Positions 1 to 64,000 of a stretch of DNA of 64,000 nucleotides are shown here, one piece after another (position 1 is the first letter of the stretch; the number at the start of each line of letters is the position of its first letter). The stretch is taken from NCBI RefSeq assembly GCF_014200015.1, contig NZ_JACHOT010000005.1, positions 62,001 through 126,000 on the forward strand. Direction: 5' to 3'. The notes below the pieces were generated by a model, which did not search any database, was not told where the DNA came from, and worked only from the letters and a program-made list of their open reading frames with translations. A program made the position numbers and the translations under genes. This DNA comes from Aminobacter niigataensis. GTDB lineage: Bacteria; Pseudomonadota; Alphaproteobacteria; Rhizobiales; Rhizobiaceae.

Positions 1-1614
1 CCAATCCGACAGGGGCATGTAGTTGTCGATGCCGATCGCATCGATTGCCGGATGCGCCCAAAGCTGGTCGAGATGAAAGTAGACGTCGCCGCTGCCGTCA
101 CCGGGCTGGTGGCCGTAATATTCGCTCCAGTCGGCGCCATAGGTGATGCGACATGCCGAACCCAGCACCGCGCGAGCGTCAGACGCCAGGGTGCATAGCT
201 TCTCGACAAACGGAAAAGCATTGGCGCCGTCGCGCAATGTCGTCAGACCGCGCAATTCCGTACCGATCAGGAATGCATCGACCCCACCGGCCGCGGCTGC
301 GAGGTGCGCATAATGCAAAATGAAGCGCCGGTAGCCCCAGTCGCCTGGATTGCCCCCGAAACTGATCGTGTCGCCGGCAGCCGCGAACTGGGTCCGCAGC
401 GCGGCCCCGGAGAACGCATCGATCTGGCTCCGCGCCGCCGCGGTGCGATCCACGGTGCCGGGAAGCAGCGGCGCCGGCGCGCAGGTGATGCGCCCGCGCC
501 ATGGATAACTCGGCTGGCTGGAATGGCCATAGGGATCAGGCAAGCTGTTGCCCTCGGCAATGTCCATCATCACGAACGGATAGAGCGTCACCTTCAGGCC
601 GCGGGCCTTGATCTCGGCGATCGCCTCTCTGACGCTCTTGTCGGAAGGCGTCCCGCCATAGGCCGGGCCTCCGGCGTGGGTCGAAACCACCATGGCTTCC
701 GGCCGGCCGATGCCCGAAACCTGCCAAGCTGCCGACAGGCCGGAGGTGGACGGCTGGGTGACGCCGGGCCTTATCCGGCAATGACCCGCACGCAGGTCGG
801 TGCCGAACCAGGCAACGACGAGCGCCACGTTCTCCAGGTTCGGGCAAAGCATCTGCAGTTCATCGAGCGAGGCGGCGATGTCGGTGCCGGCATACAGCAC
901 ATGCCGATTGACCGCCTCCGTGTCGCCGGGCCGCCTCTGGCGCCGGACCAGGCTCGTCGACAGACCATATTCGGTGGCTCCCGGTATCAGCGAGATCGCG
1001 CGGACATGACTGCGCAATTCGCCTATCGGCCGGATCACCTCGAACTGCATCTGGGGAATGCGGTTGCCGTATTCGCCAATGTCCAGGTTCTCGACCACGG
1101 CGTAGGCCACGCCGCGATAGGCAGGAGCGTTGCCCGCACCCTGCTTGGCTGCAATCAGCGGATCGACGGCCTGGCCTTCGGTGCCGAGGTGAATGCGCAA
1201 TTCGATCGTGTTGCGATCGATCTCGCGGCCATCAGCCCAGACCCGGCGAACCCCGGCGATCTCGCCTTCGCACAGGGCAAAGGCGGCATTGCCGTAATAG
1301 GCATATTCGGTGACCTTCGGCCCCATCTTGCCCTGGCGTCGCGTCGAACGTGTCTCTTTGAAACGCGTCGCCCAGATCAGCGTACCGCCGACACGCGCCG
1401 AGCCGTAGATGCGCGGCAGGGAGGCGCCCTCTTCTGCCGTGAACGGCCGCGCTCCCGCGAGCGGTGGACCTTCGATACGCCTTGTGCCGTCGATCAGTGC
1501 GCGGTCGACGACATAACCAGCCAGCGCGCCTGCAGCCGTGCCGATGGCGGTGCCGATAGGCCCGAGCATGCCGCCGAGAAACGCCCCGGCTGCCTGCAAT
1601 AGAATGGTCGCCAT
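1..1614 (-). CDS. GTA tail tip / host-specificity protein (g15-like), 3' end outside window
   Basis: This open frame starts at the ATG at 1614 and stays open to base 1, so the C-terminus is missing; 538 codons are visible. The N-terminus MATILLQAAGAFLGGMLGPI, a Gly/Ala hydrophobic stretch, is typical of GTA and phage tail-tip 'megatron' proteins. The last 200 or so visible residues, with phrases such as GLKVTLYPFVMMDI and TYGADWSEYYGHQP, match the TIM-barrel (GTA_TIM) glycosidase-like domain of that family. In R. capsulatus the homologue forms the tail tip and is thought to contact or degrade the host envelope. It lies 19 bp downstream of the NlpC/P60 gene as the last gene of the cluster. Family assignment is secure; the receptor-binding C-terminus cannot be judged. 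Confidence 0.88.
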   Translation of the reverse strand, partial: MATILLQAAGAFLGGMLGPIGTAIGTAAGALAGYVVDRALIDGTRRIEGPPLAGARPFTAEEGASLPRIYGSARVGGTLIWATRFKETRSTRRQGKMGPKVTEYAYYGNAAFALCEGEIAGVRRVWADGREIDRNTIELRIHLGTEGQAVDPLIAAKQGAGNAPAYRGVAYAVVENLDIGEYGNRIPQMQFEVIRPIGELRSHVRAISLIPGATEYGLSTSLVRRQRRPGDTEAVNRHVLYAGTDIAASLDELQMLCPNLENVALVVAWFGTDLRAGHCRIRPGVTQPSTSGLSAAWQVSGIGRPEAMVVSTHAGGPAYGGTPSDKSVREAIAEIKARGLKVTLYPFVMMDIAEGNSLPDPYGHSSQPSYPWRGRITCAPAPLLPGTVDRTAAARSQIDAFSGAALRTQFAAAGDTISFGGNPGDWGYRRFILHYAHLAAAAGGVDAFLIGTELRGLTTLRDGANAFPFVEKLCTLASDARAVLGSACRITYGADWSEYYGHQPGDGSGDVYFHLDQLWAHPAIDAIGIDNYMPLSDW

Positions 1615-1633
1615 CGGCGGTCTCCGTTATCGG

Positions 1634-2086
1634 CTATGTCAGATCTGGAAAGGCAAAGGCTGCCGCGATGCGGCGGCGCCACTGCGGCACCAGCCGCGTC
1701 AGCGTCACGCCATGATCCTGATAGGCATGCACGAAGCTGTCCGGCTCGACCAGGATTGCCGCGTGCTTGGCCGGAAGATGCGGCCGCCAGCGAAACACGA
1801 TGAGATCGCCGGCAGCCATCACCGAGATCGGCTTCTCCTCGAAATGCCGGCGCAGCCCTTCGAGCAAGCGCTCCTGTTCGGTGGCTTCGGCCCAGTCGGG
1901 CGCATAGGGTCCCGGCGGTTCCAGTTCGCGCCTGTAGACTTCACGCCACACGCCGAGAACCAGGCCGAGGCAATCGCAGGCGACGCCCTTGCGGCTGCCC
2001 TGGTGCCTGTAGGGCGTACCGACCCATTCCAATGCCACCGAAACGACAGATGCTGCTATCCGGTCCCTGCCAGCATTTCCGCTCAT
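1634..2086 (-). CDS. GTA NlpC/P60 peptidase (g14-like)
   Basis: A 150-residue protein of the phage/GTA NlpC/P60 peptidase family, which cleaves peptidoglycan stem peptides so the tail can pass DNA through the recipient wall. The catalytic Cys is C39 in ACDCLGL. The histidine is H108 in AKHAAIL, with a second His at 120 in FVHAYQDHG. The length is that of a single catalytic domain. The start overlaps the stop of the upstream hub gene by 4 bases, and the large tip gene follows after 19 bp. It sits at the g14 position of the GTA order. It carries no signal peptide, as expected for a particle component. Confidence 0.9.
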   Translation of the reverse strand: MSGNAGRDRIAASVVSVALEWVGTPYRHQGSRKGVACDCLGLVLGVWREVYRRELEPPGPYAPDWAEATEQERLLEGLRRHFEEKPISVMAAGDLIVFRWRPHLPAKHAAILVEPDSFVHAYQDHGVTLTRLVPQWRRRIAAAFAFPDLT

Positions 2087-2970
2087 GACACGATCGGCCC
2101 GCCATCGAATTTGCCGCCCTCCGTGACGTAGGCGTAGCCGGCGTCATTGCCAGGCAGATGCGGAAACCCGCGAAAGCTAAGCGCATTGGAGAACTTCGCC
2201 TTGCAGGTCGCGAACGTCTTGTCGCAGCCGGCGCGAACCGAGAACGCATCTCCTGCCGCTGCTGGGGAGCCGGAATGCGACCCCAAGATGAGCGTCACGC
2301 CCAAACCATCCCGACGATGGTCGTCGATCCTTTCGCTTCGGCCGGCTCTTGCCCCGGTAGTCCAGGTCAGCGTGCCATGCCCAAACCATCCCGGCGCAAA
2401 ACCGCTCAATCCCGAAACAGTCAGCATGTCGGGTTCGGCAACCGCCAAAACCGTCCCGCTGCCGGAAAACTGTGGCGGGCTCAGCGCCACACCGCAGCGC
2501 TGGTCGCCGAGCTCAGCGTCGCATGAGCGGCTGACGTAGCGCCCACGCACCTGATCGAGCGCATGCGTGGCGCTCTCCAGTTCGGCGACGAAGCGCTGGT
2601 CGCTGCGGGTAATCCTGCCTACGGTCGCCATCCGCAACAATGCGAATTGCCCCGGCGCCATCCAGTTGACCAGGAAAGTCTCGACGGTCGCGCTGTCATA
2701 GAGCCCCGCCGCAATGTCCTCGCTGCGGATTCGATCCGAACTCAGCGCCCCTTCGACATCGACGGTGTCGACGGCCAGGCCGAGTGAACTGCGTGCTTCG
2801 CTGGCGCTCAACCCGGATTCCGGCTCGAAGGTCGTGCCATCGAATTCGAGCGGACGATCGTGGTCGGTGTAGCCGCTGACAACGCCATCTTTCCTGGTCA
2901 GCCGCCAGCAATGGCATACGCTGGTCACAGCTCGGCCGAGGTGATCGGCCAGTTCCACGGGCATGGTCAC
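2083..2970 (-). CDS. GTA baseplate hub protein (g13-like, DUF2163)
   Basis: A 295-residue DUF2163/phage_BR0599-type protein. The N-terminal half (about 1-160) carries the conserved SGYTDHDRPL and EGALSSDRI phrases; the C-terminal domain follows. Four cysteines, C150, C159, C249 and C256, are spaced as pairs (x8 and x6). Tail-tip hub proteins of this kind, such as lambda gpL, bind an iron-sulfur cluster, so these are the probable ligands here (inference). The protein would sit between the distal tail ring and the tip protein. Its start overlaps the stop of the DUF2460 gene by 4 bases and its stop overlaps the peptidase start by 4 bases, suggesting translational coupling. Confidence 0.9.
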   Translation of the reverse strand: MTMPVELADHLGRAVTSVCHCWRLTRKDGVVSGYTDHDRPLEFDGTTFEPESGLSASEARSSLGLAVDTVDVEGALSSDRIRSEDIAAGLYDSATVETFLVNWMAPGQFALLRMATVGRITRSDQRFVAELESATHALDQVRGRYVSRSCDAELGDQRCGVALSPPQFSGSGTVLAVAEPDMLTVSGLSGFAPGWFGHGTLTWTTGARAGRSERIDDHRRDGLGVTLILGSHSGSPAAAGDAFSVRAGCDKTFATCKAKFSNALSFRGFPHLPGNDAGYAYVTEGGKFDGGPIVS

Positions 2971-3614
2971 AGGCGCACCTCCACCAGAGGGATCGATGGA
3001 ATCTGCCCCGCCTTGAAGGCCGTCAGGCTCAGCGACAAACGCTCGGTATCGAAGCGGACGGGCACATGGAATTCAAAACCCGCCGTGACCAGCGCGCCGG
3101 TGCCCGGGATCGATCCGGACGAAAATACAACATCGCCGGTAGCGCCATCGAACGAGAACGCCGGCGAAACTCGTTCGACGCCTGCGACAGCGACGCGGAG
3201 GCTGGCCAGGACCGGCTTGGCAATCAGGCGTTTGTACGCATCGACGCCGGAGCCATAGGCCTTCACCAGGGCAAAGCGTGTCCTGGTTCCATCCCCCGAA
3301 CCAAGCGGCTGGTCGAGCATGGTGGGCAGGTCCCCCGGCCGGCACGACTTCATGTCGAAGGGATCGCGGAAACGGAAGGCATGCAGCGATCCGCGCCGCG
3401 CCTCGAAAAACGACAGCACGTCGTGCAGATCGTCGAGCGACTTCACGCCGGTGCCGGCGTCATAGTGGTGGCGCGACTGCGAAAAGCGCAGGTTGCGCTT
3501 CTCCCGCCCCGAGGTCAGCGAAACGATCTCGTTGCGCCGCTCCGGCCCGCCCGTCGCGCCAAAGGACACGGCGAGCGGAAAAACCTCGTCATGGAAACTG
3601 CTGAGCTCCGTCAC
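2967..3614 (-). CDS. GTA distal tail protein (g12-like, DUF2460)
   Basis: A 215-residue protein of the TIGR02217/DUF2460 family, the distal tail ring that links tail tube to hub. I chose the GTG at 3614, which gives MTELSSFHDEVFPLAVSFGA, because GAGGGAGAG lies just upstream; upstream sequence in this frame is only shadow of the tape-measure gene. Family phrases visible are NEIVSLTSGREKRNLRFSQS, RHHYDAG and FRFRDPFDMKSC. It begins 10 bp after the tape-measure stop and overlaps the hub gene by 4 bases. Confidence 0.9.
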   Translation of the reverse strand: MTELSSFHDEVFPLAVSFGATGGPERRNEIVSLTSGREKRNLRFSQSRHHYDAGTGVKSLDDLHDVLSFFEARRGSLHAFRFRDPFDMKSCRPGDLPTMLDQPLGSGDGTRTRFALVKAYGSGVDAYKRLIAKPVLASLRVAVAGVERVSPAFSFDGATGDVVFSSGSIPGTGALVTAGFEFHVPVRFDTERLSLSLTAFKAGQIPSIPLVEVRL

Positions 3615-3624
3615 GATCTCTCCC

Positions 3625-4200
3625 TCAGAACGTTCGCGCGCCGCGCGAAACAGCCCGCGCCAGCATGCCGGTGATCTGCGCTTCTGATTTGCGGAACGAT
3701 GCGGCGTCCTGCGCCGTGACATTGAAGACGACATTGACGGCGCCACCGCCGCCGGGCGCCGCGACGCCCAGGCTGCCGTCAGCCCCACGGCGCAGCGGCA
3801 GGATCGCCTCGGCACCAGCTTCGCCCATCAGTCCGATGTTCCTGCCGGCCGGAAAATAGGTTGGCGACGACACCACCCCGCCGGAGGCGAACGGCACGAT
3901 GCTGCCCGTCACCCCACCCTTGGCGAACGGCAAGATGCCGGACAAGCCACCAAGCAGCTTCGAAAATAGCGAGCCCGCCAGCGACTGCAGCGGCGCCAGT
4001 CCTTGCTCCAACGCCATGCCGGCGAGGTTCAGGCCGATGCGCCGCAGGATGTCGTCCAGTTCGCGTCCACTTACCACTGCACTCTTCAAGGCGCCGGTCA
4101 GTTGCGCGCCGAAACTGTCCGACAGCCGCTCCAGCGACTGCAGCGCAGTCTGGAACGGCGCCGTATCTGCGCGGATCGCCACTGTCACTTCCTCTGCCAT
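3625..4200 (-). CDS. GTA tape measure protein (g11-like)
   Basis: A 191-residue tail tape-measure protein, very short compared with phage tape measures (often over 600) but in line with the short tail of GTA particles. The N-terminus MAEEVTVAIRADTAPFQTAL and the glycine-rich centre FAKGGVTGS ... FASGGVVSSP ... GEAGAEAILPL are the standard signature of the C-terminal part of lambda-type tape measures. The start ATG at 4200 lies inside the end of the second chaperone frame. It sets tail length and marks the cluster as a small-particle GTA rather than a large-tailed prophage. Confidence 0.9.
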   Translation of the reverse strand: MAEEVTVAIRADTAPFQTALQSLERLSDSFGAQLTGALKSAVVSGRELDDILRRIGLNLAGMALEQGLAPLQSLAGSLFSKLLGGLSGILPFAKGGVTGSIVPFASGGVVSSPTYFPAGRNIGLMGEAGAEAILPLRRGADGSLGVAAPGGGGAVNVVFNVTAQDAASFRKSEAQITGMLARAVSRGARTF

Positions 4201-4430
4201 GCTTTTTGTCCTTGTCGGGGAACATCGTCATCAGCGCGTCGAGCTGCGCCTTTGTCGGCGCACCGCCGGTACCTGGCGGCAGCATGCTCATCGCTCGCTC
4301 CAGTTCGCGTGGCGTCATCGCCCAGAAGTCCTTCGGCGATAGCCGCAGCAGGCCGAATCCCGTGGCCATCACGCTGTCCCAGGGAAATTCAGCGCCGGTA
4401 CCCGCTGCGGCACCTAAGGGTTTCGGCCAT
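4185..4430 (-). CDS. GTA tail assembly chaperone 2 (g10.1-like, TAC_6) with two frame breaks
   Basis: The stretch encodes FGLLRLSPKDFWAMTPREL and DALMTMFPDKDKK, clear hallmarks of the TIGR02216/Phage_TAC_6 chaperone. It cannot be read from one start to one stop. The ATG at 4430 (MAETL) and the TGA at 4187-4185 are in the same frame, but the conserved middle is one base out of phase with both. The breaks are near the CCC run at 4418-4420 and the A5 run at 4203-4207. The conserved middle is also exactly the -1 frame of the preceding chaperone g10, which ends in the slippery motif A AAC CCT. So it is either a -1 frameshift extension of g10 (as lambda G/GT), a gene with two compensating indels, or a sequencing artefact. 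In the conserved frame no stop occurs before 3779. Confidence 0.6.
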
Positions 4431-4755
4431 CCTCTGCCTTGGGCGCAGCGCCGAAGGTCGTGGTCAGAAGGTCCGCCACGATCGCGGCAAAGCCTGCGAC
4501 GCCGCCTTCGGCACGCATGCCGCCCACCTCGTCGTCGGAAAGCTCATGTCCGGCACCCCGCAAGCCAGCGCCGATGATGCGGATCATGTCGGTTGCCGAC
4601 AGTCGGCCGGACGAAAAGCGTTGCACCAGCGCGGCCAAGTCATCGGCGGCATAGCTCGCCTCGAGCTCGGCCAAGGCGCCCAATGTCAAGCACAGCCGGT
4701 GGTTCTTGCCGTCCAGTTCGGCGGCAATCTCGCCGCGCCGCCTGTTCGCCGTCAT
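4414..4755 (-). CDS. GTA tail assembly chaperone 1 (g10-like, TAC_11)
   Basis: A 113-residue protein of the GTA-gp10/Phage_TAC_11 family, which helps the major tail protein polymerise around the tape measure and is not expected in the finished particle. The N-terminus RGEIAAELDGKNHRLCLTLG and the central LAELEASYAADDLAALVQRF are typical. It overlaps the major tail protein stop by 4 bases (4752-4755). The last codons are CGA AAC CCT TAG, so the X XXY YYZ heptamer A AAC CCT abuts the stop and could permit -1 slippage into the second chaperone frame. Confidence 0.88.
   Translation of the reverse strand: MTANRRRGEIAAELDGKNHRLCLTLGALAELEASYAADDLAALVQRFSSGRLSATDMIRIIGAGLRGAGHELSDDEVGGMRAEGGVAGFAAIVADLLTTTFGAAPKAEDGRNP
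4417..4423 (-). promoter_or_regulatory. Candidate -1 ribosomal frameshift heptamer A AAC CCT
   Basis: On the minus strand the seven bases before the g10 stop read A AAC CCT in the zero frame, the X XXY YYZ form of -1 slippery sites, followed at once by TAG. Slippage would bypass the stop and enter the frame encoding the TAC_6 domain. Paired chaperones joined by -1 frameshifting are well known in siphophages (lambda G/GT). The heptamer is not among the strongest known, so function is inferred from its position. Confidence 0.4.
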
Positions 4756-5168
4756 GGCGCCACCGTGAAGCCGACGACGCCGGCGGACTCCAGCGCCACC
4801 TCGAACGTCACCTCGCCGTCGTGGTTGCCGGTGTATTCCAGCGCGGTGATCTGGAACGGCCCGTCGACGACGCCGAAATCAGGCACGGCCAGTTGCCACC
4901 TGACAATCTCGCCGCCAAAGAAGCATGTGCGGATCCTGGCGTCGGACTGCTGGTCCTTGAAGATGCCGGATCCGCTCACCGCCGCTCGCTGCACGCCGCT
5001 CCCGGCCAGGAGTTCGCGCCAGCGCCCGGCCGACTCCGCATCGGTGATGTCGACCGTCTCGCTGTTGAAGGCGATGCGCTTGGAGCGCAGCCCTGCAACC
5101 GTGACAAAGCTGCCAAGACCGTTGGTGTCGATCTTGAGCAGAAGGTCCTTACCCTTCTGTGCGACCAT
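4752..5168 (-). CDS. GTA major tail protein (g9-like)
   Basis: A 138-residue protein of the TP901-1-like major tail protein family, which stacks as rings to form the tail tube. Characteristic phrases are MVAQKGKDLLLKIDTNGLGS, IAFNSETVDITDAESAGRWRE and LEYTGNHDGEVTFEVALESAG. It is preceded by the tail terminator gene with a 52 bp gap (5169-5220) and overlaps the first chaperone gene by 4 bases. Length and order match the R. capsulatus cluster. Confidence 0.9.
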   Translation of the reverse strand: MVAQKGKDLLLKIDTNGLGSFVTVAGLRSKRIAFNSETVDITDAESAGRWRELLAGSGVQRAAVSGSGIFKDQQSDARIRTCFFGGEIVRWQLAVPDFGVVDGPFQITALEYTGNHDGEVTFEVALESAGVVGFTVAP

Positions 5169-5220
5169 TCGTTGGTCTCCTGAAATGTCTTGAGAAAGAT
5201 GCTGGCGGCCAAGCCGCCCG

Positions 5221-5634
5221 TCAGGCAGCCACCGGCTCGGTCACAGCGCGAAAGCGCAACAGACCATGCTGCACGGATAGCCGGTCGTCGAAGCGTGTTT
5301 CGGAGAATTCGAGCCGCATGCTGACCAGATGCTGCGTGCCCAAGTTGAGCGTCGCATCATCGAGCAGACCACGCACCGCTTCCATGATTTCGAGCGCCTC
5401 GCGCTTGCCCTGCGATTTCGACCAGACATGGACCGAAAACAGCTGTTCGGTGCCGCTTTCGGTATCCGTGCTCCAGTCGTAGACGCTCGTCCGCCCGAAA
5501 GTCAGGTAGGGAAAGTCGACATTGGCGGGCGCCGGGTCATGGATCTTCGGGCCGCCCAGGAGTGCCACCAGCGCGGCATTGCCGCGGAGCGCCGCAAATA
5601 CCGCCTTCTGCAACTCAGCGGCCGGGGCGGTCAT
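5221..5634 (-). CDS. GTA tail terminator (g8-like, DUF3168)
   Basis: A DUF3168 protein of 137 residues starting MTAPAAELQKAVFAALRGNA at the ATG at 5634. The longer upstream frame is shadow of the small gene before it, with which it overlaps by 20 bases. DUF3168 proteins cap the tail tube and join it to the head. Diagnostic segments are VALLGGPKIHDPAP, FPYLTFGRTSVYDWSTDTES and the LNLGTQHLVSMRLEFSETRF strand. It is followed by the major tail protein gene. Confidence 0.88.
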   Translation of the reverse strand: MTAPAAELQKAVFAALRGNAALVALLGGPKIHDPAPANVDFPYLTFGRTSVYDWSTDTESGTEQLFSVHVWSKSQGKREALEIMEAVRGLLDDATLNLGTQHLVSMRLEFSETRFDDRLSVQHGLLRFRAVTEPVAA

Positions 5635-5806
5635 CGCTTCGCTCCCTCTTGCTTCTCGCCCCCGCCCGCGAAGACGGCACGTCGGCCGACTTTTCGGCGG
5701 GCACGACGTCACGGTAGCCCTGTTCGGCGCTCTCCGCCAGTTCATGCGCCTTCCAGCGCAGCGCGCGCTTCAGCCCATCCAGCGTCAGCTTCATCGTCAC
5801 GTTCAT
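5615..5806 (-). CDS. Small protein between GTA head-closure and tail-terminator genes
   Basis: A 63-residue frame from the ATG at 5806, beginning MNVTMKLTLDGLKRALRWKA and ending in a basic Arg/Ser/Asp tail. It overlaps the preceding head-closure gene by 4 bases and the next gene by 20 bases, exactly as translationally coupled genes do, which supports it as real. The amphipathic N-terminal half resembles the start of HK97-gp10-type tail-completion proteins but is much shorter; I cannot assign a family. It has no counterpart that I know in the R. capsulatus cluster. Confidence 0.6.
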   Translation of the reverse strand: MNVTMKLTLDGLKRALRWKAHELAESAEQGYRDVVPAEKSADVPSSRAGARSKRERSDDRPGR

Positions 5807-6138
5807 GCACCTTGCTCCCTTGTGCGGCAAACGAGGTAACGCTGCGTTTCGTCGGGGTCGTGCACGGTAATGATGTCCAGTACGCGCTGGCCCCGGCGCA
5901 GACGCATGCCGCTTTTCAATCCTGCCCGCCACCTCATGGACACACGATGCGTCGCCGTCTCCAGCGATTGGTCGGCGCCGAACGAGCTGTGCGTCGAAAC
6001 CGGCTCGACCCGCGCAAACAACGTTGCCAGCTCGACCCAGTTTTCGGTATGGCCACCGAAGCTGTCCGGGGTCGTCACGCATTGTTCGAGTGCGAATTCG
6101 CTGCGCAGCGCGCCGGGGTCGATGAAGCTCGCGCGCAT
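5803..6138 (-). CDS. GTA head closure / stopper (g7-like)
   Basis: A 111-residue phage head closure (SPP1 gp16-like) protein: MRASFIDPGALRSEFALEQC, the FGGHTENWVELATLFARVEP strand, and the MRLRRGQRVLDIITVHDPDE segment seen across the family. It plugs the connector after DNA packaging. Its start overlaps the stop of the connector gene by one base and its end overlaps the small protein gene by 4 bases. Confidence 0.88.
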   Translation of the reverse strand: MRASFIDPGALRSEFALEQCVTTPDSFGGHTENWVELATLFARVEPVSTHSSFGADQSLETATHRVSMRWRAGLKSGMRLRRGQRVLDIITVHDPDETQRYLVCRTREQGA

Positions 6139-6707
6139 CAGAGCCTCCGGGCTCGATAGCCGGAAAGCAGCCGGTCATAGCCGCCGGGATAGGACGCAGG
6201 CTGATCGTCGGGGCCGAAGCTGGCGCGGAACTCGTACCAATGCGCGACGAGCAGAAGCATCGCCCGCTTGAGCAGGTCAGGCACGTCGGTCCCCGCCTCG
6301 CCGAAGCCGGCGCGAAAGTCGATTTCGACACCGTTCATCACGCGCAGCCGCTGCGGCGCACGCTCGAAGTGGATGCGCGCCGGCCGCGACAGCGTGTCCA
6401 GCTGGTAGTCGCCGGGATTGATAATCGAGGCCTCGCCCTCGCTGCCGAAGGTCGTCACCGAAATCACCTGCCGCACCGGGTGCCGCATCAGCATCACGAA
6501 ATTGTCGGCCGGCCAGCGGTCGAACACCAGGCGCCAGGTCTGGTCGATCAGCGCGGTGCCCGTCGTACGCTCGACATCCTCTCGCGCGGCGCGGATCAGG
6601 CCACTGATCAGCGCGTCCTCGCTGGTATGCGACATGCGCAGATGCGCCTTGGCGTCGACCAGCGTCACGGGCTCGACCGCCGGCGTGCCGGTTCTGATCA
6701 GGGTCAT
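6138..6707 (-). CDS. GTA head-tail connector / adaptor (g6-like)
   Basis: A 189-residue connector protein of the phage gp6-like/TIGR02215 class: VTLVDAKAHLRMSHTSEDAL at the N-terminus, then IRAAREDVERTTGTALIDQT and WRLVFDRWPADNFVML. It forms the ring below the portal. It is separated from the capsid gene upstream by 105 bp holding a GC-rich hairpin (6737-6766), the largest internal gap of the cluster. Confidence 0.88.
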   Translation of the reverse strand: MTLIRTGTPAVEPVTLVDAKAHLRMSHTSEDALISGLIRAAREDVERTTGTALIDQTWRLVFDRWPADNFVMLMRHPVRQVISVTTFGSEGEASIINPGDYQLDTLSRPARIHFERAPQRLRVMNGVEIDFRAGFGEAGTDVPDLLKRAMLLLVAHWYEFRASFGPDDQPASYPGGYDRLLSGYRARRL

Positions 6708-6736
6708 TCATCACCTGTGTCTGGCATGGAAAGGGA

Positions 6737-6766
6737 GCGGCCCCAGCGGGGAGGAACCGGGGCCGC
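6737..6766 (-). terminator. GC-rich hairpin after the GTA capsid gene
   Basis: GCGGCCCC (6737-6744) pairs perfectly with GGGGCCGC (6759-6766) across a 14-base loop. On the minus strand it follows the capsid gene and is followed by a pyrimidine-rich stretch (CTCCCTTTCC) but no T run. It could be an attenuator lowering expression of distal genes relative to capsid, or an mRNA-stabilising hairpin. Confidence 0.45.
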
Positions 6767-6812
6767 AACGGCACTGAGCGGCAAACGGGAGCAATATCTC
6801 GTTCGAACCGGC

Positions 6813-8069
6813 TTACGCGGTGCCGTATTTGAGCAGCTTGATCGCGCTGAAGTCCTGGACACCGCCGCCGACGCGCTTGGTCGTGTAGAACAGCACGTAG
6901 GGCTTGGCGGAATAGGGATCGCGCAGCACGCGCACACCGGTCCGGTCGACGACCAGATAGCCGCGCCCGAAATCGCCGAAGGCGATCGGCGTCGCGTTAG
7001 CGGCCGCATCCGGCATGTCCTCGGCCTCGACAAGCGGGAAGCCCATCAGCATGGCGCGCTGGCCAGGGGCCGAAGGCGGCTGCCAGAGATAGTTGCCGTC
7101 GGCATCCTTCAGCTTGCGAATCGACGCCTGGGTCTTGCGGTTCATCACCCAGTTGGCATTCTGGCGATAGCCGGCCTTCAGCGTATAGACGGTATCGATC
7201 AGGATATCCGAGGGGCTCGATGCCGGCAGCGCGCCTGATACACCGGTCACCAAATAGCCGATATCGCCCCAGGCCCAACTCGCCTCGGCCACCTTGTTGT
7301 AGTCGAGGAAGCCCTTGGGCTTGTTGACGCCGTTGCCATTGACGAAGGCCGTGCCTTCCTGCTCGGCGAAGGCCGTCTCCACCTCGGACGCGATCCACTG
7401 GTCGAGATCGACGACACTGTCTTCAAGCAGCGAGGCCGTCGCCGCCGGCATGGCGTAGAGCTCCATCGTCGGGAACTGCAGCTCGGCCAGGACAGGCGTC
7501 GCCGTCTGCGGCCGTGTAGCCGTCTCGGCCACCCAGCCCACGGCCGGTCCCGTGGTGGTGAACGGCTTTTTCAGCACAGCGGCCGAAACCTGCCTTACAG
7601 AGGCTATCGAGCGGAGCGGCGACAATGTCGACAGCCGGCGCCCGATCTCGGTTTCGGTCTCGTTCGGCACGAGATAGCCGCCGTCCTGGCCGGAGCCATA
7701 GGACATCGCCTTGGTGTCGAGGGCCCGCAACTGCCGGTCGTCGCCGTTGCGCATATAGGCGTCGAACGCATCCTTGTGCTCGCTCGGCATCGACCGGCCG
7801 TCGCGCCCAAGGGTCGGACGCAAGCGCTTCAGCGACAGGCTGTCGAGCGTGCGTTTCTGCTCGTCGAGTGCGCGCGAGATGCGGTCGACCTTGTCGGAGG
7901 TCACCACGTCGGCGCCGAGCTTGCCTTCCAGCTGCGCCAGGCGTTCGTCATTGCTGTCCTTGAAGGTCTCGAAGGTGGTCATGAACTCGCCGAAGGCATC
8001 CTTCAGGTCGAGGTTGTCGCCTGCTGCCGCCTTGATTTCGGGGGCGCGCGACGCGTGGGTCTCATTCAT
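6813..8069 (-). CDS. GTA major capsid protein (g5-like, HK97 fold)
   Basis: A 418-residue HK97-type major capsid protein. I place the start at the ATG at 8069 (MNETHASRAPEIKAAAGDNL) because AAGGAAGC precedes it and the ATGA overlaps the protease stop; the longer frame reads back into the protease gene. Residues 1-110 form a coiled-coil scaffold-like delta domain (EAFMTTFETFKDSNDERLAQ-type heptads) to be removed by the protease. The body has the family features YLVPNETETEIGRRLSTLSP, FVNGNGVNKPKGFLDY and IAFGDFGRGYLVVDRTGVRV. Confidence 0.92.
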   Translation of the reverse strand: MNETHASRAPEIKAAAGDNLDLKDAFGEFMTTFETFKDSNDERLAQLEGKLGADVVTSDKVDRISRALDEQKRTLDSLSLKRLRPTLGRDGRSMPSEHKDAFDAYMRNGDDRQLRALDTKAMSYGSGQDGGYLVPNETETEIGRRLSTLSPLRSIASVRQVSAAVLKKPFTTTGPAVGWVAETATRPQTATPVLAELQFPTMELYAMPAATASLLEDSVVDLDQWIASEVETAFAEQEGTAFVNGNGVNKPKGFLDYNKVAEASWAWGDIGYLVTGVSGALPASSPSDILIDTVYTLKAGYRQNANWVMNRKTQASIRKLKDADGNYLWQPPSAPGQRAMLMGFPLVEAEDMPDAAANATPIAFGDFGRGYLVVDRTGVRVLRDPYSAKPYVLFYTTKRVGGGVQDFSAIKLLKYGTA

Positions 8070-8764
8070 ACGCTGCTTCCTTTTTGCTTGATCATGCGCG
8101 TGGCCTGGCGAATGCGTTCTGCGAGGCCGCTCTCTGATCCCCATGCGGCGTCCCGCTTGCGCACGAGGCTGGCGAAGCCCTCGGCGATGACCGCCCGGGC
8201 GTCGCTCCTGGTCAGCCCCGCATCCCGCGTGAGCCAGCCTTCGAATTGTCGGGTGGTGGGCAGCCGTCCGCGGCCCTTGACCGTGTCGATGCGCGCTTCG
8301 GGCAGCATCGGAAAGGTGACGATCGAGATCTCCCAGAGATCCGCCTCGAGGATATGGCGGACACCGCTCGCTGGTTCCTTCCTCGCCTTCACGGCGCGAA
8401 AACCGATCGACAGGCCGTCGAGCGCGCCCCCGCGCAGCAGATTGTGCACGTCGCGGGCCCGCGCCACGTCCTTGGCCAGCCGGCCGCGAACGAACAGGCC
8501 GCGACTGTCCTCCTTCAGCTCCGTCCAGGTGCCGATCGGCTGGTTGGGATCATGCTGAAACAGCATGCGGATGCCCGCCGCACCGCGTGTCCGAAGCGAC
8601 TTGGCGAAGGCTCCGCGCTCGACCACGTCCTTGCCGAGATCAACCCGCCCGAACAGGCTGGCATAGCCCGAGAAAGTGCCGTCGATGGCGACTTCGTCGA
8701 GCACCAGGTCGACGAACTTCCGTTCGCCTTGCCGCATCGCTGCCTCATGCATCATCAGCGCCAT
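8066..8764 (-). CDS. GTA prohead protease (g4-like, HK97 family)
   Basis: An HK97-family prohead serine protease (peptidase U35) that trims the capsid delta domain during head maturation. I start at the ATG at 8764 (MALMMHEAAMRQ); the 18 codons upstream overlap the g3.5 coding end. Family signatures are IDGTFSGYASLFGRVDLGKD, IRMLFQHDPNQPIGTW with the catalytic His, and GALDGLSIGFRAVKARKE with the catalytic Ser. It overlaps the capsid gene by 4 bases and g3.5 by 20 bases. Confidence 0.9.
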   Translation of the reverse strand: MALMMHEAAMRQGERKFVDLVLDEVAIDGTFSGYASLFGRVDLGKDVVERGAFAKSLRTRGAAGIRMLFQHDPNQPIGTWTELKEDSRGLFVRGRLAKDVARARDVHNLLRGGALDGLSIGFRAVKARKEPASGVRHILEADLWEISIVTFPMLPEARIDTVKGRGRLPTTRQFEGWLTRDAGLTRSDARAVIAEGFASLVRKRDAAWGSESGLAERIRQATRMIKQKGSSV

Positions 8765-9101
8765 TCCTCTTCCGCCTGTCGTCGATCCATCGGCTGACGC
8801 GGTTGCCTTCAAAGGCACGCATGACGAAGCCGAGCGCCCACCAGGCGCACAGGCTTGCCGCCGCGGCCCCCATCATCGTCATCTCGGTCGGGCTGATCAG
8901 TTCTTCGATGCCGAGCTCGGCGGCGATCTTCAGGCCGACCGTGCCACCGAACACCAGGCCGCAGACCACCCCCACGGCAAAGCGCACGGCGGCCTCGCGC
9001 CTCCCGTGCGGCAGGATGTAGGCGAGCGAGATCGCCGAGCCGGCAATCGCGCCCCCGCCCTTGGCCAGCCACAGCCAGCCGGGATTGGACATGTCGGTCA
9101 T
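8745..9101 (-). CDS. GTA g3.5-like small membrane protein (DUF6107)
   Basis: A 118-residue protein occupying the g3.5 position between portal and protease. Hydrophobic segments lie at roughly 8-28 (WLWLAKGGGAIAGSAISLAY), 38-62 and 74-95, so it is probably a membrane protein, ending in a basic tail RWIDDRRKRNGADD. Proteins annotated DUF6107 in rhizobial GTA clusters look like this; function is unknown, perhaps a holin-like or assembly role (speculation). Confidence 0.75.
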   Translation of the reverse strand: MTDMSNPGWLWLAKGGGAIAGSAISLAYILPHGRREAAVRFAVGVVCGLVFGGTVGLKIAAELGIEELISPTEMTMMGAAAASLCAWWALGFVMRAFEGNRVSRWIDDRRKRNGADDA

Positions 9102-9128
9102 CGTTTCAGGTCCCAGATTGAAGAATGT

Positions 9129-10304
9129 TCAGCCGCGCGGCGGATAACCCACGGCCTCGCGCTTTTCGTCGTCGCTGAGGAAATCGGCCGCTTCGACCCG
9201 GGTCCACAGGGCATCACGCTCGCCAGCGAGCCCCTCGACCTGGTCGGCGTCGTACCAGAGCCGGAGGCCGCCACCGAAAGCCGGCGCCAGCCAGGCGGAA
9301 AGTTCCTTGGCCGTCCGCGCCAACAGCGGCAGCACGGTCAGGCGATAGAAGGCGCGATTGGCCTCCTGGTAGTTCGCGTATGTGTTGTCACCGGGAATGC
9401 CGAGCAGCATCGGCGGCACCCCGAAGGCGAGCGCGATGTCGCGGCTCGCCGAATGCTTTGCCTCGATGAAATCCATGTCCTTCGGCGTCAGGCCCATCGC
9501 CTTCCAGTCGAGCCCGCCCTCGAGCAGCAGCGGCCGGCCGGCGCGGGTCGCTCCCGAATAGCCTTCTTCCAGCTCGGCCTTCAGCCGGTCGAACTGTTCG
9601 TCACTCAGGTTGCCGCCGTCCTTGGGCGCATAAACCAGCGCTCCAGATGGACGCGCCGAATTGTCGAGCAACGCCTTGTTCCAGCGCCCCGCCGCATTGT
9701 GCGTGTCGAGGGCGATCAGCGCCGCTTCGAGCGGCGGGAAGCCGTAATGATCGTCGAGCGGATGAAACAGCGTCAGGTGTGCCGCCCCGCCCTGCTCCGA
9801 CAAGCCAAGGGATATGCGCCGGCGCGCACCACCTTCGCGATAGTCGAGTGCTATCGGCCACCCATTGGCGTCACTCGCCACCGCAACCCGGTCGGGCCGT
9901 AGCAGGTGCAGTTCGCGCGCACCGCCGCCTGCCGCCGCCAGCTCGACATAGGCATTGCCCGAAAGCAGCAAGTGGCCATACAGCGCTTCCATGAAGCTGC
10001 CACCGGCCTGCCGCTCGTTCGGCCGCTCGCACAGTTCGAGCAAGGCATGCCCGCCCAGTTCGGTTGCGCCTTCATAGAGCAGCCAGGGTATTGCCGACGC
10101 CGTCTCCGAGATCAGGCGCACCGAGCGATGCACGATCGGATTGCGCATGAAACCTTCGCGCGCCAGCCCTGCATAGTCGCGCCGTGTCCAGCGCGCCTCG
10201 CCCTGGGCGTGGAGAGCGACGAAGCCAGTCGGTCCGCCGCTCTTGCGTTCGGGCACGGCGCTACCCCTCCCGGTCCGCCAGAACCTGGGCCAATTCACAG
10301 CCAT
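9129..10304 (-). CDS. GTA portal protein (g3-like)
   Basis: A 391-residue HK97-family portal protein, the dodecameric ring at the packaging vertex. The core signatures are RNPIVHRSVRLISETASAIP, FMEALYGHLLLSGNAYVELA, ARPSGALVYAPKDGGNLSDE and FGVPPMLLGIPGDNTYANYQ. Length is typical. It begins 12 bp after the terminase stop and ends 27 bp before g3.5. Confidence 0.92.
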   Translation of the reverse strand: MAVNWPRFWRTGRGSAVPERKSGGPTGFVALHAQGEARWTRRDYAGLAREGFMRNPIVHRSVRLISETASAIPWLLYEGATELGGHALLELCERPNERQAGGSFMEALYGHLLLSGNAYVELAAAGGGARELHLLRPDRVAVASDANGWPIALDYREGGARRRISLGLSEQGGAAHLTLFHPLDDHYGFPPLEAALIALDTHNAAGRWNKALLDNSARPSGALVYAPKDGGNLSDEQFDRLKAELEEGYSGATRAGRPLLLEGGLDWKAMGLTPKDMDFIEAKHSASRDIALAFGVPPMLLGIPGDNTYANYQEANRAFYRLTVLPLLARTAKELSAWLAPAFGGGLRLWYDADQVEGLAGERDALWTRVEAADFLSDDEKREAVGYPPRG

Positions 10305-10316
10305 ATCGTTTCCTGT

Positions 10317-11660
10317 TCAGAGAAAATCGCGGATTCGTGGTTCGGTCGACCAGTCCGGCATCAACTCGCCGATCGCCCAGACCAGCGCATCGACGCGGTC
10401 GGGAGAGCGACCATTGGACAGCCCATTCGGGCCGAAGTCGCACATTTCGTCTTCAAGCGCCGGAAATCGTCCAGCATGCAAAACCTTGCGTTGCGGGTAG
10501 AGTGCCGCGATCGGCTCGGCGCGCAACCATTTAGACCGCTTGGCACGCACCGCCTTTACCGGCACCGCCGGATCGACCGTTCGGATCACCGCCGTCACCA
10601 TCTCGCCGCCCTGGTTGGTCTCTGCGATGATGCAGTCAGCCTCCAGGCGGTGAAACAGCCTTACGGCCGTGCCTGCCCAGTCCTGCGGCTTTGCCGCCTG
10701 GACCGTCGCGTCGGCGAGTACCACCGCCCTGCCCGCGCCATCCAGTCCGACCGCAACAATGCCGCAGGCGTCCGATGTCTTGCGCGAACTCGCCGGCGGA
10801 TCGACCGCCACAACGATACGACGCAAGTCGGCTGCTGCCGCGACCAACGCCGCTTCGAGCATATCGCGCGACCACAATGCATCTGCGCGGTCCTCGATCA
10901 GCTCGCCGTCAAGCTCCTGCCGGCCGAGCACACTGCCGCCGTAGCGGCTGCGGATCGTGCTCAGGAAGCCTGGCGCCAGGTTGGCGCTGTTTTCATCCGA
11001 GCGCATCCGCGTCACCAGCACGGCCGGGTCGGCCAACAGGCGCTTCAGCAGCGGTACGGGCCGTGGTGTCGTGGTGATGATCTGGCGCGGCTTGTCGCCA
11101 AGCCTGAGCCCGAACTGCAGCATGTCGAAACACGCTTCGGCATGCTTCCACTTCGCCAGTTCATCGCACCAGGCAGCTTGAAACTGCGGCCCACGCAGGC
11201 TGTCGGGGTCCTCCGAGGAGAAAATCTGTGCCACGGCGCCGCTGTCCCAGACCAGCCTCTTGCGGCTCGGCTCGAAACGCGGCCTGTCATGACGCGAAAT
11301 CGTTGCGATGCCAGACGGTCCTTCGATCATCACCTCTCGCACGTCGGCAAGGGTCTCTCCGACCAAGGCTATCGGCGAATGCCGCCTGGATGCGAAAGGC
11401 GAGAACCCACGCACCATGGAATTGACCCACTCGGCCCCCACCCGGGTCTTGCCGGCGCCACGCCCGCCCACCACCAGCCACGTCGCCGGCTCGGCTTCGA
11501 GCAGATATTGCTGGATTCGCGCCGACCGATACCACTCTCTTGCGATCAGCCTACCTTGGCGCCAGTTCAGATTCGTTTGCGCAAAGCACTCTTGCATAGT
11601 CTCTGGCAAGTTCGACGATGCGTTGGTCGATCCTTGCGAGCACATCTGCCATTTCTGCAT
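10317..11660 (-). CDS. GTA large terminase (g2-like)
   Basis: An ATPase/nuclease that packages DNA, 447 residues from the ATG at 11660. Walker A is GGRGAGKT at about residues 65-72. The C-terminal nuclease domain shows VVAVDPPASSRKTSDACGIV, IIAETNQGGEMV and DRVDALVWAIGELM. The start is uncertain: the ATG at 11660 has GGAG a few bases upstream but makes the gene overlap g1 by 110 bases, while an in-frame ATG at 11597 would cut the overlap to 47. Both give a full ATPase domain. Confidence 0.9.
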   Translation of the reverse strand: MQKWQMCSQGSTNASSNLPETMQECFAQTNLNWRQGRLIAREWYRSARIQQYLLEAEPATWLVVGGRGAGKTRVGAEWVNSMVRGFSPFASRRHSPIALVGETLADVREVMIEGPSGIATISRHDRPRFEPSRKRLVWDSGAVAQIFSSEDPDSLRGPQFQAAWCDELAKWKHAEACFDMLQFGLRLGDKPRQIITTTPRPVPLLKRLLADPAVLVTRMRSDENSANLAPGFLSTIRSRYGGSVLGRQELDGELIEDRADALWSRDMLEAALVAAAADLRRIVVAVDPPASSRKTSDACGIVAVGLDGAGRAVVLADATVQAAKPQDWAGTAVRLFHRLEADCIIAETNQGGEMVTAVIRTVDPAVPVKAVRAKRSKWLRAEPIAALYPQRKVLHAGRFPALEDEMCDFGPNGLSNGRSPDRVDALVWAIGELMPDWSTEPRIRDFL

Positions 11661-12018
11661 CTCGCTCCGTCTGGCTCACTTTCGCTGCCTCGCCTCCCCG
11701 CATCAATTCGTTGATCTTCTCGACCGTCCTGATGATCGAGCCGACCATGTCGACCTGCGCCTTGTCGAAACCGCCTTCGTTTTCCGGCTGCAAGGCTTCT
11801 GCCTGCGCGATCAGCGAATCTGCCAACCGGGCCAACCGGTCGGCGAAGTCGTCGGCGGCAATCCAGCCATCTCGCGCGGCACGTCTTTCTATCTTGGCCA
11901 CGGCATAGCCGCTTGCCACGGACAACAGCTCGATGTCCGGCGTCGCGCCCTCATGGAGCGCACGCAGCGCCCGCCATCGCTCGTCAGCTCTCGCGACCAA
12001 CGAAACCTCCAGCATCAC
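11551..12018 (-). CDS. GTA g1-like protein, probable small terminase
   Basis: A 155-residue protein beginning GTG ATG (MMLEVSLVARADERWRALRA). Residues 20-55 (LHEGATPDIELLSVASGYAV, AKIERRAARDGWIA) form a helix-turn-helix of the kind found in small terminases, followed by long helices rich in Glu and Arg. It is the first gene behind the promoter at 12080-12108, the position of g1 in R. capsulatus. There the homologue is a small terminase subunit that lost sequence specificity, consistent with random DNA packaging. The assignment rests on position and fold-like features. Confidence 0.75.
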   Translation of the reverse strand: MMLEVSLVARADERWRALRALHEGATPDIELLSVASGYAVAKIERRAARDGWIAADDFADRLARLADSLIAQAEALQPENEGGFDKAQVDMVGSIIRTVEKINELMRGGEAAKVSQTERDAEMADVLARIDQRIVELARDYARVLCANESELAPR

Positions 12019-12079
12019 GATTGGGAAAACCGCCTGGCCGTGCTGCCCGTTTTGGCTGCACTTCTTTGACGATAGCCGG

Positions 12080-12108
12080 ACACTATCAAAGCACCGTCAC
12101 GGTGTCAA
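12080..12108 (-). promoter_or_regulatory. Probable promoter of the GTA cluster
   Basis: On the minus strand TTGACA (12108-12103) and TAGTGT (12085-12080) are separated by 17 bases, a good sigma-70-type promoter ending about 60 bases before the g1 start. It is the only strong promoter-like sequence I see ahead of the cluster. Confidence 0.55.
12092..12104. promoter_or_regulatory. Inverted repeat (candidate operator) in the GTA promoter spacer
   Basis: CACCGT-C-ACGGTG is a perfect 6+1+6 palindrome lying in the spacer between -35 and -10 and touching the -35 hexamer. A second imperfect repeat, TTTGACGATAG ... CTATCAAA (12065-12075 and 12083-12090), overlaps the -10 and start region. Both are suited to a repressor or activator. 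The regulator is not identified. Confidence 0.5.
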
Positions 12109-12283
12109 GAATATATTCCTATCGAGGTGCATTTTCCTGTTCCGCAGGCTGCTTGCCGCCCCCCTCTTGTCGCGGCGTCGAAAATCGGGGACAAGTCAGC
12201 CGTGGGCCGAGGGACGCGTGCCCTGAATTCGCCAGCACCCGTATTTAGGTATAAGCTGCAGTCACGTGCCGGACCCGTCTCGA

Positions 12284-14440
12284 ATGGAAAATCCCGTAGA
12301 ACCACGCAAGAAACGAGGCCGCCTGGCAGCAGGCCTGCTCGCTCTTGATGCTTGGCTCGACTCTTCGCTTTACGAACTGCGTTTCCGCACGCAGCAGTTC
12401 TGGGAAAGCGCCACCATTTTCTTCCGCCGCTTCCGCGTCAAGGGCTGGCGCCGCGGTGTCATCGAGGTCCTGAGCGAAGGGGTCACCATGGCCGCCGCCG
12501 GCTCGGTGGTGATGCTCGCGCTCGCCATGCCGGCCTTCCAGGAAACAACCGGCAACTGGCGCAACCAGGACGACTTCGCCGTCACCTTCCTCGACCGCTA
12601 TGGCAATGAAATCGGCCAGCGCGGCATCATCCAGCGCGACTCGGTCCCGGTCGACGAAATGCCCGACCACGTCATCAAGGCCGTCCTGGCGACCGAAGAC
12701 CGGCGCTTCTTCGATCACTACGGCATCGATTTCCTCGGCCTGATCCGCGCCATGTCGGAAAACGTCCGCGCCAACTCCGTCGTCCAGGGCGGATCTAGCC
12801 TGACCCAGCAGCTCGCCAAGAACCTGTTCCTCACCAACGAGCGCACCGTCGAGCGCAAGGTCAAGGAAGCCTTCCTGTCGCTCTGGCTCGAATCGAACCT
12901 GTCGAAGAAGGATATTCTCCAGCTCTACCTCGACCGCGCCTACATGGGCGGCGGCACGTTCGGCATTGCGGCCGCGGCCGATTTCTACTTCGGCAAGCAG
13001 GTCAAGGACCTCAACCTCGCAGAAGCGGCGATGCTCGCCGGCCTGTTCAAGGCCCCGACCAAATACGCCCCGCACATCAACCTTCCGGCCGCCCGCGCCC
13101 GCGCCAACGTCGTTCTCAGCAACCTCGTGCAGGCAGGGTTCATGACCGAGGGGCAGGTTCTGTCGGCGCGTCTCCATCCCGCCGACATCGTCGATCGCGG
13201 CGACCGCAAGAGCCCCGATTATTTCCTCGACTGGGCCTTCGACGAGGTCAAGAAGATCGCAGCCAAATCGGGCATCCATTCGCTCGTCGCGCGCACCACG
13301 ATCGACATGAACATCCAAAAGGCGGCGGAGGAATCGGTCGAGTTCCACCTGCGTCAGTTCGGCAAGGAATACCGCGTCACCGAAGGCGCCGTTGTCGTGA
13401 TCGAAACCAACGGTGCGGTGCGCGCCATCGTCGGTGGCCGCGACTACGGCGCCAGCCAGTTCAACCGCGCCACCAGGGCACAGCGCCAGACCGGCTCGTC
13501 ATTCAAGCCGTATGTCTACGCGACCGCCATGGAAAACGGCTTTACGCCTGAATCGGTCATCTCGGACGGCCCGATCAGCTGGGGTGCCTGGTCGCCCAAA
13601 AACTACACACGCGGCTATTCCGGCCGCATGTCGCTGACGACCGCACTGGTCAAATCAATCAACACCGTGCCCGTGCGCCTTGCCAAGGATCACCTGTCGA
13701 TACCGCCGATCAAGGCGATGACCGAGGCGATGGGCGTCGAGTCTCCCGTCAGCTCGCACAAGACCATGGTGCTCGGCACATCGGGCCTGACGGTCATGGA
13801 CCAGGCCACCGGCTACAGCGTGCTTGCCCAGGACGGCATCGTCGGCACCCGCCACGGCATCACCCAGCTTGTCACCCATTCCGGCCAGCTCATCTACGAC
13901 TACAGCAAGGACGCGCCACCGCCCCACCGGGTGCTGTCCGAGCAGGCGGTTGCGTCGATGAACTCGATCATGGTGCAGATTCCCGAAGTCGGTACGGCCC
14001 GCCGGGCAGCACTTCCCAACATCCGCTCGGCCGGCAAGACCGGAACCACCCAGTCTTATCGCGACGCCTGGTATGTCGGTTACACCGGCAACTATACGGC
14101 CGCCGTCTGGCTCGGAAACGACGACTTCTCGCCCACCAACAACATGACCGGCGGTTCGCTGCCGGCGATGGTGTGGCAGCGTTTCATGGCCTATGCCCAC
14201 CAGAACATCGACCTAAGGCCCATCCCAGGCATCAAGAACCCCTTCGTCGATCCGGCGACCATCGCCAAGGCCGAAGAAGCCGCAAAGAGTGGAACCCAGC
14301 CGCCGGCAGCCGACACGGCCGACCGACCTCCGGTCCTGTCGAGCACGACGACGCGGGCATTGCGCGCGATCGCGGATGTCTTCCAGAAAGCGCCCGCCAT
14401 CACCCCGCCGACCGAACCCGAGACGCTGTCAGCGCTGTGA
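12284..14440 (+). CDS. Class A penicillin-binding protein (PBP1-type)
   Basis: A bifunctional peptidoglycan synthase of 718 residues. A single membrane helix lies near residues 70-88 after a basic cytoplasmic N-terminus. The GT51 glycosyltransferase domain follows (ATEDRRFFDHYGIDFLG, QGGSSLTQQLAKNLFL), then the transpeptidase domain with nucleophile motif S405-SFK (TGSSFKP), SIN and KTG at 585 (GKTGTTQSYRDAWYVGY). The C-terminal tail is Pro/Ala rich. No good ribosome site marks the start; I prefer ATG 12284 to the in-frame GTG at 12266. It is divergent from the GTA cluster. Confidence 0.9.
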   Translation: MENPVEPRKKRGRLAAGLLALDAWLDSSLYELRFRTQQFWESATIFFRRFRVKGWRRGVIEVLSEGVTMAAAGSVVMLALAMPAFQETTGNWRNQDDFAVTFLDRYGNEIGQRGIIQRDSVPVDEMPDHVIKAVLATEDRRFFDHYGIDFLGLIRAMSENVRANSVVQGGSSLTQQLAKNLFLTNERTVERKVKEAFLSLWLESNLSKKDILQLYLDRAYMGGGTFGIAAAADFYFGKQVKDLNLAEAAMLAGLFKAPTKYAPHINLPAARARANVVLSNLVQAGFMTEGQVLSARLHPADIVDRGDRKSPDYFLDWAFDEVKKIAAKSGIHSLVARTTIDMNIQKAAEESVEFHLRQFGKEYRVTEGAVVVIETNGAVRAIVGGRDYGASQFNRATRAQRQTGSSFKPYVYATAMENGFTPESVISDGPISWGAWSPKNYTRGYSGRMSLTTALVKSINTVPVRLAKDHLSIPPIKAMTEAMGVESPVSSHKTMVLGTSGLTVMDQATGYSVLAQDGIVGTRHGITQLVTHSGQLIYDYSKDAPPPHRVLSEQAVASMNSIMVQIPEVGTARRAALPNIRSAGKTGTTQSYRDAWYVGYTGNYTAAVWLGNDDFSPTNNMTGGSLPAMVWQRFMAYAHQNIDLRPIPGIKNPFVDPATIAKAEEAAKSGTQPPAADTADRPPVLSSTTTRALRAIADVFQKAPAITPPTEPETLSAL

Positions 14441-14555
14441 TTGTTCCCAAATTGAGGGGCCAGCGATCATTCCCGTACCGGTTGCAGCCCTTCCCGGCTT
14501 GCCTTCCGGTCGCATGGCGGGATATTCCTCCGCCAACTCCATCCTGCGGCGGCTC

Positions 14556-15140
14556 ATGCTGAAACAATCGCTTCTGATAGTTATCGCCCTCGCGGTTGCG
14601 GTTGGCGGCGGTGCCGCCAGCGTGGCGATGGTTCTCGATTCGCAGGAAGGCATCGGCGCTGTCGCAGTCGGCCCATGGACGGCGTTTCCCGATATTGGAA
14701 CGCCCGAAGCCGATCCCTATTCGAAGGCCCGCGTCGCACGCGACGGCATGCTTGCGCTCGGCCGCGCCGAAGGCCTCAGTTTCGTAGCCGACCGAGACTC
14801 CAGCGGCGTGACCCTGAGAAGCGAATGCAGCTATCGCGTCGAGGGATCGCTGCCGGTTGCCCGGTTCTGGACTTTCTATGCGACCGACAAGGCGCAGATG
14901 ACACTCAAGTCGGGCATGCGCCGCGATCCGTCGATGCATTCCTTCGAAATCCTGCGCCAGCCCGACAATTCCATCGAGATTGCTGTCGGCGCGCGGCCTG
15001 AGCCCGGAAACTGGCTGCCGGTATCGGGAGCCGGCGAAATGAACCTGGTGTTGACCCTCTACGACACGCCCGTCGCCAGCAGCACTGGCCTGTCCGGCAT
15101 CGAAATGCCTCGCATCGTCAGGGTCCAGTGCAATGCGTAG
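14556..15140 (+). CDS. DUF1214 domain protein
   Basis: About 194 residues beginning MLKQSLLIVIALAVAVGGGA, a membrane anchor or uncleaved signal, followed by a periplasmic domain with PWTAFPDIGTPEADPYSKAR, VARDGMLALGRAEGLSF and EIAVGARPEPGNWLPVSG, the DUF1214 hallmarks. An in-frame ATG at 14514 would add 14 residues. It overlaps the DUF1254 gene by 8 bases; the two domains occur together in many proteobacteria, often in one protein, so they probably act as a pair in the envelope. Function is unknown. Confidence 0.85.
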   Translation: MLKQSLLIVIALAVAVGGGAASVAMVLDSQEGIGAVAVGPWTAFPDIGTPEADPYSKARVARDGMLALGRAEGLSFVADRDSSGVTLRSECSYRVEGSLPVARFWTFYATDKAQMTLKSGMRRDPSMHSFEILRQPDNSIEIAVGARPEPGNWLPVSGAGEMNLVLTLYDTPVASSTGLSGIEMPRIVRVQCNA

Positions 15141-15675
15141 GCTGTTTCATGCCCTGGCCATCGGGCTGGTCGGCGCCGGCATCGCCCACATCGCCATCCT
15201 GCTGCTGGTACCCAGCTTTTCCGAGCGGGATGCATGGTCACGCTTGGCCATGGTGGCCGGGCCCAACAAGGTTGTCCGCCTCGACCACGAGATTGGCGGC
15301 GCACCGGTGGTGAAGTCGCTCGACCCGTCATTCTACGAAGCCGCCTGCCGCTTCGATCTCGGCGAAGGCGTCGTCCGCATCGACAATGCCGGCAAGGTCC
15401 CCTACTGGTCGGCCTCGGTCTACGATCGCAGCGGCCAGAACATCTACAGCTTCAATGACCGCACCGCGACCGACGGCAATCTCGATTTCGTCGTGCTCAC
15501 ACCGGCGCAGATGATCGATCTGCGCAAGGAATTGCCGTCTGAATTCGAAAAATCGATCTTCGTGGAAACGCCGATCGACGAAGGCATCGTCGTCGTTCGT
15601 GCCTTTGTTCCCGACGACAGCTGGAAGCCGATCGTGTCGCGTTTCCTCGACGGCATCAGCTGCGAAATCCAGTAA
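15133..15675 (+). CDS. DUF1254 domain protein (short form)
   Basis: A 180-residue protein with an N-terminal hydrophobic segment (LFHALAIGLVGAGIAHIAIL) and a short DUF1254 domain: WSRLAMVAGPNKVVRLDHEI, FYEAACRFDLGEGVVRID, VPYWSASVYDRSGQNIYSFN. It is shorter than full DUF1254 proteins, as usual for the rhizobial two-gene arrangement with DUF1214. It is translationally coupled to the DUF1214 gene by an 8-base overlap. Confidence 0.82.
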   Translation: MRRLFHALAIGLVGAGIAHIAILLLVPSFSERDAWSRLAMVAGPNKVVRLDHEIGGAPVVKSLDPSFYEAACRFDLGEGVVRIDNAGKVPYWSASVYDRSGQNIYSFNDRTATDGNLDFVVLTPAQMIDLRKELPSEFEKSIFVETPIDEGIVVVRAFVPDDSWKPIVSRFLDGISCEIQ

Positions 15676-15730
15676 TCATACGCCGTAGCAGCGCATGAAC
15701 TACGTCGCCTGAGCTTGGCAGTCGCCACCG

Positions 15731-15919
15731 TCAATGTCGCGGCAACGGATCCTTGCGGCGATTGTCGCCTTCGACGCGATTGTCGGGCGACGAAGTCGTG
15801 CCGCCGGTGCGCTCGTAACGCACGCCCGGAAAGATGATGATGGATGCCGACGCTTCCGCTGTACGTGGGGCCCGGTGGACGGTCGCACGACGCGGCATGA
15901 ATGACACTATGCTGCCCAT
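15731..15919 (-). CDS. Small conserved-looking protein with IIIFPGVRYER motif
   Basis: A 62-residue frame whose centre ASIIIFPGVRYERTGG resembles short proteins of other Rhizobiales that carry an I(V)IFPGVRYER core preceded by a basic, disordered N-terminus. A GAGAGGGA stretch lies about 10 bases before the ATG at 15919. The rest is Arg/Asp/Asn rich and probably disordered. Function is unknown. It runs antisense to nothing and fills an otherwise empty interval. Confidence 0.55.
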   Translation of the reverse strand: MGSIVSFMPRRATVHRAPRTAEASASIIIFPGVRYERTGGTTSSPDNRVEGDNRRKDPLPRH

Positions 15920-16234
15920 GGTTCGCGATTCCCTCTCGGTTCAACCGGAGTAAGCACGCAACGCCTCCATCTCGATAACGCCAGTAGAGAGTTAACAGTC
16001 GGTTACCGTCACGGATTTGATTCAATTTAGGCGCTGCGGCTCCGCTTTCGACGCTGCATTCATACCAATGCGGCGTGAGCGGTCTGTGAACGCAGCAGCA
16101 TTGCCACGTCACAGGTCGCCGGCTGAAAACGGGCAATTCGGCCTTTGCGTGATGATCCGCGTATAAGTCTTTGTTAATGAATGACTTCCTTAACGCCAAA
16201 GTTAACAGTCCGCTAACAAATCTTCGCTAAGTTT
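15920..16234. promoter_or_regulatory. Intergenic region with two copies of a TTAA-type 17-mer (CtrA-like boxes)
   Basis: This 315-base AT-richer stretch has no convincing gene. GTTAACAGTCGGTTACC at 15991-16007 and GTTAACAGTCCGCTAAC at 16201-16217 are near-identical 17-mers exactly 210 bases apart, both of the TTAA-N7-(T/C)TA(A/C) type bound by CtrA in alphaproteobacteria. One copy is 72 bases upstream of the small minus-strand gene, the other 18 bases upstream of the DUF2336 start. Further TTAA tetramers lie at 16174 and 16190. Confidence 0.5.
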
Positions 16235-17332
16235 ATGTTCACCTTCGGGAGGATGGATGCAGCGACGTCCGCCTCATCCCAGGGCAGTGCAAGGTTGTGT
16301 CAGGCGTATCCGTTCGTGTCAGCATCGGACTTCAGGCAAATTGCCATCGGTCGCGAAACCGGAAAGCCCGAGCGGCTCTTCCGGGCAGCGGTTTCCGCCT
16401 TCTGTGCGCTGCCCCGTCCATCGCGCCGCGAAATCGCGCAACTTGAAGACCTTACCCTTCCCCTATTCGAAAAGGTTTCGGTGGAGGCGCGCCGGTATGT
16501 CTCTGCCGCGCTTTCCGAAACCGAATATGCGCCGCCCGGCCTCGTTCGCCGTCTGAGCGACGAAAGCGTCGATATTGCCGCGCCGCTGCTGATCCGTTCG
16601 CCTGTCTTGTCGGATGTCGCGCTCATCGCGCTGATCGGACGCCATGGCCTGCCGCATGCGCGCGCGATTGCCCGCCGCCCCGGCCTCAACCAGACGATCG
16701 CCGACCTGATCCGGGTGCTCGAGCGCCCACGCCTGGTGTACCCCGAAACGACGGAACAGGTCGAAGTGCCAGTCGCCACAGCGACAGCCGCAACGACAAT
16801 CGACGCGGTGCAGGACACGCCGAACATTCCCGCCCCGGGCGAACTTGCCGAAAACGTCCGCCGCCGTCTGCGCTCGATGATGACACCCAATACGGCGCAC
16901 CAGTCGACATCGACCGAAGGACAAACGCGTGCGCCGGCCTACGAACGGCTCAAGTCGACCGCCCTTACCGGCAACGGCACATTCTTCCAGACCGCTCTCG
17001 CCGACGCGCTGGAGATCGACTTCCAGACGGCCCGTTCGATCACCGAGAAGTCTGGCTACTCTTCGCTCATTGACGCGCTCAAGGCGCTAGACCTGCCTGA
17101 AGAGCAGGCATTCCTTCTCACCGCGACGACATTCCCTGGCCAGTTCGCCCATGCCGAAGCCATCAGGCTGTTCCTTGAGCGCTACCGGCTGTTGCATCGC
17201 GACGTAGCGCTCGACCGCGTGCGCGACTGGAAGGCAGCGGCGGTCGGCGCAAGCATCCGCGGCAACGCGGACAGGCTACAGCCTAAGCCAGGGGCAGCCG
17301 GCTCAAAGGGTGATCAGCTCAGGGCGTCGTAA
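16235..17332 (+). CDS. DUF2336 domain protein
   Basis: A 365-residue, largely helical cytoplasmic protein. Repeated helical pairs such as FEKVSVEARRYVSAALSETE, PPGLVRRLSDESVDIAAPLL and VALIALIGRHGLPHARAIAR are HEAT-like and typical of DUF2336, found in alphaproteobacteria near cell-cycle and stress genes. Function is unknown. The start may be the ATG at 16235 or a later one. Upstream lies a TTAA-N7 box 18 bases from the start. Its 3' end overlaps the convergent DUF1491 gene by 14 bases. Confidence 0.8.
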   Translation: MFTFGRMDAATSASSQGSARLCQAYPFVSASDFRQIAIGRETGKPERLFRAAVSAFCALPRPSRREIAQLEDLTLPLFEKVSVEARRYVSAALSETEYAPPGLVRRLSDESVDIAAPLLIRSPVLSDVALIALIGRHGLPHARAIARRPGLNQTIADLIRVLERPRLVYPETTEQVEVPVATATAATTIDAVQDTPNIPAPGELAENVRRRLRSMMTPNTAHQSTSTEGQTRAPAYERLKSTALTGNGTFFQTALADALEIDFQTARSITEKSGYSSLIDALKALDLPEEQAFLLTATTFPGQFAHAEAIRLFLERYRLLHRDVALDRVRDWKAAAVGASIRGNADRLQPKPGAAGSKGDQLRAS

Positions 17333-17666
17333 GAGACACCAGATCCTTGATTTCGGTCTGGCCCGGCTCGATCTCGACCACCCAGATATCGCGGTCGAAG
17401 CGCCGCTCGCGCTCGAGCCGCTTTTCGATCGCCGTCCCGTCATCGTCGCTTTCCAGCAGGCTGAACTGGCGCTCATCGGGTCTTGCCATGTCGTAGCTCG
17501 TCTGCGGCGCCGGGCCGTAGAGGCTGGTGCGGCCGAAACGATCGCGGGTCAGGATGAAGACAGCGCCGGCTTCAAGTGCGCCCCGGCTGAGGATCGCGCC
17601 AAAGCCGCCCTCGCCGAAAATCCGGCGCAACAGGGCCGACACCCAGAAGTCAGTGGTTAAGCGCAT
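17319..17666 (-). CDS. DUF1491 family protein
   Basis: A 115-residue protein, nearly all of it the DUF1491 domain: MRLTTDFWVSALLRRIFGEG, GAVFILTRDRFGRTSLYGPA, RPDERQFSLLESDD and ERERRFDRDIWVVEIEPGQ. The family is confined to alphaproteobacteria and has no assigned function. It lies just downstream of the peptidoglycan-binding gene on the same strand and may be cotranscribed with it. Confidence 0.85.
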   Translation of the reverse strand: MRLTTDFWVSALLRRIFGEGGFGAILSRGALEAGAVFILTRDRFGRTSLYGPAPQTSYDMARPDERQFSLLESDDDGTAIEKRLERERRFDRDIWVVEIEPGQTEIKDLVSLTTP

Positions 17667-17738
17667 TTGCCAGGCCCGAACGCAATTTCGATCCGGCCTC
17701 TATAGCGGCTCGCTCGGAAAGCGCACAGGCCTATCGGC

Positions 17739-18533
17739 TCAGTTGGTCAGGCCGATCTCACGCATCTTGACGTAAACTGCCGGGTCGGGCTCGCCCGTTT
17801 CAGGCAAGCCGAACAAAGCCTGGAATTCGCGGATTGCCGCCGTGGTCCTGGCGCCTGGAACGCCGTCAACGTCGATTCCGTCATTGCCGAAGGCCTTCAG
17901 CCCAGCCTGGATCTTCATGATGCGCGCACTCGGATCGGCATCGACTGCGGGCTCCGTGCGCACGGGTGCCGTGGTGGCCCCGCCCGTTCGCGGCCTCGAC
18001 ACCGGTGTCGCTTGCGCTCGCGGTGTCGGTGTCGGCGCAATTCCGGCCGTGGTTTCAGCAGCGCCCAGTTGCTCGAGCAGCGCGCCGTCGATGTCGCCCG
18101 TGGCCGTCAGGCCTACCTTCTTCTGATACGCCTGGATGGCACTGCGCGTGGCCGGCCCATTCAGCCCGTCGACCGTGCCATCATAAAATGCGAGGTCCTT
18201 CAGGATGCTCTGTATTTGTTCGATCTGAGGATCGCCCTTGGGGCGCACGACCTGTGCCTCCGGTCGCTCGATCTTGATCGTGGTCTCCGGCGCATCCTCG
18301 TTCATGTCGGGAAACTCGACCACCTCCCGGGTCGAGAAGAACGCACCCTTGTGCGCATATGGCTGGTACCACAGCGCATTCGCCGAGACGTAGAACAGCG
18401 CCACCAGAAACGCCGTCGAACCGCCGACCAGCACCGGATTGCGTGCAATCATCCCGCCGAGCGCCACGGCCCCTTCTTGCAGCGGGCTGCGGTCCTCGAC
18501 GACCCGCTTAGCTTGCCTTGCGGAGCGGGCCAT
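17739..18533 (-). CDS. Membrane-anchored peptidoglycan-binding domain protein
   Basis: A 264-residue protein with one membrane helix near residues 30-50 (NPVLVGGSTAFLVALFYVSA) and two PG_binding_1 repeats: about 100-152 (IEQIQSILKDLAFYDGTVDG, GPATRSAIQAYQKKVGLTAT) and about 205-260 (IMKIQAGLKAFGNDGIDVDG). The linker is Thr/Pro/Ala rich. It overlaps the 3' end of the histidine kinase gene by 26 bases, so the two are cotranscribed. It may sense or hold the wall near the membrane; its role with the kinase is inference. Confidence 0.82.
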   Translation of the reverse strand: MARSARQAKRVVEDRSPLQEGAVALGGMIARNPVLVGGSTAFLVALFYVSANALWYQPYAHKGAFFSTREVVEFPDMNEDAPETTIKIERPEAQVVRPKGDPQIEQIQSILKDLAFYDGTVDGLNGPATRSAIQAYQKKVGLTATGDIDGALLEQLGAAETTAGIAPTPTPRAQATPVSRPRTGGATTAPVRTEPAVDADPSARIMKIQAGLKAFGNDGIDVDGVPGARTTAAIREFQALFGLPETGEPDPAVYVKMREIGLTN

Positions 18534-20280
18534 TGCGCATCTCCCTGATCCTGTCTGCCGGCAACCGCATCACTTCGCCCTTCGTCGGCTCAGGGCGGAG
18601 GGCTGGCCCTTCTATCGGCAGGCTGATGGTAACCGTGGTCCCCTCGCCCGGCGCGCTCTCGATCGACATCGCGCCGTCGTGCAATGCAACCAGTCCCTTG
18701 ACCAGCGACAACCCAAGGCCGGTGCCTTCGAAGCGACGGGTGTAGTCGTTCTGGATCTGCGTGAACGGCGTACCCAGCCGCGACAGGTCTTCCTGGGCGA
18801 TGCCGATGCCGGTGTCCGACACCCAGAAATGCAGCCGCGAACCGAGACGCTTGGCGCCGATCTCGACGCGACCGCCATCGGGGGTGAATTTTGCCGCATT
18901 CGACACGAGGTTGATCAGCATCTGCTGCACCGCACGCCGGTCAGCCTTGACCTCGCCCGTGCCGGCAGCCACTTCGACAGCCAGGTCAAGCGCCTTGGCC
19001 TCGATCTGCAGCGCCATCATCGAAGCGCACATGTCGACCGCCTCGCGGAACCTGAAAGGCTCCGGGTTGATCGCATAGCAACCCGACTCGATCTTGGTGA
19101 CGTCGAGAATCGAGTTCACCACCTCGAGCAGGTGCTGGCCGGACTCGCGGACGATACCGACATATTCCTTCTGGCGCGGCTCCTGGAACTTGCCGAACAT
19201 CTCGTGCAGCAGCATGTCGGAAAAACCGATGATCGCGTTGAGCGGCGTCCTGAGTTCGTGGCTCACGGCTGCGAGGAAATTGCTCTTGGCAAGTTCCGCG
19301 CTCTTCACGGCGTCGGTGGCTTTGGCCAGTTCGTTCCGCAACTCGGCGACAGTGTCGTTATTGCGGACAATCGCAATAAACTCGACACCGGCCTTGATGA
19401 ACTCGAGTGCGAACGGCCGGAAATTGTCGCCCGCATCGCTCTCGGACTGCCTGGGCAAACGCAGAAGAAGCTCCACCTGACGCGTTTCGGCTCCATCGCG
19501 CATGTCTGCCAGCGCACAGAGATAGCCAACACGGTCTGCCACATGGATGCGGTCGAACAGGGCAGTACCGAGGAGCAACTCCGGCTGCAGCCGCAACAAC
19601 GTCCGCGCCTGCTCGGAGACATCAACCACGTCGCCATTTTGCGCGACGCGCAGGACGACAGCCCGGAGGACCTGCTCCAGCGGCGCAGCCGGCGCGGCAG
19701 CCTGTTCGGCGCCATGGCCGGCGAATTGTACAGCGCGAGCGACGAAGGTCGCCAACCAGGCGACTGGCAGCAACCAATGCCATGCGGATGCCGTCGCACT
19801 TTCGGCAAATGGCACGGCGCCAAGCAAACCTTGCAGCAGCAGCGCAGCAACGGCAGCGAGCCCGCCGAACAAAGCCGCTTTCCGCGTCCGCCAAACCCAC
19901 AGCGCTTCGAGCGGAAGCGCGGCTGCAAGCAGCGCCGCCGGCGATGTCAGGCCGCCCGCGGCAGCAATGATGGCGCCAGCGGTTACGGCACCGACGCCAA
20001 GCGACGCGACGCCGATCGACGCGGCCGTGCCGGTCGCGGCAACCAACAAAGCCGCCAGCCAGCTCAGGCTGAAGGCGGCGAAGATGACGGCAAAGGTCGG
20101 GGCCGCGCCAAGATTGGCCGACACCAGGACCACGCCGGCACCGGCAACAAGGAAAGGTGCCGCCAACAACAGGCCAACGAGACGCCGCTGGCGCAAACGT
20201 TCGGAGCCATCGATGGACGGATGGACCAGCCGGTCACAGCCGCCGGCGACCGCGCCGGAAAACTCACCGTATCTGGTCAT
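18508..20280 (-). CDS. Membrane PAS-domain sensor histidine kinase (DivJ/PleC class)
   Basis: 590 residues from the ATG at 20280 (MTRYGEFSGAVAGG); the 22 codons upstream lack support. The N-terminal half has several membrane helices (about 35-190), then a degenerate PAS region around 215-325. The DHp domain follows with phospho-acceptor H341 in AVSHELRTPLNAIIGFSDML. The ATPase domain has NLVSNAAKFTPDGG, SDTGIGIAQEDLSRL and GTGLGLSLVKGLV. The H-box is that of the DivJ/PleC/PdhS group that controls DivK and, through it, CtrA. No response regulator is adjacent. It overlaps the downstream peptidoglycan-binding gene. Confidence 0.85.
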   Translation of the reverse strand: MTRYGEFSGAVAGGCDRLVHPSIDGSERLRQRRLVGLLLAAPFLVAGAGVVLVSANLGAAPTFAVIFAAFSLSWLAALLVAATGTAASIGVASLGVGAVTAGAIIAAAGGLTSPAALLAAALPLEALWVWRTRKAALFGGLAAVAALLLQGLLGAVPFAESATASAWHWLLPVAWLATFVARAVQFAGHGAEQAAAPAAPLEQVLRAVVLRVAQNGDVVDVSEQARTLLRLQPELLLGTALFDRIHVADRVGYLCALADMRDGAETRQVELLLRLPRQSESDAGDNFRPFALEFIKAGVEFIAIVRNNDTVAELRNELAKATDAVKSAELAKSNFLAAVSHELRTPLNAIIGFSDMLLHEMFGKFQEPRQKEYVGIVRESGQHLLEVVNSILDVTKIESGCYAINPEPFRFREAVDMCASMMALQIEAKALDLAVEVAAGTGEVKADRRAVQQMLINLVSNAAKFTPDGGRVEIGAKRLGSRLHFWVSDTGIGIAQEDLSRLGTPFTQIQNDYTRRFEGTGLGLSLVKGLVALHDGAMSIESAPGEGTTVTISLPIEGPALRPEPTKGEVMRLPADRIREMRNGPLRKAS

Positions 20281-20730
20281 GACAAAACTCAACGCTACGC
20301 ACTCTTCCGTGGCTCGCTTTGCGGCTCTTCTCTGGTTGGTCTCCAAACTCGCACCGAGCCTTTAATGAAGGAATAAAGCCAGGCGACCGAAACCCTGGCG
20401 CATGGCGAATATCGGGATCACGGCGTCGACATTCGAGAACAGTTCTCGCCATGGTAAATGGAGGGTTATTTGCCGACTTCGCGAACCCGAATCTGCGCAA
20501 AACGCGCAATCTCGAAGTTTCGCAATTTAAATCAATTGCTTACGAGTCTCGTGAGAGATTACTCAGGCGCACAGTCACGCAAGCCGGGCCAGTCCGTTAA
20601 ACTTTGGTGAAAAGCCTTCGCGAAATGCCACCTTTTGCAGCAAGCGCTCCTTTGCTCGTTCATGCCATTGTCGGCTCAGCAAGATGCGGGGCCGCATAGA
20701 TCCGGCGCCGACAGACCACACGAGGCTTCC
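20281..20730. promoter_or_regulatory. Divergent intergenic region with two perfect palindromes
   Basis: About 450 bases between the kinase and DUF5330 genes without a supported gene. CGAGAAC-A-GTTCTCG (20434-20448) is a perfect 7+1+7 palindrome about 155 bases upstream of the kinase start. ACGAG-T-CTCGT (20542-20552) is a second, 5+1+5, followed by AT-rich DNA. The first is GAAC/GTTC based but does not match the rhizobial LexA spacing. Confidence 0.4.
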
Positions 20731-21093
20731 ATGGGCTTTCTCTTCAGAACCGCTTTCTGGTTCTCGCTCGTCCTTCTCCTGCTGCCGCTCGGCACGGGCC
20801 CCGATGGTGAGAACAGCGTGAGCCCGCTACAGGCAATTTTCGCCGCGCGCGAGGCGGTTGGCGACATCGCCGGCATCTGCGAACGCAAGCCCGAGGTTTG
20901 CGAAACAGGCAAGGCTGCGATGCAGACCATCGGTGTCAGGGCACGCGAGAGCGCCCGCATCGCCTATGAGGCGCTCGACCAGCAGTTCGGACAGCCCGAC
21001 ACTGCAACCCGGACCGGCAGCGTCCCTGCGACGGATGACGAACCGGCCATGGCCGTCCCAACCCCGACCCCGGCCCCGGCCCCGGCAAACTGA
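20731..21093 (+). CDS. DUF5330 domain protein
   Basis: A 120-residue protein starting MGFLFRTAFWFSLVLLLLPL, a signal or membrane anchor, then the strongly conserved SPLQAIFAAREAVGDIAGIC, ERKPEVCETGKAAMQTIG and ARESARIAYEALDQQFG. The C-terminus is a low-complexity Pro/Thr/Ala tail. Two cysteines (in GIC and EVC) could form a disulfide in the periplasm. I take ATG 20731 because the hydrophobic helix starts there. Function is unknown; the family is typical of Rhizobiales. Confidence 0.85.
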   Translation: MGFLFRTAFWFSLVLLLLPLGTGPDGENSVSPLQAIFAAREAVGDIAGICERKPEVCETGKAAMQTIGVRARESARIAYEALDQQFGQPDTATRTGSVPATDDEPAMAVPTPTPAPAPAN

Positions 21094-21206
21094 CTCCGAC
21101 TTCAGGGCCTACGCCAGGCCCCACCGCGATACGCCCGCCTCTGGCATCTGCGGTGCATTTCTTTTTTCGTGACGGGCAGCAGTGCCGGCACTATATCGAA
21201 GGCACC

Positions 21207-21635
21207 ATGACCACCTCGATCGACACCATCCGCGACGACTTCTCCTTCCTTGACGAGTGGGAGGATCGCTATCGCTATGTCATCGAGTTGGGTGAAGCAC
21301 TTCCGCCTTTCCCCGAGAGCGCACAGACCGACACCAACAAGGTGCAGGGCTGCGTCAGCCAGGTCTGGCTTGTGACCCACAAGGGCGACGGTGCCGACCC
21401 CGCCATCCGCTTCGAAGGCTACTCGGACGCGCATATCGTGCGCGGGCTCGTCGCCATCATGCTTGCCCTGTTTTCAGGTCATCGCGCCAGCGAGATCATG
21501 GCGACCGACGCGGAAGCCACATTGAAGGCACTCGGCCTCAACGAGCACCTGTCGCCGCAACGCGCCAATGGCTTGCGCTCGATGGTCAAGCGCATCAAGC
21601 GCGACGCCGAGGCTGCCCTCCACCAGGTCGCCTGA
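21207..21635 (+). CDS. sufE: SufE cysteine desulfuration protein
   Basis: A 142-residue SufE, the sulfur acceptor that takes persulfide from the SufS desulfurase and passes it to the Fe-S scaffold. The acceptor cysteine is in NKVQGCVSQVWLV. Other family segments are TIRDDFSFLDEWEDRYRYVI, ALPPFPESAQTDTNKV and LNEHLSPQRANGLRSMV. I chose the ATG at 21207, with AAGG shortly before it. It stands alone, not with a suf operon, and converges on the DUF6456 gene with a 7-base gap. Confidence 0.92.
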   Translation: MTTSIDTIRDDFSFLDEWEDRYRYVIELGEALPPFPESAQTDTNKVQGCVSQVWLVTHKGDGADPAIRFEGYSDAHIVRGLVAIMLALFSGHRASEIMATDAEATLKALGLNEHLSPQRANGLRSMVKRIKRDAEAALHQVA

Positions 21636-21642
21636 GTTCCGT

Positions 21643-22443
21643 TCAGCCCATTCGCGGGCGATAATCCTCGGTCCCCCAATGCAGGACCTTGCGACCGGCA
21701 ACGGAACCGGCGCGAGGATTGTAATGTCTGGCCAGCACGCCAAGTGCCGACTTGAGCATGACCTTGGCCGACCGCACCGGCCAGCCGCGCTCGGCTTCGA
21801 CAAGTTCCAGCCCCTTCAGGAAGCAGCAGACGTCAATCAGGACGCCGGATAGCTCCGGCCCGACCGCATCGATCGCCCTGTCGACCCGCTGCCGCGCGGC
21901 GAGCGCCGCATCCGTCAGTTCCGCCAGGCCGCCGCCGGCACTGCGCTTGCCGGAAGAGACGCTCGCCACCCAGTTGGCGCCCATGCGCGGCATGATCTGG
22001 CCGCGCGTGTAGTCGGCACGCAGCCGTTCGCCAGCGACGAACTCGCTGTTGTTCAGGAACGGCTTGCCGGCCTTGGTCTTGCGTCGGGCGAGTTGGCCGA
22101 GTGGCGACTCCGAAAGGTTGATCAGAGCGGCATGTTGCCCGGCCGCGGTATCGACCGTCGCCGTGTCCAGTTCGCGGTGCTGGCTCTGGAAAGGATCGAC
22201 TGGGCCCTCCTCTCGCCGTGCGGCCGCTTGCCCTTCCGGCGTAAGCCGCATCGCCCGGCCAACGCAAACGACAAGCCCTTGCCGGGACAATGCCGCAAGC
22301 ACCTCGGCACCGACGGCGATCCTGTCGCTCCTGTCGTTCTCAAGCAGCATCTTGCCGGCCGTTGCGGCCGGCTCGCATTCTGCGGCCCCCTTGGCCAGCA
22401 GCGTGAGCACGCGCTTCTGTGCCTTTTCGTCAGGGGTGCTCAT
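21643..22443 (-). CDS. DUF6456 protein, candidate GafZ-like GTA activator
   Basis: A 266-residue protein starting at the ATG at 22443 (MSTPDEKAQKRVLTLLAKGA); sequence upstream in frame is shadow of the preceding gene. Residues 1-75 resemble a winged helix (VLAALSRQGLVVCVGRAMRL, TPEGQAAARREE). The C-terminal half is DUF6456: SPLGQLARRKTKAGKPFLNN, GERLRADYTRGQIMPRMGAN, WPVRSAKVMLKSALGVLARH, ending HWGTEDYRPRMG. It starts one base after the stop of a DnaA-like HTH gene. In Caulobacter the two-gene gafYZ unit (one protein, GafA, in Rhodobacter) turns on the GTA cluster, and this pair is laid out the same way. The functional assignment is inference. Confidence 0.8.
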   Translation of the reverse strand: MSTPDEKAQKRVLTLLAKGAAECEPAATAGKMLLENDRSDRIAVGAEVLAALSRQGLVVCVGRAMRLTPEGQAAARREEGPVDPFQSQHRELDTATVDTAAGQHAALINLSESPLGQLARRKTKAGKPFLNNSEFVAGERLRADYTRGQIMPRMGANWVASVSSGKRSAGGGLAELTDAALAARQRVDRAIDAVGPELSGVLIDVCCFLKGLELVEAERGWPVRSAKVMLKSALGVLARHYNPRAGSVAGRKVLHWGTEDYRPRMG

Positions 22444-22444
22444 G

Positions 22445-22867
22445 TCAACCCTCCAGCCTGTCGCGAAACGCAGCGATCGCCACCCGCTCCGCCAGCGCCA
22501 CGATCCGGTCAAACTCCGCATCGTCGCGCAGGTCCTCCACGGTATGGCAGGCATAAAGCACTGTGGTCCGGTCGCGCCCAAAGCCACGGCCGACCTCGCG
22601 CATGCTGAGACGAAACACGACATGGGCAACATACATGGCAATCTGGCGGAGGCGGCTGATGTCGTTGCCAGTCCGGCCAATTCGACGAATCTCCCTGCTT
22701 GGCACGCCGAACAACGCCGCCATGAGGTCGATCATCGCATCGCAACGCTCCACCACCTGGTCACGACGCCGGTCGGCGACAAGTTCAAGAACGGAACGCT
22801 CGTCCCTGGCGGCGGCCTCGCGCGCCTCCTTCTGCCGTTTGACCAATGTTGCCGACGTGGATCCCAC
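22445..22867 (-). CDS. DnaA-domain-IV-like HTH protein, candidate GafY-like GTA activator
   Basis: 140 residues from the GTG at 22867, chosen because AGGGGGAAGAG precedes it and a good promoter sits just upstream; the frame extends to 22969 but through that promoter. The C-terminal 50 residues (SRLRQIAMYVAHVVFRLSMR, EVGRGFGRDRTTVLYACHTV) match the DNA-binding domain IV of DnaA, including the GRDxTTV helix. There is no AAA+ domain, so it is not DnaA. Such stand-alone proteins next to DUF6456 genes are common in Rhizobiales. The N-terminus is charged and helical. Likely a transcription factor acting with its neighbour. Confidence 0.8.
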   Translation of the reverse strand: MGSTSATLVKRQKEAREAAARDERSVLELVADRRRDQVVERCDAMIDLMAALFGVPSREIRRIGRTGNDISRLRQIAMYVAHVVFRLSMREVGRGFGRDRTTVLYACHTVEDLRDDAEFDRIVALAERVAIAAFRDRLEG

Positions 22868-22891
22868 CGAACTCTTCCCCCTTTGTGGATA

Positions 22892-22930
22892 GGAATAAGT
22901 TCTTATACCGGGCACGTCACAGGGTGTGAA
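22892..22930 (-). promoter_or_regulatory. Promoter and operator of the HTH/DUF6456 pair
   Basis: On the minus strand TTCACA (22930-22925), a 17-base spacer and TATAAG (22907-22902) form a near-consensus promoter. An inverted repeat GGAATAAG-TT-CTTATACC (22892-22909, one mismatch per arm) overlaps the -10 and the expected transcription start, which is where a repressor would bind. The mRNA leader to the GTG at 22867 would be about 27 bases with a strong ribosome site. Confidence 0.6.
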
Positions 22931-23083
22931 CAAAAAAGAACGATGAGGCAGCGGAAGAAACTTCAACACGCTGTAATCATTGTTCTATTTATTCCGCTCC
23001 AGTGAATTCTTGGCGCAGTTTCTCCCCACCCTGCAAGATGGCAGCATCATCGCACGATCACAGTCACATCAGGCAGGATCGCG

Positions 23084-23440
23084 ATGCGGGATTTTTCGAA
23101 TGAAATTGCAGCCTTCAGGCAGAACAAGCTGTCCGAATTGACTGACGCCCGGCAGCGGGCAGCACTGCAGCTCTGCTGCGGGATCGAGCTTTCGAATGCG
23201 CTTTCTGGGGAGCCGACATCGACCGTCGCCTTGCTCAAACGGCTCGAACGGGCGATCGAGCGCGAACGGCTCCGGGGTGTCAACCGCCACTGGAGCTACG
23301 ATCTCAACCGGCACATCGCGCTCAAGCAAGTGCGCGATCGGCTGAAAGGCGTCTTCCCCGACCAGCCTGGGCGACTGTCGCTCAGGCCGCGCCGGCGCCG
23401 GCACAAAAGCAATACGGCGCCCGAAGGCGCCGCTCGCTAA
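23084..23440 (+). CDS. Hypothetical protein, helical and basic
   Basis: A 118-residue frame between the divergent HTH gene and the convergent mucR. It begins MRDFSNEIAAFRQNKLSELT, is predicted mainly helical, has two adjacent Cys (LQLCCGIELSNAL) and a strongly basic C-terminus (LRPRRRRHKS). Codon use and GC match the neighbours and no better frame overlaps it. I do not recognise the family; the basic tail suggests nucleic-acid or membrane contact. Confidence 0.6.
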   Translation: MRDFSNEIAAFRQNKLSELTDARQRAALQLCCGIELSNALSGEPTSTVALLKRLERAIERERLRGVNRHWSYDLNRHIALKQVRDRLKGVFPDQPGRLSLRPRRRRHKSNTAPEGAAR

Positions 23441-23459
23441 ACGTCTGTCGAAGGGAGTA

Positions 23460-23888
23460 TTATTTACCCACCTTGCGCTTGCGGCCCAGGCCCATCTTCT
23501 TGGCCAGTTGCGAGCGAGCTGCCGCATAGTTGGGCGCCACCATCGGATAGCTGGCGTCAAGGCCCCACTTCTCGCGGTACTGATCGGGCGTCATGTTGTA
23601 GTGGGTCATCAGGTGACGCTTGAGCGATTTGAACTTCTTGCCGTCTTCCAGGCAGATGATGTAGTCGTCATGCACCGAACGCTTCGGGTTGACGGCCGGC
23701 TTCTGCTTGTCGGCGGGTGGTGTGTCGGCGACGTTACCGACGCGGCCAAGGGCTGCGTGAACGTCCGCGATCAGCCCCGGAAGTTCTCCTACCGGGACCG
23801 GATTGTTGCTGACATAAGCGGCCACCACGTCGGCGGTCAGTTCGATCAGCGTTTCGCTATTTGCTGCAGGCGTTTCGGAAGTATCCAT
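23460..23888 (-). CDS. mucR: MucR/Ros family zinc-finger regulator
   Basis: A 142-residue global regulator of the Ros/MucR family; I start at the ATG at 23888 ([20 protein letters not shown]). The N-terminal half mediates oligomerisation ([15 protein letters not shown]). The C-terminal single zinc finger reads [20 protein letters not shown], with Cys-x2-Asp in place of Cys-x2-Cys and the two His of HLMTHY, the usual MucR variant. [13 protein letters not shown] follows, and the protein ends basic. MucR binds AT-rich promoters and controls exopolysaccharide, motility and its own gene. The 271 bases upstream (23889-24159) are AT-rich and free of genes, as expected for autoregulation. Confidence 0.9.
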
Positions 23889-24159
23889 ATGCTTCAGGCC
23901 CCAATGTGACTGGTTGTTTTTTTGCCCGATATTGCGACCGGGGTGCGGCGCGATCTTGTATCGCAATTTGCCATTACGAGTCGCGTTCCATCACTTTAAT
24001 GAGCCTGTAGCCATAACAAGTCAATTCACTATTCTTTGCAACTCCAAGAACAATGCATTCATCACTTCTCTAACAAATGAGCCTTTTTGACAGGGCAATG
24101 TCATCGCACGAGATCAAGTTACACAACGCTGAATGTTCTCTCCGGGGTCATTGTCGGCA

Positions 24160-24517
24160 TTAGGTGGCAACAATGCGGTTCTTCTTATCCCTCGCCACAG
24201 TTTCAGCCAAATCGTCGCTGAGAGACCCCTGCCACAAGCGATATCCGGCTGAATAAGCCGCCTTGGCAAGCAAATCGGCCGAAATCGGCGCCATCAGCAT
24301 GAAGAACACCACTCCAGCCCGCGCCGGCAATGCCGTGGAGAGTTCGCCGATATGCACCGCGCGACGAAGCAACTCAGGACAGGAACCAACCGTTCCGGCC
24401 TTCGAGACCGTGTGGAAATCGGGGAGGCGCAACAGCCGCTGGAAAGACGGCCATCGCAAGCAACGCACCAACCATGACCGGGCCGCCGGCAAGATAATCG
24501 CCAACGCTGCTGATCAT
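24160..24517 (-). pseudogene. Decayed mnhG (Na+/H+ antiporter subunit G) remnant
   Basis: Two frames together give a broken MnhG/PhaG. The first starts MISSVGDYLAGGPVMVGALL at 24517; around 24444 the match moves to another frame with QRLLRLPDFHTVSKAGTVGS and continues VVFFMLMAPISADLLAKAAY. The LLRLPDF-T and APIS-LLAKAAY phrases are typical of this subunit. The crossover lies inside MAVF/WPSF. No other mnh gene is present, so this is the eroded end of a lost operon. Confidence 0.6.
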
Positions 24518-24640
24518 GACCGGTTTTTCTTCGGCCTCTTGCTTGAGATGGACACCGCCGCTGGTCAAAAAATGCGGGAACGCAACAGTCGCAAGAAAGC
24601 CAACGAGGAAGGCGCCGCTGCCCCAGTCGTTACCAGCCAT
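24518..24640 (-). pseudogene. C-terminal fragment of mnhF (Na+/H+ antiporter subunit F)
   Basis: About 40 codons, including GAFLVGFLATVAFPHFLTSG, look like the last helix and tail of an MnhF/PhaF subunit. A stop lies in frame shortly upstream (near 24665) and no N-terminus is found. It directly precedes the mnhG remnant, the natural operon order, supporting common decay. Confidence 0.45.
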
Positions 24641-24723
24641 GCAGGGCCAAACCTGAACCTATCTTGTCAATAACCGGTGCCCGCCCGAGTGCTCAAGGCA
24701 ACGCAAGCAACAGTTTTGCCTGA

Positions 24724-25092
24724 TCAATACGGTGCGATGTACTTGCCATAGACCCAACCCGTGGCGAATTGCCCGTTCTGGGCGGGATCGTGCCAGACCT
24801 GGCACCAGCGATAACGCACACGCTGTGCCTGCTTCCATTCCGGCAAATGCGAAATGTCGAAGAGATCGACTCCGCCAGTGCATTTTCCGGTCATCTGCAG
24901 GACAGTGCCATTGGGATAGGCTGCCTGCTTCTGCGAACCATTGGACGGATACTTCCGGATGTTCAACGTGTCGCCAAACGGAACGTCGGTCACCTGCCAG
25001 GCGGCAAAAGCAGCCGCGTGGGCGTTGCCGGCGAATATTGCCGCTGTCGAGGCGACGGTCAGGGCTGCGGCGGTCTTCAAGAACGTGTTCAT
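24724..25092 (-). CDS. Secreted SH3-like domain protein
   Basis: A 122-residue protein with a clear signal peptide (MNTFLKTAAALTVASTAAIF, cleavage after AHA near residue 26). The mature part has the bacterial SH3 pattern: WQVTDVPFGDTLNIRKYPSN, GTVLQMTGKCTGGVDLFDIS and WCQVWHDPAQNGQFATGWVY. Two Cys are in the domain. GGAGGAGAG precedes the start. Probably periplasmic with a binding role; the ligand is unknown. Confidence 0.8.
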   Translation of the reverse strand: MNTFLKTAAALTVASTAAIFAGNAHAAAFAAWQVTDVPFGDTLNIRKYPSNGSQKQAAYPNGTVLQMTGKCTGGVDLFDISHLPEWKQAQRVRYRWCQVWHDPAQNGQFATGWVYGKYIAPY

Positions 25093-25198
25093 CTCTCTCC
25101 TCCGGCGAACCGGTCAATTGGAACGTTGACGAACAATGCAACTCAGCCCTTGAACCCGCCCTGATCGGCGTGTTCATTCGCCATTCAAGATTCACCGC

Positions 25199-27310
25199 AT
25201 GCGAGACATGATGACCCGACCTGCCATTTTCGCCGACATCGCCCCGCCGTCGACCGAGCGCCGCCCCGTTTCCGACACCCGGCACGGCATCACCCGCATC
25301 GACGAATATGCCTGGCTGCGCGCCGACAACTGGCAGGAGGTCTTCCGCGATCCGAGCCTGCTCGATCCGGCAATCCGCACACATCTCGAAGCGGAAAACA
25401 GCTACCAGGCCGAATTGATGGCCGGCACGGCGGACCTGCGCAAGGAGCTGTTCGAAGAGATGAAGGGACGCATCAAGGAAGACGATTCCTCGGTTCCGAT
25501 GAAGGACGGCCCGTTCGCCTATGGCTCATCCTACAAGAAGGGTGGCGAGCAGCCGCGCTATTTCCGCCTCCCGAGCGCAGGCGGCACGGAGGAGATCATC
25601 CTCGACGGCGACAAGGAAGCCGAAGGTCACGCCTATTTCCGCCTCGGCGGGATCGACCACTCCTCCGATCATAGCCGCCTGATCTGGGGGTTCGACGACA
25701 AGGGATCGGAATTCTACACCCTGCGTGTCCGCGACCTGGCAACCGGCGCCGAACTCGCCGACATCGTCGCCGATACGGGCGGCTCGGGCGAGTGGGATGC
25801 CGCCAATGCCGGCTTCTTCTACACCCGCCTCGACTCCAACCACCGGCCGTCGAAGGTCTTCTACCACGCGCTCGGCAGCGACGCCTCGACAGACCGCCTG
25901 GTCTACGAGGAGACCGATCCCGGCTTCTTCATGAACGTCGGCGGCACCCGCAGCAATGACTGGATCATGATCTCGATCAGCGATCATGAAACGTCGGAAT
26001 ACCGGCTGCTTCCCGCCAGCAATCCCCTCGCCTCGCCGGCACTCGTTGCAGCGCGCGAAACCGGCCTGCAATATGATCTCGAGGAAGGCGGCGACATCTT
26101 CTTCGTGCTGACCAATGCCGACGGCGCCAAGGACTTCAAGATCATGACCGCGCCAGCGGCGGATCCGGCGCGCACCAACTGGAAGGAACTTGTCGCCCAC
26201 GAACCCGGCCGGCTGATCCTGTCGGTCATCGGCTTCAGGGACTTCATGGTTCGCCTGGAACGCAAGGAAGGCCTTCCGCGGATCGTGGTGCACGAACGCG
26301 CCACCGGCTCGGAGCACGTCATTTCTTTCCCGGAAGAAGCGTTCTCGCTCGGCCTGTCGGGCTCCTATGAATACGATACCGACACCATGCGGTTTTCCTA
26401 TTCGTCGATGACCACCCCGACGCAGTTGTTCGACTACAACATGCGGACGCGCGGACGCGTCCTGCTCAAGACCCAGGAAGTCCCCTCGGGCCACAATGCC
26501 GATGACTACGTCACTCGGCGGCTGATGGCGCCGGCCCCCGATGGCGAACTGGTGCCGATCTCGCTGATCCACCATCGCGACACGCCGCTGGACGGCACGG
26601 CACCGTGCCTGCTCTATGGCTACGGCTCCTACGGCATGACCATTCCGGCCTCGTTCAACACCAACTGCCTGTCGCTGGTCGATCGCGGCTTCGTCTATGC
26701 CATCGCCCATATCCGTGGCGGCAAGGACAAGGGCTACGCCTGGTATGACGACGGCAAGCGCGCGGCGAAAACCAACACCTTCACCGACTTCATCGCCTGT
26801 GCCCACCACCTCGTCGCCGAGCGCTACACGGCGCATGACCGCATCGTCGCCCAGGGCGGTTCTGCCGGCGGCATGCTGATGGGCGCCATAGCCAACATGG
26901 CGCCGGATGCCTTTGCCGGCATCATCGCCGAAGTGCCCTTCGTCGACGTGCTGACCACTATGCTCGACGACACCTTGCCGCTGACGCCGCCCGAATGGCC
27001 GGAATGGGGCAACCCGATCGCCTCGGACGACGACTACAAGACCATCGCCGCCTATTCGCCCTACGACAATGTCGCCGCACTCGACTATCCGCCGATCCTG
27101 GCGGTGGCCGGCCTGACCGATCCGCGCGTCACCTATTGGGAGCCGGCCAAATGGGCCGCGCGCCTGCGCGAACGCAAGTCGGGCAGCAGTCCTGTGCTGT
27201 TCAAGATCAACATGGATTCGGGCCATGCCGGTGCCTCTGGCCGCTTCTCGCGGCTGGAGGAGATCGCCTTCAACTACGCTTTCGCACTGAAGGTCGTTGG
27301 GCTCGCCTGA
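25199..27310 (+). CDS. ptrB: Oligopeptidase B (S9A prolyl oligopeptidase family)
   Basis: A 703-residue cytoplasmic serine peptidase cutting short peptides after basic residues. The N-terminal beta-propeller domain (about 75-420) includes EEMKGRIKEDDSSVPMKDGP. The catalytic domain has the Ser near residue 554 in VAQGGSAGGMLMGA, the Asp in GLTDPRVTYWEPAKW and the His in DSGHAGASGRF. Length and sequence match oligopeptidase B. An alternative start is the ATG at 25211 (MTRPAIF). A GC hairpin follows the stop. Confidence 0.9.
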   Translation: MRDMMTRPAIFADIAPPSTERRPVSDTRHGITRIDEYAWLRADNWQEVFRDPSLLDPAIRTHLEAENSYQAELMAGTADLRKELFEEMKGRIKEDDSSVPMKDGPFAYGSSYKKGGEQPRYFRLPSAGGTEEIILDGDKEAEGHAYFRLGGIDHSSDHSRLIWGFDDKGSEFYTLRVRDLATGAELADIVADTGGSGEWDAANAGFFYTRLDSNHRPSKVFYHALGSDASTDRLVYEETDPGFFMNVGGTRSNDWIMISISDHETSEYRLLPASNPLASPALVAARETGLQYDLEEGGDIFFVLTNADGAKDFKIMTAPAADPARTNWKELVAHEPGRLILSVIGFRDFMVRLERKEGLPRIVVHERATGSEHVISFPEEAFSLGLSGSYEYDTDTMRFSYSSMTTPTQLFDYNMRTRGRVLLKTQEVPSGHNADDYVTRRLMAPAPDGELVPISLIHHRDTPLDGTAPCLLYGYGSYGMTIPASFNTNCLSLVDRGFVYAIAHIRGGKDKGYAWYDDGKRAAKTNTFTDFIACAHHLVAERYTAHDRIVAQGGSAGGMLMGAIANMAPDAFAGIIAEVPFVDVLTTMLDDTLPLTPPEWPEWGNPIASDDDYKTIAAYSPYDNVAALDYPPILAVAGLTDPRVTYWEPAKWAARLRERKSGSSPVLFKINMDSGHAGASGRFSRLEEIAFNYAFALKVVGLA

Positions 27311-27325
27311 CATTGGAAACGGCAG

Positions 27326-27348
27326 ACCGGCGGCTTGGGGCCGCCGGT
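27326..27348 (+). terminator. GC hairpin between ptrB and cytochrome genes
   Basis: ACCGGCGGC (27326-27334) pairs perfectly with GCCGCCGGT (27340-27348), loop TTGGG, 16 bases after the ptrB stop and just past the convergent cytochrome stop. No T run follows, so it may end transcription only weakly or protect the 3' ends. Confidence 0.5.
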
Positions 27349-27352
27349 TGCG

Positions 27353-28306
27353 TCAACCGGCAGGCTTCGGCTGTGGCGCGGGATAACCGTTGGGATGCGG
27401 CGGGATCGCCTTGAGATAGGCAGCGATTGCCTCGCGGTCTTCGGCGCTTAGCCTCGCCATGTTCTTCTGCACCTCGACCATGGTGCCACCGACCGAATCG
27501 AACTCAGGGGTAAAACCCGTTTCGAGATAGCTGGCGATGTCGCTCTCCGACCAGCCGCTGATCCCAGTCCCTTGCGGCGTTATGTTGGGCACGATGCCCT
27601 GTCCTTCGGCCGCCGCAGCACCCGCCAGCCATTGGCCCTTCCTGGTCCCGCCGTCAAAGCCGCGCGGCGTGTGGCATTCGCCACAATGCCCTGCGCCTTC
27701 CACGAGGTCACGACCGCGCAGGACTTTCTCAGGCGTGCCGTCGGCGAAGGCGATCACGGGCTGGTCGCTCAGGTAGAACAGCTTCCAGAGCCCGATGCCG
27801 GATCGGACATTGAACGGAAAGGCGAGCGTATGGCTCGGCGCCCTGCCCGCAACAGGCGGCAGCGTCTTCATGAAGGCGTAGATATCTGCGACCTCAGCCG
27901 GCTTCATGCGGGCATAGGAGGCATAGGGGAACGCCGGATAGAGGTGCTGTCCGTCGCGCGACACACCCTTGAGCATGGCATTGGCGAAGTCCTCAAGCGA
28001 CCATCCGCCAATGCCGTCGTTCGGGTCGGTGGAAATGTTCGGCGCCACGAAGGTACCGTACGCCGTCTTCAGCTCGAGACCGCCGGCGAGTTGAAGACGT
28101 GCATCGCCCTCCGATTTCGGTTTGGCGTGGCAGGAGGCACAGCCGCCGGTATCGAAGATGCGTTGACCGCGGGCCGCGTCGCCGGCTCCCAGGGCAGCCA
28201 CGGCATCGGGCCCCAGTCTTTCGGGAAGCGCCAGCCACCACAAAGTCGCGGCTCCGGCACCGCCAAGCGCCAGAGCCGCCACTGCAAACTTCTTGAAAGC
28301 ACCCAT
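27353..28306 (-). CDS. Diheme c-type cytochrome
   Basis: A 317-residue periplasmic electron carrier with an N-terminal membrane helix (FKKFAVAALALGGAGAATLW). Two heme c sites are visible: CASCH near residue 56 and CGECH near residue 209. Each is followed by conserved cytochrome c elements (FVAPNISTDPNDGIGGWSLE, GIVPNITPQGTGISGWSESD) and the Met-ligand regions. The layout resembles the cytochrome subunits of membrane dehydrogenases, but no dehydrogenase subunit is adjacent. It lies 9 bases downstream of the c556-like gene, so the two are one operon. Confidence 0.88.
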   Translation of the reverse strand: MGAFKKFAVAALALGGAGAATLWWLALPERLGPDAVAALGAGDAARGQRIFDTGGCASCHAKPKSEGDARLQLAGGLELKTAYGTFVAPNISTDPNDGIGGWSLEDFANAMLKGVSRDGQHLYPAFPYASYARMKPAEVADIYAFMKTLPPVAGRAPSHTLAFPFNVRSGIGLWKLFYLSDQPVIAFADGTPEKVLRGRDLVEGAGHCGECHTPRGFDGGTRKGQWLAGAAAAEGQGIVPNITPQGTGISGWSESDIASYLETGFTPEFDSVGGTMVEVQKNMARLSAEDREAIAAYLKAIPPHPNGYPAPQPKPAG

Positions 28307-28315
28307 GCGAAGGGA

Positions 28316-28753
28316 TCAGCCCTTCTTGACGCGAAACGCCTCATGGCAGGTGCCGCAGGTCTGGCCGATGGTGCCGACCTGTGCCTTCAAGGCGTCCAGG
28401 TCCTGGGCCGGGGCGCCAACTGCCGAGGCCGTCACTGCCTTGAATTTGTCGACCTCGGCCTGGAATCCAGCCGGATCCTCCCAGATCTTGGGGGATGCAG
28501 TGGTGTCGCCCTTGTCGCTTCCTACCGGGAACGACGCCGCGACATCGATTTTCTGGACATTGTCGTTGAGCGCCGTCAAGGCCGCCAGAACGGCGGCGGC
28601 GTCGAAAGCGGATTCGCCCTTCACCATTTTGACGAGCGTGCCGACTTGCCTTGCGTTCTCCTTCATCACCGCCTGACGGTCGGTAATCACATCGGCGAAT
28701 GCTGCAGTGGATGCGAGCGCCAGCGCTGCGACGGCGAGCACAAATTTTCTCAT
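28316..28753 (-). CDS. Cytochrome c556 / c'-type protein
   Basis: A 145-residue protein starting MRKFVLAVAALALASTAAFA, a clean signal peptide, then a four-helix bundle with DVITDRQAVMKENARQVGTL and a single C-terminal heme site CGTCH in GQTCGTCHEAFRVKKG. The C-terminal heme and bundle are diagnostic of the cytochrome c'/c556 family. First gene of a two-gene operon with the diheme cytochrome. An inverted repeat, CTCACG-CTTA-CGTGAG (28826-28841), lies about 75 bases upstream and may be an operator. Confidence 0.9.
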   Translation of the reverse strand: MRKFVLAVAALALASTAAFADVITDRQAVMKENARQVGTLVKMVKGESAFDAAAVLAALTALNDNVQKIDVAASFPVGSDKGDTTASPKIWEDPAGFQAEVDKFKAVTASAVGAPAQDLDALKAQVGTIGQTCGTCHEAFRVKKG

Positions 28754-28877
28754 CAGGTCCTCTTTCGGTTGCAAAAGCTGCCTAGGGTGAACGGCGAAAC
28801 TGGCCCAATTCGTCCCAAGATTCTCCTCACGCTTACGTGAGTCGGTGGAATAAATTTGCGTTCTCTCGACAAAAAAA

Positions 28878-28896
28878 GCCCCGGACTTGCCGGGGC
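28878..28896 (-). terminator. Rho-independent terminator of sodB
   Basis: GCCCCGG-CAAGT-CCGGGGC on the minus strand, preceded by AAAA and followed by seven T, 20 bases after the superoxide dismutase stop. It has the full form of an intrinsic terminator. Confidence 0.9.
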
Positions 28897-28916
28897 TTTT
28901 CGTGGGTGAACCAGGC

Positions 28917-29513
28917 TCAGGCGTTTTCGTAACGCTCGAGCACGTAGTCCCAGTTGATCAGGCTGTCGACGAACGCCTCGAGATATTTCGGGCGGGCGTT
29001 GCGGTAGTCGATGTAGTAGGAGTGCTCCCAGACGTCGACGCCGAGGATCGGGGTCGCGCCGTGAACCAGCGGGTTCTCGCCGTTCGGGGTCTTGGAGATG
29101 GCGAGCTTGCCATCCTTGACCGAAAGCCACGCCCAGCCCGAACCGAACTGCGTCGTGCCGGCGGCAATGAAATCAGCCTTGAATTTGTCGTAGCCGCCGA
29201 GGTCGGCATCTACCGCCTTCTGCAGCGCGCCGGGCAGCTTGTTGCCGCCGCCGCCCTTCTTCATCCACTTCCAGAAGTGGACGTGGTTGTAATGCTGGGC
29301 GGCGTTGTTGAACAGGCCGGCATTCTTGCCAAACGACTGCTTCACCACCTCTTCCAGCGACAGCTTGTCCATGCCTGCTTCGGCAGCCAGCTTGTTGCCG
29401 TTGTCGACATAGGCCTTGTGGTGCTTGTCGTGATGATACTCAAGCGTCTCCTTCGACATGAAGGGCTGTAGCGCCTCGTAGTCGTAGGGCAATTCGGGCA
29501 ATTCAAAAGCCAT
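28917..29513 (-). CDS. sodB: Fe/Mn superoxide dismutase
   Basis: A 198-residue cytoplasmic superoxide dismutase: MAFELPELPYDYEALQPFMS at the N-terminus, metal ligands in EYHHDKHHKAYVDN (first His), AAQHYNHVHFWKWM (second His) and GVDVWEHSYYIDYRNARPKY (Asp and third His). The AAQHYNH and FGSGWAWL segments fit iron-type or cambialistic enzymes better than Mn-type, but metal choice cannot be settled by eye. It is monocistronic with its own terminator. Confidence 0.92.
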   Translation of the reverse strand: MAFELPELPYDYEALQPFMSKETLEYHHDKHHKAYVDNGNKLAAEAGMDKLSLEEVVKQSFGKNAGLFNNAAQHYNHVHFWKWMKKGGGGNKLPGALQKAVDADLGGYDKFKADFIAAGTTQFGSGWAWLSVKDGKLAISKTPNGENPLVHGATPILGVDVWEHSYYIDYRNARPKYLEAFVDSLINWDYVLERYENA

Positions 29514-29621
29514 GGATCATACTCCCTTGCTGGCAATTTCGCGGCATGACTATGCCGTCTACAGATAGGTCGTCATCATCGTGTGACAACAGATGAGAGG
29601 CGCTGTTTTTCTTCGCTACAC

Positions 29622-30500
29622 TCAGGCCTTGTCGGTCGAGTGCGCCCACTCCCAATATAGCTCGCGCGATTTTTTTGCTACCGGTCCGGGCTGGAGAATT
29701 CGCTCCTCGATGCGCGTGACCGGAACAACCTTGGAGTGATTGCCGGTGGAGAAGATTTCATCGGCTTCGAGGAACTCGCGCACCGAAAGCGTCTTCTCGA
29801 CGACAGAGACACCGCTGCCGGCAAGAAGCGAAATCGTGCGGCTGCGGGTGATCCCGGAAAGGAAAGTTCCGTTGGGCGCCGGGGTGAACACCTGCCCGTT
29901 CTTGACCAGGAAGATGTTGGACGAGGCGGTTTCGGCGACGTTGCCTAGCATGTCGAGTACCAGGGCATTGTCGAAACCGCGCATCTTGGCGTCGAGGATT
30001 GCCCTGCCGTTGTTTGGATAGAGGCAGCCTGCCTTGGCATTGGTCGGCATGGTTTCGAGAGTTGGCCGGCGAAACGGCGATAAGCAAATCGAAAAGCCGG
30101 TCGGCGGAAGCATCGGCGATTCGTACAGGCACAGGCAGAACCGCGTCGACGCAGGGTCGGCCGGCACGCCCATGTAGCCACCGTGCTCGGCCCAATACAT
30201 CGGCCGGATGTAGACGGCAGTCTTGCCGTCGAATTTCTTGAGCCCGTCCCAAGTCAGCCCGACGATCTGTTCCGGGCTCATGGTCGGCTTCAGGCCCAAT
30301 GCGATGGCCGACGAATTGACCCGGCGCGAATGCGCTTCGAGGTCGGGAGCCACGCCTTCGAACCAACGGCCGCCATCGAAGACGGTGGAGCCGAGCCACA
30401 TGGCATGGCTTCGCGGGCCAATGATCGCAACGTTGCCCTCGTGCCAGTCACCATCGACAAAGCTCCAGGTCGTGGATTGTGCAGCCGCCGCGAGCGTCAT
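29622..30500 (-). CDS. ilvE: Branched-chain amino acid aminotransferase (class IV)
   Basis: A 292-residue PLP enzyme of fold type IV. The Schiff-base lysine is in PTNAKAGCLYPNNGRAILDA, and the phosphate-binding region is GNVAETASSNIFLVKNGQVF and LSGITRSRTISLLA. Arg and Tyr residues in YIRPMYWAEHGGYMGVPAD are those expected at the substrate pocket. It transfers amino groups between Leu/Ile/Val and 2-oxoglutarate; the short rhizobial form cannot be separated by eye from D-amino acid or lyase relatives. Divergent from the haloacid dehalogenase gene; the intergenic region is 140 bases. Confidence 0.85.
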   Translation of the reverse strand: MTLAAAAQSTTWSFVDGDWHEGNVAIIGPRSHAMWLGSTVFDGGRWFEGVAPDLEAHSRRVNSSAIALGLKPTMSPEQIVGLTWDGLKKFDGKTAVYIRPMYWAEHGGYMGVPADPASTRFCLCLYESPMLPPTGFSICLSPFRRPTLETMPTNAKAGCLYPNNGRAILDAKMRGFDNALVLDMLGNVAETASSNIFLVKNGQVFTPAPNGTFLSGITRSRTISLLAGSGVSVVEKTLSVREFLEADEIFSTGNHSKVVPVTRIEERILQPGPVAKKSRELYWEWAHSTDKA

Positions 30501-30640
30501 GGTGTTTTCCCATCCATCTTATTGATCGCTGGTATGGAAGAGGCTTTGGCGCGCCCCGTCAATCGGCAGCAAGCCGAAATGTTGGAGCCAGCCGATAGTT
30601 GCGCTTGCGCTCGGAACCAAGCCGTTGGACAACCGAAGGC

Positions 30641-31303
30641 ATGCGCCACGCAGCCTACATATTCGATGCCTATGGCACGCTGTTCGACGTCCATGCGGCG
30701 GTTCGCCGCCATTCGGCCGACATCGGACCCGAGGGCCAGCTGCTTTCCGAGATTTGGCGGGCCAAGCAGCTCGAGTATTCCTGGGTGCGGACGCTCATGG
30801 GCGCCTATGCCGATTTCTGGCAGCTCACCGAGCAGGCGCTCGACTTTGCATTCCGCAAGGTGCCGTCGGTCGATCCCGCGATGCGCAGCAAGCTGCTCGA
30901 CGCTTATTGGCGCCTCGATTGCTATCCCGAGGTTCCGGCAGTGCTGCGCAACCTGAAGGAAAACGGCGCACGGCTGGCCATTCTCTCCAACGGTTCGCCA
31001 GACATGCTGGAAGCGGCCGTGCGCTCGGCCGGGCTGGACCTGATCCTCGACGAGGTGTTCTCGGTCGACAGCGTCCGCCGATTCAAGACGGACCAGTCGG
31101 TCTATGATCTCGTCGCCAGCAGTTGGCGTCTTTACCCGGAAGCAATGTCGTTCCAGTCGTCCAATCGCTGGGACATTGCAGGGGCGGCAAAGTTCGGCTG
31201 CCGCACCGTCTGGATCAACCGCAGCAACCAGCCGGACGAGTATCGCGACCTGCCTCCATCGCTGATCCTACCTTCTCTGGAAGGTTTAGTTACAATTGGT
31301 TAG
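30641..31303 (+). CDS. Haloacid dehalogenase type II
   Basis: A 220-residue HAD hydrolase of the (S)-2-haloacid dehalogenase subfamily, which displaces halide from short 2-haloalkanoates. The nucleophile is D9 in IFDAYGTLFDVHA; motif II is AILSNGSPDML; the lysine motif is VRRFKTDQSVYDL; and SFQSSNRWDIAGAAKFG is the type II dehalogenase form of the final acidic motif. I chose the ATG at 30641, since earlier sequence in frame lacks similarity. Real substrates may be other than halogenated acids. Confidence 0.85.
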   Translation: MRHAAYIFDAYGTLFDVHAAVRRHSADIGPEGQLLSEIWRAKQLEYSWVRTLMGAYADFWQLTEQALDFAFRKVPSVDPAMRSKLLDAYWRLDCYPEVPAVLRNLKENGARLAILSNGSPDMLEAAVRSAGLDLILDEVFSVDSVRRFKTDQSVYDLVASSWRLYPEAMSFQSSNRWDIAGAAKFGCRTVWINRSNQPDEYRDLPPSLILPSLEGLVTIG

Positions 31304-31485
31304 CTTACCATAGGTCAATATTGTTGCCATAACGCAACAGTGATTGGCCTGTCACACCTTCGCCATGCTTTGTCCACCCTAAGGTCGGAATTTGACCCGC
31401 CTATCTCCGCGAGCGTTAAGGGGCGACGCAGTTGGTTTCCTCTAAATTCACCATTTCTTTCGAACTGGAACTCTAGATCGCAGTC

Positions 31486-32223
31486 ATGTCCACATTTACA
31501 GAATCACGTCCGCTCAGCCGTCGCGGCTTTTTGAACCTGGCGGCAGCGGGCGCCGCGTCGGCAGCGCTTTCTGCCTGCTCCACGGTTGGCGGAGGCGGTC
31601 AGATCGTCGATGCGCCTCCGGTTGCACCGCCCATGAGCGTCGATCCCGCTTTCGGTGGCGACTATGCCAGCATGTATGCCCCGGTCGCCGACGAGGGCTA
31701 TGAAATCCCCGGCATCCCGCTCAAGAAAGTGAAGCCGCAGTTCCTGCGCCAGATCGTCCGCGACCCCACTGGCGAGCGCCCCGGCACCGTGGTCGTCGAC
31801 ACCTCGACGCACTTCCTCTACCTCGTTCGCGAAAACGGCGAAGCGATGCGCTATGGCGTCGGCCTCGGTCGTGCCGGCTTTGCCTGGCAGGGCCGCGCTG
31901 TCATCCAGTGGAAGCGCAAGTGGCCCAAGTGGACGCCGCCGGACGAAATGATCGGCCGCCAGCCCGACCTCGAAAAGTACAGCGTCAGGAATGGCGGCAT
32001 GGCCCCGGGCCTCAACAACCCGCTCGGCGCGCGCGCGCTCTATATCTTCCAGAACAACGAGGACACGCTCTATCGCGTCCACGGTTCGCCGGAATGGTGG
32101 ACGATCGGCAAGTCGGTGTCGTCGGGCTGCGTGCGCCTGATGAACCAGGACATCATCGATCTCTACGATCGCGTGCCCGGCAAGACGCCGATCCTGGTCA
32201 CCAGCGGCCTCGGCACTGCCTGA
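31486..32223 (+). CDS. L,D-transpeptidase (YkuD) with Tat/lipobox-type N-terminus
   Basis: A 245-residue wall-modifying enzyme that forms 3-3 peptide cross-links or attaches proteins. The N-terminus has RRGFLNLAAAGAASAALSAC: a twin-arginine start followed by a lipobox-like LSAC, so it is exported and perhaps lipidated. The YkuD domain shows VVVDTSTHFLYLVRENGEAM and the active site HGSPEW ... GKSVSSGCVRLMNQD with catalytic Cys. A strong bidirectional terminator follows. Confidence 0.9.
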   Translation: MSTFTESRPLSRRGFLNLAAAGAASAALSACSTVGGGGQIVDAPPVAPPMSVDPAFGGDYASMYAPVADEGYEIPGIPLKKVKPQFLRQIVRDPTGERPGTVVVDTSTHFLYLVRENGEAMRYGVGLGRAGFAWQGRAVIQWKRKWPKWTPPDEMIGRQPDLEKYSVRNGGMAPGLNNPLGARALYIFQNNEDTLYRVHGSPEWWTIGKSVSSGCVRLMNQDIIDLYDRVPGKTPILVTSGLGTA

Positions 32224-32245
32224 CCTTGGGCCCAGTCACCTACGA

Positions 32246-32274
32246 AAAACGGCGCGTTATCGACGCGCCGTTTT
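32246..32274. terminator. Bidirectional intrinsic terminator
   Basis: AAAACGGCGCGT (32246-32257), loop TATCG, ACGCGCCGTTTT (32263-32274): a 12-base perfect stem with A/T tracts on both flanks. It serves the L,D-transpeptidase gene and the convergent HerA-like gene, whose stop is at 32292. Confidence 0.92.
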
Positions 32275-32291
32275 GCTATTGGCTTCTCGGG

Positions 32292-33851
32292 TCAGAAGCC
32301 CTTCTTCAGGCTTCCGAGAATTCCGCGCACCAGCGCACGGCCGACAGACGAACCAACAGAGCGCACGACCGACTTCAGTGCCGCTTCGGTCACCGTCTGT
32401 CGGTTTGAGGTCCGCGGCCTCGGCGCACTGCCCGTGTTGCGGCCGCCCGAAGCCGGCGGCGTGTCATTGCCAAAGCCCGGAATGGTCCAACCACCACCAC
32501 CGCCACCGGTATTCGCCTGCTGGGCCTGTTCTTGCGCCTTCTGCGCGTCGAGCGCCTTCTTCTGCAGCATTTCGAACGCCGATTCACGGTCAACGGTCTG
32601 ATCGTACTGACCCGCTACCGGGCTCTCTTTGATCAGCTTCTGGCGTTCCTGCGGCGTGATCGGGCCAAGCCGCGAGGCCGGCGGGCGTATCAGCGTCCGC
32701 TGCACCATCGACGGAACGCCCTTGGCTTCGAGCGTCGAGACCAGCGCCTCGCCGGTTCCGAGCTGGGTGATAGCCTTGGCACAATCGAAGTCAGGGTTGG
32801 GGCGGAAAGTGTCGGCCGCCGTCTTCACCGCCTTCTGCTCCCGCGGCGTGTAAGCGCGCAGCGCATGCTGCACGCGGTTGCCGAGCTGCGCCAGAACGGT
32901 TTCGGGCACGTCGAGCGGGTTCTGGGTGACAAAATAGACACCGACGCCCTTGGAGCGGATCAGGCGCACGACCTGCTCGACCCGGTCGACGACGATCTTC
33001 GGCGCCTCGTCGAACAGAAGATGCGCCTCGTCGAAGAAGAAGACCAGCTTGGGCTTGTCCGGGTCGCCGACTTCCGGCAGCACCTCGAACAGCTCCGACA
33101 GCAGCCAGAGCAGGAACGTCGCGTAGAGCCGCGGGTTCATCATCAGCTTGTCGGCGGCCAGCACGTTGATCGCGCCGCGACCATCGCGCGTCGTGCGCAT
33201 GATATCGGCAATCTTCAGTGCGGGTTCGCCGAAAAAGTTGTTGCCGCCCTGCTGCTCCAGGACCAGAAGCGAGCGCTGGATGGCGCCGACCGACGGTTTG
33301 GTGACATTGCCATAGCGCGCGCCGATCTCGTCGGCCCGCTCGGCGACGTTGGCGAGCAATGACTGCAAGTCCTTCATATCGAGGAGCAGCATCCCTTCTT
33401 CGTCGGCAATGCGGAAGGCGATGTTGAGCACACCCTCTTGCGCTTCGCTGAGGTTCATCAGCCGCGACAGCAGCAGCGGTCCCATCTCCGATATGGTCGC
33501 GCGGATCGGATGCCCCTGTTCTCCGAACAGATCCCAGAAGATGACGGGGAATTCCTGGAAGTCATACGGGTCGAGCTTGATCGCCTCGGCACGGGCCGTG
33601 AGAAAATCCTTGGCCTCGCCCATCATGGCGATGCCCGACAGGTCGCCCTTGATGTCGGCGCAGAACACCGGAACACCGGCGTTCGAAAAGCCTTCGGCGA
33701 GAATCTGCAGTGTTACCGTCTTGCCGGTACCTGTGGCACCGGTAACCAGGCCATGGCGATTGCCGTACTTCAGCAACAGATCTTCGGGCCGCTGATAACT
33801 GTCGTCGGGCTTGCGGCTGGCACCAATGAAAATGCTGTCGTCCTGCGCCAT
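32292..33851 (-). CDS. DUF853 / HerA-like P-loop ATPase
   Basis: A 519-residue ATPase of the HerA-FtsK superfamily (DUF853). I start at the ATG at 33851 ([20 protein letters not shown]). Walker A is TGATGTGKT near residue 44; Walker B and following are [17 protein letters not shown]; the arginine-bearing [20 protein letters not shown] follows. The C-terminal 80 residues are low-complexity Gly/Gln/Pro with a basic end. Members are widespread with unproven roles, probably in DNA translocation or repair. Confidence 0.85.
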
Positions 33852-33955
33852 GGGCTGTCTCTCCGGCAATGCTCTTTCACGACCGCATCAGCAGTCAGAC
33901 CACAGGTATAGTGGCGGCGCTACGGTGCGACAATGGCTTGGATCGCATCGGCGCG

Positions 33956-33980
33956 CATGTTATACATAAGTTATAACATG
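33956..33980. promoter_or_regulatory. Palindromic operator of the AbrB/Doc toxin-antitoxin operon
   Basis: CATGTTATA-CATAAGT-TATAACATG, with perfect 9-base arms and a 7-base spacer, ends 11 bases before the antitoxin start. Its AT content contrasts with the surroundings. AbrB-type antitoxins autorepress by binding such repeats; the core also contains TATACAT, a plausible -10. Confidence 0.75.
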
Positions 33981-33991
33981 GAGACGCAGCC

Positions 33992-34222
33992 ATGAACGTG
34001 ACTGTTCGCAAGATCGGAAACTCGGAAGGTGTGATCCTGCCGAAGGAAGTGCTCGAGCGGCATAATCTGCGCGCGGGTGACACGCTCGTCCTCACCGAGG
34101 ATGGCAACGAGTTGCGGCTTCGGCCGGCTGAGGATGATCCGGAAGAGTTCGAACGCAAGATGAAGATCGCGCGCGAGCGGATGAAGAAATATGAGGTCGC
34201 GTATCGCGCCCTCGCCAAATGA
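33992..34222 (+). CDS. AbrB/MazE-type antitoxin
   Basis: A 76-residue protein. Residues 1-45 form the swapped-hairpin AbrB DNA-binding domain (NVTVRKIGNSEGVILPKEVL, GDTLVLTEDGNELRLRP); the C-terminal helix EEFERKMKIARERMKKYEVA is charged and would neutralise the toxin. It overlaps the Doc-like toxin gene by 4 bases (ATGA), the standard coupling of such pairs, and a palindromic operator precedes it. Confidence 0.9.
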   Translation: MNVTVRKIGNSEGVILPKEVLERHNLRAGDTLVLTEDGNELRLRPAEDDPEEFERKMKIARERMKKYEVAYRALAK

Positions 34223-34605
34223 TTGAGTTCCATTCGCGTCAGTTCGTCGAGGCGCTACACGCCGAGCAACTGAAGCTGCACGGAGGCGCTCAAGGCGTAC
34301 GATCCGAGGATATGCTGGAATCGGCCCTTGCACGGCCGCTTCAGAAGCAAGCGTATGGCGAGCCAAACCTCTGTGACCTAGCAGCCGCTTATTTGTTTGG
34401 CATCGCCAAGAACCACCCATTCGTCGACGGCAACAAACGAACTGCCTTTGCAGCAGCGGATTTGTTTCTATATTTCAACGGATTGAGCGTCGAAGCAGCG
34501 CAAGAAGACATCATTCAATTCGTATTGATGGTCGCCGCCGGCGAGATCGACGAGACAGGTGCGGCCGCGTTCTTACGCGACCACGCGGTTCCAATCGAAG
34601 CCTAG
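34219..34605 (+). CDS. Doc (death-on-curing) Fic-fold toxin
   Basis: A 128-residue toxin with the Fic/Doc motif H66-PFVDGNKR in IAKNHPFVDGNKRTAFAAAD and the N-terminal FVEALHAEQLKLHGGAQGVR helix of the Doc family. Doc phosphorylates and inactivates EF-Tu. The motif here has DGNK rather than the NANK of phage P1 Doc; DG is closer to AMP-transferring Fic proteins, but the neighbouring residues and size are Doc-like. Its stop overlaps that of the convergent GreA/GreB gene by 4 bases. GC is a little below neighbouring genes, consistent with acquisition. Confidence 0.9.
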   Translation: MIEFHSRQFVEALHAEQLKLHGGAQGVRSEDMLESALARPLQKQAYGEPNLCDLAAAYLFGIAKNHPFVDGNKRTAFAAADLFLYFNGLSVEAAQEDIIQFVLMVAAGEIDETGAAAFLRDHAVPIEA

Positions 34606-35072
34606 CTGGCGAACTCGACGATTTCCCAGTCATGCCCGTTGACCGAAGCGACATCGCCAACGGATTTGCCGAACAGCGCTATAGCCATAGGCGAGGAATG
34701 CGAGATGCGGCCCTTGGCTGCATCGGCTTCGTCTTCACCGACGATTTCCCAGACGTTGCGTTTGCCATTGTCATCTTCGACGACAACCTTCATCCCGAAG
34801 CGGACAACCGTACTGTCAGGCTCGGGAACCGACACCTCGGCCGTTTCCCGGCGGGATTGCCAATAGCGCAGGTCGCGCGACACCGTCGCGATCCGCTCCC
34901 GGTCGGCATCGGCTTCCGCCTTTGCCAGATCCTCGCGCAGGCTCGCGAGTTGGGCCTCGATATGGGCCAGCCCTTGTTCGGTCACGAGGTTGCGGGACGA
35001 ACTGACCGGTCGCTCGCCGATATCGGCAATGACGTTTTCGCTGTCGTCTTCGCGGGTGAAAGCTCTGCTCAT
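34602..35072 (-). CDS. GreA/GreB-family transcription elongation factor
   Basis: A 156-residue member of the Gre family. The coiled-coil N-terminal domain includes VTEQGLAHIEAQLASLREDL and DLRYWQSRRETAEV; the C-terminal FKBP-like domain includes FGMKVVVEDDNGKRNVWEIV and SPMAIALFGKSVGDVASVNG. The tip acidic residues that promote RNA cleavage (ADADRER region) appear altered from GreA, and an N-terminal extension of about 30 residues precedes the coiled coil. It could be a GreB-like or Rnk-like paralogue rather than the main GreA. Confidence 0.85.
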   Translation of the reverse strand: MSRAFTREDDSENVIADIGERPVSSSRNLVTEQGLAHIEAQLASLREDLAKAEADADRERIATVSRDLRYWQSRRETAEVSVPEPDSTVVRFGMKVVVEDDNGKRNVWEIVGEDEADAAKGRISHSSPMAIALFGKSVGDVASVNGHDWEIVEFAS

Positions 35073-35137
35073 GAAATAAACCTAGGTGTTCATAGCTCCG
35101 ATAACAAGCCAGCCAAACTGACCGACTACTTATGCTT

Positions 35138-36142
35138 TCAGGCGAACGCGGAAGAAGGTCGAAGCGATGCAACTTCGATCCCGTTCCAGTTCTTCAGCAC
35201 CGGCCTCGCCGCCTTGTCCAGTGTCCCGGGCAAAGCCTCGTCTCCAGCCAAAAGCTTTCCGAGGACCGCCGCGATCATAACCTCGGCAGCCCTGCCCGCG
35301 CCGTCGTCGCATTTAAGCGCAATGCCGAGCCCAAGTTCCGGCAAGGCCGCGCAAAAAACGCCTTCGGCGCCGACCTTGACGAAGATCCGTCCTGGTGCAG
35401 CTTGCATCAACTCCGTATCAGCCCTGTCGGTTCCAGCGACCTGGAAAGGTTCCGCCATGCATGCCGACATCAGCCGCCGCGCGGCCTTGGCTCTTTCCGT
35501 GCCGAGGCCATTGCCAGTGACCATGCGCGCAAAACCGAGTGCGAGATTATGCAACGGCACGGCAAAGGTCGGGATGGAGCAGCCGTCGGTTCCGCGGTTC
35601 GTTTCGTTATGGGGCGCACCAGTGACGGCTTCCATCGTCTCGCGGATCATCTGCTGGAAGCGATGCTCGGGTCTGACATAGCCGAGATGGGCCATGCCGA
35701 GGTGACGGCAGGTACAGACGAAAGCCGAGTGCTTGCCCGAACAATTGTTGTGCAACGCGCTCGGCGACGCCCCGCTGCGCGCTAGTGCAATCGTCGCCGC
35801 ATGGTTCGAAGGCCAATGCGCGCCGCACTCCAGCGCATCCGGCCCGAGACCCGCCTTGGCCAGCATCGCATTGGCCAGTTCGGCATGAGCCGGCTCGCCC
35901 GAATGCGACGCACAGGCAAGTGCCAGTTCGCGATCGCCAAAGCCGTAGGCATCGGCAGCACCACTCTCGACGAAGGGCAGCGCCTGGATGGCCTTGACCG
36001 CCGAGCGTGGAAACACTGGCTGCGTGGCGTCGCCCAAGGCAAGCTTCTGCGTGCCATCGGCATCGACAACGACGACCGCGCCGCGATGTACGCTTTCAAC
36101 GAGGTCGCCGCGCAACACCTCGACCAGGACCGGATTTGTCAT
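35138..36142 (-). CDS. Rhizobial-type L-asparaginase (asparaginase II family, ReAV-like)
   Basis: A 334-residue enzyme hydrolysing L-asparagine, of the family defined by the Rhizobium etli thermolabile asparaginase, unrelated to the E. coli type. I start at the ATG at 36142 (MTNPVLVEVLRGDLVESVHR); the upstream frame is unsupported. Key elements are PRSAVKAIQALP (the Ser and Lys of the active centre), ASHSGEP, NNCSGKHSAF (the Cys and Lys) and NETNRGTDGCSIPTFAVP. It lies 67 bases downstream of the SDR gene on the same strand. Confidence 0.92.
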   Translation of the reverse strand: MTNPVLVEVLRGDLVESVHRGAVVVVDADGTQKLALGDATQPVFPRSAVKAIQALPFVESGAADAYGFGDRELALACASHSGEPAHAELANAMLAKAGLGPDALECGAHWPSNHAATIALARSGASPSALHNNCSGKHSAFVCTCRHLGMAHLGYVRPEHRFQQMIRETMEAVTGAPHNETNRGTDGCSIPTFAVPLHNLALGFARMVTGNGLGTERAKAARRLMSACMAEPFQVAGTDRADTELMQAAPGRIFVKVGAEGVFCAALPELGLGIALKCDDGAGRAAEVMIAAVLGKLLAGDEALPGTLDKAARPVLKNWNGIEVASLRPSSAFA

Positions 36143-36209
36143 TGTGTGCGTGCCTTCATGCGCTTGCGAGATCGAGGTTGGGTCATTTCCGCCAGCGGTC
36201 AGCCAAGCG

Positions 36210-36938
36210 TCATGATCTGTTCCCCGATAACCCACCGGCGAGAAATCCGCCATCCACCGCGAGCGTGTGGCCATTGATGTAGCTGGCTTCCGGCGAAAGC
36301 AGGAAAGCAGCGGCGGCGGCAATTTCATCCGGCTCAGCACCACGGCCTTGCGGCACATGATGGGGTGCGATGCCGCCATTGCTTGCAGCATCCACGTCCG
36401 CAGGCCCGGCGGCTATGGCATTCACGCGCACGCCCCGGCCAGCATACTCCAGCGCCAGCACTTCCGACATGAGCTTGAGCCCGGCCTGCGACGCGGCGAC
36501 GGCCAATTGCCCATGATGGGCCCGAAGGCCCGCCACGGTCCCGATGCTGACGATGGACAGCGAGGCGCCCATCCGCTCCAGCGCTGCCCGCGCCGCGATG
36601 AAGGGGGCAACGAGATTGATGTCGAGCGCTTCCCGCAACATCTCGGCGCTGGTGTCCTCGATGGCGGCACTGCGGGCGAAACTCGCCATCGAGACAAGCC
36701 CGCCGACAAGACCAAGCCGGTCCACAACCTGGTCGAACGCCTCGGCGATGTCATCCTCGTCGGTCGGGTCGCATTCGATGAACACGACCTCGTCGTTGTC
36801 GATCTGGTCCTCGGCCGCCTCGAGCGCGCCGCCGTCGTCATCGATCACCGCCACCGGCCATCCGTCCGATATCAGGCGTTCAGCCACTGCAAGGCCGACG
36901 CCCGACGCACCGCCGATAACAACGGCGGAATGCCTCAT
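36210..36938 (-). CDS. SDR-fold protein lacking the catalytic Tyr-x3-Lys
   Basis: A 242-residue short-chain dehydrogenase/reductase fold. The nucleotide motif is intact (VIGGASGVGLAVAERL) with an acidic VIDDDGG after beta-2, suggesting NAD preference. The usual YxxxK is absent: the aligned segment is HGQLAVAASQAGLKLMSEVL, with Val for Tyr and Gln for Lys, while the Ser of IVSIGTVAG is kept. The C-terminal GHTLAVDGGFLAGGL is typical. It overlaps the thiolase gene by 4 bases. It may be a non-catalytic partner or use other chemistry. Confidence 0.85.
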   Translation of the reverse strand: MRHSAVVIGGASGVGLAVAERLISDGWPVAVIDDDGGALEAAEDQIDNDEVVFIECDPTDEDDIAEAFDQVVDRLGLVGGLVSMASFARSAAIEDTSAEMLREALDINLVAPFIAARAALERMGASLSIVSIGTVAGLRAHHGQLAVAASQAGLKLMSEVLALEYAGRGVRVNAIAAGPADVDAASNGGIAPHHVPQGRGAEPDEIAAAAAFLLSPEASYINGHTLAVDGGFLAGGLSGNRS

Positions 36939-38098
36939 CTGATGCGGTCCAGGATCGACACGTAGTTGGCGACCGCGGCACCGCCCATGTTGAAGATACC
37001 GCCGAGCTTGGCGTCCTTGACCTGGATGCCGCCAGCCTCGCCCGCAAGCTGCATAGCGGTCAACACATGCATCGAGACACCGGTTGCGCCGATCGGATGG
37101 CCCTTCGACTTGAGACCGCCGGAGGGATTGACCGGCAGGCGGCCGTCCTTGGCGGTGATGCCTTCCATGGCGATGCGGGCGCCCTCGCCGCGCGGTGCCA
37201 GGCCCATGGCCTCGTATTCGATCAGCTCGGCGATGGTGAAGCAGTCATGCGTCTCGACGAAGGAGAGGTCGTCGAGCGAAATGCCGGCCGACTTCAGCGC
37301 CTTGTTCCACGCCACCTCGCAGCCTTCGAACTGCAGGATGTCGCGCTTCGACATCGGCAGGAAGTCCTGCACATGCTCGTTGGCACGGAAGGCGATCGCC
37401 CGGCGCATCTTCAGCGCAGTCGTGCTGTCCGTCAGCACCAGGGCTGCAGCCCCGTCCGAAACCAGCGAACAGTCGGTACGCTTCAACGGTCCAGCGACAA
37501 ACGGGTTCTTCTCGCTCTCCTGACGGCAGAAGTCGAAGCCGAAATCCTTGCGCAACTGGGCATAAGGATTGTCGACGCCGTTCTTGTGGTTCTTGGCGGC
37601 GATCATCGCCAGCGCGTCCGACTGGTCGCCATAACGCTGGAAGTAGGCCTGGGCGATCTTGCCGAACACACCGGCAAAACCGGCCGGGGTGTCGCCGTCT
37701 TCGGGTAGATAGGAAGCGCGCAGCAGGTTCTTGCCGATCTCGGGTCCAGGCGTTGTGGTCATCTGCTCGGCGCCGACCACAAGCACGATGCGCTGGCCGG
37801 CGTTCACCGCGCGGATGCCCTGGCGCACCGCTGCCGAACCCGTGGCGCAGGCATTCTCGACGCGCGTCGCCGGCTTGAAGCGCAGGCGGTCGTCGGCCTG
37901 CAGCACAAGGCTCGCGGTGAAATCCTGGGCGGAAAAGCCGGCGTTGAAGTGGCCAAGCACGATCTCGTCGACGTCGTCAGGCCCGATGCCGGCATGCGCC
38001 AGCGCCTCGGTGGCAACCTGCGTAATCAGGCTTTCCAGCGTCTCGCCTTCCAGCTTGCCGAAGCGCGAATGCGCCCAGCCCACGATGCATGCGGTCAT
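36935..38098 (-). CDS. Thiolase-family acetyl-CoA acetyltransferase / SCP2-type thiolase
   Basis: A 387-residue thiolase-fold protein starting [20 protein letters not shown] at 38098, with GGAG six bases upstream. The nucleophilic Cys is in [20 protein letters not shown]. The second-half motifs are [20 protein letters not shown] and [17 protein letters not shown]. The HDCF phrase, in place of NEAF, is typical of the SCP-x/archaeal thiolase branch, so the substrate may be larger than acetoacetyl-CoA. Coupled to the defective SDR gene by a 4-base overlap; divergent from betI across about 180 bases. Confidence 0.88.
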
Positions 38099-38225
38099 CT
38101 TCGTCTCCATCGCCAGTTCTATGTTGCGCCATTTGCCGGGCGATTCCAACGCCCTTCAATTCCGTTCAAATATGAACAGTTTTCATCAGCTTTCAATGGC
38201 GCATTCGAGACGAAATGCGCCGTGT

Positions 38226-38253
38226 TTTTTATTGATTGATGCGTCAATAAAAA
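38226..38253. promoter_or_regulatory. BetI operator
   Basis: TTTTTATTGA-TTGATGCG-TCAATAAAAA: perfect 10-base arms around an 8-base spacer, 26 bases before the betI start. The core ATTGATTGA...TCAATAA closely resembles the BetI box of E. coli and rhizobia. It lies between betI and the divergent thiolase gene and probably governs betI-betC-betA-betB, released by choline. Confidence 0.85.
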
Positions 38254-38279
38254 ATAGCTTGGCCGTTGGAGGAGCTTGT

Positions 38280-38873
38280 ATGCCCAAGGTCGGAATGGAG
38301 CCGCTGCGCCGCAGGGCGCTGATCGACGCGACGATCTCGGCGATCGGCGAGCGCGGCAGCCTTGATGTGACCATGTCGGAGATCGCGGGCCGCGCCGGCG
38401 TGTCTTCCGCCCTCGCCCACCACTATTTCGGCGCCAAGGAAGACCTGCTCGCCGCCACCATGCGGCATCTCCTGTCCGAGTTGCTGACCGACACCACCGC
38501 GGCACTGCGCGTTGCCGAGACCCCGCGTGCACGCGTGTCGGCCGTCATCTCGGTCAATTTCTCCGACAAGCAGTTCCGCGCCGCAACCATCGCCGCCTGG
38601 CTTGCCTTCTACGTCGAGGCGCAGAAGTCGCCGGGTCTGCGCCGCCTGCTGCGGATCTACGCCCATCGCCTTCATTCGAACCTGATGAGCGGCCTTGCGC
38701 GCCTGCTGCCCCGCGCGGACGCCGAGCACGTCGCCGAGGCGACAGCAGCGATGATCGACGGGCTCTACATTCGCCGGGCCCTGCGCGACGGCATCCCCAA
38801 TGCCGCTTCGGCGATCGCGCTGGTCGAGGACTATCTGGAAACCAAGCTGTCGCAGGCGGCCCGCGCACGATGA
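38280..38873 (+). CDS. betI: BetI choline-responsive repressor
   Basis: A 197-residue TetR-family repressor. The N-terminal HTH is [20 protein letters not shown] with [15 protein letters not shown], the BetI signature; the C-terminal domain binds choline ([20 protein letters not shown]). A very strong GGAGGAG ribosome site precedes the ATG at 38280. It overlaps betC by 4 bases, so repressor and pathway are cotranscribed and autoregulated through the palindrome upstream. Confidence 0.93.
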
Positions 38874-40396
38874 CCAGCAAGCCAAACATCCTCATCGTCA
38901 TGGTCGACCAGCTGGCCGGAACGTTCTTCCCCGACGGCCCCGCCGACTTCCTGCACGCCCCGCATCTCAAGGCGCTGGCGGCGCGGTCGACACGGTTCAG
39001 GAACAACTACACCGCCTCGCCGCTCTGCGCGCCCGGCCGTGCCGCCTTCATGAGTGGACAGTTGCCATCCCGCACCGGGGTCTACGACAACGCTGCCGAA
39101 TTCACTTCCTCCATCCCCACCTTCGCCCACCACCTGCGTGCCGCCGGCTACCACACCGTGCTCTCGGGCAAGATGCATTTCGTCGGCCCGGACCAGTTGC
39201 ACGGCTTCGAGGAGCGCCTGACGACCGACATCTATCCCGCCGATTTCGGCTGGACGCCGGACTACCGCAAGCCGGGTGAGCGCATCGACTGGTGGTATCA
39301 CAATCTCGGCTCGGTCACCGGCGCCGGCACGGCCGAGATCACCAACCAGATGGAGTATGACGACGAGGTCGCCTTCCTCGCCGCCCAGAAACTGTACGAC
39401 TTCGCCCGAACCTCTGATCAGGCCGAGCGTCGCCCGTGGTGCCTCACCGTCTCGTTCACTCACCCGCACGACCCCTATGTCGCGCGGCGCCAATATTGGG
39501 ACCTCTACGAGGATAGCCCTGCCCTCGATCCCGAGGTCGGCTTCATCCCGACCGAGCAACAGGACCCGCATTCGCAGCGCCTCTATCTCGCCAGCGACTA
39601 CGCCAGTTTCGACATCACGCCCGAGCAGGTACGCCGCTCGCGCCGCGGCTACTTCGCCAACATCTCCTACATCGACGACAAGGTCGGCGAATTGCTGTCG
39701 GTGCTCGAGCGCACGCGCATGCTCGATGACACGGTCATCCTGTTCTGCTCCGACCACGGCGACATGCTCGGCGAGCGCGGCCTGTGGTTCAAGATGTGCT
39801 TCTACGAGGGCTCGGCGCGCGTGCCGCTGATGATATCAGGCATGGGCCTGCCCGCCGGACTGATCGAGGCGCCGACCTCCAATCTCGATGTGCTGCCGAC
39901 GCTGTGCGACCTCGCCGGCATCGACCTTTCGGCCATCATGCCCTGGACCGACGGACAGTCGCTTCTGCCGCTGATGCGCGGCGAACAGCGAACCGCCCCC
40001 GTGCTCATGGAATATGCCGCCGAGGGTTCCTATTGCCCGCTGGTCGCCATCCGCGACGGCCGTTTCAAGTTCGTCCATTGCGAGATCGACCCGCCGCAAC
40101 TGTTTGATCTGGAATCGGATCCGCAGGAGCTCGACAACCTCGCCGCAGACCCCGCCCACGCCGAACTTGTGGCCCGCTTCATGACGAATGTCCGGGCACG
40201 CTGGGACATGGCAACCTTCGATGCGGCCGTGCGGGAAAGCCAGGCGCGCCGCTGGGTGATCTATCCCGCGCTGCGCAACGGCGCCTACTATCCGTGGGAT
40301 TTCCAGCCGCTGCAGAAAGCATCCGAGCGCTACATGCGCAACCACATGGACCTGAACGTGCTCGAAGAGAGCAAGCGTTTCCCGAGAGGCGAATGA
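38870..40396 (+). CDS. betC: Choline-sulfatase
   Basis: A 508-residue sulfatase that hydrolyses choline-O-sulfate to choline and sulfate. The formylglycine site is the Cys of [20 protein letters not shown]; metal ligands are in [17 protein letters not shown] and [18 protein letters not shown]; the C-terminus has the choline-sulfatase extension ([20 protein letters not shown]). The absence of a signal peptide fits the cytoplasmic enzyme of rhizobia. It overlaps betI and the following dehydratase frame by 4 bases each. Confidence 0.93.
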
Positions 40397-41386
40397 TGAC
40401 GACAACAGTTCCCACCCTGGACAGGCTCCGCCAGGCCTATGCCGAAACATCGCGTGCGACGCAGCTGACGCCCCTGCTCGAATCCGCTGCGCTGGCCCGC
40501 GAGACCGGCGCGGCGCGCGTCTTCGTCAAGGCGGAGTCGCTGCAATGGGCAGGCTCGTTCAAGGCGCGCGGCGCCTACTGGCGGCTCAAGCAGCTCACAG
40601 CTGACGAGGCGCGGCGCGGCGTGGTTGCCTATTCGTCCGGCAACTTCGCCCAGGGCCTTGCCGCCGCCGGCCAGGCGCTCGGCATTCCCGTCACCATCGT
40701 CATGCCGATCGATGTGCCTGCAGCCAAGCGCGAGGCGACCAAGGGTTACGGCGCCCGCGTGGTGCTGACCGACCATGGCGACCGCGCCCGCGAAGAAGTC
40801 GCCGCCGCCAAGGCGCGCGAAATCTCGGACACCGAGGGCCTCGCCTTGCTCCATCCCTTCGACGACCCCGAAATCGTCGCCGGCCAGGCCGGTGCCGGGC
40901 TCGAAGCGCTCGACCAACTGGCGGCGAAAGGTGTTGCGGCCGACATCGTGCTCTGCCCGGTCGGCGGCGGTGGACTCATTGGCGGAGTCTCGCTCGCCTT
41001 CCACTACCTGTCGCCATCGACACAGGTGTTCGCGGTGGAACCGGAAGGGCATGGGCTCGTCGCTCGCCCATGGCGCGATCGAAACCATGCCCCTGGGTCC
41101 GAAATCGATCTGCGACGGCCTGATGGCACGCAAACCGGGCGAAGCACCTTATGCTGCGGTCACGACGACCAATGTGCGCGGACTGACTGTCGAGGACGCA
41201 GCCGTCCGCAGTGCGATGAAGGTAGCGTTCGAGCGCCTGAAGCTCGTGCTCGAGCCCTCGGGCGCCTCGTCGCTGGCGGCACTTCTGGGAGGAAAGGTCG
41301 ACGTGGCCGGCAAGACGGTGCTCGTCGTCGCAACCGGCGGCAACGTCTCGCTCGCCGATTTCATGGTCCATATGAACAATGCTTGA
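40393..41386 (+). pseudogene. Frameshifted threonine/serine dehydratase-like gene within the bet operon
   Basis: The first frame ([20 protein letters not shown]) encodes a PLP fold-type II dehydratase with the Schiff-base Lys in AGSFKARGAYWRL, the YSSGNFAQGLA loop and the VGGGGLIGGVS phosphate loop, up to FAVEPEGHG near 41055. The rest of the protein (SLAHGAIETMPLGPKSICDG, LEPSGASSLAALLGG, VVATGGNVSLADFM) lies in the +1 frame, ending at 41386. The break is in GGGCTCGTCGCTCG; removing one base, or the four-base CTCG, restores one frame of about 330 residues. It is coupled to betC (4-base overlap) and overlaps the betA start by 8 bases, so until recently it was part of the operon. A sequencing error is possible. 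Confidence 0.85.
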
Positions 41387-43031
41387 AGCAGATTTCGTAA
41401 TCGTCGGGTCCGGCTCCGCCGGCTCGGCCATGGCCTATCGCCTGTCGGAGGACGGCAAGCACTCGGTTATCGTCATCGAGTATGGCGGCACCGACTTCGG
41501 GCCCCTTATCCAGATGCCGTCCGCGCTGTCGATCCCGCTCAACATGAGCCGCTACGACTGGGGCTATTCCAGCGAACCTGAGCCGCATCTCGGCGGACGC
41601 ACGCTGGCGACCCCGCGCGGCAAGGTGCTCGGCGGCTCGTCTTCGATCAACGGCATGGTCTACGTTCGCGGCCACGCCCGCGACTTCGACCACTGGGCCG
41701 AACAGGGTGCGTCCGGCTGGGGCTATGCCGACGTGCTGCCCTACTTCAAGCGCATGGAGCATTCGAACGGCGGCGAGGACGGCTGGCGCGGCACTTCGGG
41801 GCCGCTCAACGTGCAGCGTGGCCCGCGCAGGAACCCGCTCTACCAGGCCTTCGTCGAAGCAGGCCAGCAGGCCGGCTTCGAGCTGACCGAGGACTACAAC
41901 GGCTCCAAGCAGGAAGGTTTTGGCGCCATGGAGCAGACCATCCATGGCGGGCGCCGCTGGTCGGTCGCCAACGCCTATCTGCGTCCGGCGCTGAAACGCG
42001 GAAATGTCCGTGTCGTCAATGGCTTCGCCCGGCGCGTGGTGATCGAGAATCAACGCGCCGTCGGCGTCGAGATCGAAGCGCGCAGGAAGGTCCAGGTCGT
42101 CAAGGCACGACGCGAGGTGATCGTCGCTGCGTCCTCGATCAATTCGCCGAAACTGCTGATGCTGTCGGGCATCGGCCCCGCCGAGCACCTGAAGCAACAC
42201 GGCATATCCGTCGTGGCCGACCGGCGTGGCGTCGGCCAGAATCTTCAGGACCACATGGAGCTCTACATCCAGCAGGAAGCGACCCAGCCAATCACCCTGC
42301 ATTCGGTCTTCAACCCGTTTTCCAAGGCGCTGATCGGGGCAGAATGGCTGCTGTTCAAGACCGGGCTTGGCGCCACCAACCATTTCGAGGCGGCGGCCTT
42401 CGTGCGCTCGAAAGCCGGTGTCGACTATCCCGACATCCAGTTCCACTTCCTTCCGGCAGCCGTACGCTACGACGGCAAGGCAGCTGCCAAGTCTCATGGC
42501 TTCCAGGCGCATGTCGGGCCGATGCGCTCGAAGTCGCGCGGCGCGATCACCCTGCGCTCGAGCGACCCGTGGGCCAAGCCGGAGATCCGCTTCAACTACA
42601 TGTCGCATCCCGATGACTGGGAGGACTTCCGGCACTGCATCCGCCTCACTCGCGAGATTTTCGCGCAATCGGCCTTCGATCCGTTCCGCGGCAATGAGAT
42701 TTCGCCGGGCAGCCAGGTTCAGACCGACGACGAGCTCGACGCCTTCATCCGCGAGCATTCGGAAAGCGCCTACCACCCCTGCGGCACCTGCCGCATGGGC
42801 CGCGCCGACGACCCCACGAGCGTGGTCGACCCCGAATGCCGGGTGATCGGCGTCGAGGGCCTGCGCGTCGCCGACTCCTCGATCTTCCCGCGCGTGACCA
42901 ACGGCAACCTCAACGGCCCGTCGATCATGACGGGCGAGAAGGCCGCCGACCACATCCTAGGCCGTACGCCGCTTGCGCCGTCGAACCAGGAGCCGTGGAT
43001 CAATCCGCGCTGGCAGGTCTCGGACAGATAG
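41379..43031 (+). CDS. betA: Choline dehydrogenase
   Basis: A 550-residue FAD-dependent GMC oxidoreductase converting choline to betaine aldehyde at the membrane. The FAD motif is [23 protein letters not shown] signature 1 is [20 protein letters not shown]; signature 2 is [18 protein letters not shown]. The catalytic His region is [13 protein letters not shown] and the C-terminal [20 protein letters not shown] is typical of BetA. It begins inside the end of the frameshifted dehydratase. Confidence 0.93.
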
Positions 43032-43083
43032 AGCATCATCCGGCCAACACGCCAGACACTGAAAATACAACTGGAGCAATCGC

Positions 43084-44547
43084 ATGCGCGCCCAGCCCAA
43101 AGCCTCGCATTATGTCAACGGCCGCTACATCGACGACGAGCGTGGGGCACCAATCCCGGTCATCTATCCGGCCACCGGCGAAGCGGTCGCCTCGCTGCAC
43201 TCGGCCACAGCCAACGTCGTCGAGCTGGCCGTCGAGGCCGCACGCGAGGCGCAGCCGGCGTGGGCGCGGCTGAAGCCGGTCGAGCGCGGCCGCATCCTGC
43301 GCCGCGCCTCTGACATCCTGCGCGCCCGCAACGAGGAACTGTCGCGGATGGAGACCCTCGACACCGGCAAGGCGATCCAGGAGACGCTTGTCGCCGACGC
43401 GGCATCCGCCGCCGACTGCCTCGAATTCTTCGCCGGCGCGATCGCCGCCTTCAACGGCGACTATGTCGATCTCGGCGGCCCCTTCGCCTACACCAAGCGC
43501 GAAGCGCTCGGCGTCTGCGTCGGCATCGGCGCCTGGAACTACCCCATCCAGATCGCCGGATGGAAGTCGGCGCCTGCGCTGGCCATGGGCAACGCCATGG
43601 TGTTCAAGCCCTCCGAGAACACGCCCCTTTCCGCTCTTGCGCTGGCCGAAATCTACACCGAGGCCGGCCTGCCCGACGGGCTGTTCAACGTGGTCCAGGG
43701 CTATGGCGACGTCGGCGCTGCCCTCGCCGCGCATCCTGTCGTTGACAAGATTTCGCTCACCGGCTCGGTGCCCACCGGCAAGAAGGTGCTGGCGCTCGCC
43801 GGCTCGCACATGAAGCACGCCACGATGGAACTCGGCGGCAAGTCGCCGATCATCGTCTTCGACGACGCCGACCTCGAAAACGCCATCGGCGGCGCCATGC
43901 TCGGCAATTTCTATTCGACCGGCCAGGTCTGCTCCAACGGCACCCGCGTCTTTGTCCAGAAAGGCCTGCACGACCGTTTCGTCGAACGCCTGGTCGAGCG
44001 CACCAAGGCGATCCGTATCGGCGATCCGCTCGATCCCGAAACCCAGATGGGCCCGCTGGTCAGCAAGGCCCAGCACGACAAGGTTTTGGACTACATCGCC
44101 ATCGGCAAAAGCGAGGGTGCCGAACTGCGCTGCGGCGGCGGCACGCCTTCACTCCAGGGTTTCGAGGGCGGCTTCTTCGTCGAGCCGACCGTGTTCAGCG
44201 GCGTCACCGATAACATGCGCATCGCCCGCGAGGAAATCTTCGGCCCGGTCATGAGCGTGCTGTCCTTCGACAGCGAGGAAGAGGCAATCGCACGCGCCAA
44301 CGACACCGAGTTCGGCCTGGCCGCCGGCGTGTTCACCAAGGACATAACCCGCGGCCATCGCGTCGTCGGCGAACTCAAGGCCGGCACCTGCTGGATCAAC
44401 GCCTACAATTTGACGCCGGTCGAAATCCCCTTTGGCGGCGCGAGGCAATCGGGCATCGGACGCGAGAATTCGCTCGCCGCGCTCCAGCACTATTCCCAGC
44501 TCAAGTCGGTCTATGTCGAGACCGGCGACGTCGCGAGCCCCTACTGA
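43084..44547 (+). CDS. betB: Betaine aldehyde dehydrogenase
   Basis: A 487-residue NAD(P)-dependent aldehyde dehydrogenase making glycine betaine, an osmoprotectant. The catalytic Glu is in [20 protein letters not shown], the catalytic Cys in [19 protein letters not shown]; the [19 protein letters not shown] and [17 protein letters not shown] segments are typical of BetB. Last gene of the cluster, 52 bases after betA, followed by a strong terminator. The order betI-betC-x-betA-betB differs from the betICBA order of Sinorhizobium. Confidence 0.93.
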
Positions 44548-44570
44548 ACGGCATCGCCTGGAAAGCAAAA

Positions 44571-44594
44571 GCCGGCCAATTGGCCGGCTTTTTT
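44571..44594. terminator. Intrinsic terminator between betB and the GDP-mannose genes
   Basis: GCCGGCC-AATT-GGCCGGC (44571-44588), preceded by AAAA and followed by six T. It lies between the convergent betB and guanylyltransferase stops and can act in both directions. Confidence 0.92.
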
Positions 44595-44607
44595 GTTTTG
44601 GAAGACG

Positions 44608-46854
44608 TTAGTGTGCGACGTCCTCGGTCTTGTCGAGATATTGCGTCAGCGCCGTCACCAGGTGGTAGAAGATGCTCGCCGGCACCTCCTTGGCCAGCGA
44701 ACGGCCGTGCTCGTCGATCTGGTCGATCCACAAGCCTTGCGGCGCGGGGTCTATATGCCAGCGAAATAGGCGGCCGACGCGCGCCTCGATCTCCGGCTTG
44801 AGGTCAGGACCGCCCGTGCCGTCGAGCGCCACCGCAGCCTTGATGGCTTCGGTCTGCGGCCAGCTGCGCGAGACGCGGTCCAGGGGCAGGCCCTGGCGGG
44901 AGACCGCGCCATAGGCCAATCCGGTGGCGCGGTTGAGCCCGTTAGCGACCGCCGAGGCGTAAAGCTTGCGCCCGAAGGCAACCAGGTCCTTCTGGCCGCT
45001 CTTGTCGGCAAAGTCGACCAGCAGCGAGGCCCACTCGAAATGGTGGCCGGGCTCGGTCCACTGCCCCTTCTCGCCAGGCGTCGGATGCCAGTCGCGGTCA
45101 AAGAACTCGCCCAGCGTCCAGCTGTCCACCTCGAAGAAGTGACTGCGGAACAGGTCGATGATTCGGGCCGCCCTGCGCAGATAGGCCCGATCGCCGGTCA
45201 CCGCATGCCAGGCGAGGAACGCTTCCAGCAGATGCATGTGCGGGTTTGAGCGCCGCACCCCCTCGCCATCAGGGCTTTCCATGAAGCCCGTCATGCGCTC
45301 GTCCTCGAGGTGCTTGTCGAGGAAGGCGAATGTTTCAGTAGCCAGGCTCAGCGCTTCGGCGTTGCCGGAGCGATGGGCGTGCGCCAGCGCCAGCAGCACG
45401 CAGGCGTGGTCGTAGGCATCCTCGACCGGATCGACGACACTGCCATCGGGGTTGAGCGCACGCACCCAGCCGCCGCGGTCGGTGCGGCCCTTGTCGGCCA
45501 TGAAGCGTATGCCATGGTCGATCAGCGCATCGGCCCTGCCGTCCCAGCCACGCTGCTTGGCGACTGCAAAGGCATAGACCTGGCGCGCCATGGTGCGCAT
45601 GCGCTTCGGTTTCGCCAGCGGCCTTGCGTCGAAGCCCAGGGCCTCGTGAAAACCGCCGAACTGCTCATCCAACCCCGCTGTAGACCATAGCGGCAGCGTC
45701 TCTTCCATCAGCCAGTGCTGAACCCGTCGGCGCCAGGCGCCATTCACCTGCACGCGGCCATGGGCGGGCGTGAATTTCGTCTCCAGACGCCCGCTCTTTT
45801 CAAGCTGCTCGACGATCTTCTTGACGTTCTGGCTGTGGCTGACCGGCGCCACGAAGGTCGCGTCCGATGTGGAGACGATGGCTACGCCCTTGAGGCCGAT
45901 GGCTGAGAGCAGCCGCCCCTCGCCGCGCAGGTAGGAATTCTCGCAGTCGATGGCGACGACGTCGCCGACGATGACGTTGCCGTCCTTGTCGGAGGGGCTG
46001 ACATCGAGCAGCGATTGCCATGAGCCGAGATCGTTCCAGCGGAAGCTCGCAGGCACCATGGCGATGCCGCTGACGCGCTCCATGATGGCGTAGTCGATCG
46101 AGTTGGACGGTATGTCCTGATACAGATCCAGCGGCATGTAGACGCCTGATAGGTCGATCGTAGCTGACTTGAACGCCGCCTCTGCCTTCTGCCAGATTTC
46201 GGGCTGGTGCTTGAGGAAGGCATCGCGCATGGCGCTCGCCTTGAACAGGAAAATACCGGCATTCCAGAAGAAGTTGCCGGCTGCGAGATAGGCCTCGGCG
46301 GTCTTGAGGTCCGGCTTCTCGACGAAGCGGGTGACGTCGGAAATGCCACCGGCTTCCACGCCGGCCTCGATATAGCCATAGCCCGTCTCTGGCGCAGTCG
46401 GGCGAATGCCGAAAACGACCATGCGGCCGGCCGATGCAGCCGGCACGCCGTGCTCGACGGTGTCCCAGAACTGGCGTTGCGTCGAAATCTCGTGGTCCGA
46501 CGGAACGACCAATACGATGCCGTCGCCGTAGTCCTTGAGCGTCTGCAGTGTTGCGATTGCCACGGCGGCTGCCGTGTTGCGTCCGGTCGGCTCGAAGATC
46601 GCCCCGCCGCCGGAAAGGTCGATTGCGGCAAGGTCGGCACGCACGCGCGCGGCATGGCGCTCGGACGCGATCAGATAGATCGGCGTTTCGCCCACATCGC
46701 GCGCGGCGAGCCGCTTCAGCGTCTTGACCAGCATCGAGCCGTCGCCCGACAGGTCGTGGAACTGCTTGGGGTTGTCCTCGCGCGACAGCGGCCAGAGCCT
46801 GGAGCCGACGCCGCCGCTCATGACAAAACTGACGATTCTCTCAGCCATGCCCAC
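44608..46854 (-). CDS. Mannose-1-phosphate guanylyltransferase fused to an AGE-family isomerase domain
   Basis: A 748-residue two-domain enzyme. Residues 1-350 are a GDP-mannose pyrophosphorylase: FVMSGGVGSRLWPLSREDNP, VPSDHEIS, FVEKPDLKTAEAYLAAGNFF and FRWNDLGSWQSLLDVSPSD. Residues 370-745 are an (alpha/alpha)6 barrel of the N-acylglucosamine 2-epimerase/mannose isomerase family, with RQVYAFAVAKQRGWDG, DHACVLLALAHAHRSGNAEA and TEPGHHFEWASLLVDF. Usual type II enzymes carry a cupin isomerase at that place; here the AGE domain seems to replace it. It lies 3 bases downstream of the phosphomannomutase gene, so fructose-6-P to GDP-mannose could be run by these two proteins (inference). Confidence 0.88.
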   Translation of the reverse strand: MGMAERIVSFVMSGGVGSRLWPLSREDNPKQFHDLSGDGSMLVKTLKRLAARDVGETPIYLIASERHAARVRADLAAIDLSGGGAIFEPTGRNTAAAVAIATLQTLKDYGDGIVLVVPSDHEISTQRQFWDTVEHGVPAASAGRMVVFGIRPTAPETGYGYIEAGVEAGGISDVTRFVEKPDLKTAEAYLAAGNFFWNAGIFLFKASAMRDAFLKHQPEIWQKAEAAFKSATIDLSGVYMPLDLYQDIPSNSIDYAIMERVSGIAMVPASFRWNDLGSWQSLLDVSPSDKDGNVIVGDVVAIDCENSYLRGEGRLLSAIGLKGVAIVSTSDATFVAPVSHSQNVKKIVEQLEKSGRLETKFTPAHGRVQVNGAWRRRVQHWLMEETLPLWSTAGLDEQFGGFHEALGFDARPLAKPKRMRTMARQVYAFAVAKQRGWDGRADALIDHGIRFMADKGRTDRGGWVRALNPDGSVVDPVEDAYDHACVLLALAHAHRSGNAEALSLATETFAFLDKHLEDERMTGFMESPDGEGVRRSNPHMHLLEAFLAWHAVTGDRAYLRRAARIIDLFRSHFFEVDSWTLGEFFDRDWHPTPGEKGQWTEPGHHFEWASLLVDFADKSGQKDLVAFGRKLYASAVANGLNRATGLAYGAVSRQGLPLDRVSRSWPQTEAIKAAVALDGTGGPDLKPEIEARVGRLFRWHIDPAPQGLWIDQIDEHGRSLAKEVPASIFYHLVTALTQYLDKTEDVAH

Positions 46855-46857
46855 TCC

Positions 46858-48378
46858 TCAGAATGTCTGGTTGTAGGCGCCGACAGACGGATTGCGCCGT
46901 AAAACGGCGTCGACGCCCTCAAACATCTCACGCCGCCTTTCGGACGATACCGGGCTTTCCACCACCACGACCAATTCCGGCTTGTTGGAGGAAGCGCGAA
47001 CCAGCCCCCAGGTGCCATCCTCGGCCACCACGCGCACGCCGTTGACGGTGATCAGGTCGATGATCTTCTGGCCCGCGAAAATTTCGCCATTACGCTGCAT
47101 CGCCTCGAAATCGGCGACGACCTTGTCGACGACGCCGTATTTCAGCTCGTCATCGCAATGCGGCGACATGGTCGGCGTGCCATAGGTCAGCGGCAGCGCC
47201 CGGTAGAGATCGGCCATCGACTTGCCGGGGTTGCGGTCGAGCATCTGGCACACGGCAATTGCGGTGACGATGCCGTCGTCATAGCCACGGCCGATCGGCG
47301 GATTGAAGAAGAAATGGCCTGATTTCTCGAAGCCGGCGATAGCGCCCAACTCGGCAACCCGGCGCTTGAGATAGGAATGGCCGGTCTTCCAGTAGTCCGT
47401 CCTGGCGCCATTGGCAGCCAGCACCTTGTCGGTGTTGAACAGGCCGGTCGACTTCACATCGACGACGAAGGTGGAATTCGGATACAGCGCCGAGATATCG
47501 CGCGCGAGCATCACGCCGACCTTGTCGGCGAAGATCTCGCTGCCTTCGTTGTCGACGACGCCGCAACGGTCGCCGTCCCCGTCGAAGCCTAGTCCGACGT
47601 CGGCGCCGGTCTCCAGAACTTTGTCGCGGATGGCATGCAGCATCTGCATGTCTTCGGGGTTGGGATTGTAGCGCGGGAAAGAATGATCCAGTTCAACGTC
47701 GAGCGGGATGACCTCGCAGCCGATCCGTTCCAGTGCTTCGGGTGCGAATGCGCCCGCAGTGCCATTGCCGCAGGCGGCAACGACCCGGAGCTTGCGGGTG
47801 ATCCGTTTTCCGGCGACGAGATCGTCGAGATAGGTCCTGCGGAAATCCGAGACGAATTCGTAGGAGCCGCCACCGACCAGCTCGAACTCGCCGTTGAGCA
47901 CGATTTCCTTGAGCGCCGTCATTTCGTCTGGCCCGAAGGTCAGCGGCCGCTGCGCGCCCATCTTCACGCCCGTCCAGCCGTTTTCGTTGTGGGAGGCGGT
48001 CACCATCGCGACGGAAGGAGTGTCGAGCGCGAACTGGGCGAAATAAGCCATGGGCGAAAGCGCCAGCCCGATGTCCTTGACCCGTGCGCCCGCTGCCATC
48101 ATCCCGGAAACCAGCGCCAGCTTGATGGCCATCGAATAGGAGCGGAAGTCGTGGCCGGTGACGATATCGGGACCGGCGCCCAGGCGACGAATCAACGTGC
48201 CGATACCCATGCCGAGCGCCTGCACGCCGATCAGGTTGAGCTCTGGCTCCTTGGGCGAACTTGGATGCCCGAACCACCAGCGCGCGTCGTATTCGCGGAA
48301 ACCCGTCGGCTTTACCAGCGCGCGCGTCTCGAATTCGAACGTATTGGGCGCCACGTGGCCGACTGGCTTGATGTTCAC
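46858..48378 (-). CDS. Phosphomannomutase/phosphoglucomutase (NoeK-like)
   Basis: A 506-residue alpha-D-phosphohexomutase interconverting mannose 6- and 1-phosphate. The phosphoserine loop is VAMVTASHNENGWTGVKMGA; the metal loop is DVGLGFDGDGDRCGVVDNEG; the sugar-specificity region is FEKSGHFFFNPPIGRGYDDG; and the phosphate-binding end is WGLVRASSNKPELVVVVES. It resembles rhizobial NoeK/ManB-type enzymes. With the adjacent guanylyltransferase fusion it supplies GDP-mannose for polysaccharide, LPS or, in nodulating relatives, fucosylated Nod factors. Confidence 0.9.
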   Translation of the reverse strand: MNIKPVGHVAPNTFEFETRALVKPTGFREYDARWWFGHPSSPKEPELNLIGVQALGMGIGTLIRRLGAGPDIVTGHDFRSYSMAIKLALVSGMMAAGARVKDIGLALSPMAYFAQFALDTPSVAMVTASHNENGWTGVKMGAQRPLTFGPDEMTALKEIVLNGEFELVGGGSYEFVSDFRRTYLDDLVAGKRITRKLRVVAACGNGTAGAFAPEALERIGCEVIPLDVELDHSFPRYNPNPEDMQMLHAIRDKVLETGADVGLGFDGDGDRCGVVDNEGSEIFADKVGVMLARDISALYPNSTFVVDVKSTGLFNTDKVLAANGARTDYWKTGHSYLKRRVAELGAIAGFEKSGHFFFNPPIGRGYDDGIVTAIAVCQMLDRNPGKSMADLYRALPLTYGTPTMSPHCDDELKYGVVDKVVADFEAMQRNGEIFAGQKIIDLITVNGVRVVAEDGTWGLVRASSNKPELVVVVESPVSSERRREMFEGVDAVLRRNPSVGAYNQTF

Positions 48379-48585
48379 AACGTCACTCCGGGCATTCGCA
48401 AAGATTTACGAACCGATTGTTTTCCGAACGGTTTATCGCAAGATTGGAGCACTGTCCTCACCTGCAGCACAGGAACAAAGCCAAAAAAGCTCAATAAGAT
48501 AACTCGCTTGCGAAAAATTACGCCAGCCAATCCTTTGGCGCTTGCAGGAAGCAGAAGCGGCGGCTATAAGCCCGCCGACTGGTCA

Positions 48586-48662
48586 CGGAGTGTAGCGCAG
48601 CCTGGTAGCGCACATCGTTCGGGACGATGGGGTCGCAGGTTCAAATCCTGCCACTCCGACCA
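48586..48662 (+). tRNA. tRNA-Pro (anticodon CGG)
   Basis: A 77-base cloverleaf with encoded CCA. The acceptor stem is CGGAGTG with CACTCCG, the discriminator A. The anticodon arm is CATCG-TTCGGGA-CGATG, giving anticodon CGG, which reads CCG. The T arm contains GGTTCAAATCC. No rhizobial integrase or att repeat is seen next to it. Confidence 0.95.
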
Positions 48663-49143
48663 GAAAAATCCCGACATCTCAATCCATTAGGCTTTGGCGG
48701 CGCTCCGGCGCTGGCTCATGCGCTCTACAACCGGACGCCCTCCCGTTGCTGCTGCGGGCCGCTCGCCACAAGTAAGCCACTTTGCCTCGCCTGCATCGAT
48801 ACAGATACTGTTGTCACGGGCCATCCTTTGCTTGATCAAGCTGGCGTGTCAACTTCCCACCTCATCGCACAACCTGATATCGCAACTAAATTCACGCATA
48901 GATTGCAGAAGATTTGATATGAATTCTTAGCCATGGATATATTCATTCTTGAGTATCATCCATCCTGGATCATCACATTAGCAAATCGATAATCTTCTAC
49001 GGCCATTCTGCTGCTGATCTTGATCTTCTCCACAGCGTGAGAAGAAAAGATCTTGGCTATCGCCAAACAGGTGGCATATGGAATATCATAATTACTTTGC
49101 ATACAAACAATATTCTCGTGAGATTCAAGCTTCTCAAAGACGC
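48663..49143. other. AT-rich intergenic stretch without supported gene
   Basis: From the tRNA to the TadE-like start the DNA becomes distinctly AT-richer, mainly 48890-49140, with no convincing frame. CTTCTC-CACAGCGT-GAGAAG (49025-49044) is an inverted repeat 100 bases before the TadE start and might belong to its promoter or leader. Confidence 0.4.
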
Positions 49144-49683
49144 ATGAAGCCGAGTCCCTCTCGCCAGCGCCGCAAGCTGGGAGCAGAAGGCTCCAAGCCC
49201 TTCACCGAGTTGATCGGCTTGAAGAGCAGGCAGGACAAGATCCTGGCGCGCACCCGGCCACCTGATCGACAGACCATCATACAAGACCAATCCGGCACTT
49301 CGGCAATTGAATTTGCAATCGTCGCCCCGGTCTTCATCCTCTTGGTATTCGGGATGATCGCCTACGGCATCTATTTCGGCGCACTGCATTCCGTCCAGCA
49401 GATGGCAGCCGACGCAGCCCGCACCGCAATTGCGGGTCTTGACGAGAACGAGCGCAAGACGCTTGCGCAACGGTACATCGATCTCAACGCGGACGGTTAC
49501 GTGTTCATCGACAGGAAAAAGCTCGTCGTCGAGGTCAAGGACAGCGACAAGGACAGCGAGCAGTTCGTCGTCTCGTTGCGCTACGACGCAGGCCACCTTC
49601 CGATCTGGAACTTGCTGCCGATGCTGCCGCTACCGGAAAAGACCATCTCTCGTTCTTCGACAATTCGGGTGGGGGGCATCTGA
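49144..49683 (+). CDS. TadE-like pilus assembly protein
   Basis: A protein of about 179 residues (201 if the ATG at 49078 is used). After a basic N-terminal region it has the TadE pseudopilin signature QDQSGTSAIEFAIVAPVFIL, with the conserved Glu five residues into the hydrophobic helix, then LHSVQQMAADAARTAIAGLD. The remaining part is a periplasmic domain. TadE-type minor pseudopilins serve Flp/Tad adhesive pili. The stop abuts the TadG-like start (TGAATG), so the two are one operon; no other tad genes are in the window. The start is uncertain. Confidence 0.8.
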   Translation: MKPSPSRQRRKLGAEGSKPFTELIGLKSRQDKILARTRPPDRQTIIQDQSGTSAIEFAIVAPVFILLVFGMIAYGIYFGALHSVQQMAADAARTAIAGLDENERKTLAQRYIDLNADGYVFIDRKKLVVEVKDSDKDSEQFVVSLRYDAGHLPIWNLLPMLPLPEKTISRSSTIRVGGI

Positions 49684-51447
49684 ATGCGCACGAACATCAT
49701 GCAGAAGCTTGGCAGCTTCCGACGTTCGACCAAAGGCAACTTTGCCACGATGTTCGCCCTGAGCCTGCCGATCGGCATCGCGGCGGCCGCGTTTGCTGTC
49801 GACGAAGGCTCACTCTATGTCGAGCGCCGCGAAGCGCAGTCGATCACCGATCTGGCCGCCATCTATGCCGCGGCCAACATAGCCAAGGCCGACGCAGCGG
49901 TGCTCAAGGTTTTCGCCAACAACCGCCAGGGCGGCGTTTCCCTGGCCGGCACTTTCGACATCCAGCCGACAGGGGTCGGCTACAAGGAAGTCCGGGTCGA
50001 GAAGGGCCGATACACGCCGGACGCGATGGTCGAGGCAGGCAAACGATTCGTCGTCGATGCGACGCCCCACAATGCGGTGCGCGTAACCTACCGCAAGGAT
50101 GGCACCACCTTCTTTGCCAATCTGGTCACCGGCCAACGCAACATCGTCACCACCGCGGTCGCCAGCGCTCCCGCGGAAGCGGCCTTTTCCATCGGCTCCC
50201 GCCTTGTCAGCGTCAATACGCAGCAAAGCGCCCTGCTCAATCCGCTGTTGGGCGGACTTTTGGGAACCAACCTGTCGCTGGCGGCGATGGACTACAACGC
50301 CCTGCTGGCCACGGATGTGAACGCATTGCAGTTCATCGATGCCCTGGCAACCGAACTCAAGGTGAGCGCCGGCACCTACAATGACGTGCTGAAAGCCGAA
50401 GCGACCGTCGGCCAGATCGTGTCAGCGCTGGCGACCACGACCAAGGACAAGGATGCCGACGTGGCACTTGCCAAGCTGCTCGGCGCCAAGCTGCCCGGAT
50501 CGCTGAAGGTGCCGCTGTCGCACTACATCGACCTCGGCCAGGTCGGCAAGCTGGCCCTGGGTCACGGCGCCTCGGCGTTCGATGCCAATGTCGGCCTGAT
50601 GGAACTGATCGGTGCCGCCGCGGCAATCGCCAACGGCAAGAACCAGGTGGCGGCCAATCTCGGCGTCGGCGTTCCCGGCCTGCTGGCGGTCAAACTGGAT
50701 CTGGCAATCGGCGAGCCACCGCAAGGCGGCACCTGGTTTGCGATCGGCGAAGCGGGCAAGATCGTCCGGACCGCCCAGACGCGCCTGCAGATCGAAGCCA
50801 CGGTCGGCGGCGCCGGCGGATTGCTTGGCGGCGTCCTCGGCGCCTCGATCAAGCTGCCCGTCTATGTCGAGCTCGCCTACGCCGAGGGCCAGCTCAAGGG
50901 TGTATCCTGTCCGACCGGAAAGCCGGCCAGCGCGGTCGTCACCGTGGCAGCCAAACCCGGCATCGCCGAAGTCTGGCTCGGCCAGATCAATCCGGCCGAT
51001 CTCCGTGTCTTTACAAAAGAACCAACCGTCCACCCGGCGGAGCTCGTGAACGTCAACGCAGTCGGGCTGATCAAGGTCGAGGTCAGCGGCAGCGCGAATG
51101 TCGACATCGGCAACACCACGCCAAAGACACTCACCTTCAACAAGAACGACATCGACGACCGCACCATCAAGTCGGTGTCTTCAAGCAATCTCACTCAGTC
51201 ACTGACCAGTTCGCTGATCAAGAACCTGAACCTCAGCGTCGATGTGAGGCTGTTGGGCCTGGGGATCGGCATACTTCTGCCCTCCGATGCCGCGGTCAAG
51301 ACAGCCGTCGCCAACCTGTTGTCGGGCGTCACGGCCCCCGTCGACGGCCTGGTTTTCAACGTCCTTGCGCTGTTGGGCGTCAAGGTGGGCGAGGCCGATA
51401 TCCGCGTCCACGGCGTGTCCTGCGGCCGGTCGGTTCTGGTTCTTTAG
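49684..51447 (+). CDS. TadG-like pilus protein
   Basis: A 587-residue protein whose N-terminus RRSTKGNFATMFALSLPIGI ... AFAVDEGSLYVERREAQSIT, with a membrane helix and DLAAIYAAANIAKA, is the TadE/TadG-type Flp pilus signature. The large C-terminal part is rich in Ala, Leu, Val and Gly with repeated helix/strand blocks (LLGGLLGTNLSLAAMDYNAL, VADIGNTTPK-like segments) and few cysteines. It carries no von Willebrand domain that I can see, unlike classical TadG. It is coupled to the TadE-like gene and ends before a GC hairpin. Confidence 0.8.
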   Translation: MRTNIMQKLGSFRRSTKGNFATMFALSLPIGIAAAAFAVDEGSLYVERREAQSITDLAAIYAAANIAKADAAVLKVFANNRQGGVSLAGTFDIQPTGVGYKEVRVEKGRYTPDAMVEAGKRFVVDATPHNAVRVTYRKDGTTFFANLVTGQRNIVTTAVASAPAEAAFSIGSRLVSVNTQQSALLNPLLGGLLGTNLSLAAMDYNALLATDVNALQFIDALATELKVSAGTYNDVLKAEATVGQIVSALATTTKDKDADVALAKLLGAKLPGSLKVPLSHYIDLGQVGKLALGHGASAFDANVGLMELIGAAAAIANGKNQVAANLGVGVPGLLAVKLDLAIGEPPQGGTWFAIGEAGKIVRTAQTRLQIEATVGGAGGLLGGVLGASIKLPVYVELAYAEGQLKGVSCPTGKPASAVVTVAAKPGIAEVWLGQINPADLRVFTKEPTVHPAELVNVNAVGLIKVEVSGSANVDIGNTTPKTLTFNKNDIDDRTIKSVSSSNLTQSLTSSLIKNLNLSVDVRLLGLGIGILLPSDAAVKTAVANLLSGVTAPVDGLVFNVLALLGVKVGEADIRVHGVSCGRSVLVL

Positions 51448-51461
51448 CCAAAGGACAAAGA

Positions 51462-51485
51462 GCCTGCGGGGACAGCCCCGCAGGC
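51462..51485. terminator. Hairpin terminator between tadG-like and ABC importer genes
   Basis: GCCTGCGGGG-ACAG-CCCCGCAGGC is a perfect 10-base stem 14 bases after the TadG-like stop. A T5 run follows 10 bases later (51495-51499). It lies between convergent genes. Confidence 0.75.
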
Positions 51486-51501
51486 GGCAGGCGCTTTTTG
51501 T

Positions 51502-53118
51502 TCAGGCCGATTGGCGGAACTTGGTCTCGTCGATCGCCGCGGCCATCAGTGTCTTCGTATATGCCTCGCGCGGATCGCCGAAGATCTCCTCCGTCGGCCC
51601 CTCCTCGACGATCTTTCCCTGTTTCATCACGATGATGTAGTCGGACATCGCCCGCACCACGGCGAGGTCGTGGCTGATGAACAGGTAGGACAGGTCGTGG
51701 TCGGCCTGCAGCTTGCGCAGCAGCTCGACGATCTGCTTCTGCACTGATCGGTCGAGCGCCGAGGTCGGCTCGTCGAGCACCACGACCTTGGGCTTGAGGA
51801 TCATCGCCCGGGCGATGGCAATGCGCTGGCGCTGGCCGCCGGAGAATTCGTGCGGATAGCGGTTGCGGGCAGCCGGGTCGAGGCCGACTTCGAGCAAGGC
51901 TTCGACGGCGCGGGCGTCGCGTTGCTTGCCTGAAAGGGACGGCTCGTGGACAAGAAGGCCCTCCGTGATGATCTGACCGACCGTCATCCGCGGAGAGAGC
52001 GAACCGAACGGGTCCTGGAAGACCAATTGCAACTCGCGCCGCAACGGGCGCATTGTCGACTTGTCGGCCTTCGACAGGTCCTGGCCGCCGAAGCGGATCG
52101 AGCCTTCGCTCGGCAGCAGCCTGAGCAGCGCCCGACCAAGCGTGGATTTACCCGAGCCGGACTCGCCGACGATGCCGATGGTCTGATTTCGCTTAAGCAT
52201 TACCGATATGTGGTCGACCGCCTTGAGCAACATCGGCGGACCGGCTAGAAACCCGCCACCGATCTTGAACTCGACCTCGACGTTTCGGCCCTCGAGCAGG
52301 ATCGGCGCATTGTCCGGCGGTGCAGCCTTGCGTCCGGTCGGTTCGGCCGCGAGCAGCATCTTGGTGTAATCGTGCTGCGGATTGGCAAACAACTCGTCTG
52401 CCTTGCCTTCCTCCACCACCTCGCCCGAACGCATCACATAGACCCGGTCGGCAAAGCGCCTGACGATTCCAAGATCGTGGGTGATAAAGACGATCGCCAT
52501 GCCGAGCTTGCGCTGCAACTCGGCAAGCAGCATCAGGATCTGCGCCTGGATCGTCACGTCGAGAGCCGTCGTCGGCTCGTCGGCAATCAGGATGTCCGGA
52601 TCATTGGCCAATGCCATGGCGATCATCACGCGCTGGCGCTGGCCGCCCGACATTTCGTGCGGATAAGACTTCAGGCGGCGCTCGGGGTCGGGAATCTTGA
52701 CCAATTCGAGCAGCCTAAGCGCTTCGACGCGCGCCGCCTTGGCGTCGAGCCCGCGATGCCGCCGAATCGGCTCCATCAGCTGGTTGCCGATCGTGTAGAG
52801 CGGGTCTAGCGAGGTCATCGGCTCCTGGAAGATCATGCTGATCTTGACGCCCCGGACCTTATTGAGTTCCGATTTTCCGAGCGTCAACAGGTTCTTGCCG
52901 CGATAGTCCACCACACCGGTGGCTTCGCCGTTGGACGCGAGAAGGCTCATCGCCGCCATCATCGTCTGGCTCTTGCCGGAGCCGGACTCGCCGACCACCG
53001 CCACCGTCTCGCCGGCGTCGATGTGAAGGTTGATGCCCTTCACCGCTTCCACAGCACCATCGAGCGTGCGGAAGCGGACGCGCAGGTCATTGACCGAAAG
53101 GATCGTTTCGCCAGCCAT
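51502..53118 (-). CDS. Peptide ABC importer, fused double ATPase (OppDF/YejF type)
   Basis: 538 residues with two complete ABC domains in one chain. The first (1-255) has Walker [11 protein letters not shown], signature [15 protein letters not shown] and Walker [14 protein letters not shown]. The second (about 275-530) has [29 protein letters not shown] and [12 protein letters not shown]. Each ends with the oligopeptide-binding-specific extension ([20 protein letters not shown]). The fusion drives uptake of peptides or similar solutes from the periplasm. It starts one base after the OppC-like stop. Confidence 0.92.
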
Positions 53119-53119
53119 C

Positions 53120-54238
53120 TCACCTGTCCTTCGGATCGAGAGCGTCGCGAAGTCCGTCGCCGATGAAATTCAGCGCGAAAAGCGTCGAGACAAGGAAGAA
53201 TGCGGGGAACAAAAGCAGCCAATTGGCGGTGCCGATGTTCTTTGCGCCGGCTGAAATGAGCACGCCCCAGCTCGTCATCGGCTCCTGCACGCCGAGCCCC
53301 AGGAACGACAGGAAGCTCTCCAGGATGATGACTTGGGGCACCAGCAGGGTCATGTAGATGACCACCGGCCCGAGCAGGTTGGGAATGACGTGCCGCAGCA
53401 CGATACCGCGCGACCTGACGCCGAGCGCTTCCGCTGCCTGGACGTATTCCTGTCTTCGGATCGACAAGGCCTGGCCACGCACGATGCGCGCCATGTCGAG
53501 CCATAGCACCGCTCCCACAGCCAGGAACATCAGCACGAAGTTTCGTCCGAAGAAGACGACCAGCATGATGACGAAGAAGATGAACGGCAGCGAATAAAGA
53601 ACGTCGACGATGCGCATCATCACCTCGTCGGTCTTGCCGCCCATAAAGCCGGCGGTTGCGCCATAGACGACACCTATGACCACGGCGACAACTCCGGCCA
53701 GAAGACCGATCGCCAGCGAGATGCGGCCGGCCATCAGCGTTCGCGACAGCAGGTCACGGCCGGTATTGTCGGTGCCGAAGAGGAAGTATTGCTGCTTGAT
53801 CGAGGCGCTCATGACCGCCGTCAGGCCGTCAGCGGATGTGCTATCGAGCTTGGCATTGTCGAACGTATCCGAGCGGTCGAGGTAGCGGATGTTGCGCTCG
53901 TCGAGCGGCTTGGCCGAGGTCACGGTGATGAAGACGCGTTCGCCTTCCTGGCGCCATTCCTTGACGTCGACCCGCATGCGCCGGACGGCGTCGTTCATGG
54001 CGGTCTCGATCATCTCCGGCTTTGGATATGACGAAAGGCTGGGCGGGGTCCTGACATAGTCGGCATAGATCGTGGTGTATTGATGCGGCACGAAATACGG
54101 TCCGACAATACAGACGACGCTCATGGCGATGAGGTAGAAAAGGCTGAACATGGCAGCCTTGTTGGCCTTGAGGCGTGCCCAGGCATCTGCCCAGAGCGAG
54201 CGCCCGACGACAGGGGCAGCGATGGCTGTATCAGTCAT
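53120..54238 (-). CDS. Peptide ABC importer permease, OppC type
   Basis: A 372-residue inner-membrane permease. The OppC_N helix (KANKAAMFSLFYLIAMSVVC) is followed by an unusually long periplasmic part (about 50-140), then five helices. The EAA loop is EYVQAAEALGVRSRGIVLRH VIPN-type. NTGRDLLSRTLMAGRISLAI and VILESFLSFLGLGVQEPMTS are typical. It overlaps the OppB-like gene by 8 bases. Confidence 0.92.
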   Translation of the reverse strand: MTDTAIAAPVVGRSLWADAWARLKANKAAMFSLFYLIAMSVVCIVGPYFVPHQYTTIYADYVRTPPSLSSYPKPEMIETAMNDAVRRMRVDVKEWRQEGERVFITVTSAKPLDERNIRYLDRSDTFDNAKLDSTSADGLTAVMSASIKQQYFLFGTDNTGRDLLSRTLMAGRISLAIGLLAGVVAVVIGVVYGATAGFMGGKTDEVMMRIVDVLYSLPFIFFVIMLVVFFGRNFVLMFLAVGAVLWLDMARIVRGQALSIRRQEYVQAAEALGVRSRGIVLRHVIPNLLGPVVIYMTLLVPQVIILESFLSFLGLGVQEPMTSWGVLISAGAKNIGTANWLLLFPAFFLVSTLFALNFIGDGLRDALDPKDR

Positions 54239-55154
54239 AACGCACCCTCGGATCGAAGAAGGCGTAGAGGATGTCGACGATCAGGTTGAATGCGATCGTG
54301 AACAGCGCGATCACCACGACCGTTCCCATCACCAGCGTATAGTCGCGGTTGAGCGCCGCATCGACGAAATAGCGGCCAACGCCGGGAATGGCGAAGATGG
54401 TCTCGACGATGATCGAGCCGGTGAGCAGTGCCGCAGCCGCCGGGCCGGCATAGGATACGATAGGCAGCACCGCGCCCCTGAGCGCATGCTTAACCACCAC
54501 CGACCAGTCGGACAGGCCTAGCGCACGCGCAGTTCGGATGTGGTTGGACCGCAGCGACTCGATCATGGAGCCGCGCATCAGGCGCGCGACGATGGCGATC
54601 TGCGGCAATGACAAGGTCAGGATTGGGCCGATCTTGTTGATCAGCGCACCATCACCCCAGCCGCCGATCGGCAGCAGCTTCCAGGTGAGACCGAACAGGA
54701 GCTGGATCACGGGCGCGATGACGAAGGTAGGGATCGTGCTGCCGGCAGTGGCAAGCGCGATGACCGAATAATCGCCGAGCTTGTTCTGGTTGAGCGCGGC
54801 TACGATCCCAAGGATGCCACCGACAAACAACGCGAGCGCCAGAGCCGAGAAACCGAGCTGGATCGAGATCGGCAGACCCTTGGCGAACAGTTCAGTGACG
54901 GTGAAATCGGGAAGATTGTAGCTCGGCCCGAAATTGCCATGCAGCAGGTTCTTGAGGTAGTTGACGTACTGGAGCCAGAGTGGGTCGCCCAGGCCGAACT
55001 GCGCTTCGAGGTTGGCCTTGATCTCCGGGCTCAGTCCTCTTTCCTGATTGAACGGCCCGCCGGGTGCGATGCGGATCAGGAAGAATGCCATTGTCACAAT
55101 GACAAAAAGGGTGGGAATGGCGGTCAGAAGCCGCCGTATCACATATACAAACAT
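54231..55154 (-). CDS. Peptide ABC importer permease, OppB type
   Basis: A 307-residue permease: MFVYVIRRLLTAIPTLFVIV, RIAPGGPFNQERGLSPEIKA and LDPLW-type LGDPLWLQYVNYLKNLLHGN are OppB/DppB signatures, with the EAA loop HIRTARALGLSDWSVVVKHA. Six membrane helices. Together with the OppC-like protein it forms the channel. It follows the binding-protein gene by 83 bases containing a long hairpin. Confidence 0.92.
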   Translation of the reverse strand: MFVYVIRRLLTAIPTLFVIVTMAFFLIRIAPGGPFNQERGLSPEIKANLEAQFGLGDPLWLQYVNYLKNLLHGNFGPSYNLPDFTVTELFAKGLPISIQLGFSALALALFVGGILGIVAALNQNKLGDYSVIALATAGSTIPTFVIAPVIQLLFGLTWKLLPIGGWGDGALINKIGPILTLSLPQIAIVARLMRGSMIESLRSNHIRTARALGLSDWSVVVKHALRGAVLPIVSYAGPAAAALLTGSIIVETIFAIPGVGRYFVDAALNRDYTLVMGTVVVIALFTIAFNLIVDILYAFFDPRVRYD

Positions 55155-55199
55155 GGGCGCCGTACTCCGTTACGCCAGCCAGAAACATATCCAGCTAGG

Positions 55200-55227
55200 G
55201 TCGCCGCTCCCGGGTGGGAGCGGCGAC
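55200..55227 (-). other. Intercistronic hairpin between binding-protein and permease genes
   Basis: GTCGCCGCTCCC-GGGT-GGGAGCGGCGAC is a perfect 12-base stem with a 4-base loop, 10 bases after the binding-protein stop. No T run follows, so it more likely stabilises the 3' end of the binding-protein mRNA or attenuates, giving more binding protein than permease, as in other ABC operons. Confidence 0.7.
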
Positions 55228-55237
55228 ACAATCAGAG

Positions 55238-56833
55238 TTACTCGACTTTGCTGATGAAGCGGGTCGGGTGAACGTCCATGACGTTTTCATCAAAGCCCTT
55301 GAGCTTGGACGAAACCAGGTTCTTGTAGCTGTAGTAGAGGATCGGAATGAAGCCCGTATCCTCAAGGACAATGCGCTCGGCTTCCTGCATGTCCTTCATG
55401 CGCTCTTCCGGCTTGCCGCCTGCGGCAGCAGCCTTGTCCATGGCTTCCTCGAACTTCGGATTGTTGTAGACTGAATAGTTGTTGCCGCTCGCCTTGCGCG
55501 CGACACCGAGGAAGGTCTCCGGATCCTTGTAGTCGGCAATCCAGCCGACGCGGGCCGTATCGTAGTCGCCCTTCTGCTCAAGGAACCCGTAGTGGGTCTT
55601 GGTGTCGGTGTTGACCAGCGACACTTCAACGCCGAGCGGCTTGAGCTGCTCCTGGATTGCGACGGCCGTATTCTTGTGGTTTTCCGACGTGTTGTAGCGG
55701 ATTTCCATCTTCAGCGGCTTGTCGGGACCATAACCAAGTTCCTTCAGGATCTTGGCGGCCTCGTCTTCGCGGTCGATCTGGGTCTTGTCGGCATAGTCGG
55801 CTGCGATGGGCGTGTAGCCCTCGATGCCCGGAGGCACCATCGTGTAGCTCGGCAGCATCGAATTCTGCCAGACCTTCTCGGCGATGAAGTCGCGGTCGAT
55901 CGCCATCGAAATCGCCTTGCGAAGCTGCAGGTTCGTCCACGGCTCCTTGTCCCACTTCATCGCGTAATAGTAGGTGCCGAGCTGGGCACCGACGCGCAAC
56001 TGATCGCCGAACTTGGTCTTCAGATCGGCCATCTGTTCGGTCGGGATGTCGTCGTTGCTGTCCAGTTCGCCAGCCTCGAAACGCTTGATGGCGGTCGAGC
56101 GGTCTTCGGTCGGGATGTAGTTGACGACGTCGACCTTGACGTTCGCAGCGTCATAGAACTTCGGGTTCTTGAGCAGCTTGATGTGGTCGTTAGGGACGAA
56201 TTCGGCAAGCGTGAACGCACCGTTGGAAACCAGGTTACCCGGCTTGATCCAGTCGGCGCCAAGCTTCTCGATCGCCGCCTTGTTGACCGGGTAAGCCGCC
56301 TGGTGGGTGAGCATTTCAAGGAAATAAGGCGTCGGGGCCTTCAGCGTCACTTCAAGCGTCGAAGCATCGACAGCCTTCACGCCCATGTCCTCGAGCTTTG
56401 CCTTGCCGGTGTTGACCTCTTCGGCATTCACGATCGGGTACAGCATCGAGGCGTATTCGGCGCCGGTCGCCGGATCTTCGAGACGACGGAACGAGTAGAC
56501 GAAGTCTTCAGCCGTTACCGGGCTGCCATCCGACCAGGTCGCGCCCTGGCGCAGCTTGAAGGTATAAACTTTGCCATCGTCCGAAACGGTCCAGCTCTCG
56601 GCCGCACCAGGAATCAGATTGGCACCCTGGTCCTGCATCACCAGGCCAAAGAACAAGTCGCGCAGGATGTGCGCTTCATAGACAGTCGAGGTCTTGTGCG
56701 GATCAAGCGATTCCGGATCGGCCGAATTGCCGCGATTGAAGACGACCTCGGCAAAGGCCGGCATGGAGACCGCGCCGGTGGCCAAGGCAAGCGTCGTGGC
56801 GAACACGGTCGCTTTCAGCATGTTCTTCAGCAT
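55238..56833 (-). CDS. Peptide ABC importer periplasmic binding protein (OppA type)
   Basis: A 531-residue SBP_bac_5 family protein. I use the ATG at 56833 (MLKNMLKATVFATTLALATG), with GGGAG upstream, giving a signal peptide cleaved after MPAFA. The mature start EVVFNRGNSADPESLDPHKT, FSYFRRLEDPATGAEYASML-type region and YTPIAADYADKTQ match OppA-like proteins. First gene of the importer operon. The 172 bases upstream to the alpha-glucosidase stop hold its promoter; CACGA-C-TCGTG (56984-56994) is a small perfect palindrome there. Confidence 0.92.
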   Translation of the reverse strand: MLKNMLKATVFATTLALATGAVSMPAFAEVVFNRGNSADPESLDPHKTSTVYEAHILRDLFFGLVMQDQGANLIPGAAESWTVSDDGKVYTFKLRQGATWSDGSPVTAEDFVYSFRRLEDPATGAEYASMLYPIVNAEEVNTGKAKLEDMGVKAVDASTLEVTLKAPTPYFLEMLTHQAAYPVNKAAIEKLGADWIKPGNLVSNGAFTLAEFVPNDHIKLLKNPKFYDAANVKVDVVNYIPTEDRSTAIKRFEAGELDSNDDIPTEQMADLKTKFGDQLRVGAQLGTYYYAMKWDKEPWTNLQLRKAISMAIDRDFIAEKVWQNSMLPSYTMVPPGIEGYTPIAADYADKTQIDREDEAAKILKELGYGPDKPLKMEIRYNTSENHKNTAVAIQEQLKPLGVEVSLVNTDTKTHYGFLEQKGDYDTARVGWIADYKDPETFLGVARKASGNNYSVYNNPKFEEAMDKAAAAGGKPEERMKDMQEAERIVLEDTGFIPILYYSYKNLVSSKLKGFDENVMDVHPTRFISKVE

Positions 56834-57020
56834 GATTGTTTCTCCCAAGTGGCCTGTTCCTCGTAAAACAGGCCTCGCCTAGTTAGCGCCCGAATGCCGG
56901 ATTTTTCCGGTTTCGTTGAGCGAGCCGGCAGCTCCCTACCGCCAGCGGTGGCTGACACTATCCACGGCGAATTTTTATTTCAACACGACTCGTGCTCACC
57001 TAAAGTCAACTTGAGCGCCT

Positions 57021-58664
57021 TCAAACCAAGCGTCCGATAAAGTAACCGAGCGGAGGAAGCGCGATCCTGCCTCCTTCGAGTTCGTCCGAGCCTCCGGGAA
57101 AATCGAGCGGAAGCAACCCGGTGAGCCGCGCGGGAACCGGCCAAACGGCGGAATCCTCGGCAAAGTTGAAGACGCAAAGCAGCCGCTCGCCGTCTGCCTC
57201 GCGCACGAAAGAGAGCACGTCGCCGTCGGCTTCCAGCAATGAGATCGAGCCGTGGATAAGTGCCGGAAGCGCCCTGCGGGCGGCGAGCACGGCGCGGTAG
57301 CGGGCCAGAACCGACCCCTCGTCTCGTTGCTGCCGGTCAACGGCATGGGCGCGATGACCAGCCGGAATCGGCAGCCACGGCTTGCCGTCGGAAAAGCCCC
57401 CCTGCTCCGACTGGGCCTCCCAAACCATCGGCGTGCGGCAGCCGTCCCGGCCCTTCTGGCCGGGCCAGAATCGGATACCGTAGGGATCGCGCAGGTCTTC
57501 GAAGGCAAGTTCCGCCTCCGTCAGGCCAAGCTCCTCGCCCTGATAGATGCAGATCGAGCCGCGCAGGCAGGCAAGCAAGGCGACCGAGAACTTCGCGACC
57601 GCCTCCGGATCGCCGCCGGGCCGGGTCCAGCGCGTGACATGGCGGGCTACGTCATGATTGGAGAAAGCCCAGCAAATCCAGCCGTCGGTGACCGCTGCCT
57701 CGAAATCGGCAATGCACTTCAGGACATGCGCAGCCGAGAATTTAGGCCCCAGCAGGTCGAAGGTGTAGCACATGTCGAGCTTGTCGCCGCCAGAGGTGTA
57801 GGCGGCTACCGTCTGCAGCGAGCGCTCTCCGTCTCCGACCTCGCCGACCGAGCTTCGCCCGTCATATTCGTCGAGCAACGCCCGGAAGCGCTTGAGAAAT
57901 TCGAGGTTTTCCGGCCGCGTCTTGTCGAACAAATGGTCCTGGAATTCGTAAGGGTTGGTTTCCTCGTTCTCGCCGGCAATGCTCTTCGGCAAGGGCGGGT
58001 TGTCGCGCAGCCACCTGTCGTGGACGTAGAAATTGACCGTATCTAGCCGGAAGCCATCAACGCCCCGGTCGAGCCAGAAGCGCACAGTCTCCAGCAAGGC
58101 ATCCTGCACGTCGGGATTGTGGAAATTGAGGTCGGGCTGCGAGGCCAGGAAGTTGTGCTGGTAATATTGCCTGCGGGTCGAATCCCACTCCCAGCCAGGG
58201 CCGCCGAAGATCGATATCCAGTTGTTGGGGGCGCCTCCGTCGGGCTTGGGCGGAGCCCAGACGTACCAGTCGGCCTTGGGGTTGTCGCGGCTGGCGCGGC
58301 TCTCCACGAACCACGGATGCTGGTCCGAAGAGTGCGACAGCACCTGGTCGATGATGATCTTCAGCCCGAGGCGATGGGCTTCGGCAATCAGCGCGTCGAA
58401 ATCCGCCAGCGTGCCGAACATGGGGTCGACATCGCAGTAGTCCGAAACGTCGTAGCCCATGTCCGCCATCGGCGACTTGAAGAACGGCGAAAGCCAGACT
58501 GCGTCGACACCGAGCGAGGCAATGTGCGCCAGGCGACGCGTAATGCCTGCAAGGTCGCCGCTGCCGTCACCCGTCGTGTCCTGAAAAGAGCGAGGGTAAA
58601 CCTGATAGATGACGCAGCCGCGCCACCAGTCAGCAGGGGGCATCGTTCCCTCTTTCGGCACCAT
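57021..58664 (-). CDS. GH13 alpha-glucosidase
   Basis: A 547-residue GH13 enzyme of the oligo-1,6-/alpha-glucosidase subfamily: WWRGCVIYQVYPRSFQDTTG, GVDAVWLSPFFKSPMADMGY, the nucleophile Asp in GVDGFRLDTVNFYVHD, the acid Glu in SSVGEVGDGERSL and the transition-state Asp in WAFSNHDVARHVTRW. AAGGAG precedes the ATG at 58664. No signal peptide, so cytoplasmic. It is the last gene of the glycogen operon, 18 bases after glgX, and probably hydrolyses short oligosaccharides released by debranching, or sucrose/trehalulose-type sugars (inference). Confidence 0.9.
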   Translation of the reverse strand: MVPKEGTMPPADWWRGCVIYQVYPRSFQDTTGDGSGDLAGITRRLAHIASLGVDAVWLSPFFKSPMADMGYDVSDYCDVDPMFGTLADFDALIAEAHRLGLKIIIDQVLSHSSDQHPWFVESRASRDNPKADWYVWAPPKPDGGAPNNWISIFGGPGWEWDSTRRQYYQHNFLASQPDLNFHNPDVQDALLETVRFWLDRGVDGFRLDTVNFYVHDRWLRDNPPLPKSIAGENEETNPYEFQDHLFDKTRPENLEFLKRFRALLDEYDGRSSVGEVGDGERSLQTVAAYTSGGDKLDMCYTFDLLGPKFSAAHVLKCIADFEAAVTDGWICWAFSNHDVARHVTRWTRPGGDPEAVAKFSVALLACLRGSICIYQGEELGLTEAELAFEDLRDPYGIRFWPGQKGRDGCRTPMVWEAQSEQGGFSDGKPWLPIPAGHRAHAVDRQQRDEGSVLARYRAVLAARRALPALIHGSISLLEADGDVLSFVREADGERLLCVFNFAEDSAVWPVPARLTGLLPLDFPGGSDELEGGRIALPPLGYFIGRLV

Positions 58665-58682
58665 TGCAGTTCTCCTTGGCTG

Positions 58683-60691
58683 TCACTCGCCGGGATGTTC
58701 GATGGCAAAAAGCACGGTGCGCGCCGGCACCGCGGTGCGGTTCTCGAGCGGCCCTGTCCCGCCTGCAACCGGCTGCCATTGGAAGCCGGGACGAGTTGGA
58801 AGCTTGAAGGTGGCGTCGCGCCGCGCCCCATTGATCATGACGGCGAGCTGTCCGCCAAAGGCGGTTCCGTTTCCAAGCAGCATGGTCAGGCGATGCCGGT
58901 CGGGCTCGTGCCAGGTGGCGTCGCTCATCGGCCGGCCCGCTTCCGTCAGCCATTCCACGTCAGATACGGCCGAGCCATGCCTGGGTGTGCCGGCCAGGAA
59001 ATCCAGTTCGGCCAGCGCGGGTATCTCGCGCCGGAGCCTCGAAAGGTTGGCTACGAAATCCTCAAGCGCGACGTCCCGGTCGACCCAGTCCAGCCACGTC
59101 AGTTCGTTGTCCTGCGCGTAAGCATTGTTGTTGCCATGCTGGCTGCGGCCGAACTCGTCGCCTGCAGTCAGCATGATGGCGCCGCGCGAGGCGAACAGCA
59201 CGGCCAGCATGGCGCGCACGTCCCGGCCGCGCTCGGCGGCGATCTCGGGGTCGCTGCTTTCACCCTCGACACCGTTGTTCCAGGAAAAATTCTCGTTGTG
59301 GCCGTCGTGATTGTGTTCACCATTGGCCTCGTTATGCTTGCGTTCGTAGCGCACGATGTCCGCCAGCGTCATGCCGTCGTGGGCGGCGACGAAATTCACC
59401 GTCCGCGTTTGCGCTCCTCCGCCGAATATGTCGGACGAACCCGCAAGCCTGGTCGCCAGGGCGCCGACCATGCCGCGGTCGCCGCGCCAGAAGCGCCTGA
59501 CGTCGTCGCGGTAGCGATCGTTCCACTCCTGGAATTCGGGCGGAAAACCGCCGAGGCGATAGCCATTGTGGCCGATGTCCCATGGCTCGGCGATGAGAAC
59601 ACGGTCGCCAATGATCGGATCCTGGCGCATGCCCTGGAGCAGCGGTGCATCCGCCCGGAACTCGCCATCGACCCGTCCCAGCACCGGCGCGAGATCGAAA
59701 CGGAAACCGTCGACGCCGGCATGAACGACAAAATGCCTGAGACTGTCGAGAATGAGCTGCTGCGCCACCGAATGGTCGCAGGCGAGCGTGTTGCCGGTGC
59801 CGGTGTCATTGGCAAAGCGGCCGGGGTCATCTGTGGCCCCGCGATAGTAGGCGCGATTGTCGAGACCGCGCAGCGACAGCGTCGGTCCGAGTTCATCGCT
59901 TTCGGCCGTATGGTTGAAAACGAGGTCGAGGATGACGCCTATGCCGGCCTCGTGGAGTGCGGCCGTTGTCTCACGCAAGTCGTCTATCCCATTGGGCGCC
60001 AGGCGCGGATCGAGCGCCATGAAGCTGACGGGATTGTAGCCCCAGGAATTGCTGAGCCCCAGCGCCGGCAGGTGGCGCTCGTCCATCGTCGCGGTCACCG
60101 GCATGAGTTCGACGGCCGACACGCCCAGCCTCAGGAGATGCTCGATGACAGCCGGCTCGGCCAAGGCGCGGATCGTGCCGCGAAGCTTCGTCGGGATGGA
60201 CGGATGCGCCATCGAAAAGGCGCGCACCGGCACCTCGTAGATGAGCCCGCCCCGCGTGAAGGTTGGTGCTGCAGTCGGCGCTGTTGGCAGCCTGACCGCC
60301 ACAGCCTTCGGCATCAGATCGGCGGTGTCGCCGCCCTGCCCCCTTCTCGCCGCCAGCCGTCCGTCATAACGATAGGCTCTGTCAATTCGAACGGCGTAGG
60401 GGTCAACCAGCAGCTTGTCGGGATCGAACCAAAGACCCTCATCAGGCACATATGGCCCGTCGGCGCGGAAGCCGTAGCGGGTTCCCTCGCGCAGGCCGGC
60501 AACCGACAGCGCGAAAACGCCCTCGCCCTCGCGCTGGAGTTCCAGCCTGTCGGTCTCGGCCTTGCCGGCCGCATCGAAGACCGACACCCAGATGCGCTCG
60601 GCAGCACCGGACCAGACGGCAAAACGGATGCCGCCTTCGGATACGGTCGCGCCAAACCGCGGCCGATATTCAGCCGCTGCGTCCATTGGCA

Positions 60692-60692
<1 letters not shown>
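58683..60692 (-). CDS. glgX: Glycogen debranching enzyme GlgX
   Basis: A 669-residue GH13 isoamylase-type enzyme that hydrolyses alpha-1,6 branches of phosphorylase-trimmed glycogen. An N-terminal CBM48 (RFGATVSEGGIRFAVWSGAA, RYGFRADGPYVPDEGLWFDP) precedes the barrel with VILDLVFNHTAESDELGPTL, nucleophile Asp in VDGFRFDLAPVLGR and Glu in VLIAEPWDIGHNGY. GDEFGRSQHGNNNAYAQDNE is diagnostic. Its first base overlaps the pgm stop. Confidence 0.92.
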
Positions 60693-62320
<1,628 letters not shown>

Positions 62321-63766
62321 TCAGGCATCCCTTTTTGAGAGAAGCATGCGGTAAAGTGCGGCATATTTCTGGGCGCTTCGATCCCAGGACACATCCGCCT
62401 TCATGCCTTGCCTCTGCAACGACGCCCAGGCAGCCGGGTCGGCGTAAAGCGCGTTGGCCCTGAGGATGGCATGGTGGAAATCGCCCGCATTCTCCGGCGC
62501 GAACTGAAAACCGGTGGCAACACCGGCCGCGACCGCGGCCTCGTTGGCGTCGATGACGGTGTCCGCCAGGCCGCCGGTTCGCGCTACGATCGGCACGCAG
62601 CCATAGCGCAGGCCATAGAGCTGGGTCAGGCCGCAAGGCTCGAAGCGCGACGGGATCAGGATGCCGTCGGCACCGCCCTGCAACTGATGGGAAAGTCCCT
62701 CGTCGTAGCCGATGACGACGCCCACCCGGCCACGATGGCGCGCGGCGGCAGCCAAAAGCGCGCCTTCCAACCCGGCGTCGCCCGAACCCAGGATCGCCAG
62801 CCGGGCACCGGAGGCCACCACCGGGTCGATGATCGACGCCAGAATATCGATGCCTTTCTGCCAGGTCAGGCGGCTGACCACGCAGTAGATCGGCCCATCG
62901 TCGCGGTCGAGCGTCATGCGCTCTTCGATGGCGCGCTTGTTGGCCTTGCGCCCCTTCAGGCTCTTCGCCGTGTACGTCGCGGCCAGATGCTTGTCCGTCT
63001 CAGGGTTCCAGATATCGTCGTCAATACCGTTGACGATGCCGTGGAGTTCGGCTGCGCGCAGGTTGATCAGCCCGTCGAGCCCCATGCCGAATGCCGGTGT
63101 GCGGATTTCCTGGGCGTAGGTCGGGCTGACAGTGGTGATCGCCCAGGCCGCCTGCAGGCCGGCCTTGAGGAAGCCGACACCGCCGTAATATTCGATCCCG
63201 TCCAGCGCCATCGCCTGCTGCGGCAGACCAAGGCCCGCGAAGATGCTGGCCCCGAATTGGCCCTGGAAGGCCAGGTTGTGCACCGTCATCACCGACGGCA
63301 CCTTTGCCGCCTCGCCGTAGCGCATGTAGGCCAGCGTCATCGCCGATTGCCAGTCATGGGCGTGGACGATATCGGGCTTGTAGTCCTTGACCACGCCGGC
63401 GGCGATGTCGGCGCCGACACGGCCAAGTGCCGCGAAGCGCCGCCAATTGTCCTGCCAGTCGGCCCCGGTGGCGTCGCCATAAGGGCCACCCGGCCGGTCG
63501 AACAGGTGCGGCGCGTCGAGCACCAGCATATCCAGCCCGCCGATCTCGGCCGCATGGAGTGCTGCCTTGCCGCCTTGCAGGGCGGTGTATAGATGAACCG
63601 CCTTTTTCTTCTTCAGCGCGCTCATCACGACGGGATAACCCGGCACCAGGCTGCGCGTGCCGACGCCGAGCCCGGCAAGCGCCTCCGGAAGCGCGCCGGT
63701 GACGTCGGCCAGCCCGCCGGTCTTGATCAGCGGAAAAATCTCGGGCGTGACCGAAAGCACCTGCAC
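62321..63766 (-). CDS. glgA: Glycogen synthase
   Basis: A 481-residue GT5 synthase adding glucose from ADP-glucose to glycogen. The ADP-glucose site is [26 protein letters not shown], the KTGGLAD motif near residue 16. Others are [33 protein letters not shown] and [20 protein letters not shown] with the catalytic Glu. It begins 3 bases after the glgC stop. Confidence 0.93.
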
Positions 63767-63769
63767 CAG

Positions 63770-64000
63770 TTACAGCTCCAGCCTGTTAATCATGTCCTGG
63801 GTGATCAGGCAGATACCCTTCTCCGAGACGCGGAAGCGCTTGGCGTCCAGCACCGGGTCTTCGCCGACGACCAGCCCTTCGGGGATGTGTACGCCGTGAT
63901 CGATGACAACGCGCTTGAGGCTGGCGTTGCGACCGACATGGCAGGCCGGCAGCATCACCACATCCTCGAGCGTGGAGTAAGAATTGATCCGTGCGCCGGT
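63770..64000 (-). CDS. glgC: Glucose-1-phosphate adenylyltransferase, C-terminal end only
   Basis: The last 76 codons of GlgC; the gene continues past the right edge. The visible part, [40 protein letters not shown] and ISQDM-like [12 protein letters not shown], is the left-handed beta-helix C-terminus of ADP-glucose pyrophosphorylase. It is the gene expected before glgA and sets the operon order glgC-glgA-pgm-glgX. Confidence 0.9.

What the first reader, a model, noticed from the sequence alone, without database searches (positions are those of the whole stretch)
21643..22930. Candidate GafY/GafZ-type GTA master activator pair with its own operator
A stand-alone DnaA-domain-IV-like HTH protein is followed after one base by a DUF6456 protein. 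In Caulobacter, GafY and GafZ, and in Rhodobacter the single protein GafA, activate GTA genes. The two-gene layout and domain types here fit, and a GTA cluster lies only 10 kb away. The pair has a TTCACA-17-TATAAG promoter whose -10 lies inside the repeat GGAATAAG-TT-CTTATACC, as expected for silencing by a repressor. This would place switch and machine in one locus.
Basis: partly seen in the sequence, partly recalled or inferred. Interest (0 to 1): 0.75.

Follow-up and report, generated by a model that had tools for sequence, protein, structure and literature searches.

The report
Double-locked switch for gene-transfer particles
The two genes are a known type of on-switch for domesticated virus-like particles that carry bacterial DNA between cells, and the DNA around them suggests that in this bacterial family one repressor holds back both the switch and the particle genes, a wiring that differs from the studied species and can be tested.

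Summary
A stand-alone DnaA-domain-IV protein (22445-22867, minus) is followed after one base by a DUF6456 protein (21643-22443); an RcGTA-like cluster starts about 9.5 kb away. Both match Caulobacter GafY and GafZ in profile comparisons. The layout mucR-gafY-gafZ-sufE is already published for Hyphomicrobiales (PMC9638019), so the pair itself is known.

The promoter claim is partly right. The conserved element is not the 18-base dyad but a site like that of the Caulobacter repressor RogA (GGAA-N4-TTCC), over the -10. The same element abuts the -35 of the GTA structural promoter. Both sites (up to 1 mismatch) occur in 40 of 45 family genomes that could be scored; four Caulobacter GTA promoters lack it. 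The genome has a RogA orthologue (47-50% identity). Family RogA keeps the LexA-type Ser and Lys that Caulobacter RogA has lost, and a like site lies upstream of rogA in 27 of 30 genomes. Many relatives carry a LexA box over the gafYZ -35; here its spacing is 6, not 7.

Reading: a GafYZ switch with RogA locking activator and structural promoters, a new variant of a known kind. Binding and expression are untested.

The parts
22445..22867 (-). gafY-like gene, 140 aa from GTG (start inferred), DnaA domain IV HTH
   Evidence: PF08299 E 3.5e-15; hhalign to Caulobacter GafY Prob 99.0, E 6.2e-18
21643..22443 (-). gafZ-like gene, 266 aa, DUF6456
   Evidence: PF20057 E 6.7e-47; hhalign to Caulobacter GafZ Prob 99.6, E 1.2e-24
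22902..22907 (-). -10 TATAAG of the gafYZ promoter
   Evidence: read; conserved in family promoters
22925..22930 (-). -35 TTCACA of the gafYZ promoter, 17 bases from the -10
   Evidence: read
22890..22904 (+). RogA-type operator TAGGAATAAGTTCTT overlapping the -10
   Evidence: exact site; GGAA-N4-TTCC with up to 1 mismatch in 58 of 63 family gafYZ upstream regions, shuffles 12.6
22928..22941 (-). LexA-like direct repeat GTTC-N6-GTTC over the -35 (N7 in relatives)
12107..12121 (-). RogA-type operator TAGGAATATATTCTT at the GTA structural promoter
   Evidence: exact site; at the -35 in 43 of 46 recognised family GTA promoters with up to 1 mismatch
12103..12108 (-). -35 TTGACA of the GTA promoter
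   Evidence: read; TTGA invariant by selection in 46 promoters, 5th base C in 45
12092..12104 (-). palindrome CACCGTGACGGTG between -35 and -10, candidate GafZ-binding element
   Evidence: at least 5 of 6 arm pairs in 23 of 46 family promoters, 0-2 at shifted registers; same position as the Caulobacter ZBE (PMC11150451)
12080..12085 (-). -10 TAGTGT of the GTA promoter, 17 bases from the -35
   Evidence: read
11551..12018 (-). first ORF of the GTA cluster (g1 position), 155 aa
   Evidence: ORF; no PHROGs match
10317..11660 (-). GTA large terminase
   Evidence: phrog_979 E 8e-34
9129..10304 (-). GTA portal
   Evidence: phrog_12 E 4e-62
8066..8818 (-). GTA head maturation protease
   Evidence: phrog_80 E 2e-57
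6813..8144 (-). GTA major capsid protein
   Evidence: phrog_10 E 3e-82
1634..6707 (-). further GTA genes: head-tail adaptor, tail terminator, tail and hydrolase-like genes; the cluster runs on past the window start
21153..21635 (+). sufE, synteny marker downstream of gafZ
   Evidence: PF02657 E 4e-46
23460..23966 (-). mucR/ros, synteny marker upstream of gafY
   Evidence: PF05443 E 1.4e-51

Best explanation
The pair is the GafY/GafZ activator of the RcGTA-like cluster beside it. Its promoter is shut by the genome's RogA orthologue (outside the window, contig C7) sitting on the -10. The same repressor sits at the -35 of the GTA structural promoter, so activator and structural genes are both locked. 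On release, GafY helps RNA polymerase start, and GafZ loads at the palindrome between -35 and -10 and carries polymerase through the cluster. Shown here: homology, synteny, linkage and conservation of the sites. Inferred from Caulobacter: repression, activation, anti-termination. Also inferred: that RogA is the binder at both promoters. In many relatives LexA probably adds a second, damage-sensitive lock on gafYZ.
For: Profiles match Caulobacter GafY and GafZ. gafY-like gene upstream of gafZ in 61 of 62 fetched relatives. gafZ and GTA terminase in 60 of the 67 family genomes that have either. RogA-type site in 58 of 63 gafYZ upstream regions, shuffles 12.6, and at the -35 in 43 of 46 recognised GTA promoters, shuffles 0.34; both in 40 of 45. 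Over 81 whole genomes, 21 of 26 exact sites lie at these two promoters; reversed pattern 5 hits in all. Caulobacter gafYZ promoters, where RogA binding is published (PMC9632790), carry TAGGAATATCTTCCT in 3 of 3. RogA orthologue with nearly the same HTH; a like site upstream of rogA in 27 of 30 genomes, shuffles 0.16. G017, the one genome with gafZ and terminase but no strong RogA, has neither site within 1 mismatch.
Against: No binding, expression or particle data. RogA is also strong in genomes where neither gafZ nor terminase was found (9 genomes), so it has other targets. The rogA site differs by one base from the gafYZ consensus. Other XRE repressors bind the Caulobacter gafYZ promoter (PMC10688885, PMC13236601, passages), so another binder is possible. 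In Caulobacter, RogA ChIP peaks were only at gafYZ and CCNA_02002 (PMC9632790). 11 of 57 fetched GTA upstream stretches had no recognised promoter of this form, some because the contig ends. The near-consensus -35 raises the question how far GafY is needed. The 30 RogA loci are the best-scoring ones.
Confidence: 0.65

Rival explanations
1. One-layer control as in Caulobacter: RogA represses only gafYZ. The like site at the GTA promoter is bound by an activator or by another XRE protein, or is a relic, and GTA output follows GafYZ alone.
For: [quoted passage not shown]
Against: The element at the GTA promoter is the same motif as at gafYZ and upstream of rogA, fixed at the -35 in 43 of 46 recognised promoters; Caulobacter GTA promoters have no such motif (4 of 4); G017 lacks strong RogA and both sites.
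Confidence: 0.25
2. The operator belongs to LexA or is only promoter sequence: gafYZ is mainly an SOS gene and the GGAA-N4-TTCC element is a by-product of the -10 and -35.
For: GTTC-N7-GTTC with up to 1 mismatch in 26 of 63 gafYZ promoters, 20 of them at one fixed place.
Against: The GGAA half lies outside the -10 and the -35 and is conserved; the window's own repeat has the wrong spacing; LexA-like repeats at GTA promoters are not clearly above other spacings (12 of 46 against 1-6).
Confidence: 0.06
3. The pair is not a GTA switch but a DnaA-like replication or general regulator that happens to lie near the GTA.
For: Caulobacter GafY was first named HdaB because its overexpression affected replication (told in PMC9632790, passages).
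Against: The same paper ascribes that effect to the GTA. Here gafZ and terminase co-occur in 60 of 67 genomes with either, are linked, and share an operator.
Confidence: 0.04

Closest known systems
Caulobacter crescentus GafY/GafZ with repressor RogA (CCNA_01111, CCNA_01112, CCNA_00080)
   Same: Two adjacent genes with the same domains; profile matches to both; RogA orthologue with 47-50% identity; RogA-type site in the gafYZ promoter.
   Different: Here the site is also at the GTA promoter, next to a near-consensus -35 (Caulobacter: degenerate -35 AATCAT, no site); RogA keeps Ser and Lys lost in Caulobacter; relatives have a LexA box; the GTA lies about 10 kb away.
Rhodobacter capsulatus GafA (rcc01865)
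   Same: By published accounts the same two parts, DnaA-like N-terminus and DUF6456 C-terminus (PMC9638019, PMC11150451, passages).
   Different: One fused protein there, two genes here.
Split gafA loci of Hyphomicrobiales described by Sherlock and Fogg 2022
   Same: DnaA-like gene before a DUF6456 gene, sufE downstream, mucR upstream (PMC9638019, passages).
   Different: In the passages seen, operators, RogA and LexA sites at these loci are not described.
Lambda-like prophage switches (CI/LexA logic)
   Same: A LexA/CI-like protein with Ser and Lys kept, like sites at its own gene and at the genes it would silence.
   Different: Cleavage and induction are not shown; the repressor gene is not linked to the particle genes.

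Membership tests
GafY/GafZ activator pair | Stand-alone DnaA domain IV HTH protein | tested here: met
   PF08299 E 3.5e-15; hhalign to Caulobacter GafY Prob 99.0
GafY/GafZ activator pair | DUF6456 protein directly downstream | tested here: met
   PF20057 E 6.7e-47, one base apart; hhalign to Caulobacter GafZ Prob 99.6
GafY/GafZ activator pair | Occurs with an RcGTA-like cluster | tested here: met
   In this window; in 60 of 67 family genomes with either gafZ or terminase
GafY/GafZ activator pair | GafZ-binding palindrome between -35 and -10 of the GTA promoter | tested here: inconclusive
   A palindrome lies there and is conserved, but its sequence differs from the Caulobacter element and binding is unknown
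GafY/GafZ activator pair | Activates GTA transcription; GafZ anti-terminates | not testable with these tools
   needs expression experiments
RogA repressor | HTH plus S24 domain, about 213 aa, clear orthologue of Caulobacter RogA | tested here: met
   216 aa, PF00717 E 1e-24; best match in each of 3 Caulobacter genomes at 49-50% by search, E 1e-56 or better
RogA repressor | GGAA-N4-TTCC site in the gafYZ core promoter | tested here: met
   GGAA-TAAG-TTCT, one mismatch; Caulobacter paper reports two repeats, here one was found
RogA repressor | Lacks the residues for LexA-type self-cleavage | tested here: not met
   Ser in 29 of 30 and Lys in 30 of 30 family RogA; so orthologue, but not like Caulobacter RogA in this point
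RogA repressor | Binds and represses gafYZ | not testable with these tools
   needs binding and deletion experiments
GafA (fused activator) | Both domains in one protein | tested here: not met
   Two ORFs
GafA (fused activator) | Sequence or profile similarity to R. capsulatus GafA | not tested
   no GafA sequence was fetched; similarity is as published (PMC9638019)
LexA (SOS) target | GTTC-N7-GTTC in the promoter | tested here: not met
   Window: N6; relatives: N7 with up to 1 mismatch in 26 of 63

The most novel reading that the evidence does not exclude
In this bacterial family a possibly self-cleaving RogA directly locks the activator genes, the GTA structural promoter and its own gene, with a LexA box on gafYZ in many members, so that GTA production is a DNA-damage-inducible, prophage-like switch. 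The same operator also heads some orphan genes for toxin-like proteins that share a leader motif with GTA head proteins and could be cargo of the particle.
Probability: 0.3. Interest if true: 0.8.

Novelty: new variant of a known kind. Interest (0 to 1): 0.58.

Why it matters
What triggers GTA production in wild alphaproteobacteria is still largely open. If one LexA-like repressor holds both activator and structural genes across this family, the trigger becomes directly testable: remove rogA, or damage DNA, and look for packaged DNA. It would also show how one switch was rewired between Caulobacter and its relatives.

Tried and rejected
The 18-base dyad as operator: rejected, its outer right arm is weakly conserved and no second exact copy exists. 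GafZ fold: single-sequence prediction with pLDDT 39.8, useless, not searched further. PDB sequence search: GafZ no match up to E 1; GafY matches DnaA domain IV. GafZ in phages: one record of 50,697, whose neighbours look like a bacterial chromosome. Search for GafY and IHF elements by k-mers: nothing clear upstream of the GTA promoter. LexA box at GTA promoters: 12 of 46 against 1-6 at other spacings, not convincing. A third exact operator in the genome looked like background (5 off-target sites in 81 genomes against 5 for the reversed control), but its gene family carries the site in 6 of 15 orphan loci (shuffles 0.13); these 6 include the locus whose site led me there and its same-genus counterpart, and the one relative with a recognised toxin domain (L236) lacks the site.

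Rows dropped: two weak second DUF6456 hits and secondary terminase hits (one search kept one per genome); G053 and G070 were not used for gafYZ upstream regions (63 of 65 used); 5 of 62 terminase genomes (G003, G007, G032, G034, G044) were not fetched; G046 and G074 were left out of the promoter alignment, leaving 46 of 48. Of 22 loci, 15 were counted: five lie in GTA clusters and two are pieces of a gene already counted. RogA residues and upstream sites were counted on the 30 best-scoring loci only. Of 18 class-level loci, upstream flanks were fetched for 15, and three downstream stretches are cut by contig ends. Sites were assigned by comparing coordinates by eye.

Full report
What is there. 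On the minus strand, a 140-aa protein with a DnaA domain IV HTH (PF08299, E 3.5e-15) is followed after one base by a 266-aa protein with DUF6456 (PF20057, E 6.7e-47). Upstream lies a MucR/Ros regulator, downstream sufE. DUF6456 was found once in the genome. From 12018 downwards on the same strand lies an RcGTA-like cluster: terminase, portal, protease, capsid, adaptor, tail terminator and tail genes. Between the two lie other genes, such as a penicillin-binding protein.

Identity. Caulobacter genomes were reached by scanning a genome collection for the published GafZ element and -10 of the Caulobacter GTA promoter (element from PMC11150451, passages). DUF6456 was then found once in each of three of them. 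Alignments of the window's proteins with relatives match those of Caulobacter: GafY Prob 99.0, E 6.2e-18 over 77 columns; GafZ Prob 99.6, E 1.2e-24 over 135 columns. In 61 of 62 fetched relatives a gafY-like gene lies upstream of gafZ; L027 is the exception. The same layout with sufE and mucR is published for Hyphomicrobiales (PMC9638019, passages), a split gafA in Agrobacterium is noted in PMC6363796 (passages), and gafA homologues were reported in 196 of 208 alphaproteobacterial genomes examined in PMC9765227 (passages). The pair is therefore a new member of a known kind; its activity was not tested.

Linkage. In 81 genomes (own plus 80 of its family), gafZ was found in 65, the GTA terminase in 62, both in 60. 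In 51 of these 60 the two share a contig; in 45 the terminase lies downstream of gafZ in the same direction within 30 kb (9.3-25 kb). In 153 genomes across the class, own included, DUF6456 was found in 29. For 18 strong loci stretches of up to 20 kb were fetched (15 of them on both sides); tblastn with the window's terminase hit in 3, one of these a partial hit at the edge of the stretch. Distant terminases could be missed. Closeness of switch and machine is thus typical of this family and seems rarer outside.

The operator. In Caulobacter, RogA binds the gafYZ core promoter, which holds two GGAA-N4-TTCC repeats (PMC9632790, passages). The window has GGAA-TAAG-TTCT over the -10. Three of three Caulobacter gafYZ promoters read TAGGAATATCTTCCT; family promoters read TAGGAA-N4-TTCTTATA in the best-fitting 39 of 63. 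GGAA-N4-TTCC with up to 1 mismatch was found in 58 of 63 gafYZ upstream regions of 360 bases, against 12.6 (at most 18) in shuffles.

A second copy at the GTA promoter. The own GTA promoter reads TAGGAATATATTCTTGACACCGTGACGGTGCTTTGATAGTGT: operator, -35, palindrome, -10. Of 57 fetched family GTA upstream stretches, 46 show a promoter of this form; the operator with up to 1 mismatch abuts the -35 in 43 of these (0.34 expected, at most 2 in shuffles). Of 45 genomes with gafYZ and a recognised GTA promoter, 40 have both sites; each of the five others has one site at 2 mismatches. Over 81 whole genomes, exact TAGGAATANNTTCTT gave 26 places: 17 at gafYZ, 4 at GTA promoters, 5 elsewhere; the reversed control gave 5 in all. 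Two genomes outside the family have a like site there with 1 and 2 mismatches in 10 (G177, G224). Four of four Caulobacter GTA promoters have no GGA-N6-TCC in the stretch examined.

The repressor. Three S24-domain proteins were found in the genome. One, 216 aa on contig C7, is the best match of RogA type: it matches one protein in each of three Caulobacter genomes at 49-50% identity, E 1e-56 or better (47-49%), and RogA there is 213 aa (PMC9632790). The HTH is nearly the same (AGLDSTAFNKSKR against AGLDPTSFNRSKR). Caulobacter RogA lacks residues for self-cleavage (PMC9632790): the alignment shows Ala, Asp or Val for Ser and Arg for Lys in the three genomes. Among the 30 best-scoring family proteins Ser is kept in 29 (Thr in one) and Lys in 30. 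Cleavage is thus possible but unproven. A site with up to 1 mismatch to AGGAA-N4-TTCCT lies upstream of rogA in 27 of 30 (0.16 in shuffles), as expected for self-control. RogA is strong in 75 of 81 genomes, nine of which had neither gafZ nor terminase, so it has other work. One genome, G017, has gafZ and terminase but no strong RogA; it also has neither site within 1 mismatch. This is a single case.

LexA. The Caulobacter SOS box is GTTC-N7-GTTC (table in PMC9578287, passage). This repeat with up to 1 mismatch occurs in 26 of 63 family gafYZ promoters, 16 exact, 20 at one fixed place over the -35; spacings 3-6 and 8-12 give 3-8, shuffles 3.3. The window has the half-sites with 6 bases between; G048 of the same genus has 7. 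Here the box may be weakened, or the run of T misread.

How it most likely works. RogA covers the gafYZ -10 and sits at the GTA -35, so neither activator nor structural genes are made. On loss of RogA, GafYZ are made, GafY helps recruit polymerase, and GafZ loads at the palindrome and carries polymerase through the cluster, as reported for Caulobacter (PMC11150451, passages). Conservation of sites and homology are shown here; binding, repression, activation and anti-termination are inferred.

Novelty. The genes and layout are known. In the open-access library searched, the listings, abstracts and passages that I saw report no RogA-type site at a GTA structural promoter and no LexA box at gafYZ of this order. 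Subscription papers and most preprints are not covered, and I read passages, not whole papers. The wiring is a new variant.

Noticed in passing
own genome C2:435176-436270 (L206, L232); relatives L233, L234, L247, L248, L250: The third exact operator of the genome lies just upstream of a 349-aa orphan protein with a leader motif (NPAQPRVPSGNHDGGQWT). Relatives share the leader but have different C-terminal parts; 6 of 15 orphan loci have the operator near the start of the frame. One relative without the operator (L236) has a CdiA-CT RNase A toxin domain.
   Followed up: partly
L238, L239, L242, L244, L245 (GTA clusters of G060, G065, G038, G030, G006): The same leader motif occurs inside GTA clusters of relatives, in L238 in one frame with a prohead protease (PF04586). 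This suggests that toxin-like parts may ride on or in GTA heads.
   Followed up: partly
GTA promoters of the family, 35-51 bases after the start of the -35 (window about 12073-12057): A block like AYMGTCGGAAAAGTGYG just after the -10 is strongly conserved in 46 promoters; no explanation found.
   Followed up: no
phage record MW462191.1 (L023): Filed as a phage contig, but it carries the gafYZ-sufE layout among genes of bacterial type; it looks like a piece of a bacterial chromosome.
   Followed up: partly
window 23084-23440, plus strand: 118-aa ORF between gafY and mucR with no Pfam match and only a weak NCBIfam sigma-factor hit far below the cut-off; function unknown.
   Followed up: no
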